From Pontiella desulfatans (GTDB lineage Bacteria; Verrucomicrobiota; Kiritimatiellia; Kiritimatiellales; Pontiellaceae): a stretch of 64,000 bases of DNA. The stretch's first letter is position 1; each line of letters opens with the position of its first letter. Shown here one piece after another: positions 1 to 64,000 of this stretch. The position numbers and the translations under genes are program-made. The notes below the pieces were generated by a model. It was not told where the DNA came from. It worked only from the letters and a program-made list of their open reading frames with translations, and searched no databases. Location of the stretch: positions 1 through 64,000 of the forward strand of contig NZ_CAAHFG010000001.1 in assembly GCF_900890425.1 (NCBI RefSeq), in the 5' to 3' direction.

Positions 1-272
1 TTCCCTCACTATAATAGTCCATTCCGCTCCATATTTGGCTGTAATAAAAAGAAACCCCTCCTGATACCTTAGTGCAGACTCCGGATACGGTGAGTTTTTG
101 CGTGAAAACAGGCGCAGGGGTCAGGCGCAGGGGTCAGCGCAGGGGTCACGCAGGGGTCAGAACGCTTTTCTCGTCATTTTCCACGGTGAAATCCGATCAC
201 CCACCAACCTCGAAGCCATCGCTTGGTAGTATCACCATTTGATTTCCCGACTTTAAGTAGGAGGTAATAACC
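1..272. other. Non-coding left edge of window
   Basis: I see no gene here. The stretch holds a short tandem repeat (110-160, listed separately). It ends in a strong Shine-Dalgarno sequence (AGGAGGT, about 259-265) that belongs to the gene starting at 273. Confidence 0.6.
110..160. repeat. Short tandem repeat, unit about 13 bp
   Basis: Four successive copies of a unit ending GCAGGGGTC are present. The first two are 13 bp (AGGCGCAGGGGTC) and the next two lose one and two bases. Progressive shortening suggests slippage or a decayed array. There are no spacers, so this is not a CRISPR. Confidence 0.8.
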
Positions 273-596
273 ATGCTTAAAGTCATACTCGCAAAAATCG
301 GAATCAGCCTGTTTCGCTATCTGCCGCTGGAACAGATCGTGGCCAAGCTGCTCACTTCGGTGATTCAGAAACTGCTGGAATCCCGCCGGGCCACCAAGTT
401 GGTCGCCCGTGTCCGCAAGACCGTAACCCACCTCAACGAGCTGACCGCCCTCATCGAGCCCATGCTCGACGACCAGGCCGTCACCGGCGACGAGGCCCGC
501 ACCATGTACGACCACGTCAACCAGACGCGCCTTGAAATTCTCCAAACCTGGAGCAAAGGCGATTCCGCCAAGGAACTCGAAGCACAACTTCCATAG
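273..596 (+). CDS. Small protein of unknown function (107 aa)
   Basis: I do not recognise this protein. It is preceded by a near-perfect ribosome binding site (AGGAGGT, 7 nt before the ATG) and followed by an intrinsic terminator, so it is very likely real and monocistronic. Residues 1-35 are amphipathic and basic with hydrophobic stretches (LAKIGISLFRYLPLEQIVAK), and could associate with a membrane or form a helix. The rest is predicted mostly helical and acidic towards the end. There is no classical signal peptide. It resembles small phage- or island-encoded proteins only in general character. Confidence 0.75.
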   Translation: MLKVILAKIGISLFRYLPLEQIVAKLLTSVIQKLLESRRATKLVARVRKTVTHLNELTALIEPMLDDQAVTGDEARTMYDHVNQTRLEILQTWSKGDSAKELEAQLP

Positions 597-619
597 AGGG
601 ATTCATAATCGGCGGGGAG

Positions 620-646
620 GGGAGCGTTCACGCGCTCCCTTTTTTT
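620..646 (+). terminator. Intrinsic terminator after the 107-aa gene
   Basis: A GC-rich stem GGGAGCG / CGCTCCC (620-626 with 633-639) has a 6-nt loop and is followed by a run of seven T (640-646). It lies 24 bp after the stop codon. Confidence 0.9.
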
Positions 647-730
647 GCGTGTGTTTGTGCCGTGTTTGTGGGTGGTGGTACCAACCAATCGATTTCCAGG
701 GCCAACACACGGGTACCTGAAAAACTTTTT

Positions 731-1742
731 AGGGGTATTCACTTCGATGGACTAGACCCACATGTTGTGGTACACACGTTTCATGGAAGCGTATCCAAAG
801 GATCTGGAAGAATTGGAACTGAACTTTTCAAGTGAAGAAGCATGTCGCGACTATCTTGCATCATTGCGATGGCCGAACGGCTTCCTTTGCCCGGCCTGTG
901 GCCATGGGGAGTCGTGGCGACTGTCAGACGGCCTTTTCAAGTGCAAGACGTGCAGTCGTTAAACATCTGTAACCTCGGGTACGATCTTTGAGGGCACCCG
1001 CAAACCGCTGGCGTCCTGGTTCAGGGCGATCTGGTGGGTGACAAGCCAGAAGAACGGAGCCAGCGCCTTGGGACTGATGCGCGTTCTCGGCCTCGGAAGC
1101 TACAAGACCGCATGGACGTGGCTGCACAAGCTCCGCCGGGCGATGGTACGTCCGGGACGGGAAAGACTGGCCGGAACCGTGCAGGTGGATGAAACCTTCA
1201 TAGGCGGCACAAGGCCCGGGAAACGGGGGCGCGGAGCCGAAGGCAAGACCCTTGTGCTGATCGTGGCGCAGGAGAATGGTAAGGCCGTCGGTCGCATTCG
1301 CCTTGTAAAAATACCCGATGCCTCATCCAAAAGCCTTGAAGGGGCCATCCGAGAAACGGTTGATCCGGGTACGCAGGTGAAGACGGACGGGTGGAAGGGG
1401 TACAATGGTTTGGGAGCTTTGGGCTACGACCATAAAGTCGTTCGGAAATCCGAGGATGTTGGCGCGAACCTGCTCCCCCTTTGCCATCGAGTCGCCAGTT
1501 TGCTTAAGCGGTGGCTTGGCGGAACACATCAGGGCGCAGTAAGTCACGAGCATTTGGCATACTATCTCGACGAATACACGTTCCGCTTCAACCGGCGCAC
1601 TTCCCGCTCGCGGGGAATGCTGCTTTACCGTCTGCTACAAAATGCAGTCGCTATGGAACCCGTTCGGTTCAAGGAAATATCCCTGTCGGTCAGGGGAAGA
1701 AACCACAAGATACAGACTTAGTCCAGCGAAGTGAATACCCCT
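731..1742 (+). mobile_element. IS1595-family insertion sequence, about 1.01 kb
   Basis: The ends are 24-bp terminal inverted repeats at 731-754 and 1719-1742, starting AGGGGTATTCACTTCG, with one mismatch between them. Immediately outside both ends is the same 10-bp sequence AAAACTTTTT (721-730 and 1743-1752), the apparent target duplication. IS1595 members usually duplicate 8 bp, so part of the 10-bp identity may be chance in an A/T run. The single internal gene is an ISXO2-type transposase with one nonsense codon. Sharp, intact ends point to a recent insertion. Confidence 0.9.
762..1721 (+). pseudogene. IS1595-family (ISXO2-like) transposase broken by one in-frame stop
   Basis: The first 66 codons encode an N-terminal zinc ribbon (CPAC...CKTC). 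Codon 67 is TAA (960-962), and the same frame then continues unbroken to 1721. Family members read C-x-R-Q-T-S-V-T-x-G-T here, so TAA most likely replaced a Gln codon (CAA to TAA, one transition). The downstream part keeps transposase landmarks: VDETFIGG (first Asp), VKTDGWKGY (second Asp), HRVASLLKRW and a YYLDEYTFRFNRR C-terminus. Reinitiation at the ATG-less GTG near 1038 would lose the zinc ribbon. The element is probably immobile alone but could move in trans. Confidence 0.9.
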
Positions 1743-1910
1743 AAAACTTTTTTTTCTGCAAGAATGCTTCTTGAACCCGCAAATTCGGGGTGTTGTACCT
1801 CTAAATCCGCGTTGGTGTGTTTGTACTTGTGTTTGTTTTTGTTGGTGGTTTTCAGGACTTTTTCAAACGGTCGCATCAATTTCTTTGAAACACCATAATC
1901 CCACAAAACC

Positions 1911-1946
1911 CCTAAAAATAAAGGCCGGAACGTGTGTTCCGGCCTT
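1911..1946 (-). terminator. Intrinsic terminator of the tRNA-fMet gene
   Basis: A perfect 10-bp stem AAGGCCGGAA / TTCCGGCCTT (1921-1930, 1937-1946) is followed on the minus strand by a TATTTTT tract. It lies 5 bp beyond the tRNA 3' end. Confidence 0.85.
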
Positions 1947-1951
1947 GAAGT

Positions 1952-2028
<77 letters not shown>

Positions 2029-2053
2029 GTCTTCTTGTTTGACAAGGCCGAGG

Positions 2054-2081
2054 AATGTATCGGATTTAATGGGCCGCGCAA
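2054..2081 (-). promoter_or_regulatory. Putative promoter of tRNA-fMet
   Basis: On the minus strand there is a -35 TTGCGC (2076-2081), a 16-bp spacer and a -10 TACATT (2054-2059). This puts transcription start roughly 20 nt before the tRNA 5' end. Confidence 0.5.
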
Positions 2082-2192
2082 GGGGTTTTTGCAACTATTC
2101 CTCATCTTTGCATTCAATCCATCCGATCCCCCTTTGCCATGATGGGGTTGCTGGTGTTTGGATGGATTTGTAAGCCGGACTCTTGGAGGTGG

Positions 2193-3281
2193 TTAGTCGA
2201 TTTGTGTTGAGGATCGGATAACCAGCTCGGTTTCAATTTCGTGGAAGCCGGGTTCGTAGGGAATTTCCTTCTTAAGGATTTTCAGAAGCAGGTCGATGGC
2301 GGCATGGGCCTGCTTGTCCACGGGGCGGCGGACGGTTGAGAGGGGGGGCGTGGTGTGTTGTGCGAAGGGGAGGTCGTCGAAGCCGATGATGGCAATGTCG
2401 CCCGGAATGCTTTTTCCGCAGGCCTTTAGCGCGGGGATGCAGAGCGCCGCCAGGTTGTCGGTGGGGCAGAAGATGGCGTCGATTTCGTCGATGCAGCGCA
2501 GGTCGGAAAAAAAGTTTTCCACATTATCCTTCAGGCTGCGGACGCTGCGGATGAATTCATCGGAAACCTTGATGTCCTTCGCTTCCAGCGCGTCGCGGTA
2601 GCCCCGGATCCGGTCTTGGATGCAGCTGATGTGCTGGAGTTTATCGGGAATGAGCAGCAGGATGTTTTTCCGTCCGCTTTCAAGGAGATGGTCGACGGCC
2701 TTGGCTGCCATTTTCCGGTTGTTGATGTCGATGCAGGGTACTTTTTCTTCGGCGCCTTCAATCTGGCCGAGCAGGACGATGGGGAACTCCTTGGAGGCTA
2801 CATCGAGAAATTCGCGGTGGTCTTCGCTGGGGGTCAGGTAGATCAGCCCTTCGAGCAGGTCGGACTTGAAGTCGGCTTCCTGCAGGGCGCGGTCTTTCAA
2901 TTCCTCCCGGTCATGGATCACCAGGTCGTAGTCCTTGAAGCCGGGGTGGGAGAGGATGCAGTTGGTGAATTGACCCATCACCTGGTTTTCGTAGGCGACC
3001 TTGTCTTCGGCCATGCTCTGGTAGTCGATGTGGATGAAGGAAAGCCCGATCAGGTTGGTGCGCTGGTTGCGGATTGCGCGGGCCAGGCGGTTGGGGCGGT
3101 AGCCGAGTTGCTCGGCGGCGGCTTTGACGCGTTGGATCATCTCCTCCGAAACGGGGAATTCGTTCAAGTGTCCGTTCAGGACGCGCGAGACCGTGGCTTT
3201 GCTGACATCGCAGTAGCGGGCGATGTCTTCCAGGGTGACCCGATTGCTCGTTCGTTTGCGTTTTTTGCCTTTGACTGCCAT
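2193..3281 (-). CDS. LacI-family transcriptional regulator
   Basis: This is a 362-aa repressor-type regulator. Residues 15-37 form the LacI helix-turn-helix and hinge start (VTLEDIARYCDVSKATVSRVLNG). Residues from about 75 form a periplasmic-binding-protein-like sugar sensor domain (LIGLSFIHID..., AIIGFDDLPFAQHTTPPLSTV near the end). The Lys/Arg-rich N-terminal tail (KGKKRKRTSNR) is slightly longer than usual. It is divergent from the GH78 rhamnosidase gene with a 184-bp shared region holding the GH78 promoter. TGTAA-N3-TTACA lies in its own leader. By position, its effector is probably a sugar released from the glycan handled by locus 1. Confidence 0.93.
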   Translation of the reverse strand: MAVKGKKRKRTSNRVTLEDIARYCDVSKATVSRVLNGHLNEFPVSEEMIQRVKAAAEQLGYRPNRLARAIRNQRTNLIGLSFIHIDYQSMAEDKVAYENQVMGQFTNCILSHPGFKDYDLVIHDREELKDRALQEADFKSDLLEGLIYLTPSEDHREFLDVASKEFPIVLLGQIEGAEEKVPCIDINNRKMAAKAVDHLLESGRKNILLLIPDKLQHISCIQDRIRGYRDALEAKDIKVSDEFIRSVRSLKDNVENFFSDLRCIDEIDAIFCPTDNLAALCIPALKACGKSIPGDIAIIGFDDLPFAQHTTPPLSTVRRPVDKQAHAAIDLLLKILKKEIPYEPGFHEIETELVIRSSTQID

Positions 3282-3294
3282 ATGCGATCCGGAT

Positions 3295-3307
3295 TGTAAG
3301 GTTTACA
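3295..3307. promoter_or_regulatory. Candidate LacI-type operator in the regulator's leader
   Basis: TGTAA-GGT-TTACA is a perfect 5-bp inverted repeat 14 bp before the regulator start codon. Its right half, GTTTACAGTAA (3301-3311), recurs exactly at 36910-36920 before the GH106-like gene. Autoregulation is inferred. Confidence 0.45.
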
Positions 3308-3411
3308 GTAAAAATTTCTTTAAGAAAATCGATGCTGAATTTTGGCGGTGGAATAAGCAAGGCGAATGTTGTTTAAACTCGGTTGATAACCAGATTGTTT
3401 ATAAAAAACGC

Positions 3412-3454
3412 GTGACAAGCACCCCGTTTCGGCTATAAGTGATACTGTTTACAG
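3412..3454 (+). promoter_or_regulatory. Promoter and putative operator of the GH78 gene
   Basis: The -35 GTGACA (3412-3417), a 16-bp spacer and the -10 TATAAG (3434-3439) are followed directly by TGATACTGTTTACAG (3440-3454). The same 15-mer with one change lies at 36903-36917. Its position just after the -10 box fits a repressor site. Confidence 0.55.
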
Positions 3455-3465
3455 CGAGGTTTGAT

Positions 3466-5730
3466 ATGGTGGGTGGACAGGAGCAGGTCGGGGTTTGGAA
3501 GGCCGGGTGGATTCGGCGGGGCTGGGGCGAGGGTGCGCCTTTGCTCCGGAAGTCGTTCGATCTTGATAAGGGGGTGTCGAGGGCAACGGCGCATGTCACG
3601 GCATTGGGGGTTTGCGAGTTGCGGCTCAACGGGCGGAAAGTGGGGGAGGATCATCTGCTTCCGGGTTGGACGGATTATCGGAAACGGGTCTATTTCCATT
3701 CCTACGATGTTACCGAACGGTTGCACGAGGGCGGCAATGTGCTGGGGGGCATCGTTGCTCCCGGATGGTTCGCCGGTTACTTCGGTCCGTTTGGCGACAA
3801 AGGCTATTATGGCCACGATGCCTGGTTTAGCGTTGAGCTCGTGATTGAATATCTTGATGGATCGAGCGCATCCATCTGTTCGGATTCGAGCTGGAAGAGT
3901 GTCGAGGGGCCGATTCTGGAAGCCGACCTGCTCATGGGCGAGACCTACGACGCCCGCAAGGAAATTGACGGCTGGGATAGGCCCGGGTTCGATGATGCCG
4001 GTTGGTTCCCGGTCTCGCTGCTGGATGCCCATGAGCGGTTGCCCGAAACGATCGAATCCTATCCGGGAAAACCGGTTCATACGGTTGCGGAACTGCCGGC
4101 CATTGGACGATCCGAACCCAAGCCCGGAACCTATGTTTTCAACCTGGGCCAAAACATGGTGGGGGTTGCGCGGCTGAAAATCGATGTTCCTGCCGGCACC
4201 GAAGTGGTGATGAAGCACGGCGAAATGCTCAATCCCGATGGCACCGTCTATACCGAAAACCTGCGTAGCGCCAAGGCGATTGACCGCTATATCGCCAAGG
4301 GCGGCGGTGAAGAGGTGTGGCAGCCGCGCTTCACGTTCCATGGGTTCCAGTATGTGGAGGTTTCCGGCCTGCCGAGCAAGCCGGAGCCCGATGCCGTAAC
4401 CGGCGTGGCCTGGATGTCGGCATTGCAGGAGACCTCCACCTTCGAGTGCTCGAACGAAAAGGTGAATCAGCTGTTCAGCAACATCCGGTGGGGCTTCCGG
4501 GGCAATTATATCGATGTTCCAACCGACTGCCCGCAGCGCGACGAACGCCTGGGCTGGACGGGGGATACCCAGATGTTTATCCGTTCTGCCACCTATCTCG
4601 CCGATATCCGCCCGTTTTATGAAAAGTGGCTCGTCGATCTGCACGACGCACAGCACGCGAATGGCGGCTATCCCGACATGGCGCCATTCATGGGGCGGTT
4701 GGGTTTTGCCAGTGCCGCCTGGGCGGACGCCGGCATCATTTGCCCCTATGTGCTGTGGCAGGCCTATGGGGCTACGGGGTTCATCCGTCCCTGGTGGACG
4801 CAGATGAAAAAATTCATGGAGCTGATCGGTTCCGACGACAACCGGCACAACGGGCCTGATGCGGAATCCTATGGCGACTGGCTGCACTTTAATTCCGAAA
4901 CGCCAACCCGCCTGATTGGCCTGGCCTATCGTGCCTACGACGCGCAGCTGATGGCCGAGATGGCCGCTGCGCTGGATGCCGCCGACGATGTTGCCCATTT
5001 CATGAACGAAGCGAGAAGGGGGAAGGCCCTGTTTCGCGATGCGCTGTTCGAGGGCGCCGAAATCGCCGTGAAAACGCAAACGGCCTGTGCGCTATCCATT
5101 GCCATGGATTTGTTGGACGGGGATGACTTGGAAAAAGCAAAACAGGGCCTCGTCCAAAGCCTGGAAGAACACAACGGCTATCTCTCCACGGGTTTTGTCG
5201 GAACCGGCTACCTCTGCCCGGCGCTCACCAAGGCAGGCCGCCCGGACCTGGCGGTGCAGCTGCTGCTCAACGAGGAACACCCTTCTTGGCTCTATGCCGT
5301 GAACCAGGGGGCGACCACCATCTGGGAGCGCTGGAACAGCTGGACCGAGGAAAACGGATTCGGCGACGTGGGCATGAATTCGTTCAACCACTATGCCTTC
5401 GGCTCCGTTTGCGAATGGATGTTCGAGTCGCTTGCCGGAATCAAGCCCGGCGCGCCCGGCTTCCAAACGTTGGAGGTTGCCCCGTGCCTGACCGACCGCT
5501 TCGATTTCGTGAAGGCCTCGTTCGATTCGCTCCAGGGGCGGGTTTCCATCCATTGGAAAAAGGCGGATGCCGGGTTCGAGATCGAGCTGGAGACTCCGGT
5601 TCCCGCGACGGCTCGATTGCCGTTCCTGACCGAAAGGGTGCCCGCAGGACGTCATTTGTTCAAGGTCCTTCCCGACGACGAAGAAACCTGCCTGCTCAAC
5701 AGTGTCGCCCCGCAGGCCATTTTAGCTTAA
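3466..5730 (+). CDS. GH78-family alpha-L-rhamnosidase, cytoplasmic
   Basis: This 754-aa enzyme is predicted to release terminal alpha-L-rhamnose. The N-terminal third carries the jelly-roll domains usual before GH78 catalytic modules (LFRLNGRKVG-like segment, LLPGWTDYRKRVYFHSYDVT). The (alpha/alpha)6 catalytic module starts near residue 325 with the family signature PTDCPQRDERLGWTGDTQ, whose acidic residues include the catalytic ones. It ends with SFNHYAFGSVCEWMF and a C-terminal beta-sandwich. I chose ATG 3466 over ATG 3439 because AGCGAGG lies 7 bp upstream and 3439 falls on the promoter -10 box. There is no signal peptide, so it probably acts on imported oligosaccharides. It is first in a long run, 18 bp before the symporter. 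Confidence 0.93.
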   Translation: MVGGQEQVGVWKAGWIRRGWGEGAPLLRKSFDLDKGVSRATAHVTALGVCELRLNGRKVGEDHLLPGWTDYRKRVYFHSYDVTERLHEGGNVLGGIVAPGWFAGYFGPFGDKGYYGHDAWFSVELVIEYLDGSSASICSDSSWKSVEGPILEADLLMGETYDARKEIDGWDRPGFDDAGWFPVSLLDAHERLPETIESYPGKPVHTVAELPAIGRSEPKPGTYVFNLGQNMVGVARLKIDVPAGTEVVMKHGEMLNPDGTVYTENLRSAKAIDRYIAKGGGEEVWQPRFTFHGFQYVEVSGLPSKPEPDAVTGVAWMSALQETSTFECSNEKVNQLFSNIRWGFRGNYIDVPTDCPQRDERLGWTGDTQMFIRSATYLADIRPFYEKWLVDLHDAQHANGGYPDMAPFMGRLGFASAAWADAGIICPYVLWQAYGATGFIRPWWTQMKKFMELIGSDDNRHNGPDAESYGDWLHFNSETPTRLIGLAYRAYDAQLMAEMAAALDAADDVAHFMNEARRGKALFRDALFEGAEIAVKTQTACALSIAMDLLDGDDLEKAKQGLVQSLEEHNGYLSTGFVGTGYLCPALTKAGRPDLAVQLLLNEEHPSWLYAVNQGATTIWERWNSWTEENGFGDVGMNSFNHYAFGSVCEWMFESLAGIKPGAPGFQTLEVAPCLTDRFDFVKASFDSLQGRVSIHWKKADAGFEIELETPVPATARLPFLTERVPAGRHLFKVLPDDEETCLLNSVAPQAILA

Positions 5731-5748
5731 AGGCAGTTAAGGATTTTC

Positions 5749-7512
5749 ATGATCAAGAAAAGCACCCAGCACAAAACCCCTTCATCCGAACACGTATCCA
5801 TGTTTACCCGGATCGGTTGGGGATTCGGTGGCATTGCTGATAATTACATGGTCAACGTGCTGAACATGCTCTTCATGGTCATCTACGTCCAGTATTTCAA
5901 GATGCCTCCTGTACTCGCCGGCCTTGCTTTCGCCATTCCGCGTTTCGTCGATGCCCTGACCGATCCGTTGATCGGGAATATTTCCGACAATACGCGCAGC
6001 AGGTGGGGGCGCCGGCGTCCCTACATGGTTGCGGGGGCCATCCTGTCCGCCATTTTGCTTCCCTTTTTCTGGACCCCGTTGGGCAGTGCAACGAGCGAGG
6101 TGTGGGCGAAGAACCCGGCCTTCATCTACGCCATCCTGATCGGCGTCATCTTTGCCATAACCTACACCCTCTATGTGGTGCCCTACACCGCGCTGGGCTA
6201 CGAGCTGACCAACGACTACGATGAAAAAACGCGCGTGCTCTCCTGGCGCATGTACATCGGCCTGTTTGGAAGCCTGACCGTGCCGTGGGTCTACCAGCTT
6301 GCGCAGAACGATGCCTTCAGCAACGAAGGGCAGGGTGCCTTTTGGGTCAGTGTCGGGGTGGGGCTTTTCGTGGTGGTCACGGGGCTTGTGCCCGTTTTCG
6401 TATGCCGCGAGCGCAAAGATGTCCAGTTGCAGAAGACTTCCCCGTTCGGCGAATCGCTGAAGGCCACCATGACCAACCAGCCGTTTGTGATTCTGCTGAT
6501 CGCCTATATCATCATTATTGTCGGGCTCTTTTCCGCCGGCAACCTCGGTGCATTCGTCAACATCTATTACATCTGCGGCGGCAACAAGGATTTCGGCGCG
6601 TTGCTGGTGGCGGTGTCCGGGACGCTTGGGGCCATCGTCTCCTACCTGAGCATGTTCCTCATCACGGCCGTATCGGTCCGAACCGGAAAAAAGACCGCCA
6701 TGTTCCTGGGGCTCGGCTTCGCGCTGGCCGGTGTGCTCGGCGCCTGGATCGCCATGGATCCGCGCTGGCCGCTTGCCCAGCTGTGGACCACGGTGATCTC
6801 CTGCATGGGTCTCCAGGGCTGCTGGCTGATGGTCAGCTCGATGGTGGCCGATATCTGCGATGAGGATGAACTCAAGACCGGATTGCGGCGCGAAGGCATG
6901 TTCGGGGCCATTAACGGCTTTGCCTTGAAGGCGGCCCTGTCGGTCACCGCCCTGATCGGGGGATTGCTTTTGCAGTTCACCGGCTTCAGTTCCGATGAAG
7001 TGGACCGGTTCCAAAGCCGCACCATCACCCAGCTGATCGAACCGGCCCGCGCATGGGAACTTGAGGAAGGCGACTTCAAGACCGCATCCGAAACCTTCGA
7101 TCTTTCGGCTTCGCGCTTCATCGAGATTTCCGAGGACCAGTCAGGGCTCGAAGGCAGCAAGCTCACCATCTTCTCCCGTTTGCTGAAGGGCGAGAACGTC
7201 TTCTTCCGCTGGTATGATTTCGAGGATGCGCTCAACCTCTATCTCACCGCGGTGAAGGCTTATGAACCGGAGGCTTCCGAATCGATGCAGGCGGAACTGG
7301 CGACATTTGTCCAGATGGCCAACGACGGCTTTCTGACCGACTACAAGGAGCAGAAGCGGGTGGCCCTGCTCATGAAGAAACTGATCATCGGATGCCAGGC
7401 GGTGGGGTTGGTCATGGCCATGGTGATTTTTGTGTTCTATCCCATCACCCGCGCCCGCGCCGAAGAAACCCGCCGCCTGCTGGATGAAAGGAAAGACCAT
7501 GAAGCTGAATAG
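5749..7512 (+). CDS. GPH-type (MFS) sugar:cation symporter with large extra loop
   Basis: This 587-aa inner-membrane transporter belongs to the glycoside-pentoside-hexuronide family. Signatures include DALTDPLIGNISDN followed by TRSRWGRRRPY after TM2, and WRMYIGLFG in mid-protein. About 12 membrane segments are visible. Residues about 407-540 (SSDEVDRFQ... to ...FVQMANDGF) form a hydrophilic insertion before the last membrane helix. The paralogue at 34574-35962 lacks it and is 125 residues shorter. The stop overlaps the start of the next sulfatase by 14 nt. The role is import of a sugar or small oligosaccharide for the cytoplasmic GH78 enzyme. Confidence 0.92.
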   Translation: MIKKSTQHKTPSSEHVSMFTRIGWGFGGIADNYMVNVLNMLFMVIYVQYFKMPPVLAGLAFAIPRFVDALTDPLIGNISDNTRSRWGRRRPYMVAGAILSAILLPFFWTPLGSATSEVWAKNPAFIYAILIGVIFAITYTLYVVPYTALGYELTNDYDEKTRVLSWRMYIGLFGSLTVPWVYQLAQNDAFSNEGQGAFWVSVGVGLFVVVTGLVPVFVCRERKDVQLQKTSPFGESLKATMTNQPFVILLIAYIIIIVGLFSAGNLGAFVNIYYICGGNKDFGALLVAVSGTLGAIVSYLSMFLITAVSVRTGKKTAMFLGLGFALAGVLGAWIAMDPRWPLAQLWTTVISCMGLQGCWLMVSSMVADICDEDELKTGLRREGMFGAINGFALKAALSVTALIGGLLLQFTGFSSDEVDRFQSRTITQLIEPARAWELEEGDFKTASETFDLSASRFIEISEDQSGLEGSKLTIFSRLLKGENVFFRWYDFEDALNLYLTAVKAYEPEASESMQAELATFVQMANDGFLTDYKEQKRVALLMKKLIIGCQAVGLVMAMVIFVFYPITRARAEETRRLLDERKDHEAE

Positions 7513-8989
7513 AATAATCGCGCTGGTCTGCCTGCTCGGCCTAGGTGCGCAGGCGAAACAAAAACCCAACGTTGTCCTGTTGTTGACCGACGACCAGTCG
7601 TACCACCTCGGCATGCTCGGCGTACAGGGGTTGGAAACACCCAACATCGACGAACTGGCGAAGCAGGGCGTGTTTTTCACCAAGGCTTATTCCGCGTCGG
7701 CCTCGTGCGCACCGTGCCGCGGCGCAATCCTCACCGGAATGCACTCCTCCGCCAATGGCCACTGGCGCAACACCGTCGGCCCCATCCTGTCCGACCCCGA
7801 CCGGGATTTCACGCGCCAGTCCTCCAAGGTCGATGGCGTCGGGGTGCACGAAGACATCCCGACCTTGATCGAGGTGCTGCGCGACAACGGCTACTTCACC
7901 GGCATCACCGAAAAGTGGCACCTCAGCCCGGCCTGGAAATTCCCGTTCGACTTCCGCGACACCGCCAACCTCAAACCCTCCGGCAGCGCCAACGCGATGA
8001 AAAACTTCATCAAGGCCGCCAAGGGCAAGCCGTTCTTCATCCAGTGCAATGTCGACAACACCCACCGCCCGTTCCAGAAGCACATCAAGATCAATGGCGA
8101 TCTTCCGAAGGTGGATCCGGCCCTTGTTGAGCTTCCGCCGCATTGGCCCGACACCCCCAGGACGCGGCAGGACTATGCCGAATACCTCACCACCGTCCAG
8201 CACGCCGATGCCGTGATCGGCGCTATCCTCGAAGTCGTTGCGGAGGCCGGCCTGCTGGAAAATACGATCTTCATCTATTCCTCTGACCAAGGCTTCTGCT
8301 ACCACCGCGCCAAGGCCACCGCCTACGACTGGGGCGTGCATGTCCCGCTCTCTTTCACCGGGCCCGGTATCAAAGGCGGAGTCGTTTCGGATGCGCTCGT
8401 CGGACACGTCGATCTCATGCCGACCATCCTCGATTTCGCCGGACTTCCAATCCCTGAAACGGTGCAGGGAAAATCATTGCGTCCGGTGCTCGAAGGCCGC
8501 CGCAAGGATGCCGGCCGCACCTTCATCGTCTCCGAGCACAACGCGCATGGCGGAAGCCCGCAGGAATACTACCCAACCCGAAGCATCACCGACGGCCGCT
8601 ACCGCTATATCTGGAACAAGGCCCATGAACGCGTGCCCGACTTCGACATCGACACCATGGCCACCGATCCCAACTGGCGCAAGGTGGCGCACCAACCCGC
8701 CTGGATGCCGTGGGATGCCACGCCGAGCGACATCTGGGAAAACAATGCCTGCGAGGAAATCATTTTTAACAAAGAACAGTTCCCCGAGGCCTACCGCCTT
8801 CTCAAAGAGAGCATGTTCCGCCCGCAGTTCGAGCTCTATGATCTGAAGAACGACCCGTATGAAACAAAGAACCTTGCAGCCAATCCCGAATACAAATCGG
8901 TGGCCGCTCGCTTGGGTAAAAGCTTGAAAAAGTGGATGGAAACCGAAGGCGATATCGGCGATCCGCGCAGCATTAAACGAAGGAAGTAG
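7499..8989 (+). CDS. Type I sulfatase, exported (S1 family)
   Basis: This 496-aa formylglycine-dependent sulfatase removes sulfate esters from a glycan. Residues 1-19 are a signal peptide (MKLNRIIALVCLLGLGAQA). LLLTDDQ (28-33) supplies metal ligands. C70 in SCAPCRGAILTG is the residue converted to formylglycine. The fourth motif position is Cys rather than Ser/Thr. YSSDQGF and TEKWHLS carry further active-site residues. The in-frame ATG at 7430 lies inside the symporter gene, so ATG 7499 is chosen; GAAAGG precedes it. A REP element starts right after the stop. Confidence 0.92.
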   Translation: MKLNRIIALVCLLGLGAQAKQKPNVVLLLTDDQSYHLGMLGVQGLETPNIDELAKQGVFFTKAYSASASCAPCRGAILTGMHSSANGHWRNTVGPILSDPDRDFTRQSSKVDGVGVHEDIPTLIEVLRDNGYFTGITEKWHLSPAWKFPFDFRDTANLKPSGSANAMKNFIKAAKGKPFFIQCNVDNTHRPFQKHIKINGDLPKVDPALVELPPHWPDTPRTRQDYAEYLTTVQHADAVIGAILEVVAEAGLLENTIFIYSSDQGFCYHRAKATAYDWGVHVPLSFTGPGIKGGVVSDALVGHVDLMPTILDFAGLPIPETVQGKSLRPVLEGRRKDAGRTFIVSEHNAHGGSPQEYYPTRSITDGRYRYIWNKAHERVPDFDIDTMATDPNWRKVAHQPAWMPWDATPSDIWENNACEEIIFNKEQFPEAYRLLKESMFRPQFELYDLKNDPYETKNLAANPEYKSVAARLGKSLKKWMETEGDIGDPRSIKRRK

Positions 8990-8990
8990 A

Positions 8991-9042
8991 GGAGCGGGGA
9001 CATTCTTGTCCCCGTCGGGGGCAGGAAAGCCCCTGCTCCGTT
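8991..9042 (+). repeat. REP family A, copy 1 (full)
   Basis: The element has outer arms GGAGC and GCTCC. Inside are hairpin 1, GGGGACA-TTCT-TGTCCCC, and hairpin 2, GGGGC-AGGAAA-GCCCC. It fills almost the whole gap between two sulfatase genes, leaving only the ribosome binding site of the next gene. Confidence 0.92.
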
Positions 9043-9056
9043 GAAAGGAAATGAGA

Positions 9057-10892
9057 ATGAAAAAACTGATGCTATTTCTGTTTGTTGGTTTGTTGGCGAC
9101 ATCCCATGCGCGCCAACCCAACGTGTTGTTCATCGTGGTGGACGACCTCGGATGGAAAGACACTGGATGCTACGGAAGCTCCTTCTATGAAACGCCGAAC
9201 GTCGATCGCCTCGCCGCCACCGGCATGCGGTTCACCGATGCCTATTCCGCCAACCCGCTTTGCTGCCCGACGCGCTCGAGCATCATGACAGGGCAATATC
9301 CGGTTCGCACCGGTTTTACTTCCGCTTCCGGACACATCGCCGGCGAGCACAAACATGCCGAAGCGCACTCGGCCTCCCCGGATCAGCGGGCCGCCGGGCC
9401 ATCGTCGATCAACTATCTGCCGCTCGAATACTATACGCTCGGCGAAGCGTTCAAGGATGCCGGCTATGCCACCGCCTTCCTCGGCAAGTGGCACATGGGC
9501 CACGATCCCTATATCCCGGAAAACCACGGCTTCGATTTTGTTGTCGGCGGCCGCGAACATCCGGGGCCGCCCGGCCTGGACGGCAACCGCAAGTTTTTCC
9601 CGCCATGGGATAAGAAAATAACACTGCCGGCCAATCCGCCTGCCGATAAGCACATCGACGACTATCTCGGCGATCGCGCCGTGGAATACATCCGTGAAAA
9701 CAAAAACAAACCCTTCTTCATGTGCTTCTGGCTATACGATGTCCACGCGCCGTTCCAGTCGAAGCCCGAGCTGGTTGAAAAGTGGAAAAAGAAAGCCGAC
9801 CCCGCCAATCCGCAGCACAGTCCCACCATGGCGGCCATGGTGGAGGTGATGGACGACAACGTCGGCCGCGTGCTTGACGCGCTGGAAAAGAACGGCATGG
9901 CCGACGACACGATCGTGATCTTCACCTCCGACAACGGGGGCAACATGTACGATGTCGCCGACGGCACCACGCCGACCAACAACGAACCGTTGCGCTCCGG
10001 CAAGGGGAACAACTATGAAGGCGGCGTGCGCATTCCGCTCATCGTCCGCTGGCCAGGAAAAACCAAGCCCGGCACGGTCAACCCTTCCGTCATCTCGACC
10101 GTCGACCACTATCCGTCGCTGCTCGAAATGACCGGGCAGCAGCAGCGCCCGCTGGATCACAAGGATGGCGTCAGCTATGTCCCCGCGCTGCAGGGCAGGG
10201 CCCACGACCGTGGCCCGACCCTCTGCGACTTCACCCACTTTGTTCCCGCAACGATGAACGTGCCCAACACGTGGATCCGCGAGGGCGACTGGAAGCTGCT
10301 GCGCTTCTGGTTCGATGGCGCCGGGCAGGAGCATCGCTATGAGCTCTACAATATGAAGGACGACATCGGCGAAACGAAGAACCTGGCTTCCGCCTATCCG
10401 GAAAAGGTTCAAACCATGGCCGCCGCGCTGGATCGCTATTTCAAGAATTCAGGTTCGCTGAAGGCCAATCGTAACGAGGCCTATAACGGAAAGACCGTCG
10501 GCGTTTGGTCGGCCAAGGGCAACGGCACCATTGCCGCGCAGGACGGCGCATTGGTGCTGGAGGCCGGGCAGCCGCAATTCGATGCCCGTACCCGCGTCAC
10601 ACCGAGTCTGGTGAGCGAAGCGTGGCTGGAGTTCGAGGCCCGCTCGGCAAAAGGAAACATCGTCAGCGTGCAGTGGACGTCGCACGGCGCACCGGATTTC
10701 GGCGTGCCCGAACGCAATGTGGCGAAGGCGCTTTCGAACGAGTGGAAGCCGTTCCGGGTCAAGATGGATTTCCCCAGCCGGATCAAGGATGTTCGTTTCG
10801 TCTTGTCGAACGAGGGCGATGTCGTGGAACTGCGGAATGTCAAACTCCTCACGCCCGATGGTTCCGTCATCACCGAATACGAATTCTATTGA
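9057..10892 (+). CDS. Type I sulfatase with C-terminal beta-sandwich, exported
   Basis: This 611-aa arylsulfatase-like enzyme has a signal peptide at residues 1-18 (LMLFLFVGLLATSHA core) and the metal site VVDDLGW (28-33). The formylglycine Cys is C69 in PLCCPTRSSIMTG, and GKWHMG follows. TSDNGG lies near residue 290. After the sulfatase domain (to about 465), a tail of about 140 residues looks like a beta-sandwich, possibly carbohydrate-binding (WLEFEARSAKGNIVSVQW). ATG 9057 is preferred to ATG 9051 because AAAGGA lies 7 bp before it. The gene ends 10 bp before the next start. Confidence 0.92.
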   Translation: MKKLMLFLFVGLLATSHARQPNVLFIVVDDLGWKDTGCYGSSFYETPNVDRLAATGMRFTDAYSANPLCCPTRSSIMTGQYPVRTGFTSASGHIAGEHKHAEAHSASPDQRAAGPSSINYLPLEYYTLGEAFKDAGYATAFLGKWHMGHDPYIPENHGFDFVVGGREHPGPPGLDGNRKFFPPWDKKITLPANPPADKHIDDYLGDRAVEYIRENKNKPFFMCFWLYDVHAPFQSKPELVEKWKKKADPANPQHSPTMAAMVEVMDDNVGRVLDALEKNGMADDTIVIFTSDNGGNMYDVADGTTPTNNEPLRSGKGNNYEGGVRIPLIVRWPGKTKPGTVNPSVISTVDHYPSLLEMTGQQQRPLDHKDGVSYVPALQGRAHDRGPTLCDFTHFVPATMNVPNTWIREGDWKLLRFWFDGAGQEHRYELYNMKDDIGETKNLASAYPEKVQTMAAALDRYFKNSGSLKANRNEAYNGKTVGVWSAKGNGTIAAQDGALVLEAGQPQFDARTRVTPSLVSEAWLEFEARSAKGNIVSVQWTSHGAPDFGVPERNVAKALSNEWKPFRVKMDFPSRIKDVRFVLSNEGDVVELRNVKLLTPDGSVITEYEFY

Positions 10893-10902
10893 GGCATTTC
10901 CG

Positions 10903-12336
10903 GTGCGTAGAATTATTTTTGCTATCATGCTGATTGCGAGCGTTGCATTCGCAAAGAAACCCAACGTGATCGTGTTCTACACCGACGACCATGGCTGGGC
11001 GGATCTGGGCATCCACGGCATGGCGGACGACGTGAAGACCCCGCACCTTGACCAGCTCGCCCGCGATGGCGTCCTCTGCAAACATGGCTATTCCACCGCG
11101 CCGCAATGCTGCCCGTCGCGCGCCGGCGTGATGACCGGGAAGTACCAGCAGCGCTTCGGCTTCGGCCATAATGGCGAGGGGCCGCTGCCGCTGGCCGAAA
11201 CCACGCTGGCCGATCGCATGCGCGCCGCCGGCTACCGCACGGGCATGGTCGGCAAATGGCATCTCGAACCCAACTGGACGTGCTCGGATTGGATCAAGGA
11301 TTCGCTGGGCGTCGGGAACGCGACGGCGAAAACAAAAATCCCGTTCAGGCAGATTCTGCCGTACTATCCGGGCAACCGCGGTTTCGACGAGTTTTTCAAG
11401 GGCGAGATGTATCGCTACTGGGCCAACTACGATCTCGACGGAAACGATCTGGAAAAAGACGGCGAGTGGAAAAACATGAAGGGCTACCGTCTCGACATCC
11501 AGACCGATGCATCGCTCGCCTTCATTGATCGCAACAAGGACGAACCGTTCTTTCTCTACTGCGCCTATTTCGCACCGCACGTGCCGATGGAGGCGACGGA
11601 AAACTATCTGTCGCGCTTCCCCGGCGAAATGCCGGAACGCCGCCGCTACGCGCTCGCCATGATTTCCGCGATGGACGACGGCGTTGGCCGAATCCGCGAG
11701 CGGTTGAAAGAGCTCAAGCTCGAGAAGGATACGTTGATCTTCGTCATCGCCGACAACGGCGCGCCGCTGAAGATCGATATGGAGGACATTCCAATCTCCT
11801 TCCCCGGTGGCGCGTGGGATGGCTCGCTCAACACGCCGTGGGTGGGTGAGAAGGGGATGGTCATGGAAGGCGGCGTCCGCGTTCCGTATATCGCGGCTTG
11901 GCCCGGAACCTTTCCGGCGGGGCAGGTCTGCGAGGATCCGGTCATCACGCTCGATGTCGCGCCGACCTGCCTGGCCGCGGCCGGCGCACCGATCCCGGCG
12001 GAACTCGACGGCGTCAACCTGATTCCGCGCTTTTCCAATGCACAAAGGCCGTTGCCCGGGCGCGATCTCTTCTGGCGTTTCTGGGGGCAGACCACCGTGC
12101 GGCGCGGCGACTGGAAATATATCTGGCTCGGCGATGGCCGCGAAATGCTCTTCGACCTTTCGAGCGAAAAGCATGAACACGAAAACCTCATTGCGAAGCA
12201 CCCGGAAAAAGCAGCGCAGCTCAAGGAGGCGCTGGTCAAATGGAACAACGAACTTAAGCCCAGGGGCATTCCCCCCGCATTGTTCAACGATCAGGAAGTC
12301 AAATGGTACAAACATTACTTAAATCTAGCGCAGTAA
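10903..12336 (+). CDS. Type I sulfatase, exported (GTG start)
   Basis: This 477-aa sulfatase starts with GTG 10903, preceded by GAGG at 10891-10894. Upstream in-frame codons lie inside the previous gene. The signal peptide is about residues 1-17 (RRIIFAIMLIASVAFA). FYTDDHGW supplies metal ligands, C69 in PQCCPSRAGVMTG is the formylglycine site, GKWHLE follows, and ADNGAP lies near 285. It is closely similar in layout to the sulfatase at 33128-34573 of locus 2 (QLA..G..., YQQRFG, FPGEM-ERRR-A-AMISA-DDGVGRI), so the two loci share a specific desulfation step. Confidence 0.92.
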   Translation: MRRIIFAIMLIASVAFAKKPNVIVFYTDDHGWADLGIHGMADDVKTPHLDQLARDGVLCKHGYSTAPQCCPSRAGVMTGKYQQRFGFGHNGEGPLPLAETTLADRMRAAGYRTGMVGKWHLEPNWTCSDWIKDSLGVGNATAKTKIPFRQILPYYPGNRGFDEFFKGEMYRYWANYDLDGNDLEKDGEWKNMKGYRLDIQTDASLAFIDRNKDEPFFLYCAYFAPHVPMEATENYLSRFPGEMPERRRYALAMISAMDDGVGRIRERLKELKLEKDTLIFVIADNGAPLKIDMEDIPISFPGGAWDGSLNTPWVGEKGMVMEGGVRVPYIAAWPGTFPAGQVCEDPVITLDVAPTCLAAAGAPIPAELDGVNLIPRFSNAQRPLPGRDLFWRFWGQTTVRRGDWKYIWLGDGREMLFDLSSEKHEHENLIAKHPEKAAQLKEALVKWNNELKPRGIPPALFNDQEVKWYKHYLNLAQ

Positions 12337-12337
12337 A

Positions 12338-12390
12338 GGAGGGGGGACATTCCTGTTCCCCTCGGGGGCTGGAACGCCCCCGCGCCGTTT
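12338..12390 (+). repeat. REP family A, copy 2 (full, diverged)
   Basis: GGAGGGGGGACATTCCTGT, then TCCCCTCGGGGGCTGG and GCCCCCGCGCC, is recognisable but the outer arm is mutated. It starts on the AAAGGAGG that looks like a ribosome binding site and ends 2 bp before the next start codon. Confidence 0.85.
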
Positions 12391-12392
12391 AC

Positions 12393-14525
12393 ATGGCATA
12401 TATCTTCAGTTTGCTTGTCTCTTTATCCGCGTTCGGGCAGGGAAGCGTTGACGATGACGTAACGCGGTTCGAATTTTCCGACGCAGCGGCTTCAACGTGG
12501 GTGAACGGCTACATCGATTCTTTTTTCACCAACCGGGTGAACATCGAAAACACGATCTTCCCCCGCGAATATCTGGCCCTATCGGATGCATGGCTTAACG
12601 GAGCAAAATGGGGCGCTCGTTCGATTCAGGAACAGCATCGAATCGTGCTGTCGGAACAGGGACTGGCGAACGATGGCTATGTGCTCACGCAGCAGCACGG
12701 CGCATCCTCGCACGACCACGGGTGGCCGTTCCCGCATTGGGTGCAGGTGCCGTACAAAAACGGGTTCCGTGGCACCACCGCCGGTTGGCATTTCTATGAT
12801 GAACCGAAAGGGTGGGAAATCTGCTATGCACCTGCCCGAGGTGCTGCCCCCGAGCATTTCGGAGAGGCTGCGTCCAAAACGTGGACGCTGGATGATCTTG
12901 CGTCCGAAGGAATTTTCGAAGAGAGGCATGCCTGGAAACTTAAGGTGTCGGGCAAGCTGCCGACCCTCACCAGTCCGGAAGGGGTGGAGCTGGATTCCTT
13001 TAATTGTCCCTTCATTCAGATCCGTTGGCATGCTGAAGGAAATGCGTACTCGGTGCGCCCGGTGTTGGAGTGGAAGTGCGAGGGCGATACGGACTGGAGC
13101 GACAAGCGACGGATGGAATTCTCGGCAGACACCATCGAACCCTATAGTTCGGATACGGGCATGTTTCATTCGATCCTGTCTCTACATGAGCGTCCCGAGT
13201 GGAATGGAAAAATTACCCGCATTCGTTTCCGGTTCGGGGGGCTTGAAAAAGGGCGTACGCTTTTTGTTCGCTCGATCTTCACGCATTGGGACACGCGCCA
13301 TCTCGTCAACAACTCCATCTACATCAAGGCGGCCTATGAATATTTCCGATGGACGGGCGACGCTGAATTTCTCAAGCAGCAAATGCCCCGCCTGCGCACG
13401 GCGATGAAGTACATGATGGAAGAGGGCAATGGCCGCGCGCTGAACCATATCCGTTGCACATGGCACGGGCACGACGGCCGGCCGGGTTATACCGTCAACG
13501 CCGATGGAACCAAGACCTTCCACGTTGGCCACGGCAAGGGGGGAAATTATTGGGATCTGCTGCCGTTTGGCTGGGACGACATGTATACCACCACGCATTA
13601 TTACGCAGCGCTCCTTGCCATGGCGGAACTCGAGGATGTCACAGGCGGCGATGCGCAGGCATTGCGCATGCATGCCGGCGCTGTGAAGAAAACCGCAAAT
13701 GAAAAGTTTTTTGACAATAAAGCCGGACGCTTTGTGGGCACCATCGATGCCGATGGAATTCCTCACGACTATGGGTTCACCTTCGTCAACCTGGAGGCGA
13801 TCCACTATGGCATTGCGAATGATGCGAATGCGAAACGGATCATGGAATGGATCGGTGGAAAACGCAGTGTCGAGGGCGACACCTCAACGGGGGCGGACAT
13901 CTACACCTACCGTCTTGCGCCGCGGGCGACCACGAAGCGCAATGTTGAATGGTATTCCTTCGCATGGACGGGGCCGGAGACGTTGCCGTTCGGCGGGCAG
14001 GTGCAGGATGGCGGCGCGGTGCTCGGTTTTTCGTTCTACGATGTCATGAGCCGCATCAAGACGCTCGGTGCGGACAACGCCTGGGAGCGCCTGATGGAAA
14101 TCCGGGCATGGGATGAAGAAGTGCAGGCCTACGGCGGTTACCGCAAATATTATGGCGATGGCAAGGGTGGCACCACGCTGCAGGGCGGCGGTACGGCCGG
14201 CGGTGTCGGCATCGATTTCGAGTTCACCGAAAGCAGCATGCTCTCGGCGGTCGTCCCCTTCGGTTTCATGGGGCTGCGGCCCGATGGCCAGATGCTCAAC
14301 ATCGAACCCAACCTGCCCAAGGATTGCCCGCAAATGACCGTGCGCAATCTCCTTTATCAAGGCGTGCCGATGGATGTGACGGTTTCGGAATCCAGCATTA
14401 AGCTGGTCGTGAAATCCGAGCCTGCAACTTCCTTTAAAATTAAGTTTAGAAACGAAGAGTTGCACATCAAAGGAGCGGGGACATTCCTGTCCCCGTCGGG
14501 GGCTGGAAAGCCCCCGCTCCGTTAG
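12393..14525 (+). CDS. Secreted six-hairpin glycosidase-like protein
   Basis: This 710-aa exported protein has a signal peptide MAYIFSLLVSLSAFG at residues 1-15. The middle (about 310-560) has the alternating helical pattern of (alpha/alpha)6 glycosidases (NNSIYIKAAYEYFRWTGD, LRTAMKYMMEEGNG, AALLAMAELEDV). The end resembles the beta-sandwich after such barrels (LNIEPNLPKDCPQMTVRNLL). I cannot assign a GH family. An in-frame ATG at 12303 would add 30 residues, partly antisense to function and encoded by REP copy 2, so ATG 12393 is preferred although its ribosome binding site is displaced by the REP. The last 17 or so codons and the stop come from REP copy 3. Confidence 0.7.
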   Translation: MAYIFSLLVSLSAFGQGSVDDDVTRFEFSDAAASTWVNGYIDSFFTNRVNIENTIFPREYLALSDAWLNGAKWGARSIQEQHRIVLSEQGLANDGYVLTQQHGASSHDHGWPFPHWVQVPYKNGFRGTTAGWHFYDEPKGWEICYAPARGAAPEHFGEAASKTWTLDDLASEGIFEERHAWKLKVSGKLPTLTSPEGVELDSFNCPFIQIRWHAEGNAYSVRPVLEWKCEGDTDWSDKRRMEFSADTIEPYSSDTGMFHSILSLHERPEWNGKITRIRFRFGGLEKGRTLFVRSIFTHWDTRHLVNNSIYIKAAYEYFRWTGDAEFLKQQMPRLRTAMKYMMEEGNGRALNHIRCTWHGHDGRPGYTVNADGTKTFHVGHGKGGNYWDLLPFGWDDMYTTTHYYAALLAMAELEDVTGGDAQALRMHAGAVKKTANEKFFDNKAGRFVGTIDADGIPHDYGFTFVNLEAIHYGIANDANAKRIMEWIGGKRSVEGDTSTGADIYTYRLAPRATTKRNVEWYSFAWTGPETLPFGGQVQDGGAVLGFSFYDVMSRIKTLGADNAWERLMEIRAWDEEVQAYGGYRKYYGDGKGGTTLQGGGTAGGVGIDFEFTESSMLSAVVPFGFMGLRPDGQMLNIEPNLPKDCPQMTVRNLLYQGVPMDVTVSESSIKLVVKSEPATSFKIKFRNEELHIKGAGTFLSPSGAGKPPLR
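14472..14523 (+). repeat. REP family A, copy 3 (full), encodes a C-terminus
   Basis: This is a consensus copy with outer arms GGAGC/GCTCC, hairpin GGGGACA/TGTCCCC and hairpin GGGGGCT/AGCCCCC. It is read through by the upstream gene and contributes GAGTFLSPSGAGKPPLR before TAG at 14523-14525. Confidence 0.93.
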
Positions 14526-14536
14526 AACAGGAAACA

Positions 14537-14560
14537 GGAGCGGGGACATTCTTGTCCCCG
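14537..14560 (+). repeat. REP family A half-copy flanking RAYT (left)
   Basis: Only the first hairpin half, GGAGCGGGGACATTCTTG followed by TCCCCG, is present, 16 bp before the RAYT start codon. Confidence 0.85.
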
Positions 14561-14576
14561 ACATTGAAAAAGGATA

Positions 14577-15191
14577 ATGAAGTTCCTAAATCCATATGCC
14601 GAAATCGAGATGCACAAGAACCATCTGCCGCACTGGCAGCAGGGCGAAGCTTTCGTTTTTGCGACATGGCGTTTGGCCGATTCGATTCCGCAATCACGGT
14701 TGTCGGAATGGATGGAACTCCGCACTGCATGGCTGAGGCACCATCAACAACCATGGGATGAAGAGACTGAGCAGCAATACCACAAGCGCTTTTCGCGTAA
14801 GCTGGATGAATGGCTGGATGAAGGGTGTGGAGCATGCGTTTTGAAAGTTCCTTCAACTGCGGCCATAGTCGCGAATGCGTTGTTGCATTTCGATAGGGAG
14901 CGTTACGAACTCGAATCCTATGTGGTGATGCCGAATCACGTTCATGTCCTTTTCCGACCGTTGGAAAAGCATAAGCTGGAGGATATCATCAAGTCATGGA
15001 AGGGGTTCACGGCGCGGGAAATCAATAAGGTGTTGGGCACGAGAGGTACGCTATGGCAATCCGATTATTGGGATCGCCTGATTCGTAATGAACGCCATTT
15101 GTTCAAGTGCCGGGAATATATCCGCAAGAATCCGATAAAGGCAAAATTGTGCGAAGGTCAATTTTTGTTGTTTGAAAAGGAGCATGGTTAA
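14577..15191 (+). CDS. REP-associated tyrosine transposase (RAYT, Y1/HUH)
   Basis: This 204-aa member of the IS200-like Y1 superfamily has the HUH motif H121-V-H123 in VVMPNHVHVLF and a single catalytic tyrosine Y181 in KCREYIRKNP. RAYTs are single-copy, non-self-mobile relatives of IS200 transposases that cleave REP palindromes as single strands. AAAGGA lies 4 bp before the ATG. A direct half-REP lies just upstream and an inverted half-REP just downstream (15197-15222), with full copies on both outer sides (14472-14523, 15236-15287). The gene splits the sulfatase operon but keeps its direction, so readthrough is possible. Confidence 0.92.
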   Translation: MKFLNPYAEIEMHKNHLPHWQQGEAFVFATWRLADSIPQSRLSEWMELRTAWLRHHQQPWDEETEQQYHKRFSRKLDEWLDEGCGACVLKVPSTAAIVANALLHFDRERYELESYVVMPNHVHVLFRPLEKHKLEDIIKSWKGFTAREINKVLGTRGTLWQSDYWDRLIRNERHLFKCREYIRKNPIKAKLCEGQFLLFEKEHG

Positions 15192-15196
15192 CGGTT

Positions 15197-15222
15197 GGGG
15201 ACAGGAATGTCCCCGCTCCGTT
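15197..15222 (-). repeat. REP family A half-copy flanking RAYT (right, inverted)
   Basis: GGGGACAGGAATGTCCCC followed by GCTCCGTT is the inverted counterpart of the left half-copy, starting 6 bp after the RAYT stop. Confidence 0.85.
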
Positions 15223-15235
15223 AGTTTGTGAAATA

Positions 15236-15287
15236 GGAGCGGGGACATTCTTGTCCCCGTCGGGGGCTGGAAAGCCCCCGCTCCGTT
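15236..15287 (+). repeat. REP family A, copy 4 (full)
   Basis: This is a consensus copy, differing from copy 3 by one base in the first loop (TTCT versus TTCC). It ends 16 bp before the next sulfatase start. Confidence 0.93.
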
Positions 15288-15302
15288 AGAATGGAAATGA
15301 CG

Positions 15303-17198
15303 ATGAAAAATATTTTTGTAGCGTTGATTGTAATAAGCGCCTTTTTGGCAAGGGCCGCCGAGAAACCTAACATCCTGCTGATTGTCGTGGACGACATGGG
15401 GTGGTCGGATGTGGGGTGCTTCGGCGGCGAGATCGATACGCCAAACCTCGATCGGCTCGCTGCGGGCGGTGTGCGGTTTTCCGACTATCGCGTAAACCCG
15501 ATGTGCGTGGTGACGCGCACGAGCCTGATGACCGGGCACACGCACAGCCAGTCCGACAACTACCGCCGCTCGCTTCCCATTGCGAAGTTGATGCAGCAGG
15601 CGGGCTATGCAACCTCGATCTCGGGCAAGTGGCACCAACCCGGTAATCCGCTGGATGCCGGCTTCGATTCGTTCTACGGCTTCCTGCACGGCGCAATCAA
15701 TTGCTTGACGGGCTGTGCCGAAGGCCAGAACAATCCCCAGATCCAGCGCGGCCGCGATAAGCCTGCGCCTGTGCCGGACGGATGGTATTCCACCGATGCG
15801 TTCACCGACGATGCGATCGGGCAGATTGATTCCGCCGTTGCCGACGGCAAGCCCTTCTTTACCTATCTGGCGTTCAACGCGCCCCACACACCACTGCACG
15901 CCTATGAGAAGGATGTCGAAAAATATTACGACCGCTATGAGGCGGGGTGGGAAACGCTGCGCAAGAAACGCTTTGCCCGGATGAAGGCGATGGGGTTGAT
16001 CGACGATCGCTATGTTGACACCCCGCCCAACGGCGAGGTGCGGCGCTGGAACGAGATGTCGGTCGCGACCCAAAAGCAGGAGGCGCGTCGCATGGCGGCC
16101 TATGCAGGCATGCTCGACCGCGTCGATCAAAACATTGGCCGCGTGCTGGAACACCTTCGGAAAAAAGGGTTGGAGAAGGATACGTTGGTGATCTTCTTTT
16201 CGGATAACGGCGGGGCCTACAGCAACGGCGATATCCAAACCTACGATGCGCAGATTCCCTGGCATAAAAACAGCCGGCCGTATTGTTCCAACGGCTGGAG
16301 CTATCTGAAAAACACGCCGTGGCGTTGGTATAAATCGTCGGCGGAGGAGGGCGGGGTTTCGTCGCCGCTCATCGTGCGCTGGCCGAAAGGGCTCAAGGGG
16401 AAACCCGGCAGTATTCAGAAACAGCGGCTGCACGTGACGGATCTCTATCCAACCTTCCTCGCACTCGCGGGCGCGGACTATCCGGAAAAAGACGGCGACC
16501 GCAAATTGGAGCCGCTCTATGGCGGCTCGATGCTTCCGGCTTTCCGCAATCCCTCGCTGCCGGAACACGCGGTGCACGATGAAATTTTCTGGGCGTTCAA
16601 CTTCACCGGCAAGGGCATGCTGAAAGGCGATTGGAAAATCTCGAGCATCAGCGACGGGCCGTGGCGGCTCTACAACGTGAACAAAGATCCATGCACCACG
16701 CAAGACCTCGCCGCCGCGATGCCGGAAAAGCTCAAATACATGAACGATGCCTGGTTTGCGTTCGCCAACAACCACACCAAAATGTCCAAGGATTGGAAGC
16801 AGCCGCTCAAGGATTATCAGGAAGGGTGGGGCTTCCACCGTATCCGCATGGTGTTGCCCGCGTACGAATCGGCCATTCCGCATATGGCCGAGGAAAATGT
16901 GCCGACGGATACCGATCTGACCTTTAATTTTTCCGCACCGCTCAGCTTCGAAAAGACGAAGGGCAAAGCCATCCGGCTTTATGCGGTGGGCGCCGACGAC
17001 GAGGTGGTTTGGCAGGCCGATCCGGAACCCGGCCACGCAGCGGAAGGAAAGACATCGATCACGTTCGATCTGCCGCAACTGAAACCGGACACCACCTACT
17101 ATCTGCTCGCGGACGCGGGCTGGATCACCTTGGGCGGCAAACGCGCCGGGCCGATCAACGACGGGGCCTATTGGTATCGATTTAGGACAGGAAAATGA
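15303..17198 (+). CDS. Type I sulfatase with atypical CVVTR motif, exported
   Basis: This 631-aa sulfatase-family protein has a signal peptide at 1-18 (NIFVALIVISAFLARA) and metal site VVDDMGW. The formylglycine position C68 lies in PMCVVTRTSLMTG, with Val where Pro (or Ala) normally stands. GKWHQPG and FSDNGGAY are intact. The domain ends near 510. The remaining 120 residues have an Ig-like pattern (LTFNFSAPLSFEKTKGKAI, LKPDTTYYLLAD). ATG 15303 is preferred over 15291 because TGGAAA precedes it at proper spacing. Its stop overlaps the next ATG (ATGA). Confidence 0.88.
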   Translation: MKNIFVALIVISAFLARAAEKPNILLIVVDDMGWSDVGCFGGEIDTPNLDRLAAGGVRFSDYRVNPMCVVTRTSLMTGHTHSQSDNYRRSLPIAKLMQQAGYATSISGKWHQPGNPLDAGFDSFYGFLHGAINCLTGCAEGQNNPQIQRGRDKPAPVPDGWYSTDAFTDDAIGQIDSAVADGKPFFTYLAFNAPHTPLHAYEKDVEKYYDRYEAGWETLRKKRFARMKAMGLIDDRYVDTPPNGEVRRWNEMSVATQKQEARRMAAYAGMLDRVDQNIGRVLEHLRKKGLEKDTLVIFFSDNGGAYSNGDIQTYDAQIPWHKNSRPYCSNGWSYLKNTPWRWYKSSAEEGGVSSPLIVRWPKGLKGKPGSIQKQRLHVTDLYPTFLALAGADYPEKDGDRKLEPLYGGSMLPAFRNPSLPEHAVHDEIFWAFNFTGKGMLKGDWKISSISDGPWRLYNVNKDPCTTQDLAAAMPEKLKYMNDAWFAFANNHTKMSKDWKQPLKDYQEGWGFHRIRMVLPAYESAIPHMAEENVPTDTDLTFNFSAPLSFEKTKGKAIRLYAVGADDEVVWQADPEPGHAAEGKTSITFDLPQLKPDTTYYLLADAGWITLGGKRAGPINDGAYWYRFRTGK

Positions 17199-20100
17199 AA
17201 CGATTGAATACAGGAGCGGGGGCTTTCCAGCCCCCGATGGCGACGGCGGGGACAAGAATGTCCCCGCTCCGTTTGGGCCTGCTGTTTGTGCTTTTGTTCT
17301 CAGGTATTGCCGATGCAGGGCTGGTGCATCACTACCGCCTGGATGAAACCTTCCAGCACGAAACCATTGCCGATAGCGAGGGAACGATAGACGGTTCTTC
17401 GACTGAACTGCTTCGCGGGCGTGGCGGACAGATCGCCGGGTCCATGCAATTCGCGGAAGAGGATGGCGACCAGATCGATTTCGGAGCCGCCAACCTACTT
17501 ATTCCCTCCGGCGATTTTTCCATCACGGCCTGGATCCGCTTTTCTTCTGATGGCATGGATGAAAACGAACGCATCCTTGATTGCAGCAACGGCGATGCAT
17601 TCGGGGCGATGTCCTCGGGGTTCAACTTTAAAAAGCAGAATGGCACCTTGCGGGCGTTTGTGGGGGACGGTGTGAACAAGGTGGCCTCCTCAACTGCAAA
17701 GTCCGCCGTCGTGCAGGAGCAGTGGCAGCTCGTTGCGTTGCGGTTCTCCGTTTCGTCCGCGCCGGGTTCCGTTAGCGATGGGCTGGTGTCGGTGACGGCT
17801 GTCCCCTTCACCAACGCGGTGATGTCGGCGAGCGGCGTTGCCGCCAAGACAGACAGCGTAGGCCACAACCTGGGTGCCGTGGTTTCTGCCACCAACCTGC
17901 TCGCCGGTGCGCCGACAGGGATTGCGGCTTCGGCCGGGCTTTCCTTCGATGGCTTGATGGACGACATCCGCATTCACGACACGTTCCTGACCGATCAGGA
18001 ATTGGCCGACCTCCACAACGTAACCGTGCCTGTGGCATCCTGTCTGCGCTGGATCTTCAATGTGGATGGCGACAGCGAAGGATGGTCAGCCCTGAATGCT
18101 TCGAGCAACACGGTGGCCGATGGCGACTATGTGTTGGTGGCCTCCTCCGCCGATCCGCAGCTATTGTCGCCCGATCACCTCGATCTGGATTTGACCGGCA
18201 TCAGCCGGGTCTTTATCAAGGCGAAGAACGGTTCGGCTTCGACCAACGGAAGTGTCTTTTTCCAAACCCTGGAAAACCCGTCATTCGTTGGGAACTCGGT
18301 TGGCTTCACTGTTGTGTCAAACGATCCGGACACCACCACCTATGCGGTTGATATGTCGGTGCATTCCAACTGGAACGGCACGCTCACTCGCCTGCGCATC
18401 GACCTGCCCGATGGCGCGACGCCGGGCGACGAAATCCGGTTCGACCGCATTGCCGTTGGCGAAAGCGGGAACCGCCCCAACGTCATCGTCATGCTGGCCG
18501 ACGACCTCGGTTGGATGGATGTGACGGTGAACGGGAGCGACTATTACCAGACGCCGAACGTCGAGCGGTTGGCGGCGGCGGGCATGAACTTTCCGAACGC
18601 GCATTCGGCCAACCCGCTCTGTTCGCCGACGCGCGCAGGCATCCTTACCGGCCTCTATCCGGCACGGGTGCGGTTCAATACGCCCAACGGGCACTCGACC
18701 ACCGTTACGCTGGATCCGAAGGTGAATGCCACAGCGAATGCATATCTTCCTTCAACAACGGTCGGCTCGCGTTCCCGGTTGCCGAACGGCTACGTCACCT
18801 ATGCCGAGCTGATGAAGCAGACCGGCTATTCCACCGCGTTCCTGGGTAAGTGGCATCTGGGCATGGACGAATATGTGCCGGAAAACCAGGGGTTTGATTT
18901 CGTGATCGGCGGTCGCCAGCACTCCGGCCCACCCGGCGGCTACTTTGCGCCGTTCAGTGGCGACTCGAACATTCCCGCCGATTGGCCGGACGGGTCGCCC
19001 GTTACCACTGACGACCACGTGAACGACCTCCTCGCGGCCTGGGCCGCCGACTTTGTCGGGGACAACCGCAACCAGCCCTTCCTGATGAACCTATGGTGGT
19101 ACGATGTGCACGGCCCGTTCCAGGCCAAGCCGGAAGTGCGCGCGAACTATGTCGGCCTGGCCGGCACCGACGGGCGGCAGGACAGCCCGACCATGGCGGC
19201 GATGATCGAGGTGATGGACGACGGCGTCGGCACCGTGCTCGACAAGCTGGAGGAGCTGGGGCTGACCGACGACACCATCATTTTCTTTACGGGCGACAAC
19301 GGCGGGTGGATGTATTCCTGGATCGCCGAAGACCTGGCCGTGCCGACCGACAACTTTCCATCGCGCGCCGGCAAGGCCTGCATCTGGGATGGCGGAACGC
19401 ATGTGCCGTTCATCGTCAACTGGCCGGGGCGGGTGGCCGGTGGCACCGTCAATAGCAACAACGTCAACAACCTGGATATCTATGCCACCGTGCTCGGCAT
19501 GCTCGATCTGGAACCCTACGAAGGCTATCCGCTGGATTCGGAATCGTTGGTGCCTTCGTTGCTGGGACAGGCTCCGGCCAATAGCAACACGGTCTTTGTC
19601 CAGTTCCCGCAGGCACCGCCCGCCACCGGAACCTTTCCGGGCGTCTGGGTGCGGCAGGGCGACATGAAGCTGATCCGCTTCTTCCATGGGAACGGCGGTA
19701 CGGGGAACCACCGTTACGAGCTATACAATATTACTGCCGATCCCGGTGAAGAGCACAACCTGGCGCCCGGCAACCCGGCGCTGGTTGCGCAGCTCGATGC
19801 GCTGATCGAACAACACCTTGTCGATACGGAGGCGCTGGTTCCCGTGGCCAACCCCAGCTATGTTCCGCCCGCGTTCGACGGCTGGATTCCCAACGACGGT
19901 GTGTGGGTACAGGACGGAACCGGCGGACGCCTGAAGCTGGTTTCCAACAGCTTTCTCCCGGCGCTCGACAGTCCGGATCTGTCGGCGCGCGCTGTGCCGG
20001 CCAAGGTGCGGGTCACGATGACCTCCCGCAGCTATGGCCCCGGACGCATTGGGTGGAAGTTACCCGGCGATACGGAGTGGTTGGGAGCGCAGTCGGTTTC

Positions 20101-21043
20101 TTTTCCGGTTTCGCACAACAACGTTGAACGCACCATTGAGGTGCCGATCAATCCCGGCGCACCCGTGGTGCGGCTCCGCTTCCAGCCCAGCTCTGGTTAT
20201 TTTGAAACCGACGTGCTCGAGATTCTCGTGTTTGATTCAGCGGGAGGTTTGATTGAGTCGATGTCGCTGCTGGATACCGATGGGGATGGCACCACGGACG
20301 GCGATGAAAATGCGGTTGCGCGGAATCCGAACGACCCGGCGGATTTGGGCTTCCATTTCAACGGCCAGAATGATTTTGAGGGGTGGGATACCAATCCGCA
20401 AAACATGGTCGGCTTTGTGGTTAGCAACGGTGCGGTGCAGGGAACAACGACGAGTTCGGATCCTCACTTTGAAAACCATGGCGTCGGATTCGATTCCGCA
20501 CCCGTTCCCGCAGTCACGTTGCGGATGAAGGCTTCGGCCAATGCGGCCGTCCAACTATACTGGGCGCCCCAGGGCGGCGGATTTGTCGGTAACTTTTTAT
20601 CCGAAACCTACACGGGCGGCGGCGATTGGCAGGTGCTGGAATTTATTCTGGAAGGTAATGCAGGCTGGGACGGTAATGTGATCGACAAGCTGCGGGTGGA
20701 TCCGATCGGCACCTCCGGGGCGACCTTCGAGATCGACTGGATCCGTTCCGCCAATGGCGATGCCGACGACGATGGATTCGAGGATTGGGCGGAAATCATT
20801 GCCGGCACCGACCGCCTCGATCCTTCCGAAAATAAGTTTGTAATCTCGGCTGCGGAAATTCCCGTTCAGGTCGATGGCAAGGCCGGGCGCGTTTACTATC
20901 TCCAATGGACGGAGAGCTTGGTGCCGACCGGTTGGGGAACCGTCGAAACCGCGGGGCCGTTGGCATCCGACCAGACGGTTTTCTTTTCCAGCGGAACGCC
21001 CTCAACGAATGGTTTTTATCGAGTGTTAGTGGAGTATCCATGA
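17195..21043 (+). CDS. Large multidomain sulfatase (LamG + sulfatase + TSP3-like), exported
   Basis: This 1282-aa protein has a signal core LGLLFVLLFSGIADA at residues 28-42. A LamG/concanavalin-like domain follows at about 45-280 (LVHHYRLDETF... IRIHDTFLTDQELADLHNV), then a beta-sandwich (about 285-425) and the sulfatase domain (about 428-890) with MLADDLGW, C476 in PLCSPTRAGILTG, GKWHLG and GDNGGW. Next come a beta-rich region, acidic calcium-type repeats (DTDGDGTTDGDEN, GDADDDGFEDW) and a terminal beta domain (LQWTESLVPTGWGTVE). REP copy 5 encodes residues about 7-26, including in-frame ATGs at 17237 and 17258, so the true start could be any of three. It is coupled to the previous stop by ATGA overlap. 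Confidence 0.9.
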   Translation: MKRLNTGAGAFQPPMATAGTRMSPLRLGLLFVLLFSGIADAGLVHHYRLDETFQHETIADSEGTIDGSSTELLRGRGGQIAGSMQFAEEDGDQIDFGAANLLIPSGDFSITAWIRFSSDGMDENERILDCSNGDAFGAMSSGFNFKKQNGTLRAFVGDGVNKVASSTAKSAVVQEQWQLVALRFSVSSAPGSVSDGLVSVTAVPFTNAVMSASGVAAKTDSVGHNLGAVVSATNLLAGAPTGIAASAGLSFDGLMDDIRIHDTFLTDQELADLHNVTVPVASCLRWIFNVDGDSEGWSALNASSNTVADGDYVLVASSADPQLLSPDHLDLDLTGISRVFIKAKNGSASTNGSVFFQTLENPSFVGNSVGFTVVSNDPDTTTYAVDMSVHSNWNGTLTRLRIDLPDGATPGDEIRFDRIAVGESGNRPNVIVMLADDLGWMDVTVNGSDYYQTPNVERLAAAGMNFPNAHSANPLCSPTRAGILTGLYPARVRFNTPNGHSTTVTLDPKVNATANAYLPSTTVGSRSRLPNGYVTYAELMKQTGYSTAFLGKWHLGMDEYVPENQGFDFVIGGRQHSGPPGGYFAPFSGDSNIPADWPDGSPVTTDDHVNDLLAAWAADFVGDNRNQPFLMNLWWYDVHGPFQAKPEVRANYVGLAGTDGRQDSPTMAAMIEVMDDGVGTVLDKLEELGLTDDTIIFFTGDNGGWMYSWIAEDLAVPTDNFPSRAGKACIWDGGTHVPFIVNWPGRVAGGTVNSNNVNNLDIYATVLGMLDLEPYEGYPLDSESLVPSLLGQAPANSNTVFVQFPQAPPATGTFPGVWVRQGDMKLIRFFHGNGGTGNHRYELYNITADPGEEHNLAPGNPALVAQLDALIEQHLVDTEALVPVANPSYVPPAFDGWIPNDGVWVQDGTGGRLKLVSNSFLPALDSPDLSARAVPAKVRVTMTSRSYGPGRIGWKLPGDTEWLGAQSVSFPVSHNNVERTIEVPINPGAPVVRLRFQPSSGYFETDVLEILVFDSAGGLIESMSLLDTDGDGTTDGDENAVARNPNDPADLGFHFNGQNDFEGWDTNPQNMVGFVVSNGAVQGTTTSSDPHFENHGVGFDSAPVPAVTLRMKASANAAVQLYWAPQGGGFVGNFLSETYTGGGDWQVLEFILEGNAGWDGNVIDKLRVDPIGTSGATFEIDWIRSANGDADDDGFEDWAEIIAGTDRLDPSENKFVISAAEIPVQVDGKAGRVYYLQWTESLVPTGWGTVETAGPLASDQTVFFSSGTPSTNGFYRVLVEYP
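17213..17273 (-). repeat. REP family A, copy 5 (full, inverted), inside a signal-peptide region
   Basis: The inverted copy reads GGAGCGGGGGCTTTCCAGC, a 13-bp linker region, then GGGGACAAGAATGTCCCCGC and TCCGTT. It is translated in frame and supplies a potential ATG (17258-17260) 4 codons before the hydrophobic core. Confidence 0.9.
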
Positions 21044-21903
21044 TGAGTAGAATGCAGATGATTGCGTGTTGCCTGGCCGTGTCCGGGAGCGCCTTTGCCG
21101 GATGGGAATATCTGGATAACGGCGAAGTGCGGATCGGGATCGACCGTTCGCGCGGGGCATGCATCGGCTGGTTCGGTGAAAGCGAAACGAAGCGCAACCT
21201 GCTCAATCATTGGGATGAAGGGCGCTTTATCCAGCAGTCGTATTACGGCGCGCCGGATGGATCGAAATGGAACAAGAAGGATTGGGTTTACAACCCGGTG
21301 CAGGGCGGAAGCTGGGACGGCAAACGCTCGAAGGTGCTGACGTTCAAGAAGGATAAAAACAAAACCTCGCTTTACGCAAAGATCGAGCCGCTCAGTTGGT
21401 CGGGGGGTCAAACGTGCCCCGAAGCCATCATGGAACAGACCATCTCGCTCAACGGGCGCGTGGCCCATATCCGGTTCAAACTGACTTATACCGGTAAAGA
21501 CCAAGGCAAACCGCGCCATCAGGAAATGCCGGCCGTTTTTGTGGATGCAGTTCTCTCCAATCTCGTTTATGTGTCGGAGGGGGAATTAACCCGCCGGGTG
21601 CCCGGTTGGCCGAATGAGTCGGGAAAGACGTCCCGGCACTGGACGGCCTGGCTGGACCGGAACGACTGGGGCATTGGCATTTTCACGCCGGGCACCCCGG
21701 AATTCACCTGTTACCGTTTTGCGGGCAATGGCTCCACGGGCTCCGGTGGATCCGCCTGTTCCTATATCGCTCCTGTGCGGACGTTTGCTCTGACAAAAGG
21801 TCTCAAGGTTGAATACGATGTCTACCTCACCATCGGAACCCTCGATGAAATTAAAAACCGGTTTGCGAGCATGCAAGGGGCGGGAAGGCGCTCGCTCCGT
21901 TAG
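21040..21903 (+). CDS. Secreted protein of unknown function, paralogue of 35962-36894
   Basis: This 287-aa protein has a signal peptide (MQMIACCLAVSGSAFA). The mature start WEYLDNGEVRIGIDRSRGAC is almost the same as in the locus 2 lipoprotein at 35962-36894, as are ESET/Q-RNLLNH-DEGRFIQQSYYG, WVYNPVQGGSW, RHQEMPAVFVD, NDWGIGIFTPG, CSYIAPVRTFALTKGL and EYDVYLTIGTL. The pattern suggests an all-beta fold. Both copies sit beside sulfatases and GPH symporters, so a role in glycan binding or cleavage is likely, but no catalytic family is evident. ATG 21040 overlaps the previous stop. The last residues (GAGRRSLR) come from a degenerate REP-like tail. Confidence 0.8.
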   Translation: MMSRMQMIACCLAVSGSAFAGWEYLDNGEVRIGIDRSRGACIGWFGESETKRNLLNHWDEGRFIQQSYYGAPDGSKWNKKDWVYNPVQGGSWDGKRSKVLTFKKDKNKTSLYAKIEPLSWSGGQTCPEAIMEQTISLNGRVAHIRFKLTYTGKDQGKPRHQEMPAVFVDAVLSNLVYVSEGELTRRVPGWPNESGKTSRHWTAWLDRNDWGIGIFTPGTPEFTCYRFAGNGSTGSGGSACSYIAPVRTFALTKGLKVEYDVYLTIGTLDEIKNRFASMQGAGRRSLR

Positions 21904-23000
21904 CCAAGGGAAGCGCGTTCGATGAGGCGGGGCTTGACGTAGGTGACTTTGTTGTAGCCGGGTTCGGCTTCCATGGTACGCAGTTGAAGGATCAACCGTT
22001 CAGCCATGGTTTGGGGGTCGGGGCAGAGGCTGGCGAGCGGCGGATCGGCTTCGGCGGCTTCGGGACTGTCGTCGAATCCAATCACCCGGGCATCCTGCGG
22101 GATGCGCAGGCCGCGGTCGTGCAGGGCGCTGAGCAGCATGATGGCCGTGGGATCGGAGAGCGCGAAGTACCCGGTAGGCTCTTCCTGAGCGGCAACAATC
22201 TTTTCAATTTCCCGCATGCGTGGCAGCAGGTCTTCGGGGAGAGGATATTCCGTAATAACGCTTGAAGGGTTGCCGTGCTGGAGCCAGGCGCGCCGAAAGC
22301 CCAGCGCTCGCAGTTCAAAGATTTCATGCCAGTTGTCGGGGTAATACTGGCTCTCGCCGAGCAGAACAATTTTTTTCGGCTCGCTTTCGCAGAACGCCAT
22401 GCCGGCCACTTCGCCGCCATGGAAGTTATCGATCCGAACGCCGGAGGGCAGATGGTAGCTGAGCGGCGCGGCCAGACTGGTGACCAGCTTGTTTTTTTTC
22501 TGCAGCGGTTTGAAAAAGGGGAAGCTCCAGGAGGCGGCAAGGATGACGGCTTTATAGGGGGTAAGGTCGGCGGCGCAAAGTTTCTTGTTTTCCGTGCCCA
22601 GCAGCAGGTCAATCTCAATGTTGAATCCGTCCTTGTTTGTCTCAAGGCAGCTGTAGACCCGTTGAAGAAACGGATTGGCCAGCGCCATGTTGCCGTTTCC
22701 GACAAAGGCAAGCTTCAGTGCCTTATAGCCCTCGTGGTTGTGACGAAACCGCGGATGCACCAGATAGCGCCCGGTGGGAGTCGTGGTTACGAAACGCTCT
22801 TCTTTTAACTGGAGCAGAGCACGCCAAACCGTATTGCGCGGATAGCCCACCATTTCCTCCAGTTTTCGCACGGCAGGAATTTTCCCGTCATTGGAAAGTT
22901 CCCCCGATTGGATTTTTTTTCGCAGAATGTCGCAGACCGCCTCGGTCTGCGTTTGTGTTGTAATTATTGGTATTTCGCTCATTTGTCCCAGATAGTGCAC
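21900..23000 (-). CDS. GntR-type regulator with sugar-sensor domain
   Basis: This 366-aa regulator has an N-terminal GntR winged helix at about residues 15-85 (TEAVCDILRKKIQSGELS, KIPAVRKLEEMVGYPRNTVWRALLQL) and a LacI/PurR-like periplasmic-binding domain from about 100 (LKLAFVGNGNMALANPF to ARVIGFDDSPEAAEADPPLAS). The GTG at 23000 is chosen because AAGGA lies 6 bp upstream. The internal ATG 22982 lacks a ribosome site. The gene is convergent with the 287-aa protein (stops overlap by 4 bp) and divergent from the first modular protein gene of locus 2. GGGACAAATG, matching the putative operators, lies in its codons 4-7. It probably controls locus 2 and itself. Confidence 0.9.
   Translation of the reverse strand: MHYLGQMSEIPIITTQTQTEAVCDILRKKIQSGELSNDGKIPAVRKLEEMVGYPRNTVWRALLQLKEERFVTTTPTGRYLVHPRFRHNHEGYKALKLAFVGNGNMALANPFLQRVYSCLETNKDGFNIEIDLLLGTENKKLCAADLTPYKAVILAASWSFPFFKPLQKKNKLVTSLAAPLSYHLPSGVRIDNFHGGEVAGMAFCESEPKKIVLLGESQYYPDNWHEIFELRALGFRRAWLQHGNPSSVITEYPLPEDLLPRMREIEKIVAAQEEPTGYFALSDPTAIMLLSALHDRGLRIPQDARVIGFDDSPEAAEADPPLASLCPDPQTMAERLILQLRTMEAEPGYNKVTYVKPRLIERASLG
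22980..22989. promoter_or_regulatory. GACAAAT half-site inside the 5' end of the GntR gene
   Basis: CATTTGTCCC (minus strand GGGACAAATG) matches the half-sites found at 23032-23050 and 25837-25855. It would act as a downstream roadblock or autoregulatory site. Confidence 0.4.
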
Positions 23001-23020
23001 ATGGTGTCCTTAACTTGTCA

Positions 23021-23059
23021 ATCATAAAAAGGAGACAAAATGAGACAAATACCTTGACG
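23021..23059. promoter_or_regulatory. Divergent promoters sharing tandem GAGACAAA operator
   Basis: For the minus strand (GntR gene), -35 TTGTCT is at 23043-23048, the spacer is 16 bp and -10 TATGAT is at 23021-23026. For the plus strand, -35 TTGACG is at 23054-23059 with a weak -10 near TAGATA (23076-23081). Between them are two direct half-sites, GAGACAAA at 23032 and 23042, exactly 10 bp (one helix turn) apart. A bound regulator would cover the GntR -35 and abut the other -35. Confidence 0.6.
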
Positions 23060-23136
23060 TATTAGTGTTTTACACTAGATATGGGTTATCGAATCGGGAA
23101 AGGATTTCTAACTAGTAAACCAAAGGAGAGCAGGTA

Positions 23137-25549
23137 ATGAAAACATACATTGTTGCACTGGTGGCCATGGGGTGGCTAGGCGGGGTTCAGGCTGCGCAGT
23201 TGATTTCATCGGAGGGAGCTTGGAGTAGCTCGGCTGTCAATCCTGCGTCTAATGGCGGAGCTCAAACCAACTGGAATACGGGCGGCGTGTTTGGTCAGTG
23301 GGGGGGGAGCTTCCTTTAATGTCAACGCAGAGACTCAATATATGGATATGCAGGCTACAGTCGGCAATGTTCAGCATACCTATGCGGCGGGGTACACCTA
23401 TGCCTATCAATCAACAGCGGCGGCTGCACTTTCCTCTCATGCAACCAATCAGGTGGTTTATCTAACGGCTAATGGCAGTTTGGTGAGCGGCTCCCGGATT
23501 GCAGGGCCTAACAATACGGGCGCCTATGGTTCGGCCGACACCAGCGCGATTTTCGGCTCATACGCCGTCACCAATGGCGATCCCATCATCGGCCAGTCCA
23601 TAGGCATGCGCCTGAGCAGCGAGGGAATACAAAGCCGGTTTCGTGAAGATGGTGAGAGCTGGGTAAAAACTCGCCTGACGAATCATGCAAATGATTTTGG
23701 TGCTGGCAGGGTAATTTTCAGTATGTCCTTTCAGACAAATAGCTTGAGTTCTCTCGTCGGCGTCGATCATGTGTTGGATATGGTCTTTTCCCAAACCGGA
23801 GGCGAATTTGGGTTTGAGGACAATGTACCTTATTTTTGTATTGAGAATGACACGGCATGGAAGGATTCCTTTTCCATTGCTTCGGAAGACGACTGTTTTC
23901 GTGCGGGAACAAAGTATGTGATCAGTTTCCGGGCCAAGAAGGCAATCAACGGCGATCCGACTCAAAATATGGTTACAGCTTCTGTGGGCAGTTATGCAAC
24001 CAATCTGGTCATTGGTCCTGCTCATGATGTCTACCGGTTGGAGGTTGATTCGGATGAGGCGGGAATCGCAACTAAAGCGATTACCGTCGGCTTCGTCGCA
24101 GAGTCGGTGACGGAGGGCGGAGTTAATCAGTATCGTTTTTATGATCTTGATATATCTGCCAAGTACCCCGATGTTGAGCGATGGTTTGAGGACAATAATC
24201 TAGCAGCAAACGGCGGTGTTCCTCCGGACTTTGAATCGCGCTTTTATGAGCCAGCGCTTTCTGCGTGGACCAACTCGCTGGCGACCATGGATGTCTATTA
24301 CCTCCGCTATGCGACCTATCGTGACTGGCTAAAAACCAATGCCGTTTTAAAAGCCAGAATGGCTGAGGTTTTCAACGAGTATGGGATTAAAGTGGCGCTG
24401 GATGATACCAGGGCCACTTGGGCACATGCTCTGAATAACTATGAGACACCAAGCTATCAGGCGTCAATCAATGTGCTTCAGGATCTGACAGATTATGGGT
24501 GGAGCCTGTGTGCAGTGGGGTTGCAAAGTGTGTTGTCCAAACCCTGGTCGGGCGGTGATTATGCTATGAGCTGGCGTATTCTGGATATTGTGGAATACAT
24601 CATGCAGGTTAAGCCCCATTTCCCCGATCTGGAATACGGCGTAATCGATGCACTGCCTGTAAAAGGACTGGAGTACAAAAGCCATTATACGGATCTGAAA
24701 AATGCGGTAGAGGCGGAGGGATACACGCTCGACTTTATTCACCAGGATTTTCCTGTGGATTATGCCCTTGAGAATAAAAATGGCGTTACCTTCCAAACGA
24801 TGGTTGAGGTGGAGCGGTTTGTGCGAAACGAAATCGGATGCCGTCCGGGCCTCTTCCTGACCAGCTCTGACGGGGGGAAGGCGAGTGATGAGGCGTTCCG
24901 GTCTGATGTTGTTGAGGGTCTGGATGCTTATCTGGCTGCTGGAGGGGGGGCTCGGCATGCTTGCCTGTCGGCCTGGTTTCCGTACCCTGTATACAGTACT
25001 CCGGATGAAGTGGATTCGTCGGTCAATACCAATGGAGCAACCATGTTGGGGACCTTCCTGCTGGCCGATGGGATAATCGATGACTATGAAAGTGTACAGG
25101 GGCTTCCGCTTTCCGACGGTTTTGAAACCGGCTTTGGCAACTGGGTCAGTGCAGATACCAACCAGGTGTTCATTGTGAACAGGACGGCCTCTGAAGGCAG
25201 CCATTCAGTGCTCATCAGTGATGACAAAGCCGGGTCCATGCTGACGCTTGCGCAACCCATTGATGCATCGGCGTATGCTACCCTTTCGATCGGTTTTGAT
25301 TTCATGCCTTTGTCGATGGAGGGGGCGGATGAAGCCTATCTTGAGTATTATAACGGGTTGGAATGGGAGATTGTCGGAGCCTTTGGCCCGTCCTTACGGC
25401 ATGTTAATAAACAGTGGTATGCGACGAATATTGCAGTTGATGCTGCAAGCTACCCGATGCCGCAGGATGCCTGCTTCAGGTTCCGGCAGGCGGGGACAGG
25501 GATTGCCGACTTCATCTACTATGATGCGATCACGGTCGAGGGAAACTAG
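23137..25549 (+). pseudogene. Modular secreted protein (A-B-barrel-like), frameshifted in a G8 tract
   Basis: A signal peptide (MKTYIVALVAMGWLGGVQA) and module A start in one frame, which stops at 23319. The rest continues one frame over to 25549. The break is a run of eight G (23300-23307). With seven G the protein reads FGQWGGASFN, exactly as in the intact paralogue at 28759-31479. Full length would be about 803 aa: module A (about 20-175), one module B beta-sandwich (about 190-345), a barrel-like domain (about 350-640, MDVYYLRYATYRDW, YGIKVALDDT, FPDLEYGVIDALPVKGLEYKS) and a MAM-like beta tail. The enzyme class is unknown. It could be phase-variable or inactive, or the extra G could be a sequencing error. 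Confidence 0.8.
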
Positions 25550-25579
25550 CATGGCGCGTCGTTCCTCATAACGGGCAGG

Positions 25580-25610
25580 AGAAGCCGCGGGCGAAGCGCT
25601 CGCGGCTTCT
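25580..25610 (+). terminator. Stem-loop after the frameshifted gene, probable terminator
   Basis: A 10-bp stem AGAAGCCGCG / CGCGGCTTCT (25580-25589, 25601-25610) has an 11-nt loop. The T tract after it is poor (TACTG), so it may attenuate or stabilise rather than terminate. Confidence 0.55.
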
Positions 25611-25788
25611 TACTGCTTCGGTAGTATGTCGGGTTCCTGCTCCCAGAGCGTTTTGAGGTGCACACTGCGGAATTTACGCGCAAGCGAATGTTCCGCAAGG
25701 GAAATTCCTCCGAGTCAATTTTTTTACCCGTGACACGGGATGTCTCAGGTTTGCAATTCCATATGAATGTATTGATTTATTGCGCATG

Positions 25789-25864
25789 TGTCCCACTTGT
25801 TGGGCGGAATGTCCCATTTGTGTCTTGGGCTTATGAGAGACAAAGTGGGACAAATAGGTTGACA
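25789..25864 (+). promoter_or_regulatory. Promoter with four GACAAA-type half-sites
   Basis: The -35 TTGACA is at 25859-25864 with a weak -10 (TACCGT, 16-bp spacing). Just upstream are GAGACAAA (25837) and GGGACAAAT (25847), again 10 bp apart. Further upstream are two inverted sites, TGTCCCACTTGT (25789) and TGTCCCATTTGTGTC (25810). The block GGGACAAATA-GG-TTGACA matches GAGACAAATA-CC-TTGACG at 23042-23059. Confidence 0.55.
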
Positions 25865-25946
25865 GGATGATTTTTCATAGTACCGTGAGCTTATCGATCG
25901 GTATTCTTTGAGGTATGACAAAAGGTGAAACGGAGAGGAAAGAATC

Positions 25947-27848
25947 ATGAAAAAGTGGATCACAACAATTGTTGCTATTGGATTGGCTTGTGGAATTCAG
26001 GCCGGAACGCTGATTACTTCGGATGGGGCATGGAGCAGTACCAGTATTAACGCCACATCAAACGGCGGAATGCAGACGAACTATATTAATGGCGGAGCAT
26101 TCGGCACAACGCTTGGCAAGGATTGGTATCGATCCAATGCAGATGCTGAGACTACCAACACCATGTACATGTCTGCCGTGTCCGGAAATCCCGATCTTAC
26201 CTACCAGGCGGGAAAGACCTACATCTACCAGATTCAGGGCTATGCCGCGATTGAGAGTCACTCCAACACGCAGAATGTCATGCTGATCGCCGGCAGTGAT
26301 ACAAACGGCATCGCCGGAACACTGGTGAGCGGGCTGAATAATACCGGTGTGTATGGCATTAACGACCAGGTGGCGATTTCGGGGTCCTACACCGTCGAGG
26401 TGGGCGATCCAATTATCGGTCAGCCGATCGGGATGAAGTTGTTCAGCAGCGGTATCCAGACCCGCTGGTACAGCGACGGAAGTTCGTTCATTTCCAGCGT
26501 ACTGGCCGACCATATTTCGACAGGCACATTGTTCAGCACGGAATTTGAACTGGATGGAGCAGGCGAACTGATTACCACGGCAAACCCGATTGAAATGGAA
26601 GTTGTTGTAGGTAATGAATTGATTATTACCAACGCCGTAGACAGCTATTTCCGCATGAATATCACCGCGGAGGGAGCCAAAAATAATTTCAAACTGGATG
26701 CTCAGGCGGATTCGTTCCGGGCATCGACCCTTTATACCTTAAGCTTCCGAGGGCAGAAAGCCATTAACGGTGACGCCGCACAAAACGAAGTGGACATCAT
26801 TCTGGGGGGAACCTACACCAATACGCTCGCTATCAGCACCACAACCACACCGTATTCAATGGTCATCAATCCGGATGAAATCGGCCTGGTTGGGGATGAT
26901 CTGAGCATCGAATTTGTTCCGGCCGGTGCGGCAACGGCGGTTAACCAGTACCGGGTCTTCAATGTTGACTTTTCGGCGGAAGCTCCGCCGCCGGTTCACA
27001 CCGGGCTGCTCTACCAGACTTCCTTCGAAACCAATGCCGTCGGAGTCATTGCTGTCAACAATATCGATTTGGAAGTCGTGGACGGATTCGATTTAATCAA
27101 GGAGGCGGCCGATAATTATGTTTCGATGAATCTGAATGGTTCTGCTCGCAATGATTTTCAGCTGGCCGCCGCTGCGGATACCTTCCGCGAACTGACGACC
27201 TATACCTTCAGCTTTGCCGCGAACAAGACGATTAGCAACGATGCAACCCAGAACGAGCTGGGCTTAATCCTGGGCGGAGTCTACACCCAGACTGTGGTGG
27301 TCAGCAGTTCCTCGAAGCTGCCGTTTTCTTTCGATGTGAACGCGGAAGACCTCGGCTTCGAGGGTCAACCCTTCAGCATTGAAATCGAGCCGCTGGGAAC
27401 GACTTCGGCGGTCAATCAATACAGGGTGTATAATCTGGAAATCACGGCAGTCGATATTCCCGCCGACCTGACGACCAACGGAACACCGCATCCATGGCTG
27501 GACGACTATTATCCGGGGCTGGAGACGGACGAGGAATATGAAGCGCAGGACATTTCCGATACCGATGGCGACGGCTTCCGGGCCTGGCAGGAATACCAGC
27601 TCGGAACCGATCCCACCAATGCGCTATCGCTGCTGACCATCACCGAGGCTGCTCCGGCGGTGGGCGGTGAGTTCGTCGTGACCTGGCAGTCGGCCGCCGG
27701 CAAGAGCTACAACATCCTGACCAATGTAAACCTCACTGTTGGCAACTGGGGCACGGCAGCCACGGCTGTACCTTCCGCCGGCGCTGAAACCTCGTACACC
27801 ACCACCGTGGGCAGTGCAGTGAATTTCTTCCAAGTGGAGTTAGACTAA
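25947..27848 (+). CDS. Modular secreted protein (A-B-B), unknown function
   Basis: This 633-aa exported protein has a signal peptide MKKWITTIVAIGLACGIQA. Module A (about 20-185) is shared with the proteins at 23137 and 28759 (ITSDGAWSS, SNGG, GDPIIGQPIGMKL-SSGIQ). Two tandem module B beta-sandwiches follow (about 190-345 and 352-505), each with a S/NYFRMN or NYVSMN, FR-L-TYTLSF and NQYRV motif set. A calcium-type segment (DTDGDGFRAWQEYQLGTDP) and a terminal beta domain (WQSAAGKSYNILTNVNL) complete it. No barrel domain is present, so it may be a binding or surface protein working with the barrel-containing paralogues. Confidence 0.85.
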   Translation: MKKWITTIVAIGLACGIQAGTLITSDGAWSSTSINATSNGGMQTNYINGGAFGTTLGKDWYRSNADAETTNTMYMSAVSGNPDLTYQAGKTYIYQIQGYAAIESHSNTQNVMLIAGSDTNGIAGTLVSGLNNTGVYGINDQVAISGSYTVEVGDPIIGQPIGMKLFSSGIQTRWYSDGSSFISSVLADHISTGTLFSTEFELDGAGELITTANPIEMEVVVGNELIITNAVDSYFRMNITAEGAKNNFKLDAQADSFRASTLYTLSFRGQKAINGDAAQNEVDIILGGTYTNTLAISTTTTPYSMVINPDEIGLVGDDLSIEFVPAGAATAVNQYRVFNVDFSAEAPPPVHTGLLYQTSFETNAVGVIAVNNIDLEVVDGFDLIKEAADNYVSMNLNGSARNDFQLAAAADTFRELTTYTFSFAANKTISNDATQNELGLILGGVYTQTVVVSSSSKLPFSFDVNAEDLGFEGQPFSIEIEPLGTTSAVNQYRVYNLEITAVDIPADLTTNGTPHPWLDDYYPGLETDEEYEAQDISDTDGDGFRAWQEYQLGTDPTNALSLLTITEAAPAVGGEFVVTWQSAAGKSYNILTNVNLTVGNWGTAATAVPSAGAETSYTTTVGSAVNFFQVELD

Positions 27849-27885
27849 AACTTATGGTGAAACGACGAGAAAAGGAGATAAAAAA

Positions 27886-28677
27886 ATGAAAAAGAATAAG
27901 GCTATACTGGCAGTAGCGTTTGCATTGGTTTGCGGCGCTCATGCGGCGTTGATCGGAGAGTGGAGCTTCGATGGCCAGAATATGTACAATGCAGCAGAAA
28001 CCCCCGCCACGACTCATCGTGGGATATACCGCTATCATAACGGGACAGCAATGGTAAATTCTGAAACCGGGGTTTTCAGCACGGATACACGTTTGGGTGA
28101 GGGATATTCGCTCGATCTGAGTGCAGCTAAAGCGCATATGTATATCCATGACTCAACAACGTATCTGCCCACGACCACATTCACCTACTCGGTGTTTGTC
28201 AAGGTGGACGGCTGGCAGGATGGTACCTGGGATACAATCTTATCCAAGCAGAGTGGAGGCTCAGCAGGTTTTGCCCTGAGACACACTTCGAATCTGGACT
28301 ATACGGGCGTGGACCTTATTGGAGAAACAACCAATATCCGGGATGTTACGGATCAGGTGAACGTTGCGGATAATGGCTGGCACCATCTGGCGTTTACGTA
28401 TGACGGAACCACGGCGAAATATTATATCGATGGCGTTCTCAGGAGGTCTCTTGCGAGTGATTTCACTCCGGACACAGGCAGTTTTCTAGTCCTGGGGGCT
28501 CAGGATACGGCCGGTAATGAGCAGTTTGGCGGGTTGGTGGATGATCTCTCGGTTTATGACACCGCGCTTACTGCGGAGGAGATTGCTGCCATCGCAATTC
28601 CCGAGCCGGCCACGCTGGGCATGGTCTTATCTTTCAGCGTGGCGATCGTCGCAATTCGCAGAAGGCTGATCATGTAA
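27886..28677 (+). CDS. LamG-domain protein with PEP-CTERM sorting signal
   Basis: This 263-aa protein has a signal peptide (MKKNKAILAVAFALVCGAHA) and one laminin-G/concanavalin-like domain at about 22-232 (LIGEWSFDGQ, FTYSVFVKVDGWQDG, GWHHLAFTYDGTTAKYYIDG, GGLVDDLSVYDTALTAEEIAAI). The C-terminus has PEP (IPEPATLG), a hydrophobic span and RRR, the PEP-CTERM signal processed by exosortase in Gram-negative bacteria. AAGGAGA lies 7-8 bp before the ATG. A strong terminator follows. It is probably a surface glycan-binding protein. No exosortase gene is in the window. Confidence 0.92.
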   Translation: MKKNKAILAVAFALVCGAHAALIGEWSFDGQNMYNAAETPATTHRGIYRYHNGTAMVNSETGVFSTDTRLGEGYSLDLSAAKAHMYIHDSTTYLPTTTFTYSVFVKVDGWQDGTWDTILSKQSGGSAGFALRHTSNLDYTGVDLIGETTNIRDVTDQVNVADNGWHHLAFTYDGTTAKYYIDGVLRRSLASDFTPDTGSFLVLGAQDTAGNEQFGGLVDDLSVYDTALTAEEIAAIAIPEPATLGMVLSFSVAIVAIRRRLIM

Positions 28678-28700
28678 GGACTTTTTGTCGAGAACCGCAG

Positions 28701-28737
28701 GCCCGATGAAAATGACATGTGTTTCATCGGGCTTTTT
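28701..28737 (+). terminator. Intrinsic terminator after the PEP-CTERM gene
   Basis: An 11-bp perfect stem GCCCGATGAAA / TTTCATCGGGC is followed by TTTTT (28733-28737). The next gene starts only 22 bp later without a clear promoter. Confidence 0.9.
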
Positions 28738-28758
28738 ATCGAGTGGCGCAACAAGATT

Positions 28759-31479
28759 ATGAAATTGGTACATTTTATATCCGCGGTTTACAGTTTCCTG
28801 CTGTCGTTTGCAGGTGGGGTGCAGGCGGCGGTGCTTGTAAGCTCTGACGGAGCTTGGAGTACCAATGAACTCATTACAATCTCCAAAGGGGGCTTACAAT
28901 CCAACTCGAATTCAGGGGGAACCTTCGGCTCCTGGGGAGGGGCTTCGTTCAATGCAAATGCCGAGTCGCATTACTTGGATATGGAAACTACGGTTTCAAA
29001 TATTCAACACATCTACACGCCTGGATATACCTACAGCTATAAGGCCTCGGCCGCAGCCGCGCTGGCCAACATGATGACGAATCAGGTGGTGTATCTGCTG
29101 GCTGATGGAGCTCCGGTTTCGGCAAGCCGGGTTGCCGGAAAAAACTATCTGGGTACGTTCGGGTCTGACAACCGTAATTCGGTCTATGGGTATTATTCGG
29201 CTGAGGCCGGAGATCCACTAATCGGTCAGACCGTCGGCATGCGGTTGACCAGTGAGGGCATTCAGTCGCGCTTTCGGGCAGACGGGGATTCCTCTCTTCG
29301 CGTTTTGCTGACCAGTCATGCCGGTTTTGACGACTACACTGTTTTGCCGCAATCTTCTACACATGCAATCGCCGGCCTGCTGTTTGAAACAGAATTTGAG
29401 ATGGATGCGGGCGGACTGGTCGCCAGTGAGAATGTCATCGGGCTGACGACGGATGATGGGAGTTTGATCGTCACCAATGCTACGGACAGCTATTTTCGCA
29501 TGAACCTAAACGATACGGGAGGGCGAAACGCCTTCAAACTGAATAGTGATTCCGACACATTTCAGGAGTTGACGATCTATCGCCTGGATTTTCGGGCTTT
29601 TAAGTCGATTGATGCCGACCCCTCTCAGAATGAAGTACATGTTGTTCTTGGTGGCAGCTATACGAATACCATCAACATCGGCACATCCGAGAGCTCCTAC
29701 TCGACGGTGGTCGATTCCGACGAGACGGGGCTTGCTGGCAGCGATCTTCGTGTTGAGTTTGTCCCTGCGGGTACGGGAACTGTTTCCGGGATTAACCAAT
29801 ATCGGGTCATGGATCTTTCCATATCCGCAGATTCAACAACCGTTGATTCCGGGTTGCTCTATTACACCGCTTTCGAAACGAACGGTGCGGGTTTGGTTGA
29901 GACGGATTATGTGCTGGATATGATCTTTTCCGGGGACGGGACATTCGGGCTGGAAGATGGTGTAAACTGCTATGTCCTGCCTGCGACTGCCGGTAGTGCA
30001 GCATCCTGCTCGGTTGTCTCGGCCGATGATACATTCCGACAGGGAACAACGTATGAAGTTTCATTCCAGGCCCGCAGCCTGGTCCGTGAGAATCCATCAC
30101 TGTTGACTGTTTCAGCAGGTTCGTTCACCACGAATATCGTAGTAGGTCGGGGATATGTCGATTGTACGCTCCTGGTTGATGCGGATGCGGTCGGCATCAG
30201 CGGCGAGCCGCTGAGCATTGAACTGGTGCCGGAGTTGAGTCCCGTCTCCAACGAATATCGTATCAAAAACCTGAAACTTGCTGCGGTTTCTCAGGCCATC
30301 GGATGCTGGTTTGAAGACAGTAACCTGGGCACGAACGGAGGAATCCCACCGGACTTTGAATCGCGTTTTTATGAACCTCAGCTTTCGACGTGGACGAATG
30401 CGTTGGAAACCATGGAGGTCTATTACCTCCGCTATGCCACCTATCGCGATCATCTGGCGGACAATGTGGAGCTGAAGACCCGAATGGCTGAGGTGTTCAA
30501 TGCATACGGTATCAAGGTGGCGCTGGACGACACGGAGCCGACGTGGGGGCATGCCAAGTATAATTACAATACACCGAACTATCAAAATTCGATCAATGCG
30601 CTTCAGGATCTGGAGAATCATGGATGGAACCTCTGTGCGGTGGGGATGCAGAGTGTCCTGTCCAAGCCGTGGTCAGGTGGTGACTATGCTATGAGCTGGC
30701 GCATTCTGGATGTCGTGGAATATATCAAACAGGTGAAGCCCCATTTCCCCGATCTCGAATACGGAGTCATCGATGCACTGCCTGTCAAAGGCCTGGAGTA
30801 TAAGAGCCATTATGCGGATTTGAAAAATGCGGTAGAGGCGGAGGGATACACGCTCGACTTTTTTGAGCAGGATTTCCCCATCGATAAGGTGCTTACGGGG
30901 GAGCGTACCCATGAAGAGATGATTGATGCGGAGCGTTTCGCCCGCCATGCGCTCGGGTGCAAATCAGGTCTGTTTCTGACGAGTTCCAGGGGCGGGAATG
31001 ACAGCGATGAGCTGTGGCGTTCCGATGTGATTTCCGGGCTGGATCAACATATTTTCAACGGCGCGGCTCCCGAGCGCATTACCCTGGCCGCGTGGTATCC
31101 TCATCCGGTCTATACGGCTCCCGATGAGACGGATCCCCTCCTGAATCCCAACGGATCCACCATGCTGGGCACGTTGATCCTGATGGAAGAGAAGGTGCGT
31201 GAAACCGGTTTTACTGCTTTGCCGGATTCTTCATTGATTACCGTTAAATCGGACAACCCGCAGGTCGATTTTTATATCAATTCATCTGAAGTATTAATTC
31301 AGTGGGACTCACTGACCGGGCGCGAATATAATCTATACAGTACGACCAATCTTCTGGAAGGATTCCTGTTGATGAAGGGCGGGATGAGCTATCCTCAGGG
31401 CAGTTTTTCTGACTCATCGATATCAACGAATAAGAACAGGTTTTATAAACTGGACAGTAATGAGCAGGTGCCTCTGTGA
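28759..31479 (+). CDS. Modular secreted protein (A-B-B-barrel-like), intact
   Basis: This 906-aa protein is the intact homologue of the frameshifted 23137 gene. It has a signal peptide (residues 1-23, FISAVYSFLLSFAGGVQA), module A (about 24-195), two module B beta-sandwiches (about 205-360 and 370-520), the barrel-like domain (about 525-820) and a short terminal beta domain (LIQWDSLTGREYNLYSTTNL). The barrel part is nearly identical in protein and very close in DNA to 24180-24760, indicating recent duplication. Conserved acidic residues (VALDDTEPTW, PDLEYGVID) could be catalytic, but I recognise no GH family. The upstream ATG 28717 lies in the terminator stem, so ATG 28759 is used; its ribosome site is weak. 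The stop overlaps the next GTG start. Confidence 0.85.
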   Translation: MKLVHFISAVYSFLLSFAGGVQAAVLVSSDGAWSTNELITISKGGLQSNSNSGGTFGSWGGASFNANAESHYLDMETTVSNIQHIYTPGYTYSYKASAAAALANMMTNQVVYLLADGAPVSASRVAGKNYLGTFGSDNRNSVYGYYSAEAGDPLIGQTVGMRLTSEGIQSRFRADGDSSLRVLLTSHAGFDDYTVLPQSSTHAIAGLLFETEFEMDAGGLVASENVIGLTTDDGSLIVTNATDSYFRMNLNDTGGRNAFKLNSDSDTFQELTIYRLDFRAFKSIDADPSQNEVHVVLGGSYTNTINIGTSESSYSTVVDSDETGLAGSDLRVEFVPAGTGTVSGINQYRVMDLSISADSTTVDSGLLYYTAFETNGAGLVETDYVLDMIFSGDGTFGLEDGVNCYVLPATAGSAASCSVVSADDTFRQGTTYEVSFQARSLVRENPSLLTVSAGSFTTNIVVGRGYVDCTLLVDADAVGISGEPLSIELVPELSPVSNEYRIKNLKLAAVSQAIGCWFEDSNLGTNGGIPPDFESRFYEPQLSTWTNALETMEVYYLRYATYRDHLADNVELKTRMAEVFNAYGIKVALDDTEPTWGHAKYNYNTPNYQNSINALQDLENHGWNLCAVGMQSVLSKPWSGGDYAMSWRILDVVEYIKQVKPHFPDLEYGVIDALPVKGLEYKSHYADLKNAVEAEGYTLDFFEQDFPIDKVLTGERTHEEMIDAERFARHALGCKSGLFLTSSRGGNDSDELWRSDVISGLDQHIFNGAAPERITLAAWYPHPVYTAPDETDPLLNPNGSTMLGTLILMEEKVRETGFTALPDSSLITVKSDNPQVDFYINSSEVLIQWDSLTGREYNLYSTTNLLEGFLLMKGGMSYPQGSFSDSSISTNKNRFYKLDSNEQVPL

Positions 31480-33131
31480 GTAAAAAATGGTTCACCCTCG
31501 GGATACTTATTTCGGTGGCACTGGTTGGAAAGGTCTCGGCAACGAAGCCGCCAAGGCCAAATATTATTTTCGTTTTGGCGGATGATCTGGGCTATATGGA
31601 CCTGGTGTCCTATGCGGCGCGGGTCAAGGGGGTGGATCGGGAAGGGTGTTATTATGAAACGCCGAACCTCGACCGGTTGGCGGATCAGGCGGTGGTGTTT
31701 ACGCAGGCGTATGCCTGCCCGCTCTGTTCGCCGACACGCTCCAGCCTGATTACTGGGAAATATGCCGCGAGCCAGGGCTTTATGACCGCTACGCCCGGCG
31801 GCTATAAAACGTATTATAACCAGGGGATGGAGACGCCGGACGGTTTCTACGATCAGGACGGACTGGAAAACAAAACCGATCGTTCTCAATGGCCACTGAC
31901 GCAGGGCATCTCGAATATTGCTTTGCCGTCCGGAGAAACCACGATTGCTGAAGCGCTGGCCGGCTACAACTCGGCCTTTATCGGCAAATGGCATCTGGGC
32001 GGGCATGGCTCCGAAGGGTTTTCGCCGTCCGACCAGGGCTTTGAAGCGCTGGCCTGGTTTGATTCCGGCGGCTCGGAGTATTTTAACTGGCGCGACCGCT
32101 GGAACGGGAAAAAGAAAGAGCATCCCAATATGGCGCAGGCGGAACTGCAGCAGGGCAATGCTGGTGGGGAAACCGGTGAGGACTATCTCACCGATGACCT
32201 CACCGTACAGGCCTGCCGCTATATCGAACGGCAGGCGAAATCGGATAAGCCGTTCTTTCTCTATTTCTGCCAGTTCGCGGTGCATACCCCGTTCGGCGCC
32301 AAGCCGGAGGACATCAAACACTTCGCCCAAAAGAAGACGCGCGGATGGAACGGGCACGCCAACCCGACCTATGCCGCGATGCTGAAAAGTATGGACGACT
32401 CCATCGGAGCGCTGATCCAGACCCTTGAAAAAACCGGGCAGGCGGATAACACGGTGATCGTCTTCATGTCCGACAACGGCGGTATTGTGCATCCCGACGA
32501 AAACGGAAAACCCGCCGTCAGCAACAACGCACCGCTCAAAGGTGAAAAGGCGCTGCTCTATGAAGGCGGCATCCGCGTTCCGTTAATGATCTGGTATCCG
32601 AAGTCGGTGAAACCCGCCCTGTGCGACGTGCCGGTCGACTGCAACGATCTCTACCCAACCTTACTCGAAATGGGCGGTGAGCCGCCGGCATCCGGCGACG
32701 GCGAGTCACTCGTTCCTTTGTTAATCAATCCAAAGAATATTTCGCAGAAATATTCTCGCGACACCTTTTTCTGGCACTATCCCTTTTATGTGTCGGTCGG
32801 CCTGAAGAAGGGCGTCCTGACCGGACCGCGCTCCGCCATCCGTAAGGGCGACTGGAAACTGATCCTCAATTGGGAAGGCGGGTTGGAGCTTTACAATATC
32901 CGCACCGATCTTTCGGAAGCCTCCGAGCTGTCTGCCAAAGAACCCGAGCGTACTCAGGCGATGTTCAAGGAGCTGGCCGGCTGGCTAAACGAAACGGTTG
33001 AGACGCGCTATATCCCAAGAACCAACAGCCGATTTGATCCGCAGCACGCCGAGGCGCGACCCTTTAAAAATATCTTTGAACAACAGAATATGAGCCGGCC
33101 GATTGGCCGTATTTCGAGAGTGGAGAAATGA
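31476..33131 (+). CDS. Type I sulfatase, exported (GTG start)
   Basis: This 551-aa sulfatase starts with GTG 31476, overlapping the previous stop (GTGA). AGCAGG precedes it. The signal peptide is residues 1-22 (FTLGILISVALVGKVSA). LADDLGY supplies metal ligands, C84 in CPLCSPTRSSLITG is the formylglycine site, and GKWHLG and MSDNGGI follow. The C-terminus beyond 500 is short. It is coupled to the following sulfatase by ATGA overlap, implying the two are made together, and fits removal of different sulfate positions on the same glycan. Confidence 0.92.
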   Translation: MSKKWFTLGILISVALVGKVSATKPPRPNIIFVLADDLGYMDLVSYAARVKGVDREGCYYETPNLDRLADQAVVFTQAYACPLCSPTRSSLITGKYAASQGFMTATPGGYKTYYNQGMETPDGFYDQDGLENKTDRSQWPLTQGISNIALPSGETTIAEALAGYNSAFIGKWHLGGHGSEGFSPSDQGFEALAWFDSGGSEYFNWRDRWNGKKKEHPNMAQAELQQGNAGGETGEDYLTDDLTVQACRYIERQAKSDKPFFLYFCQFAVHTPFGAKPEDIKHFAQKKTRGWNGHANPTYAAMLKSMDDSIGALIQTLEKTGQADNTVIVFMSDNGGIVHPDENGKPAVSNNAPLKGEKALLYEGGIRVPLMIWYPKSVKPALCDVPVDCNDLYPTLLEMGGEPPASGDGESLVPLLINPKNISQKYSRDTFFWHYPFYVSVGLKKGVLTGPRSAIRKGDWKLILNWEGGLELYNIRTDLSEASELSAKEPERTQAMFKELAGWLNETVETRYIPRTNSRFDPQHAEARPFKNIFEQQNMSRPIGRISRVEK

Positions 33132-34573
33132 TGAAGAAGTGGATTACAGGATTATTGATTGCTGCATCACTTGCAGCGCATGGCGCCAAACAGCCGAATA
33201 TTATTATAATTTTGACGGATGATCACGGCTACGCGGATCTGGGTGCAAACGGAATTGTTGACGATGTCAAAACGCCGCATCTGGACCAGCTGGCGGCCGG
33301 CGGCGCGCGTATGACGAGCGGTTATGTGACGGCACCGCAGTGCACCCCGTCGCGGGCGGGTATCATGACGGCCCGCTATCAGCAGCGCTTCGGGGTGGAT
33401 TCAAATGAATATGTTCCGATCCCCGCCGATGAACCCACCATCGCCGAGCGCCTGCGTGATGCGGGATATACCACGGGTATCGTCGGCAAGTGGCATCTGA
33501 CGCCGCATCATCTGGCAAAGACCTGGATGAAGGACCATTATCCGGAAGGCCTGGAAAAAGAGGGCGCGTTCGCCATTCCTTTCGAAAAATGCCTGCCGCA
33601 TTCGCCGATCGAAAAGGGGTTCGATGAATATTTCTGGGCACCGATGACGGCCTATCAGTGCAACTTTGATTTGGAGGGGAACGATATTCCCAACGCGCCG
33701 AAGCGAATTATAAACAAAGATTTCCGGGTCGATGTGCAGACCGATGCCGCGATGGCGTTTCTGAAGCGCAGGGAGAAGGATGATAACCCGTTTTTCCTCT
33801 ATCTCGCCTATTACGCGCCGCATGTTCCGCTGGAGGCGCCGGGCAACTATCTGGACCGGTTTCCCGGCGAAATGACCGAGCGTCGCCGGCACGGGCTGGC
33901 GATGATTTCCGCGGTAGACGATGGCGTGGGGCGGATTATGGACTATCTCAAGAAGGAAAACCTGGAAGAAGATACGATGGTATTCTACCTCGCGGACAAC
34001 GGGGCTCCCTACAAAATTACGAAACCCGATACGCCGATCACGGGTAAGTCGGGCCCCGAGTGGACCGGTTCCCTGAACGATCCCTGGATCGGTGAAAAGG
34101 GCATGCTTTCCGATGCAGGCATCCATGTTCCGTATATTGTTTCCTGGCCGGGAACCATTTCGCCGGTGGTTTACGAACAGCCGGTCCTGTCGCTCGATAT
34201 GGGGGCAACCGCACTCGCGGCGGCAGGCGTTAAAACCAACCCCGGCGCGATCGACGGGGTTGACCTGCTTCCTTTCCTTTTAAACGCAAAAAAAGGCGCG
34301 CCGCATGATGCTCTGTACTGGCGCTTCTGGGGGCAATCTGCCATCCGCGAAGGAAAGTGGAAGCTGCTCTCGCTGGGGAACGGGGTCCAGATGCTCTTCG
34401 ACATGGAAAGCGATCAGCATGAGCATAAAAACGTAATCGCTGAATACCCGGAATTGGCCGAACGCCTCGAGAAAAAACTGAGCGTCTGGCGCGATGAGAT
34501 GCAGCGGCCGGGCTTCCCGGATGCCTACGGCCGCGAACGCCCGTGGTACAACCATTACTTTGGAGTTAAATAG
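33128..34573 (+). CDS. Type I sulfatase, exported
   Basis: This 481-aa sulfatase has a signal peptide MMKKWITGLLIAASLAAHGA and LTDDHGY. The formylglycine site is C72 in PQCTPSRAGIMTA, where the usual final Gly of the motif is Ala. GKWHLT and ADNGAP follow. It is a close paralogue of the locus 1 sulfatase at 10903-12336, with the same block order (YQQRFG, FRVDVQTDAAMAF, YYAPHVPLEAPGNYLDRFPGEM). The next gene, the symporter, begins immediately after its stop. Confidence 0.92.
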   Translation: MMKKWITGLLIAASLAAHGAKQPNIIIILTDDHGYADLGANGIVDDVKTPHLDQLAAGGARMTSGYVTAPQCTPSRAGIMTARYQQRFGVDSNEYVPIPADEPTIAERLRDAGYTTGIVGKWHLTPHHLAKTWMKDHYPEGLEKEGAFAIPFEKCLPHSPIEKGFDEYFWAPMTAYQCNFDLEGNDIPNAPKRIINKDFRVDVQTDAAMAFLKRREKDDNPFFLYLAYYAPHVPLEAPGNYLDRFPGEMTERRRHGLAMISAVDDGVGRIMDYLKKENLEEDTMVFYLADNGAPYKITKPDTPITGKSGPEWTGSLNDPWIGEKGMLSDAGIHVPYIVSWPGTISPVVYEQPVLSLDMGATALAAAGVKTNPGAIDGVDLLPFLLNAKKGAPHDALYWRFWGQSAIREGKWKLLSLGNGVQMLFDMESDQHEHKNVIAEYPELAERLEKKLSVWRDEMQRPGFPDAYGRERPWYNHYFGVK

Positions 34574-35962
34574 GTGGAGAAAACGGTTCCAATAAAGGTG
34601 CGTGCGGCGTGGGGGCTTGGCGGATGGGCGGATAATTTTATCTTCCAGGTGCTGATTATCCTCGCGCTGCCCATCTACAATATTGAGCTGGGAATTGATC
34701 CGGTCTGGGTCGGCGCGGCGCTGATGGTTCCTCGTCTATTCGACGCGATCACCGATCCGCTGATGGGTAATATTTCCGACAACACACGCAGTAAATGGGG
34801 GCGTCGCCGTCCATGGATATTTATCGGTGCATTGGTGTCGGCGATTCTGCTGCCGCTGCTCTGGATGCCGCCGTTTTCCGACAAGGTCGCGGTCATTATT
34901 TATTTCGGTATCATCAGCACGATCTACGCGCTGACCTATACGATGTTTGTGGTGCCGTATACTGCACTCGGTTTTGAGCTGACCGAGGACTATGACGAGC
35001 GCACGAAGGTGATGAGCTGGCGCATGTATATCGGCCTGATTGCCGGGCTGTGCATTCCGAATCTCTATGTCTGGTGCCAGAACGATCTGTTCGGTGGCGA
35101 TATTCTGACCGGCGCGCGCTGGGTCACTGCGCTGGTTGGTCTTTCGGTGCTGATCACCGGCTGCCTGCCTGCACTGCTGTGCCGTGAAAAGGTGGCCGAG
35201 AAACCGCAGCCGAAAATAAAACTCGGCAAGGCGATTCTTGAAACGGTCAAGGACAAGCCCTTTCGGCTGCTGCTGAGCGGATACATTATCATTATCACCG
35301 GACTGCTTACATCAGCTGCAGTCGCGTTGTATGTGAACATCTACCATGTCTTCGGCGGCGACAAGAAGCTGGCGGCTGAGGTGTCGGCACTCGGTGGAAT
35401 GGCCGGGGTGCTGGCGGCTTATATCGGAGTTCGTCTTGCAGGCTGGATATCAGCGAAAACCGGTAAGCGCGAAACCATGATCGGCGGTTTCGGCCTGGCG
35501 CTGCTATCCGTCGGCAGTATGGTTTTTACCATGCGCCCGGGCTTCGAAGTAACCGAAGTGTTCGGCTTTAAGTTTCATCCACAGATTATCTCGTTTTTCT
35601 TCTATGGTATGGGGCAGCAGGCCTGCTGGCTGATGATCGACTCCATGACCGCCGACGTGTGCGACGAGGATGAACTGCGAACCGGCCTCCGCCGAGAAGG
35701 CATGTTCGGAGCCGTCAAAAGTCTGGCGCTGAAAGCCGGCGTGGCACTGACCGGCCTGACCGGCGGACTGGTGATTAAGCTGGCCGGTGCCGGCTATGCC
35801 GCACAGGGAGTGTCTCCCGAGGTGGCTCAGATACTGAAAACCCTGTTTGTTTCCATTCAGACCATCGGCCTGGTTGCCGGAATTCTGGTCTTTATTTTTT
35901 ATCCTATCTCCCGCGCGAAATCCGAAGAGACTCGCCGAATCCTAAATGAGAGGAAAGCATAA
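34574..35962 (+). CDS. GPH-type (MFS) sugar:cation symporter
   Basis: This 462-aa 12-TM transporter starts with GTG 34574, directly after the preceding TAG, using GGAG inside the end of the sulfatase gene. It carries DAITDPLMGNISDN and TRSKWGRRRPW, WRMYIGLIAG and CDEDELRTGLRREGMFG, all matching the locus 1 symporter at 5749-7512, but lacks that protein's 130-residue loop. It probably imports the same or a related sugar. The last codons overlap the next ATG by one base. Confidence 0.93.
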   Translation: MEKTVPIKVRAAWGLGGWADNFIFQVLIILALPIYNIELGIDPVWVGAALMVPRLFDAITDPLMGNISDNTRSKWGRRRPWIFIGALVSAILLPLLWMPPFSDKVAVIIYFGIISTIYALTYTMFVVPYTALGFELTEDYDERTKVMSWRMYIGLIAGLCIPNLYVWCQNDLFGGDILTGARWVTALVGLSVLITGCLPALLCREKVAEKPQPKIKLGKAILETVKDKPFRLLLSGYIIIITGLLTSAAVALYVNIYHVFGGDKKLAAEVSALGGMAGVLAAYIGVRLAGWISAKTGKRETMIGGFGLALLSVGSMVFTMRPGFEVTEVFGFKFHPQIISFFFYGMGQQACWLMIDSMTADVCDEDELRTGLRREGMFGAVKSLALKAGVALTGLTGGLVIKLAGAGYAAQGVSPEVAQILKTLFVSIQTIGLVAGILVFIFYPISRAKSEETRRILNERKA

Positions 35963-36894
35963 TGAAAAACTGGATTTATCTGATCAGTGTTATTGTGGCT
36001 GCCGGATGTAATGCATCCACCAATGAGGGGTCTGTTTTGGTGCTGAATACGCATACGCTGTCATCTGAGGATGGCTGGGAATATATCGACAACGGGACAT
36101 TGAAGATCGGAGTGGACCGTTCTCGCGGTGCGTGCATCGGTTTTTTCGGTGAGAGCCAAACGGGTCGCAACCTGCTCAACCATTTTGATGAGGGACGGTT
36201 TATACAGCAGTCTTATTATGGCCAGGCGGATGGTTCGGACTGGAACGGAAAACCCTGGGTCTATAACCCAATCCAGGGCGGAAGTTGGCTGCGTGTGCCC
36301 GCCAAGGTCCATGAATTCAATAAAGCAGAAGATGAGCTTTATGCCAAAATTGAGCCTCGCCACTGGGCCAGCGGAGTGCTGTGTCCGGAGATGGTAATGC
36401 AACAAACGATTACGCTGGATGGCGATGTGGCAAAAATTTCTTTCAGCATGAAGTATGACGGCCCGGATCAGGGTGAACCAAGGCACCAGGAACTGCCGGC
36501 AGTTTTTATCGACGGGGCGTTACCGAATTTTTATTACACTAAAAACGGAACGCTTACCAATGAAGCGCCGCGAATCCTCGCTGAAAACGGGAAAGAGGGT
36601 GTTGACGGTTTAGGCCTCGGCGAATCGACTTCGGAATGGGTGGCCTATCTGGATGATACCAACTGGGGTATCGGAATATTCACGCCCGGAACCACTGATT
36701 TCACGGTCTACCGAGCGCTGGGCGACGGCACCACCGGGGAAAAGGGATCGGCCTGCTCGTATGTGGCTCCATTGCGCACATTCGCTCTCACGAAGGGATT
36801 AGAGGTGGAATACGATGTCTATCTTACGATCGGTACCCTGAAAGAAATTACGCGCCGATTTAGCGCCCTGAAATTGAATAGTCATTTGTATTGA
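35962..36894 (+). CDS. Lipoprotein of unknown function, paralogue of 21040-21903
   Basis: This 310-aa protein has a lipoprotein signal (IYLISVIVAAGC, Cys at residue 16), so it is anchored to a membrane, whereas the locus 1 paralogue has an ordinary signal peptide. The domain starting WEYIDNGTLKIGVDRSRGAC aligns over its whole length with that paralogue. An extra stretch of about 15 residues (GKEGVDGLGLGES) lies before SEWVAYLDDTNWGIGIFTPG. GAGAGGAAAG precedes the ATG. The conserved aromatic and acidic residues hint at glycan contact, but no enzyme family is recognised. Confidence 0.82.
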   Translation: MKNWIYLISVIVAAGCNASTNEGSVLVLNTHTLSSEDGWEYIDNGTLKIGVDRSRGACIGFFGESQTGRNLLNHFDEGRFIQQSYYGQADGSDWNGKPWVYNPIQGGSWLRVPAKVHEFNKAEDELYAKIEPRHWASGVLCPEMVMQQTITLDGDVAKISFSMKYDGPDQGEPRHQELPAVFIDGALPNFYYTKNGTLTNEAPRILAENGKEGVDGLGLGESTSEWVAYLDDTNWGIGIFTPGTTDFTVYRALGDGTTGEKGSACSYVAPLRTFALTKGLEVEYDVYLTIGTLKEITRRFSALKLNSHLY

Positions 36895-36902
36895 TGAATA
36901 TA

Positions 36903-36917
36903 TGATAATGTTTACAG
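36903..36917 (+). promoter_or_regulatory. Second copy of the GH78-promoter operator-like site
   Basis: TGATAATGTTTACAG differs from 3440-3454 by one base and continues into AGTAA like the site at 3301-3311. It lies 25 bp before the GTG start of the GH106-like gene. Confidence 0.5.
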
Positions 36918-36941
36918 TAAGGGACATTAAGGAGTTTTTTT

Positions 36942-39900
36942 GTGCAGATAGATAATTTTTTAAATCCCAGTGCGGAGTGGCGCGGTAAGCCGTTCTGGAG
37001 CTGGAACGGCAAACTCGAAAAAGACGAGCTGCTGCGTCAGATTGATGTCATAAAAGAGATGGGCATGGGCGGTTTTTTTATGCATTCCCGCACCGGCCTC
37101 GAAACTGAATACCTCGGCGAAGAATGGTTTGAACTGATCAATACTTGTGCCGACTATGCCGAATCGATCGGCCTCGAAGCGTGGCTCTACGATGAAGATC
37201 GCTGGCCGTCCGGCCTCGCCGGCGGGATCGTTTCGCAATACCCCGAGTTCCGGCAGAAGGCGATTCTGCTGGAGATTGATCCGCAAGGCGAGGGCGAAAA
37301 CGTCATTGCCGAATTCACTTGTGAGCTGGATGGGGTAGTTTGCAGGAATGTTGTAGACGTTTCAGGCGGCGTTGCGGTGGAGCAGGGCAGGCGGGACGCC
37401 TGCGGTACAGGTTTCGGAGGCAGGCGGGACGCCTGCGATACGATAGCAGGCGGGACGCCTGTGGTACAGCAGCGGTCGTTGCTCCGCTTCTCCATTGTAG
37501 AACAGGGGAAGAGCGGTTTCTATAACGGATACACCTACATCGACACCATGAACCGGGAGGCCACGGAAGCGTTCCTGAAATCAACCCATGAAAAATATGC
37601 AGGGAAATGCGGCGACCGGTTAGGCAAATCAATCAAAGGGGTTTTTACGGATGAACCGCATCGCGGTGCGCTGATGGATGGGTTTTCCATGTACCGGGAT
37701 GACGGCGCATTTTGTGCGCCCTACACGCCGGCACTATTCGATGAATTTGAAAAGCGTTTCGGCTATGATCTGCGCCCGAAACTTCCTGAGCTCTTTCTGC
37801 AGATGGATGGAAATCGGATCTCTCCGGTGAAGTGGCACTATGTGGAACTGCTCCAGCAACTGTTTCTGGAAAACTTTGCGATTCCGTGTAACGAATGGTG
37901 CGAAGAGCACAACCTGATTCTGACCGGCCACGTTCTGCACGAAGATAATCTGACCGCGCAGACGGCGATGTCCGGCTCGGTGATGCGTTACTATGAGCAT
38001 ATGACGGCACCCGGAGTCGATGTATTGAGCGAGGGAAACCGTAATTACTGGATTGTAAAGCAGCTGACATCCGCCGCGCGCCAGACCGGAAAAAAACAAC
38101 TGCTCTCCGAGCTCTATGGCTGCACCGGCTGGCAGATGCCGTTTTCCGGACACAAGGAAGTGGGCGACTGGCAGGCCCTGCTCGGCATTAATCTGCGCTG
38201 CCACCATCTTTCGTGGTACACGATGCAGGGCGAGGCCAAGCGCGACTATCCCGCCAGCATTCTCCACCAGTCGGCCTGGCACAGGGAATACAAACACGTG
38301 GAAGACTACTTTGCCCGCTTCGGCCTGATGATGACGCAGGGCGAGGCGGTCTGCGACGTGCTCGTGGTCAACCCCGTCGAAAGCCTCTGGGCGCAGGTGC
38401 ATCTCGGCTGGTCGAGGGGGCTCGGCCTGCAGGATGAACATCTCCAGACCTTGGAACGCAACTACCAGCAGCTCTTTACCTGGCTGCTCGAAAGCCAGGT
38501 CGATTTTGATTACGGCGACGAGGAAATGCTTGTACGGCTGGGATCGGTGGATGATGGATTACTACGGCTGGGCTGCTCCTGCTATAAAACCGTGCTGGTT
38601 TCCGGCATGGACACGATCCGTTCTTCGACGTTGAAACTGTTAGAAAAATTTATTGAGGCGGGGGGGCAAGTGGTTTTTGCGGGTTCGCCGCCGGCAAATG
38701 TTGACGCGGTTGATGACGACTCCGCGATCAAATTTGCAGAAGGCACAACTTTTGTTCCTTTTGAAAAAGAGAGGATTCTTGAGGTTGTTCCGCAACCGCT
38801 GGCTACCGTCGATGCTCCCGATATTTTCGGGCAACTCCGGAAATCGGATGAGGGTTTAATCTTTGCCGCGCTGAATGTGAATCGCGATGAGCGGCGCGAG
38901 GGCGCAACGGTTAAAATTAAAACGGAACATGCCATCGAGGAATGGAACTGCGAAACCGGCGAGCGGATGCCGGTGCAGACGGAAAGTTCCAATGGTTGGA
39001 AAACGTTTACGGTGGATTTCCCCGTGGGCGGGCAGAAGCTTTGGGTGGCCGGGGACAGGAATGTCCCCGCTCCGTTAATAGAAAAGGAGCGGGGACATTC
39101 CTGCCCCCGTGCGTTGGATGGGCCGTTCGGCTACACCTTATCCGAACCCAACATTTGCGTGCTTGATTTTGCCGAATACAAATTCGATGGCGGCAACTGG
39201 CAGTCTGCAACGGAAGTGCTGAAAATCGACCAGCAAATTCGCGATGCGCAGGGAATCATGCGCCGCGGCGGCGAAATGCTGCAACCGTGGTTTGTGGCGC
39301 AGCACCCGGTCAAGGCGTTGTGCGATGTCGAACTGCGCTTTGCTTTCGAGATCGGAACGATGCCCGAATGGATCGATCTGGTGATGGAGGAACCCGAAAA
39401 CTTCCGGGTCGAAATCAACGGAGAGCCGCTGGATCTTTCCGCGTCCGGGCGGTGGGTCGATATGGCGTTCCACCGCGTACGTCTTCCGACCGATCTTCCA
39501 AGGTCAGGAAAAAACCAAATCGTGCTTAAGACCCGCTACACCGAAAACAGCAACATCGAGGCGATCTATCTGCTCGGGGAATTCGGCGTGGAGTTTGAAG
39601 GGGCTGCGCGGAAAATCGTTCCAATGGTTGAAACGGTGGCGGTCGGCGATCTATGCGCGCAGGGCTTCCCGTTCTATTCCGGTGCCATCACCTATCATGT
39701 TCCAGTCCCCGGAAACGCAACCCGGCTCAAACTTCCTACCATCGGGGCGGCGTGCGCCAAGGTTAATGGACAGGTGCTCGGCTGGGATCCGTTCGAGGCC
39801 GATGTTTCCGGGGGCGGCGGGACGGTCGACGTGGAACTGGTGCTGACGCGCCGCAACACCTTTGGCCCGCTGCACGACTGCGTTCAGGGGCGCATGCACA

Positions 39901-39995
39901 ACGGCCCCGACCATTGGCTGACCGAGGGCGCCGATTTTTCCGAGGCCTGCATGCTTATTCCATCCGGCCTTCTGGAATCTCCGCGCATGGCTTGA
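36942..39995 (+). CDS. GH106-like alpha-L-rhamnosidase, cytoplasmic, with REP-encoded inserts
   Basis: This 1017-aa enzyme begins FLNPSAEWRGKPFWSWNGKL, followed by GGFFMHSRTGLETEYLG and LYDEDRWPSGLAGG, the N-terminal pattern of GH106-type rhamnosidases. Later blocks are VFTDEPHRGAL, GHVLHEDN and a C-terminal beta-sandwich. There is no signal peptide, as in the GH78 enzyme of locus 1. The GTG start follows AAGGAG by 8 bp. Two unusual segments are coded by repeats: about 148-176 (three palindromes, RRDACGT type) and about 703-723 (a REP pair, GDRNVPAPL...RGHSCPR). Neither breaks the frame. Whether the enzyme tolerates them is untested. Family assignment is good but not certain. Confidence 0.85.
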   Translation: MQIDNFLNPSAEWRGKPFWSWNGKLEKDELLRQIDVIKEMGMGGFFMHSRTGLETEYLGEEWFELINTCADYAESIGLEAWLYDEDRWPSGLAGGIVSQYPEFRQKAILLEIDPQGEGENVIAEFTCELDGVVCRNVVDVSGGVAVEQGRRDACGTGFGGRRDACDTIAGGTPVVQQRSLLRFSIVEQGKSGFYNGYTYIDTMNREATEAFLKSTHEKYAGKCGDRLGKSIKGVFTDEPHRGALMDGFSMYRDDGAFCAPYTPALFDEFEKRFGYDLRPKLPELFLQMDGNRISPVKWHYVELLQQLFLENFAIPCNEWCEEHNLILTGHVLHEDNLTAQTAMSGSVMRYYEHMTAPGVDVLSEGNRNYWIVKQLTSAARQTGKKQLLSELYGCTGWQMPFSGHKEVGDWQALLGINLRCHHLSWYTMQGEAKRDYPASILHQSAWHREYKHVEDYFARFGLMMTQGEAVCDVLVVNPVESLWAQVHLGWSRGLGLQDEHLQTLERNYQQLFTWLLESQVDFDYGDEEMLVRLGSVDDGLLRLGCSCYKTVLVSGMDTIRSSTLKLLEKFIEAGGQVVFAGSPPANVDAVDDDSAIKFAEGTTFVPFEKERILEVVPQPLATVDAPDIFGQLRKSDEGLIFAALNVNRDERREGATVKIKTEHAIEEWNCETGERMPVQTESSNGWKTFTVDFPVGGQKLWVAGDRNVPAPLIEKERGHSCPRALDGPFGYTLSEPNICVLDFAEYKFDGGNWQSATEVLKIDQQIRDAQGIMRRGGEMLQPWFVAQHPVKALCDVELRFAFEIGTMPEWIDLVMEEPENFRVEINGEPLDLSASGRWVDMAFHRVRLPTDLPRSGKNQIVLKTRYTENSNIEAIYLLGEFGVEFEGAARKIVPMVETVAVGDLCAQGFPFYSGAITYHVPVPGNATRLKLPTIGAACAKVNGQVLGWDPFEADVSGGGGTVDVELVLTRRNTFGPLHDCVQGRMHNGPDHWLTEGADFSEACMLIPSGLLESPRMA
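37387..37467 (+). repeat. Palindromic repeat family B, three copies inside GH106 gene
   Basis: Three 22-bp copies at 37387-37408, 37420-37441 and 37446-37467 share GCAGGCG-GGA-CGCCTGC followed by GRTAC (last copy CCTGTGGTAC). They are perfect or near-perfect hairpins. Together with short linkers they add about 27 codons in frame. Confidence 0.88.
39051..39109 (+). repeat. REP family A pair (inverted half + direct half) inside GH106 gene
   Basis: An inverted half (39051-39076, GGGGACAGGAATGTCCCC then GCTCCGTT) and a direct half (39086-39109) are separated by 9 bp. This is the arrangement seen around RAYT with the gene removed, turned inside out. All of it is translated. Confidence 0.88.
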
Positions 39996-40008
39996 GATCC
40001 AGTCCGTT

Positions 40009-40620
40009 TCAGGGTTGTGCCCGGTGTTGCCGGAATTGGCGCGGGGTGCAACCGAACTGCTTTTTAAAGGCGGTGGCAAAATATTGGCTGGAGGAAAAGC
40101 CGCAGTCGAAGGCGATGGCGGTTATGCTTTGATCGGTCTTCAGCCGTTCCGCCGCGGCTTCCAGCCGGAGCTGGTTGAGGAACAGCTGGGGCGTCTGGTT
40201 CGTGATCTGTTTGCAGTAATGCACAAAACGGGTCACCCCCAGGCCGCAGCTCTCGGCCATGGAATCGAGAGTCCATTCGTCGGCATAGCTGGCTTCGAGG
40301 GACGATAGGAACAGCTTCACGCTCCGTTGCGCATCCGTCAGCGACTTGGTGCGCGAAACCTTTTGCTCCCGGAAAAGGTCAAGCAGGTGAAGCAGCAGCT
40401 CGTTGGCATACACGGCAAGGCGCGAGGCACTTTTATGTTCCCGGATCGTCTTCCCGATCTGCCTGAAGCAGTCCTGGATCTCATCGGAGGCATTCCATAC
40501 CGGCTGTTCGTTCTCGCGGAGGCACGCCGTCAGTTCCGCAAGGTCTTCGGGCAGGATCACCAGCCAGTCGGGCCAGACCCACTCCTGATGCGGTTGCCGA
40601 ACGCCGACATCGATGATGAT
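40009..40620 (-). pseudogene. AraC-family regulator, N-terminus lost
   Basis: The C-terminal two-thirds of an AraC regulator reads on the minus strand, with linker CFRQIGKTIREHKSASRLAVYANELLL split by many helices and then both helix-turn-helices (DSMAESCGLGVTRFVHYCKQ and ITAIAFDCGFSSSQYFATAF) and the final FGCTPRQF. About 200 of the usual 280 residues remain. Upstream of about 40620 the frame runs on, but antisense to the sugar-isomerase remnant and the oxidoreductase, so it is not genuine. The effector domain is mostly gone. It is convergent with the GH106 gene (13 bp apart). The left boundary is exact and the right boundary approximate. Confidence 0.75.
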
Positions 40621-40639
40621 CCAGTGCAGCCGCCCGATT

Positions 40640-40920
40640 CCAATGTTGGGCGCTCCGAGCCGATCGACTACATCCAACGCTTCGGCTCCCGCATCCAGCA
40701 TGTGCACTGGAAGGATATGCCCGAAGAGTGGATCGAAAAACGCGGCAAGGAATTCGGCTGCGGTATGGCGACGATTCCGTTGGGCGATGGCGTGATTGAC
40801 ATACCCGCTATTGTAGATGAATTGAAATCCGTCGGCTTCGATGGCGCCACCACGCTGGAGATCGCCGGCGAGGAAAATGTGAAGACCTCCATCGAGCGCC
40901 TGCGCGGATGGATGGGATAA
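40640..40920 (+). pseudogene. Sugar phosphate isomerase/epimerase, C-terminal remnant
   Basis: About 93 residues of a xylose-isomerase-like TIM barrel remain: GRSEPIDYIQRFGSRIQHVH, WKDM, ...PLGDGVIDIPAIVDELKSVGF and TTLEIAGEENVKTSIERLRG. Family members are near 280-300 residues, so roughly two-thirds is missing. It abuts, head to head, the truncated AraC gene. The remnant ends 12 bp before the oxidoreductase gene, which suggests the two were once one operon. Confidence 0.75.
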
Positions 40921-40932
40921 GGAGAACAAACC

Positions 40933-42261
40933 ATGAAAACAACCCGTCAACATTTCCTGAAAACCTCCGCGCTGCTTGGCGCGGCGGTTGGCTTCCCGTC
41001 CATCATCCCTTCCTCCGTACTGGGGCAGAACGGCAGCGTTTCGCCGAGCAATCGTGTGGCGATCGGCGTCGTGGGGTGCGGTGGGCGGGCGAACGCCTGC
41101 TGGGAATACAAGAACTATGACAAGTCGGAGATCATCGCGACGTGCGACCCCAACACCGAGCGCCGCGTTAAGCGCGCCCGGGAGTGGGGCGCAAAAGAGC
41201 ACTACAACGACTTCCGCGACATGATTGCCCGCGACGACATCGACGCGGTGCACGTTGTGACCGGCGACTACTGGCACGTGCCGATCTCCATCGCCGCGGC
41301 AAAGGCCGGGAAGGATGTCTATTGCGAAAAGCCGCTGGGTCTGAGCATCGGGCAGAACCTTGCCTCGCGCCAGATCGTCAACACATACAACCGCGTCTTC
41401 CAGTATGGCACGCAACAGCGTTCCCAGCAGCATCTGCGCATGGGCATCGACCTCGTGCTGAACGGTCATATTGGAGATGTGAAAGAGGTCTTTGTGTGGG
41501 CCCCGCAGGGGGGGAGCGGCGGTTCCCTCGCCGCCGAACCCGTGCCCGAGGGCTTCGACATGAACCTGTGGCTCGGGCCTGCACCCGAGGCGCCGTTCTC
41601 CACGGATCGTTGCCTGAAGAGTACCGGTGCCTGGTTTGTCTATGATTACGCGATCGGCTTCATTGCGGGCTGGGGGGCGCATCCGGTCGACCAGTTGCAG
41701 TGGTGGGCGGACGAGGAAGGCTTGGGCATTCCGGTGGAGTATGAAACCACGGGGAAAATCCCGGTGGACGGGCTTTTCAACACCGTTTCCCATTGGGATA
41801 TGCAAGCCACCTACGCCAACGGAACCCGGCTTTGGTTCACGGATGCCCAAACCGCGAAAACCAAGCAGCAGGCACCTGATATTGCGCAGCTCGAAAAGTT
41901 CGGCAACTGCACGCAGTTTGTGGGGGACAAGGGCTGGGTCGCCGTATCCCGCGCGGGCATGATGGCTTCAACGGAGGAGCTCCGGCGCAAAGCGAAGGAT
42001 CCGGGGCCGCGCCGTTTGGCACCGAGCTCCGGAGGTCATCTGGCCGACTTCGTCAACAGCGTTCTGGCGCGCAAGCAGCCGGTTGCCCCGCTCGAATCGG
42101 CCATCCTGTCCGACACCATCTGCCACCTCGGCGACATCGGCATCCGCACCGGCGAAACGCTCCAATGGGATCCGGAAAAGGAAACCGTTGTGGGAAGCGA
42201 TGCTGCGGTGAAGATGATGCACCGCCCCATGCGTGCACCGTTCGATCAACTGATGGCCTGA
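40933..42261 (+). CDS. Gfo/Idh/MocA-family oxidoreductase, probably exported
   Basis: This 442-aa NAD(P)-dependent sugar oxidoreductase-like protein has the Rossmann motif [13 protein letters not shown] at about 37-49, EKPLGLSIG with the conserved Lys, and [11 protein letters not shown] in the C-terminal domain. The N-terminus [20 protein letters not shown] looks like a twin-arginine signal in which the second Arg is Gln, so the export route is uncertain. AAGGAGAA lies just upstream. The stop overlaps the next ATG (TGATG). Its position suggests a role in modifying a released sugar. Confidence 0.9.
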
Positions 42262-43811
42262 TGATGAAGAAACGGATGCTCCTCATCCTGCTGGTCTCCG
42301 CCCCGGCCTTCGCCGGGCTGGAGCTCCGGCAGGGAGCCGGTTCCATCGCCGCCTGGCTCGACGGCAAGGCGCTGTGGACATATAACTGCGACCCGGCGGA
42401 CGGGAAGCCCTGGTTTCACCCGCTCGCTTCGACCGAAGGAACCGTGTTCACGGATCTGCGCCCGGAGGATCATCCCTGGCATCGCGGCGTCTGGTTTTCC
42501 TGGAAGTTCATCAACGGCGTGAACTATTGGGAGGAGGAGCGCGAAACCCATGCTTCCGCCGGCGAAACCCGTATCCGGAAGGTTGCGGGAACAATCAAGG
42601 ACCAGACCGCGCGGATCAACCTCGAAATCGAATACGCGCCGGCCGGAACCGAAGCGCCGGTCATGCGCGAAAACCGGTTGGTCGTGGTTGCTGCGCCCGA
42701 TGAAACCGGCACCTATTCCATCGACTGGTCTTCCACCTTCCAGGCGTTGGAAAAAACGGTGGTGCTCGATCGCACGCCGATCCCGGGCCAGCCGGGCGGG
42801 AAAAGCTGGGGCGGTTATGCCGGCTGGTCGGTCCGCATGAACGCCGCCATGAAGGGCGGCACCTTCCTCGATAGCGAAGGGCGGGAAAGCGCCCACCGCG
42901 CGGCCGCCGCCTGGACGCTCTTCAACGCGCCGGAGGGCGGTAGCCTGCTGTTCATGGATCATCCCGACAACTTCGGCCATCCCTCGAAGTGGTACATCGC
43001 GCCCGGCATGCCTTTCTTCGGCCCCGCCGTCATTCATGATGCGCCGCAGGCACTCCAGGCCGGGGAAACACGGACGCTGAACTACCGGCTCGTCGTTTTG
43101 CCAGGCATCGGAACCCGGGAGGCCGCTTCCAGGCTTTGGAAAAAATGGACCCGCAAAAACGTGGTCATCCTGACCGGTGCCAACAACCACGACTGGCAAG
43201 CCACCACCCCCGCGCTCAAAGCCATTCTGGAAGAGTCCGGCAACTTTAACGTCGATGTCGTCACCCATCCGGAACAGCTGAGCCCGGAGGTTCTGGCCGG
43301 CTACGATGTTTTGCTCAGCAACTGGAATGCCTTCGGCAAAAACCAACCAGCCCCCTGGTCCGGGGAACTGAAGAAAGCCTATGTCGATTTCGTGCGCAAG
43401 GGTGGGGGACATGTGGCCGTCCATGCCGGCTCTTCTTCGTTCTACGATTGGGACGACTACCACGCCATCTGCCTGGCCACCTGGAAAGGCGGTACGGGGC
43501 ATCGGAAGCCTCACGGGTTCGACGTTCGGTTTTTGGAATCCGGCCACCCGGTTTCCCTTGGATTGGAAAACTTTGAAACCAGCGACGAGCTCTGGTTCAA
43601 GCCCTTCGTTCATCCGGATGCCACCGTCATTGCGGAGTCCTTTTCGCAGCATACCGGCAACTGGGAGCCGACCGCCCTGACCGGCCAATTCGGCGAGGGC
43701 CGTTGTTTTACCCTGCTGCTCGGACACAGCGCAGCTGCCATGGAAAACCGTGGTTTCCGGAAATTGCTCGTTGCCGGGGTGCGGTGGGCGGCCGACGATG
43801 CCACGGACTGA
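42261..43811 (+). CDS. Exported DUF6807 (PmoA-like) + ThuA-like fusion
   Basis: This 516-aa protein has a signal peptide [18 protein letters not shown]. Residues about 19-290 match the DUF6807/PmoA-type domain (LWTYNCDPADGKPWFHPL, DHPWHRGVWFSWKFING, NFGHPSKWYI). Residues about 300-510 match the ThuA/trehalose-utilisation fold (VVILTGANNHDWQATTP, YDVLLSNWNAFGK, GGGHVAVHAGSSSFYDW, LLLGHSAAAMEN). Both domains are usually separate proteins in glycan loci; their biochemistry is poorly defined. ATG 42261 overlaps the oxidoreductase stop. A GC-rich 131-bp gap follows. Confidence 0.88.
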   Translation: MMKKRMLLILLVSAPAFAGLELRQGAGSIAAWLDGKALWTYNCDPADGKPWFHPLASTEGTVFTDLRPEDHPWHRGVWFSWKFINGVNYWEEERETHASAGETRIRKVAGTIKDQTARINLEIEYAPAGTEAPVMRENRLVVVAAPDETGTYSIDWSSTFQALEKTVVLDRTPIPGQPGGKSWGGYAGWSVRMNAAMKGGTFLDSEGRESAHRAAAAWTLFNAPEGGSLLFMDHPDNFGHPSKWYIAPGMPFFGPAVIHDAPQALQAGETRTLNYRLVVLPGIGTREAASRLWKKWTRKNVVILTGANNHDWQATTPALKAILEESGNFNVDVVTHPEQLSPEVLAGYDVLLSNWNAFGKNQPAPWSGELKKAYVDFVRKGGGHVAVHAGSSSFYDWDDYHAICLATWKGGTGHRKPHGFDVRFLESGHPVSLGLENFETSDELWFKPFVHPDATVIAESFSQHTGNWEPTALTGQFGEGRCFTLLLGHSAAAMENRGFRKLLVAGVRWAADDATD

Positions 43812-43846
43812 CCCGAACGGGCTATGGGGTTGTGCAATCTTTTTGG

Positions 43847-43912
43847 CTGGATCGTGCTGTAATATGTCTGGATCGTGAAGGTTGAGTTGCGCCTCCCTGC
43901 GTATCATATTAC
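43847..43912. promoter_or_regulatory. Possible regulatory region before the GH78-like gene
   Basis: Two direct copies of CTGGATCGTG (43847-43856, 43868-43877) and an inverted pair GTAATATG (43859-43866) / CATATTAC (43905-43912) lie in the gap between the DUF6807-ThuA gene and the GH78-like gene. No clear -35/-10 pair is assignable. Confidence 0.35.
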
Positions 43913-43942
43913 GTTTGTTAGGGTAGCCTTGGGGGAGACGAT

Positions 43943-45694
43943 ATGGATTTAAGAATGGCTGCATGGATCGTGCTGGCGATGGCCTGCACGTGTGCGCATG
44001 GGGCACCCACGCATTTGGTGGACGAACCCGCGGTGGAGATCCGCAAGACCGGGGCCGGGCTTTACCTGGTTGACTTCGGACGGGTGGCCTTTGGCAACCT
44101 CCGGTTGACGCCGCCGGGCTCCGGCGGGGAACTCACGGTGCATTTCGGCGAGGCGTTCACCGATGGGCGGATCGACCGCAAGCCACCCGGCACGGTCCGG
44201 TACAACAAAACGACCGTCACGCTGGAAGGCACCGCTCCGGTTGTCGTTGCGCCTCCGGCGGATAAGCGCAACACCAAGCTGGTAAGCCCCATGCATCCGC
44301 CCGCCATTCTCACGCCCGAGGAATGGGGCGTGGTGATGCCGTTCCGCTGGGTCGAGATCGAGGGCTGGAAGGGCGAGCTGAAGCCGGAGCATATCGTGCG
44401 GCAGTCCGCCTATGCATCCACGTGGGACGATGACGCGGCTTCTTTCGAGTCTTCCGACGAAATGCTCAACCGCATCTGGGAGCTCTGCCGCTACTCCATC
44501 AAGGCCACCACCTTCGCCGGCCTCTATGTGGACGGCGACCGCGAGCGCATTCCCTACGAAGCCGACGCCTACCTGAACCAGCTCAGCCACTACTATACGG
44601 ATTCCGATAAACAGATGGCGCGCGATACCTTCGACCACCTGATGGCCCATTCCACCTGGCCGACCGAGTGGGCACCGCACATGGTTTTCATGGCCTATGC
44701 CGACTGGATGCATACGGCAGACGCCGACTGGCTGAAGCCGCGCTACGACGCGCTCAAAACCAAAACCCTGATGGAACGGCGGGGGCCGGATGGACTGGTG
44801 GCCAGCGATGCCATGGACATCAAAAAGAACGACATCGTTGATTGGCCGGCCAAGGAGCGCGATGGCTACGTCCGCACCGGCACCAACACCGTGGTCAACG
44901 CGTTCCATATCCGGGCGGTTGAGATGATGGCCGAGATGGCCGGTGCGATTGGTAAGGAAAAGGAAGCCTCGGAGTTCAAGGCGTTGGCGCAGGCGTCGCT
45001 TGCCGCGATGCAAAAGACGCTGTTCGATTCCGATAAGGGATTGTATCGCGATGGTGTTGGAACCGACCACATGGCATTGCATGCCAACCTGTTTCCGTTG
45101 GCGTTCGGCCTGGCTCCGGAACCGGTGCGCGAGCCGATGGCCGACTGGCTCGCCGGGCGCGGGATGAAGTGCTCGGTCTATGCCGCGCAATATTTGATGG
45201 AAGCGCTGTTCGAAAACGGGGCGGACCGGCAGGCCATCGAACTCATCACCGCGAAGCACGACCGCAGTTGGCGGCATATGGTCGAAAGCGGAACGACCAT
45301 CACTTGGGAAGCCTGGGATCAAAAATACAAGCCGAACCAGGATTGGAACCACGCCTGGGGCGCGGCCCCCGCCAACCTGCTGCCGCGCTATGTGCTCGGC
45401 GTCGAGCCTTTGACACCCGGTTGGAAAACCGCGCGGATCCGGCCCTGCATCGGAGGGCTCGGTTTTGCCAAGGGCAAGGTGCCGACGCCGCTCGGGGGCA
45501 TTGAAGTGGAATGGAAGCAAACCGCTCAGGGGTTTGCGCTCAAGGTGTCGCTTCCCGAGGGGATGGGGGCGCAGGTGGAACTGCCGGACTTCGGCCGCGT
45601 GTATCGCAATGGCAAGCCCGAGAGGGCGAGGCGCGTCGGCGACCGGTTGCGGGTGGAGCTTGAAGGAACCGCGGTTTTTGAAGTTAGGAAATGA
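43943..45694 (+). CDS. GH78-like alpha-L-rhamnosidase family protein, exported
   Basis: This 583-aa six-hairpin glycosidase has a signal peptide (MAAWIVLAMACTCAHG). A short beta domain (about 25-155) precedes the (alpha/alpha)6 module, marked by SSDEMLNRIWELCRYSIKAT, LYVDGDRERIPYEADA (counterpart of the GH78 DCPQRDER block), GTTITWEAWDQ and WNHAWGAAPANLLPRYVLG. A C-terminal beta-sandwich follows. It is shorter than classical GH78 enzymes and may use another linkage. GGGGGAG lies 7 bp before the ATG. The stop overlaps the following sulfatase start (ATGA). Confidence 0.85.
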   Translation: MDLRMAAWIVLAMACTCAHGAPTHLVDEPAVEIRKTGAGLYLVDFGRVAFGNLRLTPPGSGGELTVHFGEAFTDGRIDRKPPGTVRYNKTTVTLEGTAPVVVAPPADKRNTKLVSPMHPPAILTPEEWGVVMPFRWVEIEGWKGELKPEHIVRQSAYASTWDDDAASFESSDEMLNRIWELCRYSIKATTFAGLYVDGDRERIPYEADAYLNQLSHYYTDSDKQMARDTFDHLMAHSTWPTEWAPHMVFMAYADWMHTADADWLKPRYDALKTKTLMERRGPDGLVASDAMDIKKNDIVDWPAKERDGYVRTGTNTVVNAFHIRAVEMMAEMAGAIGKEKEASEFKALAQASLAAMQKTLFDSDKGLYRDGVGTDHMALHANLFPLAFGLAPEPVREPMADWLAGRGMKCSVYAAQYLMEALFENGADRQAIELITAKHDRSWRHMVESGTTITWEAWDQKYKPNQDWNHAWGAAPANLLPRYVLGVEPLTPGWKTARIRPCIGGLGFAKGKVPTPLGGIEVEWKQTAQGFALKVSLPEGMGAQVELPDFGRVYRNGKPERARRVGDRLRVELEGTAVFEVRK

Positions 45695-47112
45695 TGAATA
45701 TGAAATTTTGGAAAAGAACGAACCTGCTTTTGTTTGTGTGCCTTGCGCTCGCCGCGGCGGCTGCACCGAAGAAAAACATCCTGTTTATCCTGGCCGACGA
45801 CCAGCGCCACGATGTGCTGGGCTGTTATGGCAACAACCTGATCCAAACGCCGACCCTCGACGGTCTGGCGGAAAACGGCGTGCGCTTCGAAAACTTTTTC
45901 TGCCAAACGCCGATCTGCGCCACGAGCCGCGCCACGATCATGACGGGGCTCTCCCAGCGGTCGCACGGGTTTAACTTTGGCGAGCTGCCCGTTCCCTCGG
46001 AATATATCCCGACGAGTTATCCGGCGTACCTGAAGGCGAACGGCTACCGCACCGGCTTTGCCGGCAAGTTTGGATTCCGCTATGCCGCGAAGGATAAGGA
46101 GCAGCAGTTCGATTTCTTCAAGCCCTACAGCCTGCACCCCTTCCTGAAAAAACAACCCGACGGTTCGCTGCGTCACGAGACCGACCTGTGCGCCGATGCC
46201 GCGATCGAGTTTATCAAGACCAATCCAAAGGGGCAGCCGTTCTGCATGTCGGTCAGTTTCAATGCAACCCACGCGGACGATGCCGACCATCGGCCGGGAT
46301 TCCATTTCCAATGGCCGCCTTCCGCCGATGGATTGTATGAAGACATCGAGATGCCGCTGCCCAAGCTGGGCGATCCCAAATATTTCGACGCGCTGCCGGA
46401 GTTCTTGAAGGATAAGGAGGAGCTTTCGCGCCTGCGCTACTACTGGCGCTGGGACACGCCCGAAAAATACCAGACCAACCTGCGCGCCTACTACCGGTTG
46501 TTTACGGGCATCGACAACGCCGTGGCGCGCATTCTCGCGGAACTGAAGACGGCCGGGCTGGATCAAAACACCATCATCGTCTACACCGCCGACAACGGCT
46601 ATTTGATGGCCGACCGCGGGTTGGCGGGCAAATGGAACCACTACGACCAGTCGTTGCACCTGCCGTTCATCGTCTACGATCCCTCGTTGCCAAAGGAAAA
46701 GCGCGGCCGGGTGGTCAAGGAACTCTGCACGCACCTCGACGTGGCGCCGACCCTCGTCGAATGGGCGGGGCTTCCCAAGCCTGCGGTGTATCAGGGCGAG
46801 TCGCTGGCCGGGTTGATCGAAGCGCGGCCCGCGTCCGATTGGGGCGGCGACGTCTTCTGCGAACACAAGTTCAACCGCTACAACAACTGGCATGCCGTGC
46901 GTGGAAAAAAATATAAATACGCCGTCTACTACGATGAGCCGGGCGGCCCCTACGAATGCCTCTACGATCTGGAAAAGGATCCGGCCGAATTCGTCAACCT
47001 GGCCGACAATCCGGAATATGCCACCGTGCGGAAGCAAATGGTCCTGCGTCTCGACACCTATCTCGAGACCTATCCGTTGGCGAAGCAAAAGGAGAGAAAA
47101 GGCAACGAGTAA
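45691..47112 (+). CDS. Type I sulfatase, exported
   Basis: This 473-aa sulfatase has a signal peptide at 1-25 (RTNLLLFVCLALAAAAA) and ILADDQRHD metal site. The formylglycine C76 lies in PICATSRATIMTG, with Thr where Pro usually stands. AGKFGF takes the place of the common GKWH block and TADNGY follows, so it belongs to a different subfamily from the locus 1 enzymes. Its start overlaps the GH78-like stop. A palindromic element of family C begins just after its stop. Confidence 0.9.
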   Translation: MMNMKFWKRTNLLLFVCLALAAAAAPKKNILFILADDQRHDVLGCYGNNLIQTPTLDGLAENGVRFENFFCQTPICATSRATIMTGLSQRSHGFNFGELPVPSEYIPTSYPAYLKANGYRTGFAGKFGFRYAAKDKEQQFDFFKPYSLHPFLKKQPDGSLRHETDLCADAAIEFIKTNPKGQPFCMSVSFNATHADDADHRPGFHFQWPPSADGLYEDIEMPLPKLGDPKYFDALPEFLKDKEELSRLRYYWRWDTPEKYQTNLRAYYRLFTGIDNAVARILAELKTAGLDQNTIIVYTADNGYLMADRGLAGKWNHYDQSLHLPFIVYDPSLPKEKRGRVVKELCTHLDVAPTLVEWAGLPKPAVYQGESLAGLIEARPASDWGGDVFCEHKFNRYNNWHAVRGKKYKYAVYYDEPGGPYECLYDLEKDPAEFVNLADNPEYATVRKQMVLRLDTYLETYPLAKQKERKGNE

Positions 47113-47120
47113 TAGGCAAT

Positions 47121-47240
47121 TAACTTGAAGAGTATCACCACAGAGCGCACGGAGGCACAGAGCAACCAAAATATCTGCCACCCTCTGCGTCTCCGTGAAC
47201 TCTGTGGTAAAAAATTAAAATCAGTTTAATTTGGTATAAT
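47121..47240 (+). repeat. Palindromic element family C, copy 1
   Basis: A 26-bp arm starting ACCACAGAGCGCACGGAGGC (47137-47162) pairs with 47183-47208 (ending CTCTGTGGT). Flanks TTAACTTGAA on the left and GTTTAATTTGGTATAAT on the right are shared with copy 2. It lies 9 bp after the sulfatase stop and could act as a transcript 3' end. Confidence 0.85.
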
Positions 47241-47286
47241 ACGTAATTCGTAATTGACTCTTCTGACGATAGCGGTTTGCACTTAT

Positions 47287-47360
47287 ACGCATTACGCATT
47301 ACGCATTACGCATTACGCATTACGCATTACGCATTACGCATTACGCATTACGCATTACGC
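47287..47360 (+). repeat. 7-bp tandem repeat (ACGCATT), 10.6 copies
   Basis: Ten perfect ACGCATT units plus ACGC end 6 bp before the AAGGAG ribosome site of the permease gene at 47378. There are no spacers. Such a pure short array in a 5' untranslated region is prone to copy-number change. Confidence 0.95.
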
Positions 47361-47377
47361 AACACAAGGAGAAGAGC

Positions 47378-48787
47378 ATGGCTGAAGAGCAACAGGAAAA
47401 ACATGGCGAGTTCGAGCGCGAGCCGGTTCCCGTCTCGAAGACGAAGGGCTTGAAAGCGTTCGTGGGCATGTATGCCGGGGAACACTGCGCCGGAACCGAA
47501 TTGATGATTGGCCCGCTGTTTGTTGCGGCGGGCGTGAGCGCCTTTGACGTGCTGGGGGGATTGTTCCTCGGCAACCTGCTGGCGGTGCTCAGCTGGATGT
47601 TCCTCTGCGCGCCGATCGCCGTGCGCGCGCGGCTGACGCTCTACTACCAGCTCGAAAAAATCTGTGGTCGCAGTCTCGTCACGATTTACAACATCGTGAA
47701 TGGAATCATGTTCTGTTTCCTTGCGGGATCGATGATCACGGTGTCGGCCACGGCGCTCGGGGTCTGGTTCCATTTCCCCATGCCGGGGCTCAACGATCTG
47801 ATGCCCAACAGCGTCGGTTGGGTGCTCGCGGTGCTGGCCGTCGGCGCGGTCATTTCCGTTGTCGCCGCCTGGGGCTACGACATGGTCTCGAAGGTGGCCA
47901 ACATTGCCGCGCCGTGGATGGTGCTGGTCTTTCTCGGCTTCGGCATCATTGGCCTGCGGCAGTTCATCGAGGTGACCGGCGCCGAAGTAAACTCGCTCGG
48001 CAGTTTGTGGGAGCTTTGCCAGACCTCCATCTGGAAGGGGGGGGAGCCGCTACCCGGACAGGTGAAGTTTACCTTCTGGCACGTCACCTTCTTTGCCTGG
48101 TTCTGCAACATGGCGATGCACGTCGGCATGTCCGACCTCTCGGTGTTCCGCTTCGCCAAAAAGTCGTGGCACGGCATTGCCGCCGCATCCGGCATGTATG
48201 TTGGCCACTTCATGGCGTGGCTGGCCGCATCGATCCTCTATGCCTTGCAGCTGCATCTCGATCCATCCAACACCGACGTGCTGCCGGGGCCGCTGGCCTA
48301 CCGTGCGGCCGGCGTTGCCGGACTCATCTGCGTGATCGTTGCCGGATGGACAACCGCCAACCCAACCATCTACCGCGCCGGACTCGCGTTCCAGGCCATC
48401 GTGCCGAAGGTGTCGCGGTTCAAGGTGACGATCTTCACCGGACTGTTGGCGACGCTTGCCGGGATGTTCCCGGCCATCGCCATGCGTCTGCTCGGATTCG
48501 TCGCGATCTATGGCTTGATCCTCATGCCGATGGGGGCGGTGGTCTTCACCGATTTCTGGATCTTCCCGAAGCTCGGGCTCAAGCAATTCTATGCGGAGCA
48601 TAGGAAGCTCACCTTCAACTGGGCCGCGGCCATCGCGTGGGTCGCGACGCTGGCCATCTGCGTGGGGCTGAATAAAACGGGCAAGCCGCAGTTCCAGATC
48701 TTTTTCGTCGCTCTGCCAGGGTGGTTCCTGGCCTCGGCGCTCTACATCGTTGTTAGCAAGCTCACCCAGAAAGGGGCGGAAGCATGA
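47378..48787 (+). CDS. NCS1-like (purine-cytosine permease type) transporter
   Basis: This 469-aa integral membrane protein has about 12 hydrophobic segments and a charged cytoplasmic N-terminus (MAEEQQEKHGEFERE). The best resemblance is to the NCS1 nucleobase/cation symporter fold: GTELMIGPLFVAAGVSAFD in TM1, VRARLTLYYQLEKICGR, GYDMVSKVANIAAPWM and VIVAGWTTANPTIYRAGL. The substrate in this setting could be a sugar or nucleobase and is not assigned. AAGGAG lies 5 bp before the ATG. It is coupled (ATGA) to a 59-aa membrane protein. Confidence 0.68.
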   Translation: MAEEQQEKHGEFEREPVPVSKTKGLKAFVGMYAGEHCAGTELMIGPLFVAAGVSAFDVLGGLFLGNLLAVLSWMFLCAPIAVRARLTLYYQLEKICGRSLVTIYNIVNGIMFCFLAGSMITVSATALGVWFHFPMPGLNDLMPNSVGWVLAVLAVGAVISVVAAWGYDMVSKVANIAAPWMVLVFLGFGIIGLRQFIEVTGAEVNSLGSLWELCQTSIWKGGEPLPGQVKFTFWHVTFFAWFCNMAMHVGMSDLSVFRFAKKSWHGIAAASGMYVGHFMAWLAASILYALQLHLDPSNTDVLPGPLAYRAAGVAGLICVIVAGWTTANPTIYRAGLAFQAIVPKVSRFKVTIFTGLLATLAGMFPAIAMRLLGFVAIYGLILMPMGAVVFTDFWIFPKLGLKQFYAEHRKLTFNWAAAIAWVATLAICVGLNKTGKPQFQIFFVALPGWFLASALYIVVSKLTQKGAEA

Positions 48788-48963
48788 AAAAGGTATTAGA
48801 GATTATTTCCTATCTGGCCCTCGTTTTGATCGTGCTCGCACCGTCGCTCTTCTATGCGCAAAAGATCGACCTTCCCATGAACAAAATGCTGATGACGATC
48901 GCAACCGTCGTCTGGTTCGCGAGCGCCATCTTGTGGATGGGCCGCGAGAAAAACGAAGGCTAG
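48784..48963 (+). CDS. Small two-helix membrane protein (59 aa) coupled to the permease
   Basis: The start ATG overlaps the permease stop (ATGA), so translation is coupled. Two hydrophobic segments are visible, ISYLALVLIVLAPSLFYA (about 7-24) and MLMTIATVVWFASAILWMG (about 35-53), with a charged tail REKNEG. I know no named family. Size, coupling and topology suggest an accessory subunit of the transporter. Another reading frame of this stretch is open but lacks a start and ribosome site that fit. Confidence 0.75.
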   Translation: MKKVLEIISYLALVLIVLAPSLFYAQKIDLPMNKMLMTIATVVWFASAILWMGREKNEG

Positions 48964-49052
48964 CGTTTCGGTGTGCGTGCTTTTCCGCTGGAACTCGCCA
49001 CGGTGGGAATCAGGGACTCGTTGGAATGCAACCAATCAGAAAGGGCAGCCTC

Positions 49053-50804
49053 ATGAAGAAACCATTCGTGCACCTCCGACTCGCAGCTTCTTTGGGGTGT
49101 TTGCTTCCACTTGCCGTCCTCTCGAGCGAGAACCGGGATCGCCCGTCCGTAGCCCGTCCGAACGTATTGTTCATTGCCATGGACGATCTGAACAACTGGA
49201 TCGGGTGCATGGGAGGGCACCCGCAAACCATCACGCCCAATCTGGATCGTCTGGCCCAAAGCGGCGTTCTGTTCGCCAACGCGCATTGTCCCGCCCCCGC
49301 GTGCAATCCCTCGCGCTCCGCCATCATGACCGGGTTGTCGCCCCATCGCTCCGGGCTCTATGAAAACGCTCAGAAGATGCGGGAAGTCATGCCCGACGCC
49401 GACCTGCTTCCCCGGTATTTCCGGAACCATGGCTATTGGGCGGGGGGATCGGGCAAGATCCTGCACTACTTCATCGATGCGCATTCGTGGGATGAATACC
49501 ACCCGGCCAAGGAATCCGAAAATCCGTTTCCGCGCACCCTCTATCCCGATACGCGTCCGCTCAGCCTGCCGAGAGGCGGCCCATGGCAATATGTCGAAAC
49601 CGACTGGGGGCCGCTCGACGCGACCGACGAGGAGTATGGCGGCGACTGGCTGGTATCAAAATATATCGGAGAGCAGTTGAGCCGAAAGCGCGACAAACCC
49701 TTCTTCCTCGCCTGCGGAATTTATCGTCCGCACGAACCCTGGTTCGTGCCCGCGAAATATTTCGAACCCTTCCCCCTCGAGGACATCCAGCTTCCGCCGG
49801 GCTATCTCGAAAACGACCTCGACGACGTGCCGCCCTCCGGCCAACGAATGGGCCCCAACCGCTATTTCGCCCATATCCAAAAACACGGGCAATGGAAGCA
49901 GGGCATTCAGGGCTACCTCGCTTCCATCCACTTTGCCGATGCCATGCTGGGCCGCGTGCTCGATGCACTTGAAAACAGCCCCAACAAGGACAACACCATC
50001 GTGGTGCTGTGGAGCGACCACGGTTGGCACCTCGGCGAAAAAGAACACTGGCAAAAGTATACCGCTTGGCGGGCAACCACCCATGTTCCATTGATGATCC
50101 GCGTACCTGCGGGCGCGTCGCCCGGCCTGCCATCCGGCACACAGGCCGGCAGCGTCTGCGACCAACCCGTCAGCCTCATCAGCCTATACCCGACCCTCAC
50201 CGAGCTGGCCGGCCTGCCCGCCAAGGCCGACAACAGCGGGCCGAGCCTCCTGCCGTTGCTGAAAGATGCCGATGCGGATTGGAAGCATGTCGCCATCACC
50301 TATCTCAACCGGCCCGGCTCCGTTGGCGTCAGCGGGAAAGACTGGCGCTACATCCACTATGCAAACGGCGACGAGGAACTCTACAGCATTAAGGCCGATC
50401 CCTATGAATGGAAGAACCTGGCCACGCTCCCCGAATATGCCGAAAAGCTCGCAACGTTCCGCGCCCGTGTTCCAAAGGAATTTGCGCCGCTGGTAAAAGC
50501 CAAGGTCACTTCCCTGAACAAGCTTCGTTGGGTCGCTGCAAACGGCACACCCACCCCGCCCTCGAAGCCGGACGGCGGCACGTTCAACGTGCACTTCATC
50601 AACCGCCGCGAAAACCCGGTTGAACTGTTCTGGATGGACGCCGAAGGCAAGCCCGTTGAACGCGGAACCATTGCCGCCGGAAAAACCAATGCGCAACGCA
50701 CCAAGCCCGGTGAAGTGTGGCAGATCAGCGCGCGTAACGGAAAACCCCTCGGGCACTTCGTCGTAAGCGACCGCGAGTCCCAGGCCGTCATCCCCGCCGA
50801 TTAG
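49053..50804 (+). CDS. Type I sulfatase with C-terminal VHL-beta-like domain, exported
   Basis: This 583-aa sulfatase resembles iduronate-2-/choline-sulfatase types. It has a signal peptide at 1-25 (LAASLGCLLPLAVLSS) and AMDDLNNW, with C84 in PACNPSRSAIMTG, GSGKILHY, YRPHEPW and WSDHGWHLGEKEHW. Residues about 510-583 form an extra domain (HFINRRENPVELFWMDAEGK, GTIAAGKTNAQRT, GEVWQI, GKPLGHFVV) that follows the order of the VHL beta domain (F-NR...V-L-W-D--G, L--G, G--W, G--LG-F). ATG 49053 is chosen because AAGGG lies 7-8 bp upstream; the in-frame ATG 49026 lacks a site. Confidence 0.9.
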   Translation: MKKPFVHLRLAASLGCLLPLAVLSSENRDRPSVARPNVLFIAMDDLNNWIGCMGGHPQTITPNLDRLAQSGVLFANAHCPAPACNPSRSAIMTGLSPHRSGLYENAQKMREVMPDADLLPRYFRNHGYWAGGSGKILHYFIDAHSWDEYHPAKESENPFPRTLYPDTRPLSLPRGGPWQYVETDWGPLDATDEEYGGDWLVSKYIGEQLSRKRDKPFFLACGIYRPHEPWFVPAKYFEPFPLEDIQLPPGYLENDLDDVPPSGQRMGPNRYFAHIQKHGQWKQGIQGYLASIHFADAMLGRVLDALENSPNKDNTIVVLWSDHGWHLGEKEHWQKYTAWRATTHVPLMIRVPAGASPGLPSGTQAGSVCDQPVSLISLYPTLTELAGLPAKADNSGPSLLPLLKDADADWKHVAITYLNRPGSVGVSGKDWRYIHYANGDEELYSIKADPYEWKNLATLPEYAEKLATFRARVPKEFAPLVKAKVTSLNKLRWVAANGTPTPPSKPDGGTFNVHFINRRENPVELFWMDAEGKPVERGTIAAGKTNAQRTKPGEVWQISARNGKPLGHFVVSDRESQAVIPAD

Positions 50805-51025
50805 GGCATCTTCTCTTTAATAGTTCACTGCGGACGGTTTCTAACAGAAGGTCGCAAAGCTCGCGAAGGCGGTGCGAATTTTTTTTTTTGGAGTGCGGCG
50901 GGAACTGAAAGGCCACGCCGCTTTATAAACCGGTGCGGGCGGTTTTAGTTGGCCACACAATTGAGAAGCAATTGCGCGCATAGCACAAAGACCACCGCCA
51001 GGCTCTTCATCCCTATATGAACTTA

Positions 51026-51140
51026 ACTTGAATGGTCTCACCACAGAGGACACAAGGCACAGAGGAGCGGGAATGTTCAATTGCTCTGTGTCTCGGTGAC
51101 CTCTGTGGTAAAAAAACAAACCTGTTTAATTGGGTATGAT
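51026..51140 (+). repeat. Palindromic element family C, copy 2
   Basis: Arms ACCACAGAGGACACAAGGC (51040-51064) and CTCTGTGTCTCGGTGACC (51084-51109) are flanked by TTAACTTGAATGGTCTC on the left and GTTTAATTGGGTATGAT on the right, as in copy 1. Confidence 0.85.
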
Positions 51141-51171
51141 TCACACCAAAGCGGCTTCGCAGCAGAAAAAA

Positions 51172-51245
51172 TGACAGAACAATTGGGACAGAATGATTTC
51201 CTTTATGCCGTAACCATGAATTATTTTGTCCTAATTATTCTGTCA
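51172..51245. repeat. Imperfect inverted repeat, 26-bp arms
   Basis: The arm starting TGACAGAACAATTGGGACAG (51172-51197) pairs with 51220-51245 (ending TTATTCTGTCA) with a few mismatches and a 22-bp loop. It is MITE-like and carries no gene. Confidence 0.75.
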
Positions 51246-51257
51246 AAAAATGCACGA

Positions 51258-51423
51258 TTTGCTTAACCGCGAATGAACACGAATTTCCTCTCCGTCCGCA
51301 CCGAAAATGGTCCTGTTATAAATCGTCCTGTAAAATCTCTCCGTCCGCACCGAGAATCATTTTGCCAAAATCCAGCCCAGCCCGGCCATGAGCAGGCAAG
51401 AAAGCCCGATCCACATTTGGAGG
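51258..51423 (+). repeat. 165-bp direct duplication, copy 1
   Basis: It runs from TTTGCTTAACCGCGAATGAA to CACATTTGGAGG and recurs with scattered changes at 51573-51748. Confidence 0.85.
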
Positions 51424-51448
51424 GCGAGGTTCCATCCGAGCCGCTCGT

Positions 51449-51494
51449 GGAGGGGCGGACGCTGTCCGCCCGGGCGCACGGCGTGCGCCCCTCC
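51449..51494 (+). repeat. Cloverleaf-type palindrome, family E
   Basis: Outer arms GGAGGGGC / GCCCCTCC enclose hairpins GCGGAC-GCT-GTCCGC and GCGCAC-GGC-GTGCGC. The fold plan (outer stem, two hairpins) is that of REP family A, but the sequence is unrelated. Confidence 0.85.
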
Positions 51495-51572
51495 AGCAAG
51501 GCATCGCAGGCGTTGGGATGGCCACGAAGAGGCGCAAAATTCACAAGACAGGATAATGGAATGACAGGATTA

Positions 51573-51748
51573 TTTGCTTAACCGCGAATGAATACGAATG
51601 AACCCGAATTCCCTCTGCGCCCGCACCGGAAATAGTCCTGTTATCAATCGTCCTGTAAAATCTCTCCGTCCGCACCGAGAATCATTTTGCAAAAATCCTG
51701 CCCAGCCCGGCGATGAGCAGGCTAGAAAGCCCGCTCCACATTTGGAGG
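51573..51748 (+). repeat. 165-bp direct duplication, copy 2
   Basis: This is the second copy of the 51258 block, slightly longer because of a small insertion after GCGAATGAA. Element E lies between the copies. Confidence 0.85.
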
Positions 51749-51976
51749 AACCGGCCCCCAATCCTTGGAAAGAAACATGAATAATATCATGGCGACGGGG
51801 GCTCGCGCTCCATACAATCCCCATAGATAGGCCGGACGTGCCGGGGTGGCGCTGTCCAATATCAAGATGGCACATTTTGGGTGCCCTCATATTCTCCTGC
51901 TTTTTAACCTGCTTCAGCAGAGAGGACGTTTGGGGAAGCAGGAGGGATAAAATCCTAATCGTTCGCAGGAGAAAAT

Positions 51977-52456
51977 ATGAAGATTAATACATTCGTCCTT
52001 CTTGTCGGTTCAGCAATGCTTTGGGGCTGTTCTCCTATATCTACTGATTTACATAAGGAACAGGTCGATAGCAAATCGGTGTCAATGGAGGGCTCATACG
52101 ATAATGCGGTAGAATCACTGGTTGTCATTTCCCATAGCTGGAAGGTTATAGCGGTAAATAAAAAAGAAGGAACCTGTGAGTGGGCATTTCAAGTTGATTT
52201 GAAGTGTAATAATCATCCCGATTATAAAAGGACTGAAGGGTTTCGACCTGATTTACCAATCGAGCTAGTTGAATACAAACTCTATGATTCCGATGGGTTT
52301 TTGTTAGATTCTACATATCTAAGATCTAAACAATATATCTACTTTGGAGAAACGAAAACTTTACAAGGTAGCTCAGTGGCAAGCCTAGAATTACTCAAGC
52401 GAGCTTCAGCAGGACAGCTGAGAATAAAAGCTGGATATGATCGTCAAAAAAAATAA
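51977..52456 (+). CDS. Small lipoprotein of unknown function
   Basis: This 159-aa protein has a lipoprotein signal, with KINTFVLLVGSAMLWGC placing Cys at residue 18. The mature part (VESLVVISHSWKVIAVNKKEG, CEWAFQVDLKCNNHPDY, VEYKLYDSDGFLLDSTYL, GETKTLQGSSVASLELL) looks like a single beta-sandwich domain, perhaps FxLYD- or DUF-like; I assign no family. CAGGAGAAAAT precedes the ATG. The stretch is clearly richer in A+T than the flanking glycan loci, suggesting acquisition by transfer. It is followed 10 bp later by a small gene. Confidence 0.8.
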   Translation: MKINTFVLLVGSAMLWGCSPISTDLHKEQVDSKSVSMEGSYDNAVESLVVISHSWKVIAVNKKEGTCEWAFQVDLKCNNHPDYKRTEGFRPDLPIELVEYKLYDSDGFLLDSTYLRSKQYIYFGETKTLQGSSVASLELLKRASAGQLRIKAGYDRQKK

Positions 52457-52466
52457 AGGAGCAATG

Positions 52467-52703
52467 ATGAAATATGTGCCTTATCCTCCCACGTGTGGTG
52501 TTGATTTTGTTGAGATTGATGAAGTAAATAATAAATCAACCTTAATAATCATCAGTCCAGCACAAGTAAATAATGATCATGATGACCTTCCTGTTTCTAA
52601 TGAAGAAAGGATTGAAATACCATTTACCAATCACAATGAGATAATGACATCCATTGAGAAAAGAACAGGTAATAAACCTATTCGGCTCGATCCTGAAAAA
52701 TGA
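52467..52703 (+). CDS. Small cytosolic protein of unknown function (78 aa)
   Basis: AAAGGAG at 52456-52462 favours ATG 52467 over ATG 52464 and over an earlier ATG at 52437 inside the lipoprotein gene. The protein is acidic (VEIDEVNNKSTLIIISPA, NNDHDDLPVSNEERIEIPF, ITSIEKRTG-type end) and lacks a signal or membrane segment. The family is unrecognised. It is likely co-transcribed with the lipoprotein and shares its low GC content. Confidence 0.65.
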   Translation: MKYVPYPPTCGVDFVEIDEVNNKSTLIIISPAQVNNDHDDLPVSNEERIEIPFTNHNEIMTSIEKRTGNKPIRLDPEK

Positions 52704-53296
52704 TGCGAACAATAAAGGGATAGTCGAGTAGGAGTATCACGATCTGCTCGCGGCTATCCCCTGGTTCATGAAGCCGATGCTCGACCGACACGATGAAAGG
52801 CGCTCTTTTGAGGCCGTGAACCGTGGCTCCGCCACTATTTTGCGTTGCAAAATTATTTATCGCTGCGCTTTCAGCATCGTTCGCGGTGGCCGTATGGGGG
52901 CAATGGTTCAACGGCCTCTTTTTTACTTGGGGCCGGAGTTGCGGCGCTACGTGTTTTCACGGTGGTGCGCGGGAGCGGGGAGCGGGTTTGCGGTCGGGTT
53001 TTCGGTTCATCGGTTGGGTTCCTCGACGATTTTTTTGTCGTTTTGAAGGGATGCGGGCATAGGGGTTCGTGGCCGCGTCATCGAGGTGAAGCAGTTGGTT
53101 GGTAGAGCCTTCACTATGTGATGGCTTTTTCGTTTTGGAGGCCACCGGCGTAGCGGCGGCTCTACTAGGCCTACCGGCGGGGAATGGTTGGTGCGGGAGC
53201 GGGGGCTTTCCTGCCCCCGCCGGGGACAGGAATGTCCCCGCTCCGTTTGAGCCGCCCGCCGATCCCGTACCTCTGGTTATCCCGTCAAATAAACGT
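52704..53296. other. Region without a convincing gene
   Basis: Several overlapping open frames exist on both strands, but none has a ribosome site or recognisable domain. The stretch contains an inverted pair GTAGAGCC (about 53103) / GGCTCTAC (about 53158) and one full inverted REP copy. It looks like decayed or intergenic DNA of an island. Confidence 0.6.
53196..53247 (-). repeat. REP family A, copy in the island (full, inverted)
   Basis: Both hairpins and the outer GGAGC/GCTCC stem are intact (GGGGGCTTTCCTGCCCCC, then GGGGACAGGAATGTCCCC). It is the only full copy outside the polysaccharide loci. Confidence 0.92.
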
Positions 53297-53443
53297 CTAT
53301 CCCGGACCCCGGCGGTACGGCACGAACTCGAGCCAGCGCAGAACGCCGAAGCCGAGCTTGATCAACCGCCGTGTCAACGCGAATCCCGTCGGCCCCGCCT
53401 CGTAGCAGATATGCCGCTGCTCCTTCTGAAGCCCCTCCTGAAC
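53297..53443 (-). pseudogene. IS110-family transposase fragment
   Basis: The minus strand reads about 48 codons ending in TAG that include ICYEAGPTGFALTRRLIKLG. This matches the YEAGPTGFAL(A/T)R block of IS110/IS1111 transposases. Nothing further upstream or downstream of the family is seen, so it is a small remnant. Confidence 0.6.
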
Positions 53444-53457
53444 TAAAAAATACGATG

Positions 53458-53501
53458 TTGCAATCTAAAACCTGTGTGGTATAGAAAATATACCATGGTA
53501 T
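53458..53501 (+). promoter_or_regulatory. Promoter and operator of the brnTA-like operon
   Basis: The -35 TTGCAA (53458-53463), a 16-bp spacer and the -10 TATAGA (53480-53485) are overlapped by TGGTATA-N5-TATACCA (53477-53495). The adjoining perfect palindrome ATACCATGGTAT (53490-53501) includes the start codon. Three half-sites in a row fit autorepression by the antitoxin. Confidence 0.75.
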
Positions 53502-53755
53502 TTGAATTTGACCCAAAGAAGAGCGAGAAGAACGAGGAGAAGCACGGTATCAATTTTGCTGAGGCTCAAGCCTTGTGGGATGATCCAGATTTACTGGAGG
53601 TTCCAGCTCGAACAGAAGATGAACCAAGGTTTTTAGTCATTGGAAAAGTTAATCAGAAACACTGGTCGGGAGTCATAACCTATCGAGGTGAAAAAGTTAG
53701 GATAATTTCTGTGCGAGGGTCACGTACGGAGGAGGTTGAATTTTATGAAAGCTAA
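53495..53755 (+). CDS. brnT: BrnT-family ribonuclease toxin
   Basis: This 86-aa toxin begins MVFEFDPKKSEKNEEKHGIN, followed by FAEAQALWDDP, then GVITYRGEKVRIISVRGS and a terminal Glu-rich stretch, the BrnT (RelE-like fold) pattern. BrnT toxins cut RNA and are neutralised by BrnA. ATG 53495 is chosen because the alternative at 53474 lies within the promoter. Transcription from the -10 box at 53480 would begin only about 3-4 nt before this ATG, so the mRNA is probably leaderless. It overlaps the antitoxin gene by 11 nt. Confidence 0.9.
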   Translation: MVFEFDPKKSEKNEEKHGINFAEAQALWDDPDLLEVPARTEDEPRFLVIGKVNQKHWSGVITYRGEKVRIISVRGSRTEEVEFYES

Positions 53756-53972
53756 TGATTTCGATAGTAAATTTGAATCAGGAGAGGACATCACCAAATA
53801 CCTGGATTTCTCCAATGCAAAACGTCCAGAACAGGAACAAAAAAGAGTCAACGTTGATTTTCCTGTTTGGATGATCCATTCACTTGATAAAGAAGCAAAG
53901 CGTTTGGGCGTTCCGAGACAATCACTGATCAAAGTTTTAGTTGCGGAACACATTCAAAAAGCAACTGCATAA
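53745..53972 (+). CDS. brnA: BrnA-family antitoxin
   Basis: This 75-aa antitoxin has an N-terminal acidic region (DFDSKFESGEDITKYLDFS) that would contact the toxin and a C-terminal ribbon-helix-helix (RVNVDFPVWMIHSLDKEAKR, LGVPRQSLIKVLVAEHI) that would bind the TGGTATA operator. GGAGG at 53731-53735, inside brnT, is well spaced for ATG 53745, so antitoxin can be translated efficiently while toxin is not. The toxin-first order is typical of brnTA. Confidence 0.9.
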   Translation: MKANDFDSKFESGEDITKYLDFSNAKRPEQEQKRVNVDFPVWMIHSLDKEAKRLGVPRQSLIKVLVAEHIQKATA

Positions 53973-54053
53973 AACTGATCGAACCAGGCTTGACCTTACC
54001 GTGAAAGCGCCCGTTGATCCGGTCAAAGTTTATGTGCACGCAGGCTGAACGTT

Positions 54054-56345
54054 ATGTTTAAGCAGATATTGGTTTCGACCGTTTGTTTTTTATGTTTTGG
54101 AAGTTCACTCCACGGCGAAGCCGCGATGGATTGGGAGGCGTCGTGGATCGGTGTGGCGGAGGCTTCGGCGACGAACCAGTGGATTGCGTATCGCAAAACG
54201 GTTCATCTCGATCACGCACCGCGCCGGGCGGTGGCGCGGATTGCGGCCGACTCTAAATATTGGCTGTGGATCAATGGCGAGCCGGTGGTGTTCGAAGGCC
54301 AGCTCAAGCGTGGGCCGACGCCGGTTGACACCTACTACGACGAGGTTGATCTGGCGAGCCATCTCCGGAAGGGGGACAACACGATTGCCGTCCTGTTGTG
54401 GTATTTCGGCAAGCATGGCTTCAGCCACAACAGCAGCGGCAAGGCGGGGTTGCTGTTCGAGGCGGACGTGGATGGCGTGCGGTTGCTGAGCGACACCAGC
54501 TGGGAGGCGATGGTTCATCCCGCCTTTGGTGATACGGCCCAGCCGCACCCGAACCGACGGTTGCCGGAATCGAACATTCGCTTCGATGCCCGGAAGGATC
54601 AACCTGGCTATGAAGCTGCGGTCGGGTTTGGCAAGCCGCCCTGTGCGCCGTGGAACAAGCTCGTTAAACGCCCGGTTCCGCTCTGGAAGGATTTTGGTTT
54701 GAAGGCGTATGAAAATGCGGCGGAGCTGCCGCAGGTTTCCGATGGCGGGGTGATCGAAGCCCGGTTGCCGTACAATGCGCAGGTCACGCCCTACCTCAAG
54801 ATCGATGCCCCGGCGGGCCAAACCATCGATATCCGCATGGACAATTATATGGGCGGAGGCCCGCCGAATGTCCGGGCGGAATACATTACCCGCGCGGGCG
54901 TTCAGGAATATGAAAACTTGGGGTGGATGAACGGGCACGCCGTGCACTACACCATCCCCGCCGGAATCCAGATTCTGGAGCTTAAATATCGCGAAACCGG
55001 ATACGATACCGAGTTCACGGGAACCTTCGAATGCGACGACGGGTTTCTGAACCGCTACCGCCAAAAGGCGCTGCGCACGCTCTACATCACCATGCGCGAC
55101 ACCTACTTCGACTGCCCCGACCGCGAGCGCGCCCAATGGTGGGGAGATATGGTCAACGAAATGGGGGAGGCGTTCTACGCGCTGGATCCGCGTGCCAATC
55201 TGCTGGCGAAGAAGGGCATCCTTGAACTCGCGAACTGGCAGCGGGACGACGGTACGCTCTTTGCCCCGATCCCGACCGGGGACTGGGACAAGGAGCTGCC
55301 GATGCAAATGCTCAACTCCGTCGGCTATTTCGGTTTCTGGACGTATTATCTTTATACGGGCGACCTCGAAACCATCCGCACGGTCTATCCCGCCGTGAAG
55401 CGCTACCTTTCGGTTTGGAAGCAGGGCGACGACGGTCTGGTTGTTCCGCGCCGCGGCGGTTGGGCCTGGGGCGACTGGGGCCGCAACAAGGATATGGGCA
55501 TCCTGTACAACGGCTGGTTTTATTTGGCCTTGAAGGGGCAGCTCAACATGGCGTTGGCGCTGGGGAAAACGGGCGACGTTGCGGAGATCAAAAACCGGAT
55601 GGCCGGCGTTGAAAAGCAGTTCAATCCAACCTTCTGGAACGGCGAGGCATACCGCTCGCCCAACTATAAGGGACTGACCGACGATCGCGCCCACGCGCTC
55701 GCGGTGGTGTCGGGACTGGCTCAGCCGGATCAATACGATGCGATCCGCGAGGTATTCAAGACCTCGATGCATGCCAGCCCCTACATGGAAAAATATGTGG
55801 GCGAGGCGCTCTACCACATGCGCTTTGCGGACGATGCGATTGCACGAACGAAGAAGCGCTTCAGGCCGATGGTCGACCACCCGCACACCACGCTGTGGGA
55901 AGGGTGGGTTATTGGCGACAAAGCCAGCGGCGGAACCATCAACCATGCCTGGTGCGGCGGCGCGCTCACGCTGCTTTCGCAATATGGTGCGGGCGTCGCG
56001 CCGACAACACCCGGTTACGAAACCTACCACGTGCTGCCGCAGATGGGGCCGTTGAAAACAATCAAGACCACCGTGCCTTCCGTGAAGGGCGACATCCTAC
56101 TGGAGCTGCGGAAAGACCCCGATGCTTTTGTGATGAACCTAACGTCGCCCGCCAACACCGTTGCCATCGCCGGCATCCCCAAAGGTGGCCTGGACATTTC
56201 AACCATCACGGCCAACGGAACAACCATCTGGCGCAAAGACATTCCGACCTATCCAACGCCCGGCCTCAGATTTGTTGAAAGCGATGAGCACTACATCAAA
56301 TTTTCGGTCGATCCCGGCACCTGGGTCTTTGAGGCCCGTGAATGA
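54054..56345 (+). CDS. GH78-like alpha-L-rhamnosidase, exported
   Basis: This 763-aa six-hairpin glycosidase has a signal peptide (residues 1-22, ILVSTVCFLCFGSSLHG). Jelly-roll domains occupy about 25-320 (ADSKYWLWINGEPVVFEG, DTYYDEVDLASHLRKGDN). The catalytic barrel starts with TYFDCPDRERAQWWGDMVNE, counterpart of the GH78 DCPQRDER-WTGD block. WEGWVIGDKASGGTINHAWCGG and a C-terminal beta-sandwich follow. It is separated from the upstream toxin-antitoxin island and is convergent with a sulfatase. A terminator-like hairpin follows. The substrate may be rhamnose or a related sugar. Confidence 0.88.
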   Translation: MFKQILVSTVCFLCFGSSLHGEAAMDWEASWIGVAEASATNQWIAYRKTVHLDHAPRRAVARIAADSKYWLWINGEPVVFEGQLKRGPTPVDTYYDEVDLASHLRKGDNTIAVLLWYFGKHGFSHNSSGKAGLLFEADVDGVRLLSDTSWEAMVHPAFGDTAQPHPNRRLPESNIRFDARKDQPGYEAAVGFGKPPCAPWNKLVKRPVPLWKDFGLKAYENAAELPQVSDGGVIEARLPYNAQVTPYLKIDAPAGQTIDIRMDNYMGGGPPNVRAEYITRAGVQEYENLGWMNGHAVHYTIPAGIQILELKYRETGYDTEFTGTFECDDGFLNRYRQKALRTLYITMRDTYFDCPDRERAQWWGDMVNEMGEAFYALDPRANLLAKKGILELANWQRDDGTLFAPIPTGDWDKELPMQMLNSVGYFGFWTYYLYTGDLETIRTVYPAVKRYLSVWKQGDDGLVVPRRGGWAWGDWGRNKDMGILYNGWFYLALKGQLNMALALGKTGDVAEIKNRMAGVEKQFNPTFWNGEAYRSPNYKGLTDDRAHALAVVSGLAQPDQYDAIREVFKTSMHASPYMEKYVGEALYHMRFADDAIARTKKRFRPMVDHPHTTLWEGWVIGDKASGGTINHAWCGGALTLLSQYGAGVAPTTPGYETYHVLPQMGPLKTIKTTVPSVKGDILLELRKDPDAFVMNLTSPANTVAIAGIPKGGLDISTITANGTTIWRKDIPTYPTPGLRFVESDEHYIKFSVDPGTWVFEARE

Positions 56346-56361
56346 TGCCCATTCCTTGGCG

Positions 56362-56392
56362 GGGCGCTCGCTGTGCGCGGCGCCCTATTTTT
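56362..56392 (+). terminator. Terminator-like hairpin between convergent genes
   Basis: GGGCGC / GCGCCC (56362-56367, 56380-56385) is followed by TATTTTT. It overlaps the last codon of the minus-strand sulfatase. Confidence 0.6.
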
Positions 56393-57908
56393 GGGGCGGG
56401 GGATTCTCCGGCACCTGATACTGCTTTTTCAGGCGTTCGAGTTTTTTCTCCATCACCTTGATCTGCGCCTGACTCTCCGGGTTGCCGTATATGTTTTTCA
56501 TCTCGGACGGATCGTTTTGCAGGTCGTACAGCTCCCACTCCTCGCCGTTGGGCACCCCCTTGCCATAGAATTTGATGAGCTTCCAGCGCCCGTCGAACAC
56601 CCCTTCGTGGCGGCGCACGGCGTGCGGGCCGGGATATTCGTAGTAGTGGTAGTAGAGCGCATCGCGCCAATCGTCCGGCGTCTCGCCCTTCAGCAACGGC
56701 ACGAGGCTTTTGCCCTGCATGTCGTCCGGGATCGGTGCGCCCGCTAGGTCGAGGAAGGTTTCGGCAAAGTCGATGTTCTGCACCAGGTCGGAGTTCACCG
56801 ATCCCGGCTTGATCTTGCCCGGCCACTTGGCGATGAGCGGCGTCCGGAACGACTCCTCATACATGAAGCGCTTGTCGAACCAGCCATGTTCGCCCATGTA
56901 GAAGCCCTGATCGGATGAATACATCACGATCGTGTTCCCGGTCAGTCCCTTCGCTTCGAGCGCCTCGACCACTTTGCCGATGTTCACATCGACGGCCCAG
57001 GTGCAGCGCATGTAGTCCTTCAGGTAGGCCTGGTATTTCCATTTCACCAGCTCCTTGCCCGTGGGCGGGTTTGCGTTGAATGCGGCGGAACGCTTCGCAA
57101 AGCGCGGATCTTCGAAGAAGTGCTTCGACCAACTGGATTTTTTCGGGTCGCCATACCATGCCTTGTCGTTCACCTTCAGGTCGTGGCCGACAATCAGATG
57201 GCGGTCGACTTCCATCGCCTGTTCATGGGCGGCCGCGCCGCGCGTGGCATAGTCGTCGAACAGGTTGTCCGGCTCCGGGATCTCAACATCCTCGTATTTG
57301 CTCATGTACTCGGGGGCCGGGATCCAGTTGCGGTGCGGCGCCTTGTAGTGGAGCATCAGCATGAACGGCTTGCCCTCGTCGCGCTCGTTGTCGAGCCAGT
57401 TGAGCGCGCGCTCCGTAATGACTTCGGTCGAGTGGCGGCCGGGATAGGTCGTCTTTCCGTTCTCGGTAATGAAGACGGGATCATCGTAGCTGCCCTGTCC
57501 CGGCAGCACTTCCCAATAGTCGAATCCCTGCATGTTCCCGTGCAGGTGGATTTTTCCGATCATTGCGGTCGCATATCCGTTCTTCTGCAGGATCTTCTGG
57601 AACTGCTGCTGGTCGTGGTTGAATGGGTCGACATTGTCGAACTTGCCGTTCATGTGGCTGTGCTTTCCGGTCAGCAGCGTGGCCCGGCTCGGCGCGCAGA
57701 TCGAGTTGCCGACATAGGCGCGGTCGAATCGCATACCGTCGCGGGCCAGGGCATCGATGTTCGGCGACGGATTCAGTTTTTGCAGCCGCCCGCCATAGGC
57801 CCCGATGGTCTGGTAGGAATGGTCGTCCGTAAAAATCCAGACAATGTTCGGCCGTTCCGCAGCGGCGATTCCGGCCAGCAACAAGGTTGCGGTAATGATT
57901 CTCTTCAT
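56385..57908 (-). CDS. Type I sulfatase, exported
   Basis: This 507-aa sulfatase has a signal peptide at 1-17 (RIITATLLLAGIAAA) and IFTDDHSYQ. The formylglycine site is C71 in SICAPSRATLLTG, a canonical motif. GKIHLHG replaces GKWH, and SSDQGFYMGEHGWFDKRFMYE carries the later active-site block. The C-terminal part (DLQNDPSEMKNIYGNP) is typical. It is the last gene of the minus-strand set, separated from the GH95 gene by element C copy 3, so it may be transcribed separately. Confidence 0.92.
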   Translation of the reverse strand: MKRIITATLLLAGIAAAERPNIVWIFTDDHSYQTIGAYGGRLQKLNPSPNIDALARDGMRFDRAYVGNSICAPSRATLLTGKHSHMNGKFDNVDPFNHDQQQFQKILQKNGYATAMIGKIHLHGNMQGFDYWEVLPGQGSYDDPVFITENGKTTYPGRHSTEVITERALNWLDNERDEGKPFMLMLHYKAPHRNWIPAPEYMSKYEDVEIPEPDNLFDDYATRGAAAHEQAMEVDRHLIVGHDLKVNDKAWYGDPKKSSWSKHFFEDPRFAKRSAAFNANPPTGKELVKWKYQAYLKDYMRCTWAVDVNIGKVVEALEAKGLTGNTIVMYSSDQGFYMGEHGWFDKRFMYEESFRTPLIAKWPGKIKPGSVNSDLVQNIDFAETFLDLAGAPIPDDMQGKSLVPLLKGETPDDWRDALYYHYYEYPGPHAVRRHEGVFDGRWKLIKFYGKGVPNGEEWELYDLQNDPSEMKNIYGNPESQAQIKVMEKKLERLKKQYQVPENPPPQK

Positions 57909-57960
57909 CGTGATTCTCCATTTTCTTCCATGTGCTTATGCAACTATCTAATAGCAAACT

Positions 57961-58057
57961 AAGCTGATTTGTTTTTTACCACAGAGTGCGCAGAGGCACA
58001 GAGAGGTAGGATGCTCTGTGTCTCTGCGCACTCTGTGGTGAGACTATTCAAGTTAAT
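57961..58057 (-). repeat. Palindromic element family C, copy 3 (inverted)
   Basis: Arms starting ACCACAGAGTGCGCAGAGGC (57978-58003) and ending GCGCACTCTGTGGT (58014-58039) have the TTAACTTGAATAGTCTC flank on the right, read on the minus strand. It lies directly after the GH95 stop, as copies 1 and 2 lie after sulfatases. Confidence 0.85.
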
Positions 58058-58060
58058 TAC

Positions 58061-60343
58061 CTAATGTTGGAGGGGGGTGAGGTTTTGATCCAGCCGGTAT
58101 TCCGAACCGGCCGTTGTGTCGGACTGCCAAACCTGGTCGCCGTAGACCACTTTGCAAGGCAGGCCGGACTTGGAGCGGATGGTGGTGGAGACGAGCTTGC
58201 CGTCTTTCCACTCCATATCGACTTCAAAGTTGCCGCGGGCGCGGAGGCCCTTGAGCGAACCCGTCGACCATGCGGCGGGCAGGGCGGGCAGCAGTTGGAT
58301 TTCCTGTGCGTGGCTCTGCACCAGCATTTCGCAGAAGCCGGCGGTGCCGCCGAGGTTGCCGTCGATCTGGAAGGGCGGGTGTGAGCAAAACAGGTTTTGG
58401 TAGACCCCTCCGCCGCTGTTTCCATAGATGGTGCGGGTTTCGCCCACGAGGTTGAGCAGCCCGCGCATCACTGTGTGTGCGCGGTCGCCGTCGCCCAGGC
58501 GCGCCCAGAAGTTAATCTTCCATGCGCGGCTCCAGCCCGTGCTGGCATCGCCGCGGGCGTTGAGCGAAACGCGGCAGGCTTCGGCCAGCTCCGGCGTAAG
58601 GGCCATGCTGATCTGTCGGCCTGGATAAAGCGCGAACAGATGCGAGACGTGGCGGTGCTTGTCCTCCGGGTCGTCCTTATCGATTTCCCACTCCTTCAGC
58701 TGGCCCCAACGGCCGATCGCGGGTTTGAGCAGGTCGTCGCGCATGCCGGCGATCCTGTCGCGGAACGCGGGGTCGTCGCCCAGTGCGTCGGCGGCTTCGA
58801 CGGTGTTGTTGAACAGGTCGTAGATAATTTCCTGGTCGTAGGTCACCCCTTCTTCCGGATCATGTTTATACTGTTCCGGCGACCAGCCGTCCGGCGTAAC
58901 CAGCGTGCCGTCGGGGCGGCGCTTGAGGTGGTCTTCCCAGAAGTGGCAGATTTCCTTCATGATCGGGTAGGCGGTGTTGCGCAGGTATTCCTGGTTGCGG
59001 CCGAAGGCATAGTGTTCCCACAGGTGCTGCGCATACCAGGCGCTGCCGGGGCCGTTCCACTTCCAGTAGCCCACGCCGCAGGCGTTGTTCATGGTGCGGA
59101 TCGTCCAGCCGCGTACGTCGCCATACTGCAGCCGCGTGATCTGCGCGCTGACTTCGCGGATGCTGTCGATATAGTCGATGAACGGAACGTGGCATTCGGG
59201 CATGTTCGCGGTTTCGGCCGGCCAGTAGTTCATCTCGAGGTTGATGTTGGAATGGTAGTCTCCCGCCCAGACCGGCGTGTTACTGTGGTTCCAAACGCCC
59301 TGCAGGTTGGCGGGCAGTGCGCCGGCCCGCGAACAGCTGATCAGCAGGTAGCGCCCGAACTGGCAGAACAGCGCTTCGAGCTCCGGGTCGGAGGTGGTGT
59401 TGTCCCGGTAGGCGGCCAGACGCTCCGCCGTGGTTTTGGCGCGCAGCTCCGGGGCAGTGGTGCCGAGGTTGACCGCAAAGCGGCCAAAGATCGACTGATA
59501 GTCATTCAGGTGCTCGGCGAGCAGGGCATCGGTGCTTTTTGCTGCGGCCGCATCGACCGTTTTCGTTACGCGGGCGTGGGGATGCTCGCCGAGCCACTTC
59601 TTTGAATGCTCCTGCTCAAAGTTGGTGCCTGCGCTGAGGATCAGCGTCACACCGTCGCACTTTTTCAGCTCCAGGCCCAGCGGCGCCATCGGGGTGACGC
59701 CCGGGTTTTCCGGTTTGCCGCGTTTGAGTTCGCCGCCTTGGTTGAGCACCTGCATTTGCGATTCATATTCAAAGCCGTTGCCCATTTCCCCTTTGGCGGT
59801 GAAGCGGTTTCCGTTCAGCGAAACCTTCGCGTTGTGCATATCGGTCAGCCAGACGCGGCCGTTGAGGGCTCCGGGTTTGTCGGCTGTCAGTTGGACAACG
59901 ATCGCCTTGGCCGGATGGCTGGCAAAGGCGGTCTGGGTGAAGTGTACGCCATCGTAGTCGTACTCGACGGTATGCACAGCGCGTTCGAGGTCGAGCTGGC
60001 GGCGGTAGTGGGTCACCTTGGATTGATCATGGCCGAGGTGGATAAAGATGTCGCCGAACGCCTGGTGCGCACCCATGCGGCCATCGCCCTCTTTTCCGAT
60101 GTCTTTCTCCTTGGTTTCGCGGACACCGCTCCAGAGGCTGATCTCGTTGAACTGGATGCGTTCGATCTCCGTCCCGCCGAAGAGCATTGCCCCCAACGGC
60201 CCGTTGCCGATCGGCAACGCCTCCTTCATCCACGAAGTGGCGGGCTGGTCATACCAAAGGGTGAGGGGAGTCATCGCCCCCGCAGTCAGGGTGGTTACAG
60301 CGAGCACCGCTCCTACCTGCTTTATTGATTTTACTTTGTTCAT
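58061..60343 (-). CDS. GH95-family alpha-L-fucosidase, exported
   Basis: This 760-aa enzyme has an N-terminal signal ([16 protein letters not shown]) and the GH95 N-terminal domain [20 protein letters not shown] plus [16 protein letters not shown]. The catalytic (alpha/alpha)6 part contains [17 protein letters not shown] (the paired Asn motif), [10 protein letters not shown] with the acidic Glu, and [19 protein letters not shown]. It would hydrolyse alpha-1,2-linked L-fucose, or L-galactose in some members. Size is normal for the family. It may begin an operon with the SASA, kinase and SSS genes upstream on the minus strand. Confidence 0.94.
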
Positions 60344-60365
60344 GATCAGTCACCTTTCTTGTTAT

Positions 60366-60433
60366 GACCGCTAAGACGCGAAGAAACGAAGATTGCGATT
60401 CCACGTTCTTTGCATCTTCGCGTCTTTGCGGTC
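60366..60433. repeat. Inverted repeat with 19-bp arms (family D)
   Basis: GACCGCTAAGACGCGAAGA (60366-60384) pairs with TCTTCGCGTCTTTGCGGTC (60415-60433), with one mismatch. It fills the gap between the GH95 start and the SASA stop. Confidence 0.8.
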
Positions 60434-60439
60434 ATTCAG

Positions 60440-61246
60440 TTACTTTATTTCTTTTAACATGGTTTTGCCCATTTCGGTGCCGAGCCGGATTTGTGACGGG
60501 CCGTTGAAGTGGGTGTTGTCTTTCAGCGTTTCAAGATGGTCGGTATTGATGATGAACACATGATCGTCCGCGGCGGCAACCTTTTCCTGCGCCTGCTGCA
60601 CGATTCCGGCGTGGTCGAAACACCACGGGGTTTCCTTCAGCAGGCTCGACGAGATGCGGCCCATCACGATCGGCAAGTCCGGCAGGGCCGTTTGTTTGCG
60701 GACATCCGCGAAAAACGTCTTCAGGTTTTCTTCGTAGGCTTTGGCTTTGTCGAGTTCTTCGGCATCCGATTCGCCCTGCATCCAGAGCATGCCGCAAACT
60801 TCGTAGTCGTGCAGCGTTTCCAGTGCGTTTCCGATGTTGCCAAAGAACCGTTGGTTCATCGCCTGCCCCGGCAACCAGTGCTTCCAAAGCCTGGTTCCGC
60901 CCGCCGAGGTTTTCACGATCGCAATCGTTGATTCGGGAAACGCTTCGGCCATCACATGGGCAAAGGCAATTTCGGGGCCAAACTGGAAGCTGCGCTTTTC
61001 GGCGAAAGAGTCGGTGCCCAGGGGTACCCATTTTTTAAGCGGGTTGTCCCACGCCGCCGTGTTTGCCGGATGAACCCTGTATTCCCCGGGAAGATCTTCC
61101 GCCTTCCCGCACCCATCCATGTTCGACTGGCCTGCAAGCAGGAATACCTTCGTCGCGCGCTCTTGGGCCGCTTGGGTTGCACACGCGGTAACCACGCATA
61201 CCGCGGTTGTCAAAGGGATCAATCGGTTGAATCGTATTCTAGTCAC
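60440..61246 (-). CDS. Sialate O-acetylesterase-like (SASA, SGNH) esterase, possibly a lipoprotein
   Basis: This 268-aa hydrolase has the SASA landmarks FLLAGQSNMDG (nucleophile Ser), KTSAGGTRLWKHW, LWMQGESDAEE and a C-terminal DNTHFNGPSQIRLG with catalytic His. It would remove O-acetyl groups from glycans. GTG 61246 overlaps the kinase stop and is preferred, since upstream codons lie inside the kinase gene. GGAAG lies near. The N-terminus FNRLIPLTTAVCVVTAC fits a lipobox (VTAC), so it may be membrane-anchored. Translational coupling to the kinase is likely. Confidence 0.88.
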   Translation of the reverse strand: MTRIRFNRLIPLTTAVCVVTACATQAAQERATKVFLLAGQSNMDGCGKAEDLPGEYRVHPANTAAWDNPLKKWVPLGTDSFAEKRSFQFGPEIAFAHVMAEAFPESTIAIVKTSAGGTRLWKHWLPGQAMNQRFFGNIGNALETLHDYEVCGMLWMQGESDAEELDKAKAYEENLKTFFADVRKQTALPDLPIVMGRISSSLLKETPWCFDHAGIVQQAQEKVAAADDHVFIINTDHLETLKDNTHFNGPSQIRLGTEMGKTMLKEIK

Positions 61247-62141
61247 ACGTTGCTTCCGAGGTTGCTCCAAGCACCAGCTCGCGGGGCAGGATGGGCGTGG
61301 CACCGTCGCAGGTGCAGACAAAGGCCGCAACCCGGTTGGCATGATCGTTGATTTCCGCGAGCGGTTTTCCGTTCAACAAACCCATGCAGAGCGTTGCCGC
61401 AAACGAGTCGCCCGCACCGACGGTGTTGATGGCTTCGACGGGGCGGCCGGGATGGTCATCTGTTTCGTCGGCGGAGACGAGCAGGCTGCCTCCGGGGCCG
61501 CGCGTGTAGGCGACCAGCGTCAGGCCAAATTTTGTTCGCAGCGTTTGGAGCTGTTCCGTAATCGCACCTCTGATTCCAAACAGCTCCGCCAGCACCGGAA
61601 GTTCCTCATCGCTGAGCTTGAGGATATTGCATTGTTCGAGCGAGGATTCGATGATCTCTCTCGAAAAGAACGTCTGCCGCAGGTTGACGTCGAAGATTTT
61701 AAACGCATTGGGCTTCATCCGTTCCAGGAACGCATGGATGGCGCTGCGGGAGGCAAAACTGCGCTGGGCGAGCGATCCGAAGCCGACGGCGTCGATCTGC
61801 TGCGCCAGCGCGCCGACTTGCCCGGAGACGGAAATATGATCCCAGGCAACGCCCTCGCAAATTTCATACGTGGGCTGAGCGTTTTTCAGCATCACCTGTA
61901 CGGTTCCGGTCGGGTGCCCGACCTCGGCGATATAGCGGTCGACGATCCCGTTGCCCTGGAGCACGGCGCGGATTTCCGTGCCGAGTGGATCGGCGCCGAC
62001 CGCGCTGACCGGGTAGCCCGTCGCGCCGAGCTGGTCGCAATGGTAGCAAAAGTTGACGGGCGCGCCGCCGAGACGTTTCCCTTCAGGGAAAACATCCCAA
62101 AGCAGTTCGCCGATCCCGGCAACAATGAATGGTTGGGTCAT
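61239..62141 (-). CDS. PfkB-family sugar kinase (fructokinase-like)
   Basis: This 300-aa cytoplasmic kinase has the ribokinase-fold landmarks IVAGIGELLWDVFPEGKRLG, GGAPVNF-YH near the N-terminus, DVNLRQTFFS in the middle and NTVGAGDSFAATLCMG with the catalytic Asp near 240. GELLWDVFP resembles bacterial fructokinases most, but a ketose or 2-keto-3-deoxy acid from the fucose/rhamnose route is equally plausible here. It sits 11 bp downstream of the SSS symporter, consistent with uptake followed by phosphorylation. Confidence 0.93.
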   Translation of the reverse strand: MTQPFIVAGIGELLWDVFPEGKRLGGAPVNFCYHCDQLGATGYPVSAVGADPLGTEIRAVLQGNGIVDRYIAEVGHPTGTVQVMLKNAQPTYEICEGVAWDHISVSGQVGALAQQIDAVGFGSLAQRSFASRSAIHAFLERMKPNAFKIFDVNLRQTFFSREIIESSLEQCNILKLSDEELPVLAELFGIRGAITEQLQTLRTKFGLTLVAYTRGPGGSLLVSADETDDHPGRPVEAINTVGAGDSFAATLCMGLLNGKPLAEINDHANRVAAFVCTCDGATPILPRELVLGATSEATCD

Positions 62142-62152
62142 GGAAGCGTCCT

Positions 62153-63796
62153 TCAGTGAAGCATGGAATAGAGCACGATCATGATGGCGAACAGGATCGC
62201 CGCCATGACGCGCGGATCGGTGATGGTGCCTTCAAGTTTTCCGCGCAGGGCGTCGAGCGGCCGCGTCCAGCAGAGGCCTTCCACCTTTTCCGCCGCGGGG
62301 GCCGGGGTCGCGAGGCTGACCACGAAATAGACGAGGCTCGAGAGAATGAACAGATACCAACCCACCTGCATGAACGGTATGCCCAGCTCCTTGGCGATCA
62401 GTTGCTTTTCGCCGATCAGCGGAATGTCGATGGCGAGGTAGACCAGGCCGATGACGACGTTGAATACCATGGCCGCCAATGCGCCCTGGTTGTTGCCGCG
62501 TTTCCAGAAGATGCCCCACAGGAAGATCGCGGTGATGCCCGGCGCAAACGCCATCGGAATCTTGTTGATGGCTTCGAAAATACTGCCGAACTTGCCGCCC
62601 TGCGTCGACCAGAGCATCGCCAGCACCACCACGACGCCCGCGGTGATGCGGCCAATCGTGACCAGCTGACGGTCGGGGGTGCCGGGGCGAACGCGCTTGA
62701 AAATATCCTCGGCCGCCATGGTGGCGGTGGAGTTGAGCGCCGCTTCGATGGTGCTCATCAGCGCGGCGAGCAGCCCGGCGGCCATCAGGCCGCGGATGCC
62801 GACGGGCAGCAGCTCGGTCATCATGACCATCAGCGTGGAGTCGGGGTCGTCGCCGATCTTTTCCTTGAACAGCACATAGCCGATCGCGCCCGGCAACACC
62901 ATCAGGAAGACCGGCAGGATTTTAAGGTATCCCGCGAAGATCGCACCGTCGCGCCCGTCCTTCTCGGTTTTGGCCGAAAGGATTTTCTGCACAATGGTCT
63001 GGTCGGTGCACCAATACCAGATGCCCAGCACCGGATAGCCGAAGAGGATCGAATACCAGGAAAACTCGTTGAGGTCGAACCGGCCCGGCGCACCCTCCGC
63101 GAGGATCGGTTGGATCATGCTGAGCTGGTCGGGCTTGCAGGCGGCCTTGAAAGCCGCCCAGCTGTCGATGCCTACCTCGGGCAGCGCCTGGATGCCGAAC
63201 CCGGTCAGCAACGCCGCGCCGCCCAGCAGCAGGACGGCCTGGATGGCGTCGGTGATCATGACGGCCTTGAGGCCGCCGAGGATGGTGTAGATGGCGGTGA
63301 TGACGGAGATGCCGATGATCGAAACGATATAGTTGATCCCGAAGAAGGCTTCCAGCACCTTGGCCCCCGCATAGAGGCTGATGCCGATGTGCACCAGCAA
63401 CGCCGACATAATGAAGATGCCGGCCAGGAAGCTCCGCGCAACCGATCCATAGCGCTTCTCGACATATTCCGGCAACGTGCTGATTTTGGAGCGGAAATAA
63501 AACGGCGCGAAAACCATGCCGAGCAGGATCAGGCAGAAGGCCGCCATCCATTCAAAGTTGCCCACCACCAGGCCGTGCTGGTAGCCGGACGATGCCAGCC
63601 CCACCAGATGGATGGTCGAAATGTTCGCGCAGAACAGGCCGGTTCCAATGATCGGCCACTTCAGCGAACGTCCGCCGAGGAAGAAATCTTCCGACGACGT
63701 GTCCTTCTTGAACCCCGCCAGAATCCCCACGGCCATGATGCCGACGAGGTAGACGATGATGATGATCGTGTCGATTGTTGAAATGCCCGAACCCAT
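62153..63796 (-). CDS. Sodium:solute symporter (SSS family)
   Basis: This 547-aa integral membrane protein has about 14 helices, with DTIIIIVYLVGIMAVGILAG as TM1, EDFFLGGRSLKWPIIGTGLF, ANISTIHLVGLASSGYQHGL, GLMAAGLLAALMSTIEAALN (SSS signature) and STATMAAEDIF. It resembles sugar-type SSS proteins (SGLT-like group). It is likely co-transcribed with the kinase and the dehydrogenase (9 bp apart), so its substrate is probably the sugar freed by the GH95 and other locus 4 enzymes. Confidence 0.93.
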   Translation of the reverse strand: MGSGISTIDTIIIIVYLVGIMAVGILAGFKKDTSSEDFFLGGRSLKWPIIGTGLFCANISTIHLVGLASSGYQHGLVVGNFEWMAAFCLILLGMVFAPFYFRSKISTLPEYVEKRYGSVARSFLAGIFIMSALLVHIGISLYAGAKVLEAFFGINYIVSIIGISVITAIYTILGGLKAVMITDAIQAVLLLGGAALLTGFGIQALPEVGIDSWAAFKAACKPDQLSMIQPILAEGAPGRFDLNEFSWYSILFGYPVLGIWYWCTDQTIVQKILSAKTEKDGRDGAIFAGYLKILPVFLMVLPGAIGYVLFKEKIGDDPDSTLMVMMTELLPVGIRGLMAAGLLAALMSTIEAALNSTATMAAEDIFKRVRPGTPDRQLVTIGRITAGVVVVLAMLWSTQGGKFGSIFEAINKIPMAFAPGITAIFLWGIFWKRGNNQGALAAMVFNVVIGLVYLAIDIPLIGEKQLIAKELGIPFMQVGWYLFILSSLVYFVVSLATPAPAAEKVEGLCWTRPLDALRGKLEGTITDPRVMAAILFAIMIVLYSMLH

Positions 63797-63805
63797 ATCT
63801 TCCCC

Positions 63806-64000
63806 CTAATCCAAGTCGATGACCACTTTCAGTGTTGTGTCGCCTTCCTTCTCGATGTAGTGGTAGGCCTCGTTATACTGCTCGAACGAGAAGTGCCCGG
63901 TCACGAGCGGTTCCGTGACCATGGAGCCGTCGGCCATCCATTCAACCGCCTGCTCGTAATCATTCTGCCGATACATCAGCGTTCCGATCAGGCTCAGCTC
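63806..64000 (-). CDS. Zinc-type alcohol dehydrogenase, C-terminal end (partial)
   Basis: The window edge cuts this gene; 64 codons and the stop remain. The end reads LIGTLMYRQNDYEQAVEWMA, VTEPLVTGHFSFEQYNEAYH and LKVVIDLD, the usual end of medium-chain zinc-binding sugar/alcohol dehydrogenases (sorbitol- or threonine-dehydrogenase type). It is 9 bp upstream of the symporter on the same strand. A role in oxidising the imported sugar is inferred. Confidence 0.85.
   Translation of the reverse strand, partial: ELSLIGTLMYRQNDYEQAVEWMADGSMVTEPLVTGHFSFEQYNEAYHYIEKEGDTTLKVVIDLD

Follow-up and report, generated by a model that had tools for sequence, protein, structure and literature searches.

A fixed 79-bp array of five half-sites as the probable operator of a GntR–LacI type regulator and its paralogue in Pontiella desulfatans

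The window, i.e. the whole stretch of 64,000 nucleotides of Pontiella desulfatans DNA analysed here, contains a gene for a GntR-type regulator and, around it, repeated GRGACA-like motifs which an earlier note took for the sites of a local regulon. This raises two questions: which stretch of DNA forms the unit of recognition, and which protein reads it. The GRGACAAA half-sites 10 bp apart at 23032/23042 and 25837/25847 are present, as are the GRGACAAATA-SS-TTGAC context that follows them (SS being CC and GG) and the inverted sites at 25789 and 25810. The features are as follows, with the basis for each in brackets.

21900-22982, minus strand: regulator gene, encoding 360 aa when read from the ATG that it has in common with its paralogue (Pfam GntR, Peripla_BP_3)
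22980-23058, plus strand: array A, five half-sites and -35, between the regulator and gene 23137 (alignment, profile)
22982-22990, minus strand: A half-site s1 TGGGACAAA, overlapping the regulator start codon (motif match)
23005-23010, minus strand: A half-site s2 AGGACA, one mismatch to GRGACA (motif match)
23016-23019, minus strand: A half-site s3, core GACA only (three-array alignment)
23032-23039, plus strand: A half-site s4 GAGACAAA (motif match)
23042-23050, plus strand: A half-site s5 GAGACAAAT, with the presumed regulator -35 TTGTCT on the complement (motif match)
23054-23059, plus strand: presumed -35 TTGACG of gene 23137 (TTGAC kept in place in A, B and C)
23137-25549, plus strand: target gene 1 (halves in different frames)
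25785-25863, plus strand: array B, same 79-bp layout, without an adjoining regulator gene (alignment, profile)
25789-25795, minus strand: B half-site s1 TGGGACA (motif match)
25810-25816, minus strand: B half-site s2 TGGGACA (motif match)
25821-25824, minus strand: B half-site s3, core GACA (three-array alignment)
25837-25844, plus strand: B half-site s4 GAGACAAA (motif match)
25847-25855, plus strand: B half-site s5 GGGACAAAT (motif match)
25859-25864, plus strand: presumed -35 TTGACA of the 25947 operon (sequence)
25947-39995, plus strand: presumed operon downstream of array B (gene series repeated under array C)

We searched both strands of the whole 8.66-Mb genome (8,658,305 bases, 6 contigs) for the 19-bp composite GRGACAAARTGRGACAAAT, allowing up to three mismatches and using the reversed pattern as a control. 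The composite occurs without mismatch at 23032 and 25837 and with one mismatch at C1:3669892-3669910, in front of the regulator's paralogue, whose start codon is about 50 bp away; this third copy was not known when the composite was written, though a looser form had earlier pointed there. These are the only copies with zero or one mismatch genome-wide, and each lies in a locus of the window regulator or its paralogue; the five further matches all have three mismatches, and the reversed control gave 10. The looser pattern GRGACANNNNGRGACA has five genome matches, namely the three promoters and two 23S rRNA copies (the latter recognised by eye). In contrast, the single half-site GRGACAAATA with one mismatch was seen 6 times against 5.04 expected, i.e. 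not above chance. The claim of a co-occurrence beyond chance therefore stands for the composite and falls for the single half-site: the signal is the composite together with the array. A chance origin of the sites was rejected because of the genome counts of the composite. Among 91 TTGAC anchors in the window, arrays B and A had the most half-site matches upstream (8 and 4, counting overlapping matches with up to one mismatch in 74 bp), and a k-mer clustering scan could not separate the true arrays from noise. Across 84,980 named genomes the composite gave 19 matches, none with a regulator relative in the surrounding stretch (best tblastn E 3.3); in genome G024, which has an exact 18-bp match, no regulator relative was recognisable by eye in the stretch around it. 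The genome search proposed in the earlier note thus returned few copies with zero or one mismatch, all in this regulator's loci, and because the composite occurs only with the regulator's two genes, bar the two looser 23S rRNA matches, a local regulon of the adjacent regulator is the best supported reading of the composite sites.

The pair of half-sites is real and belongs to a fuller unit of five half-sites. Arrays A, B and C (the last at 9963-9885, minus strand, of the paralogue's locus L022) align over 79 bp without a gap, with identical site positions in all three promoters: three inverted TGTC(CC) half-sites (s1-s3; GTC at relative positions 6, 27 and 38), then two direct GRGACA half-sites 10 bp apart (s4 and s5; GAC at 55 and 65), then TTGAC at 75-79. 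Of these, s3 is a 4-base core only. The earlier note had recognised both the inverted and the direct sites; what escaped it was that they make up a single fixed array, also present at the first position, and that the regulon, although local, comprises three promoters in two unlinked loci, the third of which it missed. The extra site that it placed in the GntR 5' coding end does exist (22982-22989, minus strand), but overlaps the start codon (ATG 22982) rather than lying in the coding interior, and s1 runs into this shared start codon in A and C alike. A compact palindromic GntR operator was rejected, as no palindrome whose arms lie at most 8 bp apart recurs in all three arrays, and so was a known RNA element, Rfam having matched only a tRNA. 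Separately, the motif TYATCG lies in register in A, B and C at relative positions 107-112, 27 bp past TTGAC and near the expected transcription start (23086-23091 in A, 25891-25896 in B, and likewise in array C).

In the three arrays the spacers have drifted much further than the sites. Site segments are identical at 37/42 (A and B), 38/42 (A and C) and 39/42 positions (B and C), i.e. 88-93%, against 7/34, 13/34 and 10/34 (21-38%) in the spacers, the 42 site columns having been drawn after the alignment was seen. When sites were defined by motif on one array alone the contrast was weaker (Fisher 5e-6 to 0.0012): with A, 22/24 in sites versus 17/47 elsewhere for B and 22/24 versus 24/47 for C; with B, 26/35 versus 13/36 and 29/35 versus 15/36; with C, 26/30 versus 20/41 and 27/30 versus 17/41. 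As a neutral yardstick, 75 of 163 fourfold sites differ between the two regulator genes (54% identity). The same base stands in all three arrays at 42 of the 79 columns, and the ungapped 79-mer identities of 47, 54 and 52 compare with background maxima of 36-39 (127,212 placements each). The effective sample is small because the loci are tied by duplication. Used as a profile, the array matched A, B and C and nothing else in its own genome at E<=10. At E<=0.1 in the 43 genomes of the order the extra matches were weak and limited to G017 (E 0.047) and G024, and none of the 42 relatives seems to hold a convincing fourth array; at 0.005, with strict filters and up to 12 candidates scored in each genome, there was none in 386 other genomes drawn from the phylum.

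The assignment of the regulator to the GntR class holds for its N-terminus, which matches the GntR winged helix (PF00392, 2.3e-9; 1.6e-9 in the paralogue). The C-terminus is a LacI/GalR-type sensor (Peripla_BP_3, PF13377, 4.9e-23), its closest solved relatives are LacI-type regulators, and no aminotransferase-like domain was matched by Pfam at E 0.1. By its domain matches, the whole protein is an AraR-type chimera, i.e. a GntR winged helix joined to a LacI-type sensor. The genome has a single close paralogue (C1:3669951-3671039, 85% identical; next matches E 2.9e-7 or worse), and the two proteins do not differ in residues 46-64, the region of the recognition helix.

The regulator's own promoter plausibly lies within the array, as the earlier note proposed for the -35 TTGTCT: read by eye, a presumed -35 TTGTCY inside s5 is followed 16 bp on by a -10 TATSAT in A (TTGTCT/TATGAT) and C (TTGTCC/TATCAT). 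Array B has AAGCCC at the place of that -10 and no regulator gene there, and an alternative regulator -35 at s3, TTGACA in A and C, reads AAGACA in B (both by eye). Nevertheless B keeps s1-s3 although no regulator gene adjoins. That B has lost parts of a regulator promoter and still has all five sites speaks, in our view, for a function of the entire array at the target promoter.

Array A precedes gene 23137. Under array B lie 25947 (633 aa), the LamG protein 27886, 28717 (920 aa), sulfatases 31476 and 33128, the MFS_2 transporter 34574, 35962 and the GH106-like 36942. The array C operon begins with a LamG protein, a protein related to 28717 (64%) and an 803-aa protein, and continues with relatives, in the same order, of the sulfatases (85%, 58%), the transporter (92%), 35962 (80%) and the GH106 protein (70%), so that each operon has the same sulfatase-sulfatase-MFS-GH106 series. 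The GH106 proteins suggest a sulfated, rhamnose-containing glycan as substrate, which we take from general knowledge of the family, and the host appears to consume sulfated sugars. Some further observations concern these genes. Divergence between the two unlinked paralogous sulfatase/GH106 operons (L022/L024; 25947-39995) is unequal: transporter 92%, regulator 85%, sulfatases 85%/58%. An 8-G run at 23300-23307 splits 23137-25549 between two frames, owing to a frameshift, slippage or sequencing error. Proteins of the regulon that look secreted share a conserved domain of some 300 aa (68-81% identity), encoded at 24173-25090, 30295-31206 and L022 4758-5660; Pfam gave no match to the full ORFs at E of 0.01 or less, and for the 304-aa domain in the 28717 family the predicted structure (pLDDT 45.5) was too poor for use.

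No orthologous regulator was found at 1e-40 in the 42 other genomes of the order, nor did the search for related loci yield one. At 1e-15, regulator relatives occur in at least 6 further genomes among 387 of the phylum (up to 5 candidates per genome scored). At three loci in two of the phylum's genomes (G226, G243), regulators that are about 28-35% identical accompany the same cassette: a regulator pair stands beside the transporter (74-77%) and a 31476-type sulfatase (63-65%), with GH106 (63-64%) and a 33128-type sulfatase (53-55%) at two of the three. The GntR-LacI regulators of these loci (L093-L095) form tandem pairs and possibly act together. Just upstream of each pair is a GACA-10-GACA with an inverted TGTC, the sole match in each 19-kb locus and expected at 0.005-0.01 per locus from shuffles; the pattern was written after these promoters were seen, the three loci include two near-identical ones, and the inverted site is opposite in orientation to that of the window arrays. 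We regard this match as suggestive. The stretches around four more distant relatives (L096, L097, L076, L077) have neither pattern. GH106 itself is common without the regulator: relatives at 1e-150 occur in 53/387 genomes, and G019 has two GH106 relatives with no regulator at 1e-40 and no array.

On these grounds we think it likely that the neighbouring AraR-type regulator and its 85% paralogue use these sites as their operator, with the 79-bp array as the unit. The operator would consist of (T)GRGACA(AAT) half-sites, three leftward and two rightward, in steps of 21, 11, 17 and 10 bp and abutting the target -35, and several subunits of either paralogue would probably occupy it jointly. Once bound, they would lie over the promoter of the regulator gene itself, with the presumed -35 within s5 and s1-s3 downstream, and would thus cause autorepression; they would also sit against the -35 of the sulfated-glycan operons. 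A glycan-derived sugar, to judge from the sensor fold and the GH106/sulfatase/MFS cassette, may bind the LacI-type domain and free the array.

Could the array instead be intergenic DNA that was copied with the locus and has no present role? The loci are clearly duplicated, and the DNA upstream of B shows a weak collinear alignment to the regulator 5' coding end (with a score of 39, the highest of 300 shuffles reaching 36), which would fit an origin of B in the duplication of a divergent unit with later decay of the regulator copy. However, simple inheritance would hardly leave the sites so much better conserved than both the spacers and the regulator's fourfold sites, and we regard this explanation as very improbable. 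Binding by a protein other than the window regulator is improbable too, if somewhat less so: we infer the pairing of regulator and array, and the genome has further LacI/GntR-type regulators, but the array is found only in this regulator's two loci, twice over its start codon, and a related pattern precedes distant regulator relatives.

With the neighbouring regulator as the likely binder, the sign of its effect on the target operons is a closer call. We lean towards inducible repression over activation, given that AraR is known to repress and that the targets have good -35 elements. The same operator and regulator could also work the other way, the bound array repressing the regulator's promoter but activating the target operons through class I/II-like contact with RNA polymerase. 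Consistent with this, the five sites are all placed upstream of the target -35 and leave its -10 and start uncovered, which is atypical for a repressor; candidate target -10 elements look poor by eye; and s5 and TTGAC stand at one constant distance in the three promoters despite their drifted spacers. This last distance is not special, though, because the whole 79 bp is free of indels, and near-consensus -35 elements (TTGACA/TTGACG) are often missing from activated promoters. AraR itself represses (PMC4218819, accessible part). We hold activation to be less likely than repression, but a serious alternative.

How does the array compare with known operators? The ara box arm ATTTGT, as given in the accessible AraR literature, also occurs inside s1 and s5, while the AraR operator AtWtGTaCGTAcaaWT has a best match of 9/16 in each array; the 16-bp palindrome is a trait of the B. 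subtilis operator rather than of the protein architecture. To our knowledge, NanR, another GntR-family protein, has no LacI-type sensor. According to the accessible parts of the papers cited here, AraR of Bacillus subtilis is a GntR-LacI chimera and a repressor (PMC4218819) that resembles our regulator in domain make-up and in having a local sugar-polymer regulon with autoregulation (PMC4218819, PMC4494728). Some of its promoters have two in-phase operators bound cooperatively, with looping (PMC4218819, PMC4494728); in the present arrays a phasing of 10, 11 and 21 bp is read from the sequence. Its boxes are 16-bp palindromes (PMC4218819), unlike the present direct repeats 10, 11 and 21 bp apart with inverted ones in a fixed 79-bp frame. 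MocR operators (GabR, TauR, PdxR) likewise combine two direct and inverted boxes in helical phase, but number two to four boxes rather than five and serve proteins with an aminotransferase-like domain instead of a LacI-type sensor (PMC5320631). NanR also places several dimers on direct repeats, in its case three hexamers (PMC8012715), and BusR, of the GntR family, requires strict spacing between separate sites, although these are two, 22 bp apart, and are measured by a coiled-coil ruler in a protein with a c-di-AMP-binding domain and no LacI-type sensor (PMC8517857). A five-site array for a GntR-LacI chimera was not described in the literature searched, essentially its openly accessible part. 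Local regulator switches are of a known kind, and the spacing pattern of the array is unusual. Tentatively, and with less confidence than for the operator itself, the chimera may read a rigid 79-bp scaffold of five half-sites, with set distances to one another and to the -35, as one defined multi-dimer complex rather than through palindromes, with 10-bp-phased GACA arrays as the operator type of this branch phylum-wide.

The regulation of the very large sulfatase sets of this group seems to be almost undescribed in the literature searched, and the accessible text of PMC10880615 does not mention GntR. The present analysis names concrete candidates for a regulator, its operator and a regulon of three promoters, concerned with a glycan that is sulfated and probably contains rhamnose. 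They would widen the operator types of AraR-like chimeras beyond the single palindrome to an array of five sites in fixed positions.

Follow-up and report, generated by a model that had tools for sequence, protein, structure and literature searches.

We have identified in Pontiella desulfatans a domain of secreted multi-domain proteins, here called D. In the reading that we favor with modest confidence, D belongs, as a divergent branch, to a new family of glycosidase-like barrels and acts on a glycan that is sulfated and contains rhamnose, within a GntR regulon and alongside a partner protein of modular structure A-B-B. The window analyzed is the whole stretch of 64,000 nucleotides at positions 1 to 64,000 of contig NZ_CAAHFG010000001.1, with a G+C content of 56.8%. 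P. desulfatans F1 has an 8.6 Mb genome of 56.0% G+C and grows on sulfated polysaccharides (PMC7356697).

A preliminary description had named three genes starting at 23137, 25947 and 28759, all on the plus strand; the latter two are intact, whereas the first is frameshifted. The D1 gene (23137-25549) encodes a signal peptide, module A (23197-23689), one module B (about 23714-24160), domain D (24164-25096) and a C-terminal beta-rich tail. Its frame from 23137 opens with a signal-peptide-like stretch and ends after 60 aa at 23319, and the body of the protein is read in frame +1 as ORF 23252-25549; the frame changes at eight consecutive G residues (23300-23307) within module A. This run may mark a slippage site, a recent break or an assembly error. 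A second G8 run, at 48037, was considered as breaking another gene and was rejected, as the transporter frame is open there. A 469-aa multi-span transporter-like protein (47378-48787), flanked by sulfatase genes, has no Pfam match at 1e-5. The A-B-B protein (633 aa; intact ORF 25947-27848) consists of a signal peptide, module A (26007-26513), two B modules (26523-26978 and 27003-27449), a weak TSP3 repeat and a C-terminal tail, and lacks domain D. The D3 protein (intact ORF 28759-31479; 906 aa counted from an internal ATG) carries a signal peptide, module A (28828-29322), two B modules (29374-29829 and 29851-30282), domain D (30289-31215) and a C-terminal tail.

As had been proposed, module A is common to all three proteins (E 1.5e-104 to 7e-25), module B occurs once in D1 and twice in each of the other two, and domain D is present in two of the three, where it is 67-70% identical and retains the three motif blocks quoted earlier. 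In the 8.66 Mb genome, module A was found in these proteins and in one further protein (C1:3666569-3667051) and nowhere else; the seven copies of module B all fall within the same four proteins, and close copies of D are located in three of the four (24227-25069, 30352-31197 and C1:3664742-3665584). Compared with D of D3, the other two copies are 70% (E 4.6e-135) and 80% (E 1.3e-155) identical, and the sharing of modules and domains among these proteins exceeds chance by far. Module B had been called a beta-sandwich, a label that found no backing in any significant Pfam or PDB match; profile searches of the PDB with modules A and B gave no significant match, and among carbohydrate-binding module families CBM_4_9 reached E 0.057-0.1, below the cut-off. 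Short C-terminal tails of the type GKxYxLxxxxNLxxxxW are alike in the proteins at 17195, 25947, 28759 and L007:3087-6770, which are secreted and otherwise unrelated, and this tail may serve in sorting or anchoring.

The D copies have no match above the curated cut-offs in Pfam or NCBIfam, in agreement with the earlier statement that D lies outside known families. A single-sequence search with D returned three distant relatives at 25-33% identity, two of them encoded in its own genome and the third in a different one, and profile searches found members in 12 of 388 genomes of the phylum, 17 of 346 of the class and 7 of 198 of another class. Profile-profile comparison of D with other subgroups gave E values of 1e-10, 7.6e-14 and 1.9e-5, compared with 0.07-0.3 for control profiles (GH29, an epimerase-like protein and sulfatases), and profile A3 matched D significantly across the whole barrel. 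None of 22 superfamily relatives had a Pfam match, PDB profile searches with the whole superfamily and with its subgroups gave no significant match, and a search of viral contigs and plasmids found nothing. By these profile comparisons, D is assigned to an undescribed glycosidase-like superfamily, thinly spread over its own class and one other. Among the genomes sampled by profile, the close D branch is confined to its own genome; a scan of 84,980 species with one degenerate pattern, which leaves room for close D copies elsewhere, returned a single relative, L057.

The setting of the relatives is also one of glycan-active proteins. In another genome of the class, the barrel at L067:6915-8846 is fused to GH43 (Pfam 1.1e-19); elsewhere, two relatives adjoin GH29, one occurs with CBM96 and one with a dockerin, and superfamily members of group 2 adjoin sulfatases. 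Truncated and internally deleted barrel copies are seen at L029:1501-1845 and L025:1156-1776; one of the two lies close to an intact member within the P. desulfatans genome.

The description of D as barrel-like is supported through the model of a relative. An AlphaFold2 model of D from a two-row alignment was poor, with a pLDDT of 40.5 and weak matches to known folds. Mixed alignments of D and L057 were out of register and were dropped in favor of alignment A16, in which D was placed under L057 solely with those C-terminal parts that align well. The L057 model (pLDDT 63, pTM 0.68) has eight strand-helix units, with strands at residues 2-7, 32-37, 61-65, 104-106, 150-156, 199-207, 244-250 and 282-286 alternating with helices. 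Foldseek ranked GH79 (1.9e-6) and GH191 (4e-6) first, followed by GH1, GH51 and GH10 among other barrels, and VIA placed GH1 at the top (Z 13.2, rmsd 5.0, 289 aligned); epimerases and other non-glycosidase barrels follow closely behind, and no family stands out. With the moderate confidence of this model, L057 is predicted to be a (beta/alpha)8 barrel resembling glycosidases, and by homology we infer that D would adopt the same fold.

The active-site signature sets D apart from the remainder of the superfamily. Outside the D group, in an alignment of 26 members that includes seven left out of profile building, the end of strand beta-3 carries Glu in 25, the end of beta-4 carries Asp in every member, and the end of beta-6 carries Asp or Glu in every member; no conserved acid is found at strand 7. 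All three D copies instead have Asp, Gln and Asp at these positions, which correspond in D1 to nucleotides 24401, 24524 and 24746, and in D3 to Asp80 (codon 30526), Gln121 (codon 30649) and Asp195 (codon 30871). The Gln was aligned opposite the beta-4 Asp in two independent profile comparisons. A superfamily relative in the same genome (L009:8525-9934) retains this Asp. Because only two of the three strand-end acids are kept, the D group is regarded, on its aligned residues, as a divergent branch and not as a typical superfamily member. The D clade sits on a very long branch (3.4 changes per column), and its position in the tree is unsure. Ka/Ks among the three D copies is 0.12-0.17, an approximate value with Ks near saturation; the domain is under purifying selection, i.e. 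it is maintained. A Gln at beta-4 in a maintained domain points either to an altered mechanism or to a binding role. Of the catalytic residues proposed earlier, the first D of VALDD lies in a conserved acid column, while the E of LEYG was rejected, as it is not conserved and is aligned with K, Q, R and others. The better candidates are two Asp residues, in the VALDD and EQDFP blocks, and the odd position is the Gln in the MQS block.

Known families of similar architecture differ from the superfamily in these residues or in their setting. The GH191 barrel (grouped with GH114, GH135 and GH166; alpha-galactosaminidases; PF03537, TM1410) is similar in size to the L057 model, and its structure 9euz is among the best Foldseek matches, at the above E of 4e-6, although TM-scores are only 0.44-0.49. 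The 22 superfamily members have no PF03537 match at E up to 10, and the genomic setting of GH191 and GH114 differs from that of the D loci. GH114 and GH191 are recognized by an Asp/Glu pair atop the barrel; the putative counterparts here would be the beta-4 Asp and the beta-6 Asp or Glu, of which the D group lacks the former. Clan GH-A (GH1, GH10, GH51 and GH79) shares the (beta/alpha)8 fold of the L057 model and supplies the top match in both fold comparisons, GH79 in Foldseek and GH1 in VIA, yet sequence identity is 7-13%. The catalytic residues of this clan are Glu on strands 4 and 7, whereas in the superfamily strand 4 bears Asp, replaced by Gln in D, and a conserved acid is absent from strand 7. 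The endo-1,3-fucanase family GH168 is likewise secreted, acts on a sulfated methylpentose glycan and has reported homologues in Kiritimatiellaeota (PMC7401878). Its strictly conserved D206 and E264, compared by way of the description of that family, are 58 residues apart, a spacing unmatched by the superfamily acids; the absence of GH168 from the fold lists of the L057 model carries no weight.

The genes around D1 and D3 point to a sulfated glycan. A gene on the minus strand (21900-23000), divergent from and adjoining D1, encodes a GntR-type DNA-binding and LacI-type sugar-sensing regulator (Pfam GntR 2.3e-9, Peripla_BP_3 4.9e-23). A LamG-domain protein with a PEP-CTERM-like end (27886-28677, plus strand; Laminin_G_3 1.6e-27; PEP-CTERM 0.012, below cut-off) is encoded between the A-B-B and D3 genes. 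Downstream of D3, all on the plus strand, are two sulfatases (31476-33131, Pfam Sulfatase 9e-53; 33128-34573, 3.6e-52), a GPH-type sugar:cation symporter (34574-35962; Pfam MFS_2 4.4e-69; TIGR00792 8.5e-61, below its cut-off), a secreted protein (35962-36894) and a GH106 alpha-L-rhamnosidase (36942-39995; Glyco_hydro_106 4.3e-14). The regulator and the two sulfatases are thus placed as first described. Among the genes scanned, the window holds nine sulfatases and two MFS-type sugar transporters, and it contains GH78 genes at 3439, 43943 and 54054 in addition to the GH106 gene. In marine Verrucomicrobiota, a gene set of GH78, GH106 and sulfatases has been tied to sulfated glycans containing fucose and rhamnose (PMC8857213). 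The substrate of the present system is probably a sulfated, rhamnose-containing polysaccharide, as judged from the neighboring genes only.

The secreted protein at 35962-36894 is one of four copies, spread over two loci, of a family (RIGIDRSRGACIGWFGES...NLLNHWDEGRFIQQSYYG) that has no Pfam match, the others lying at 20905-21903, L008:1378-1998 and L008:7055-9466 (C-terminal part). These proteins constitute a second undescribed family within the regulon.

The whole locus (window 21900-39995) is duplicated 3.6 Mb away with gene order kept, at C1:3655001-3671042 (within L008, C1:3655001-3675000). The repeated block comprises the GntR-type regulator, LamG protein, D protein, both sulfatases, GPH symporter, unclassified secreted protein and GH106, and protein identities between the loci run from 36% (LamG) up to 92% (symporter), with 85% for the regulator and 77% for GH106. 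The D protein of the duplicate, Dp, is the fourth family member and has modules A, B and D; counterparts of the D1 and A-B-B genes are absent there.

An 18-bp repeat, GAGACAAAATGRGACAAA, followed by TTGACG, occurs in the gap between the regulator and D1 and in the matching gap of the duplicate locus. Within the window, operator-like sites lie on the plus strand before D1 (GAGACAAAATGAGACAAA, 23032-23049, then TTGACG) and before the A-B-B gene (GAGACAAAGTGGGACAAA, 25837-25854, then TTGACA), where 0.02 occurrences would be expected. The consensus GRGACAAARTGRGACAAA has three matches in the genome, all exact although two mismatches were allowed; they precede D1 (23032), the A-B-B gene (25837) and the LamG-Dp operon, and each is followed by TTGAC. 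With up to two mismatches allowed, the reversed consensus, used as a control, matched the genome twice; the weight of the 18-bp site therefore lies in its exactness and placement. A sigma-70 scan found promoter-like sites no more frequently than in shuffled sequence, and the TTGAC boxes are therefore put forward only for their conservation after the 18-bp site. These predicted operators suggest one dedicated GntR regulon that includes the sulfatases, the GPH symporter and GH106. The same site before a gene without D fits the proposal that the A-B-B protein is a non-catalytic partner, a role predicted here from sequence.

In the model that we favor, modules A and B would anchor the protein to the glycan, and the putative (beta/alpha)8 barrel of domain D would attack the polymer extracellularly. 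The sulfatases and GH106 would then trim the fragments, the GPH symporter would take up the sugar, and the GntR-type regulator would sense it, with the A-B-B protein, which lacks a barrel and is under the same type of site, acting as a binding partner. Of these steps, hydrolysis by D is the one of which we are least sure, at about even odds, since the D group has Gln where all other members have the beta-4 Asp. If active, D would need its beta-3 and beta-6 Asp residues or another base. More specifically, the D group could constitute a new family of glycoside hydrolases that targets a sulfated rhamnose-containing glycan and in which Gln replaces the beta-4 carboxylate by a switch of mechanism; this proposal is a tentative one that we consider rather unlikely.

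The exchange of Asp, present in 26 of 26 other members, for Gln in all three D copies could also be read as a loss of catalysis, in which case the D domains would be pseudoenzymes that only bind glycan and supplement modules A and B. The great length of the branch leading to the D clade and the constant pairing of D with these modules agree with such a loss, but the beta-3 and beta-6 acids are retained in 3 of 3 copies and the A-B-B protein already provides a pure binder without a barrel. Purifying selection is compatible with either role, and we judge a purely binding D to be possible, at somewhat over one chance in four. Less probable still, and in our view improbable, is that D is another barrel enzyme of the same glycan, such as a sugar epimerase or isomerase, a lyase or an esterase. 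D-tagatose and D-psicose 3-epimerases are indeed among the fold matches of L057, and the chemistry is not fixed by any family match. Metal-dependent epimerases of such a fold, however, require Glu, Asp and His ligands, and the A3 alignment has no conserved His column; glycosidases came first in both fold comparisons, and the secreted multi-domain setting, with GH43 and dockerin fusions among the relatives, also argues against this assignment.

The proposal of a new glycan-active enzyme family is plausible for the superfamily and less certain for the D copies, where the case for catalysis is weakened by the Gln at beta-4. Few enzymes are known to open sulfated algal polysaccharides, and the superfamily gives several candidates that could be cloned. 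The operator-like site offers a handle on induction and thereby on the substrate, and the D branch poses the question of whether a barrel that is missing an otherwise invariant Asp of the active site now works by a different chemistry or serves as a binding module.
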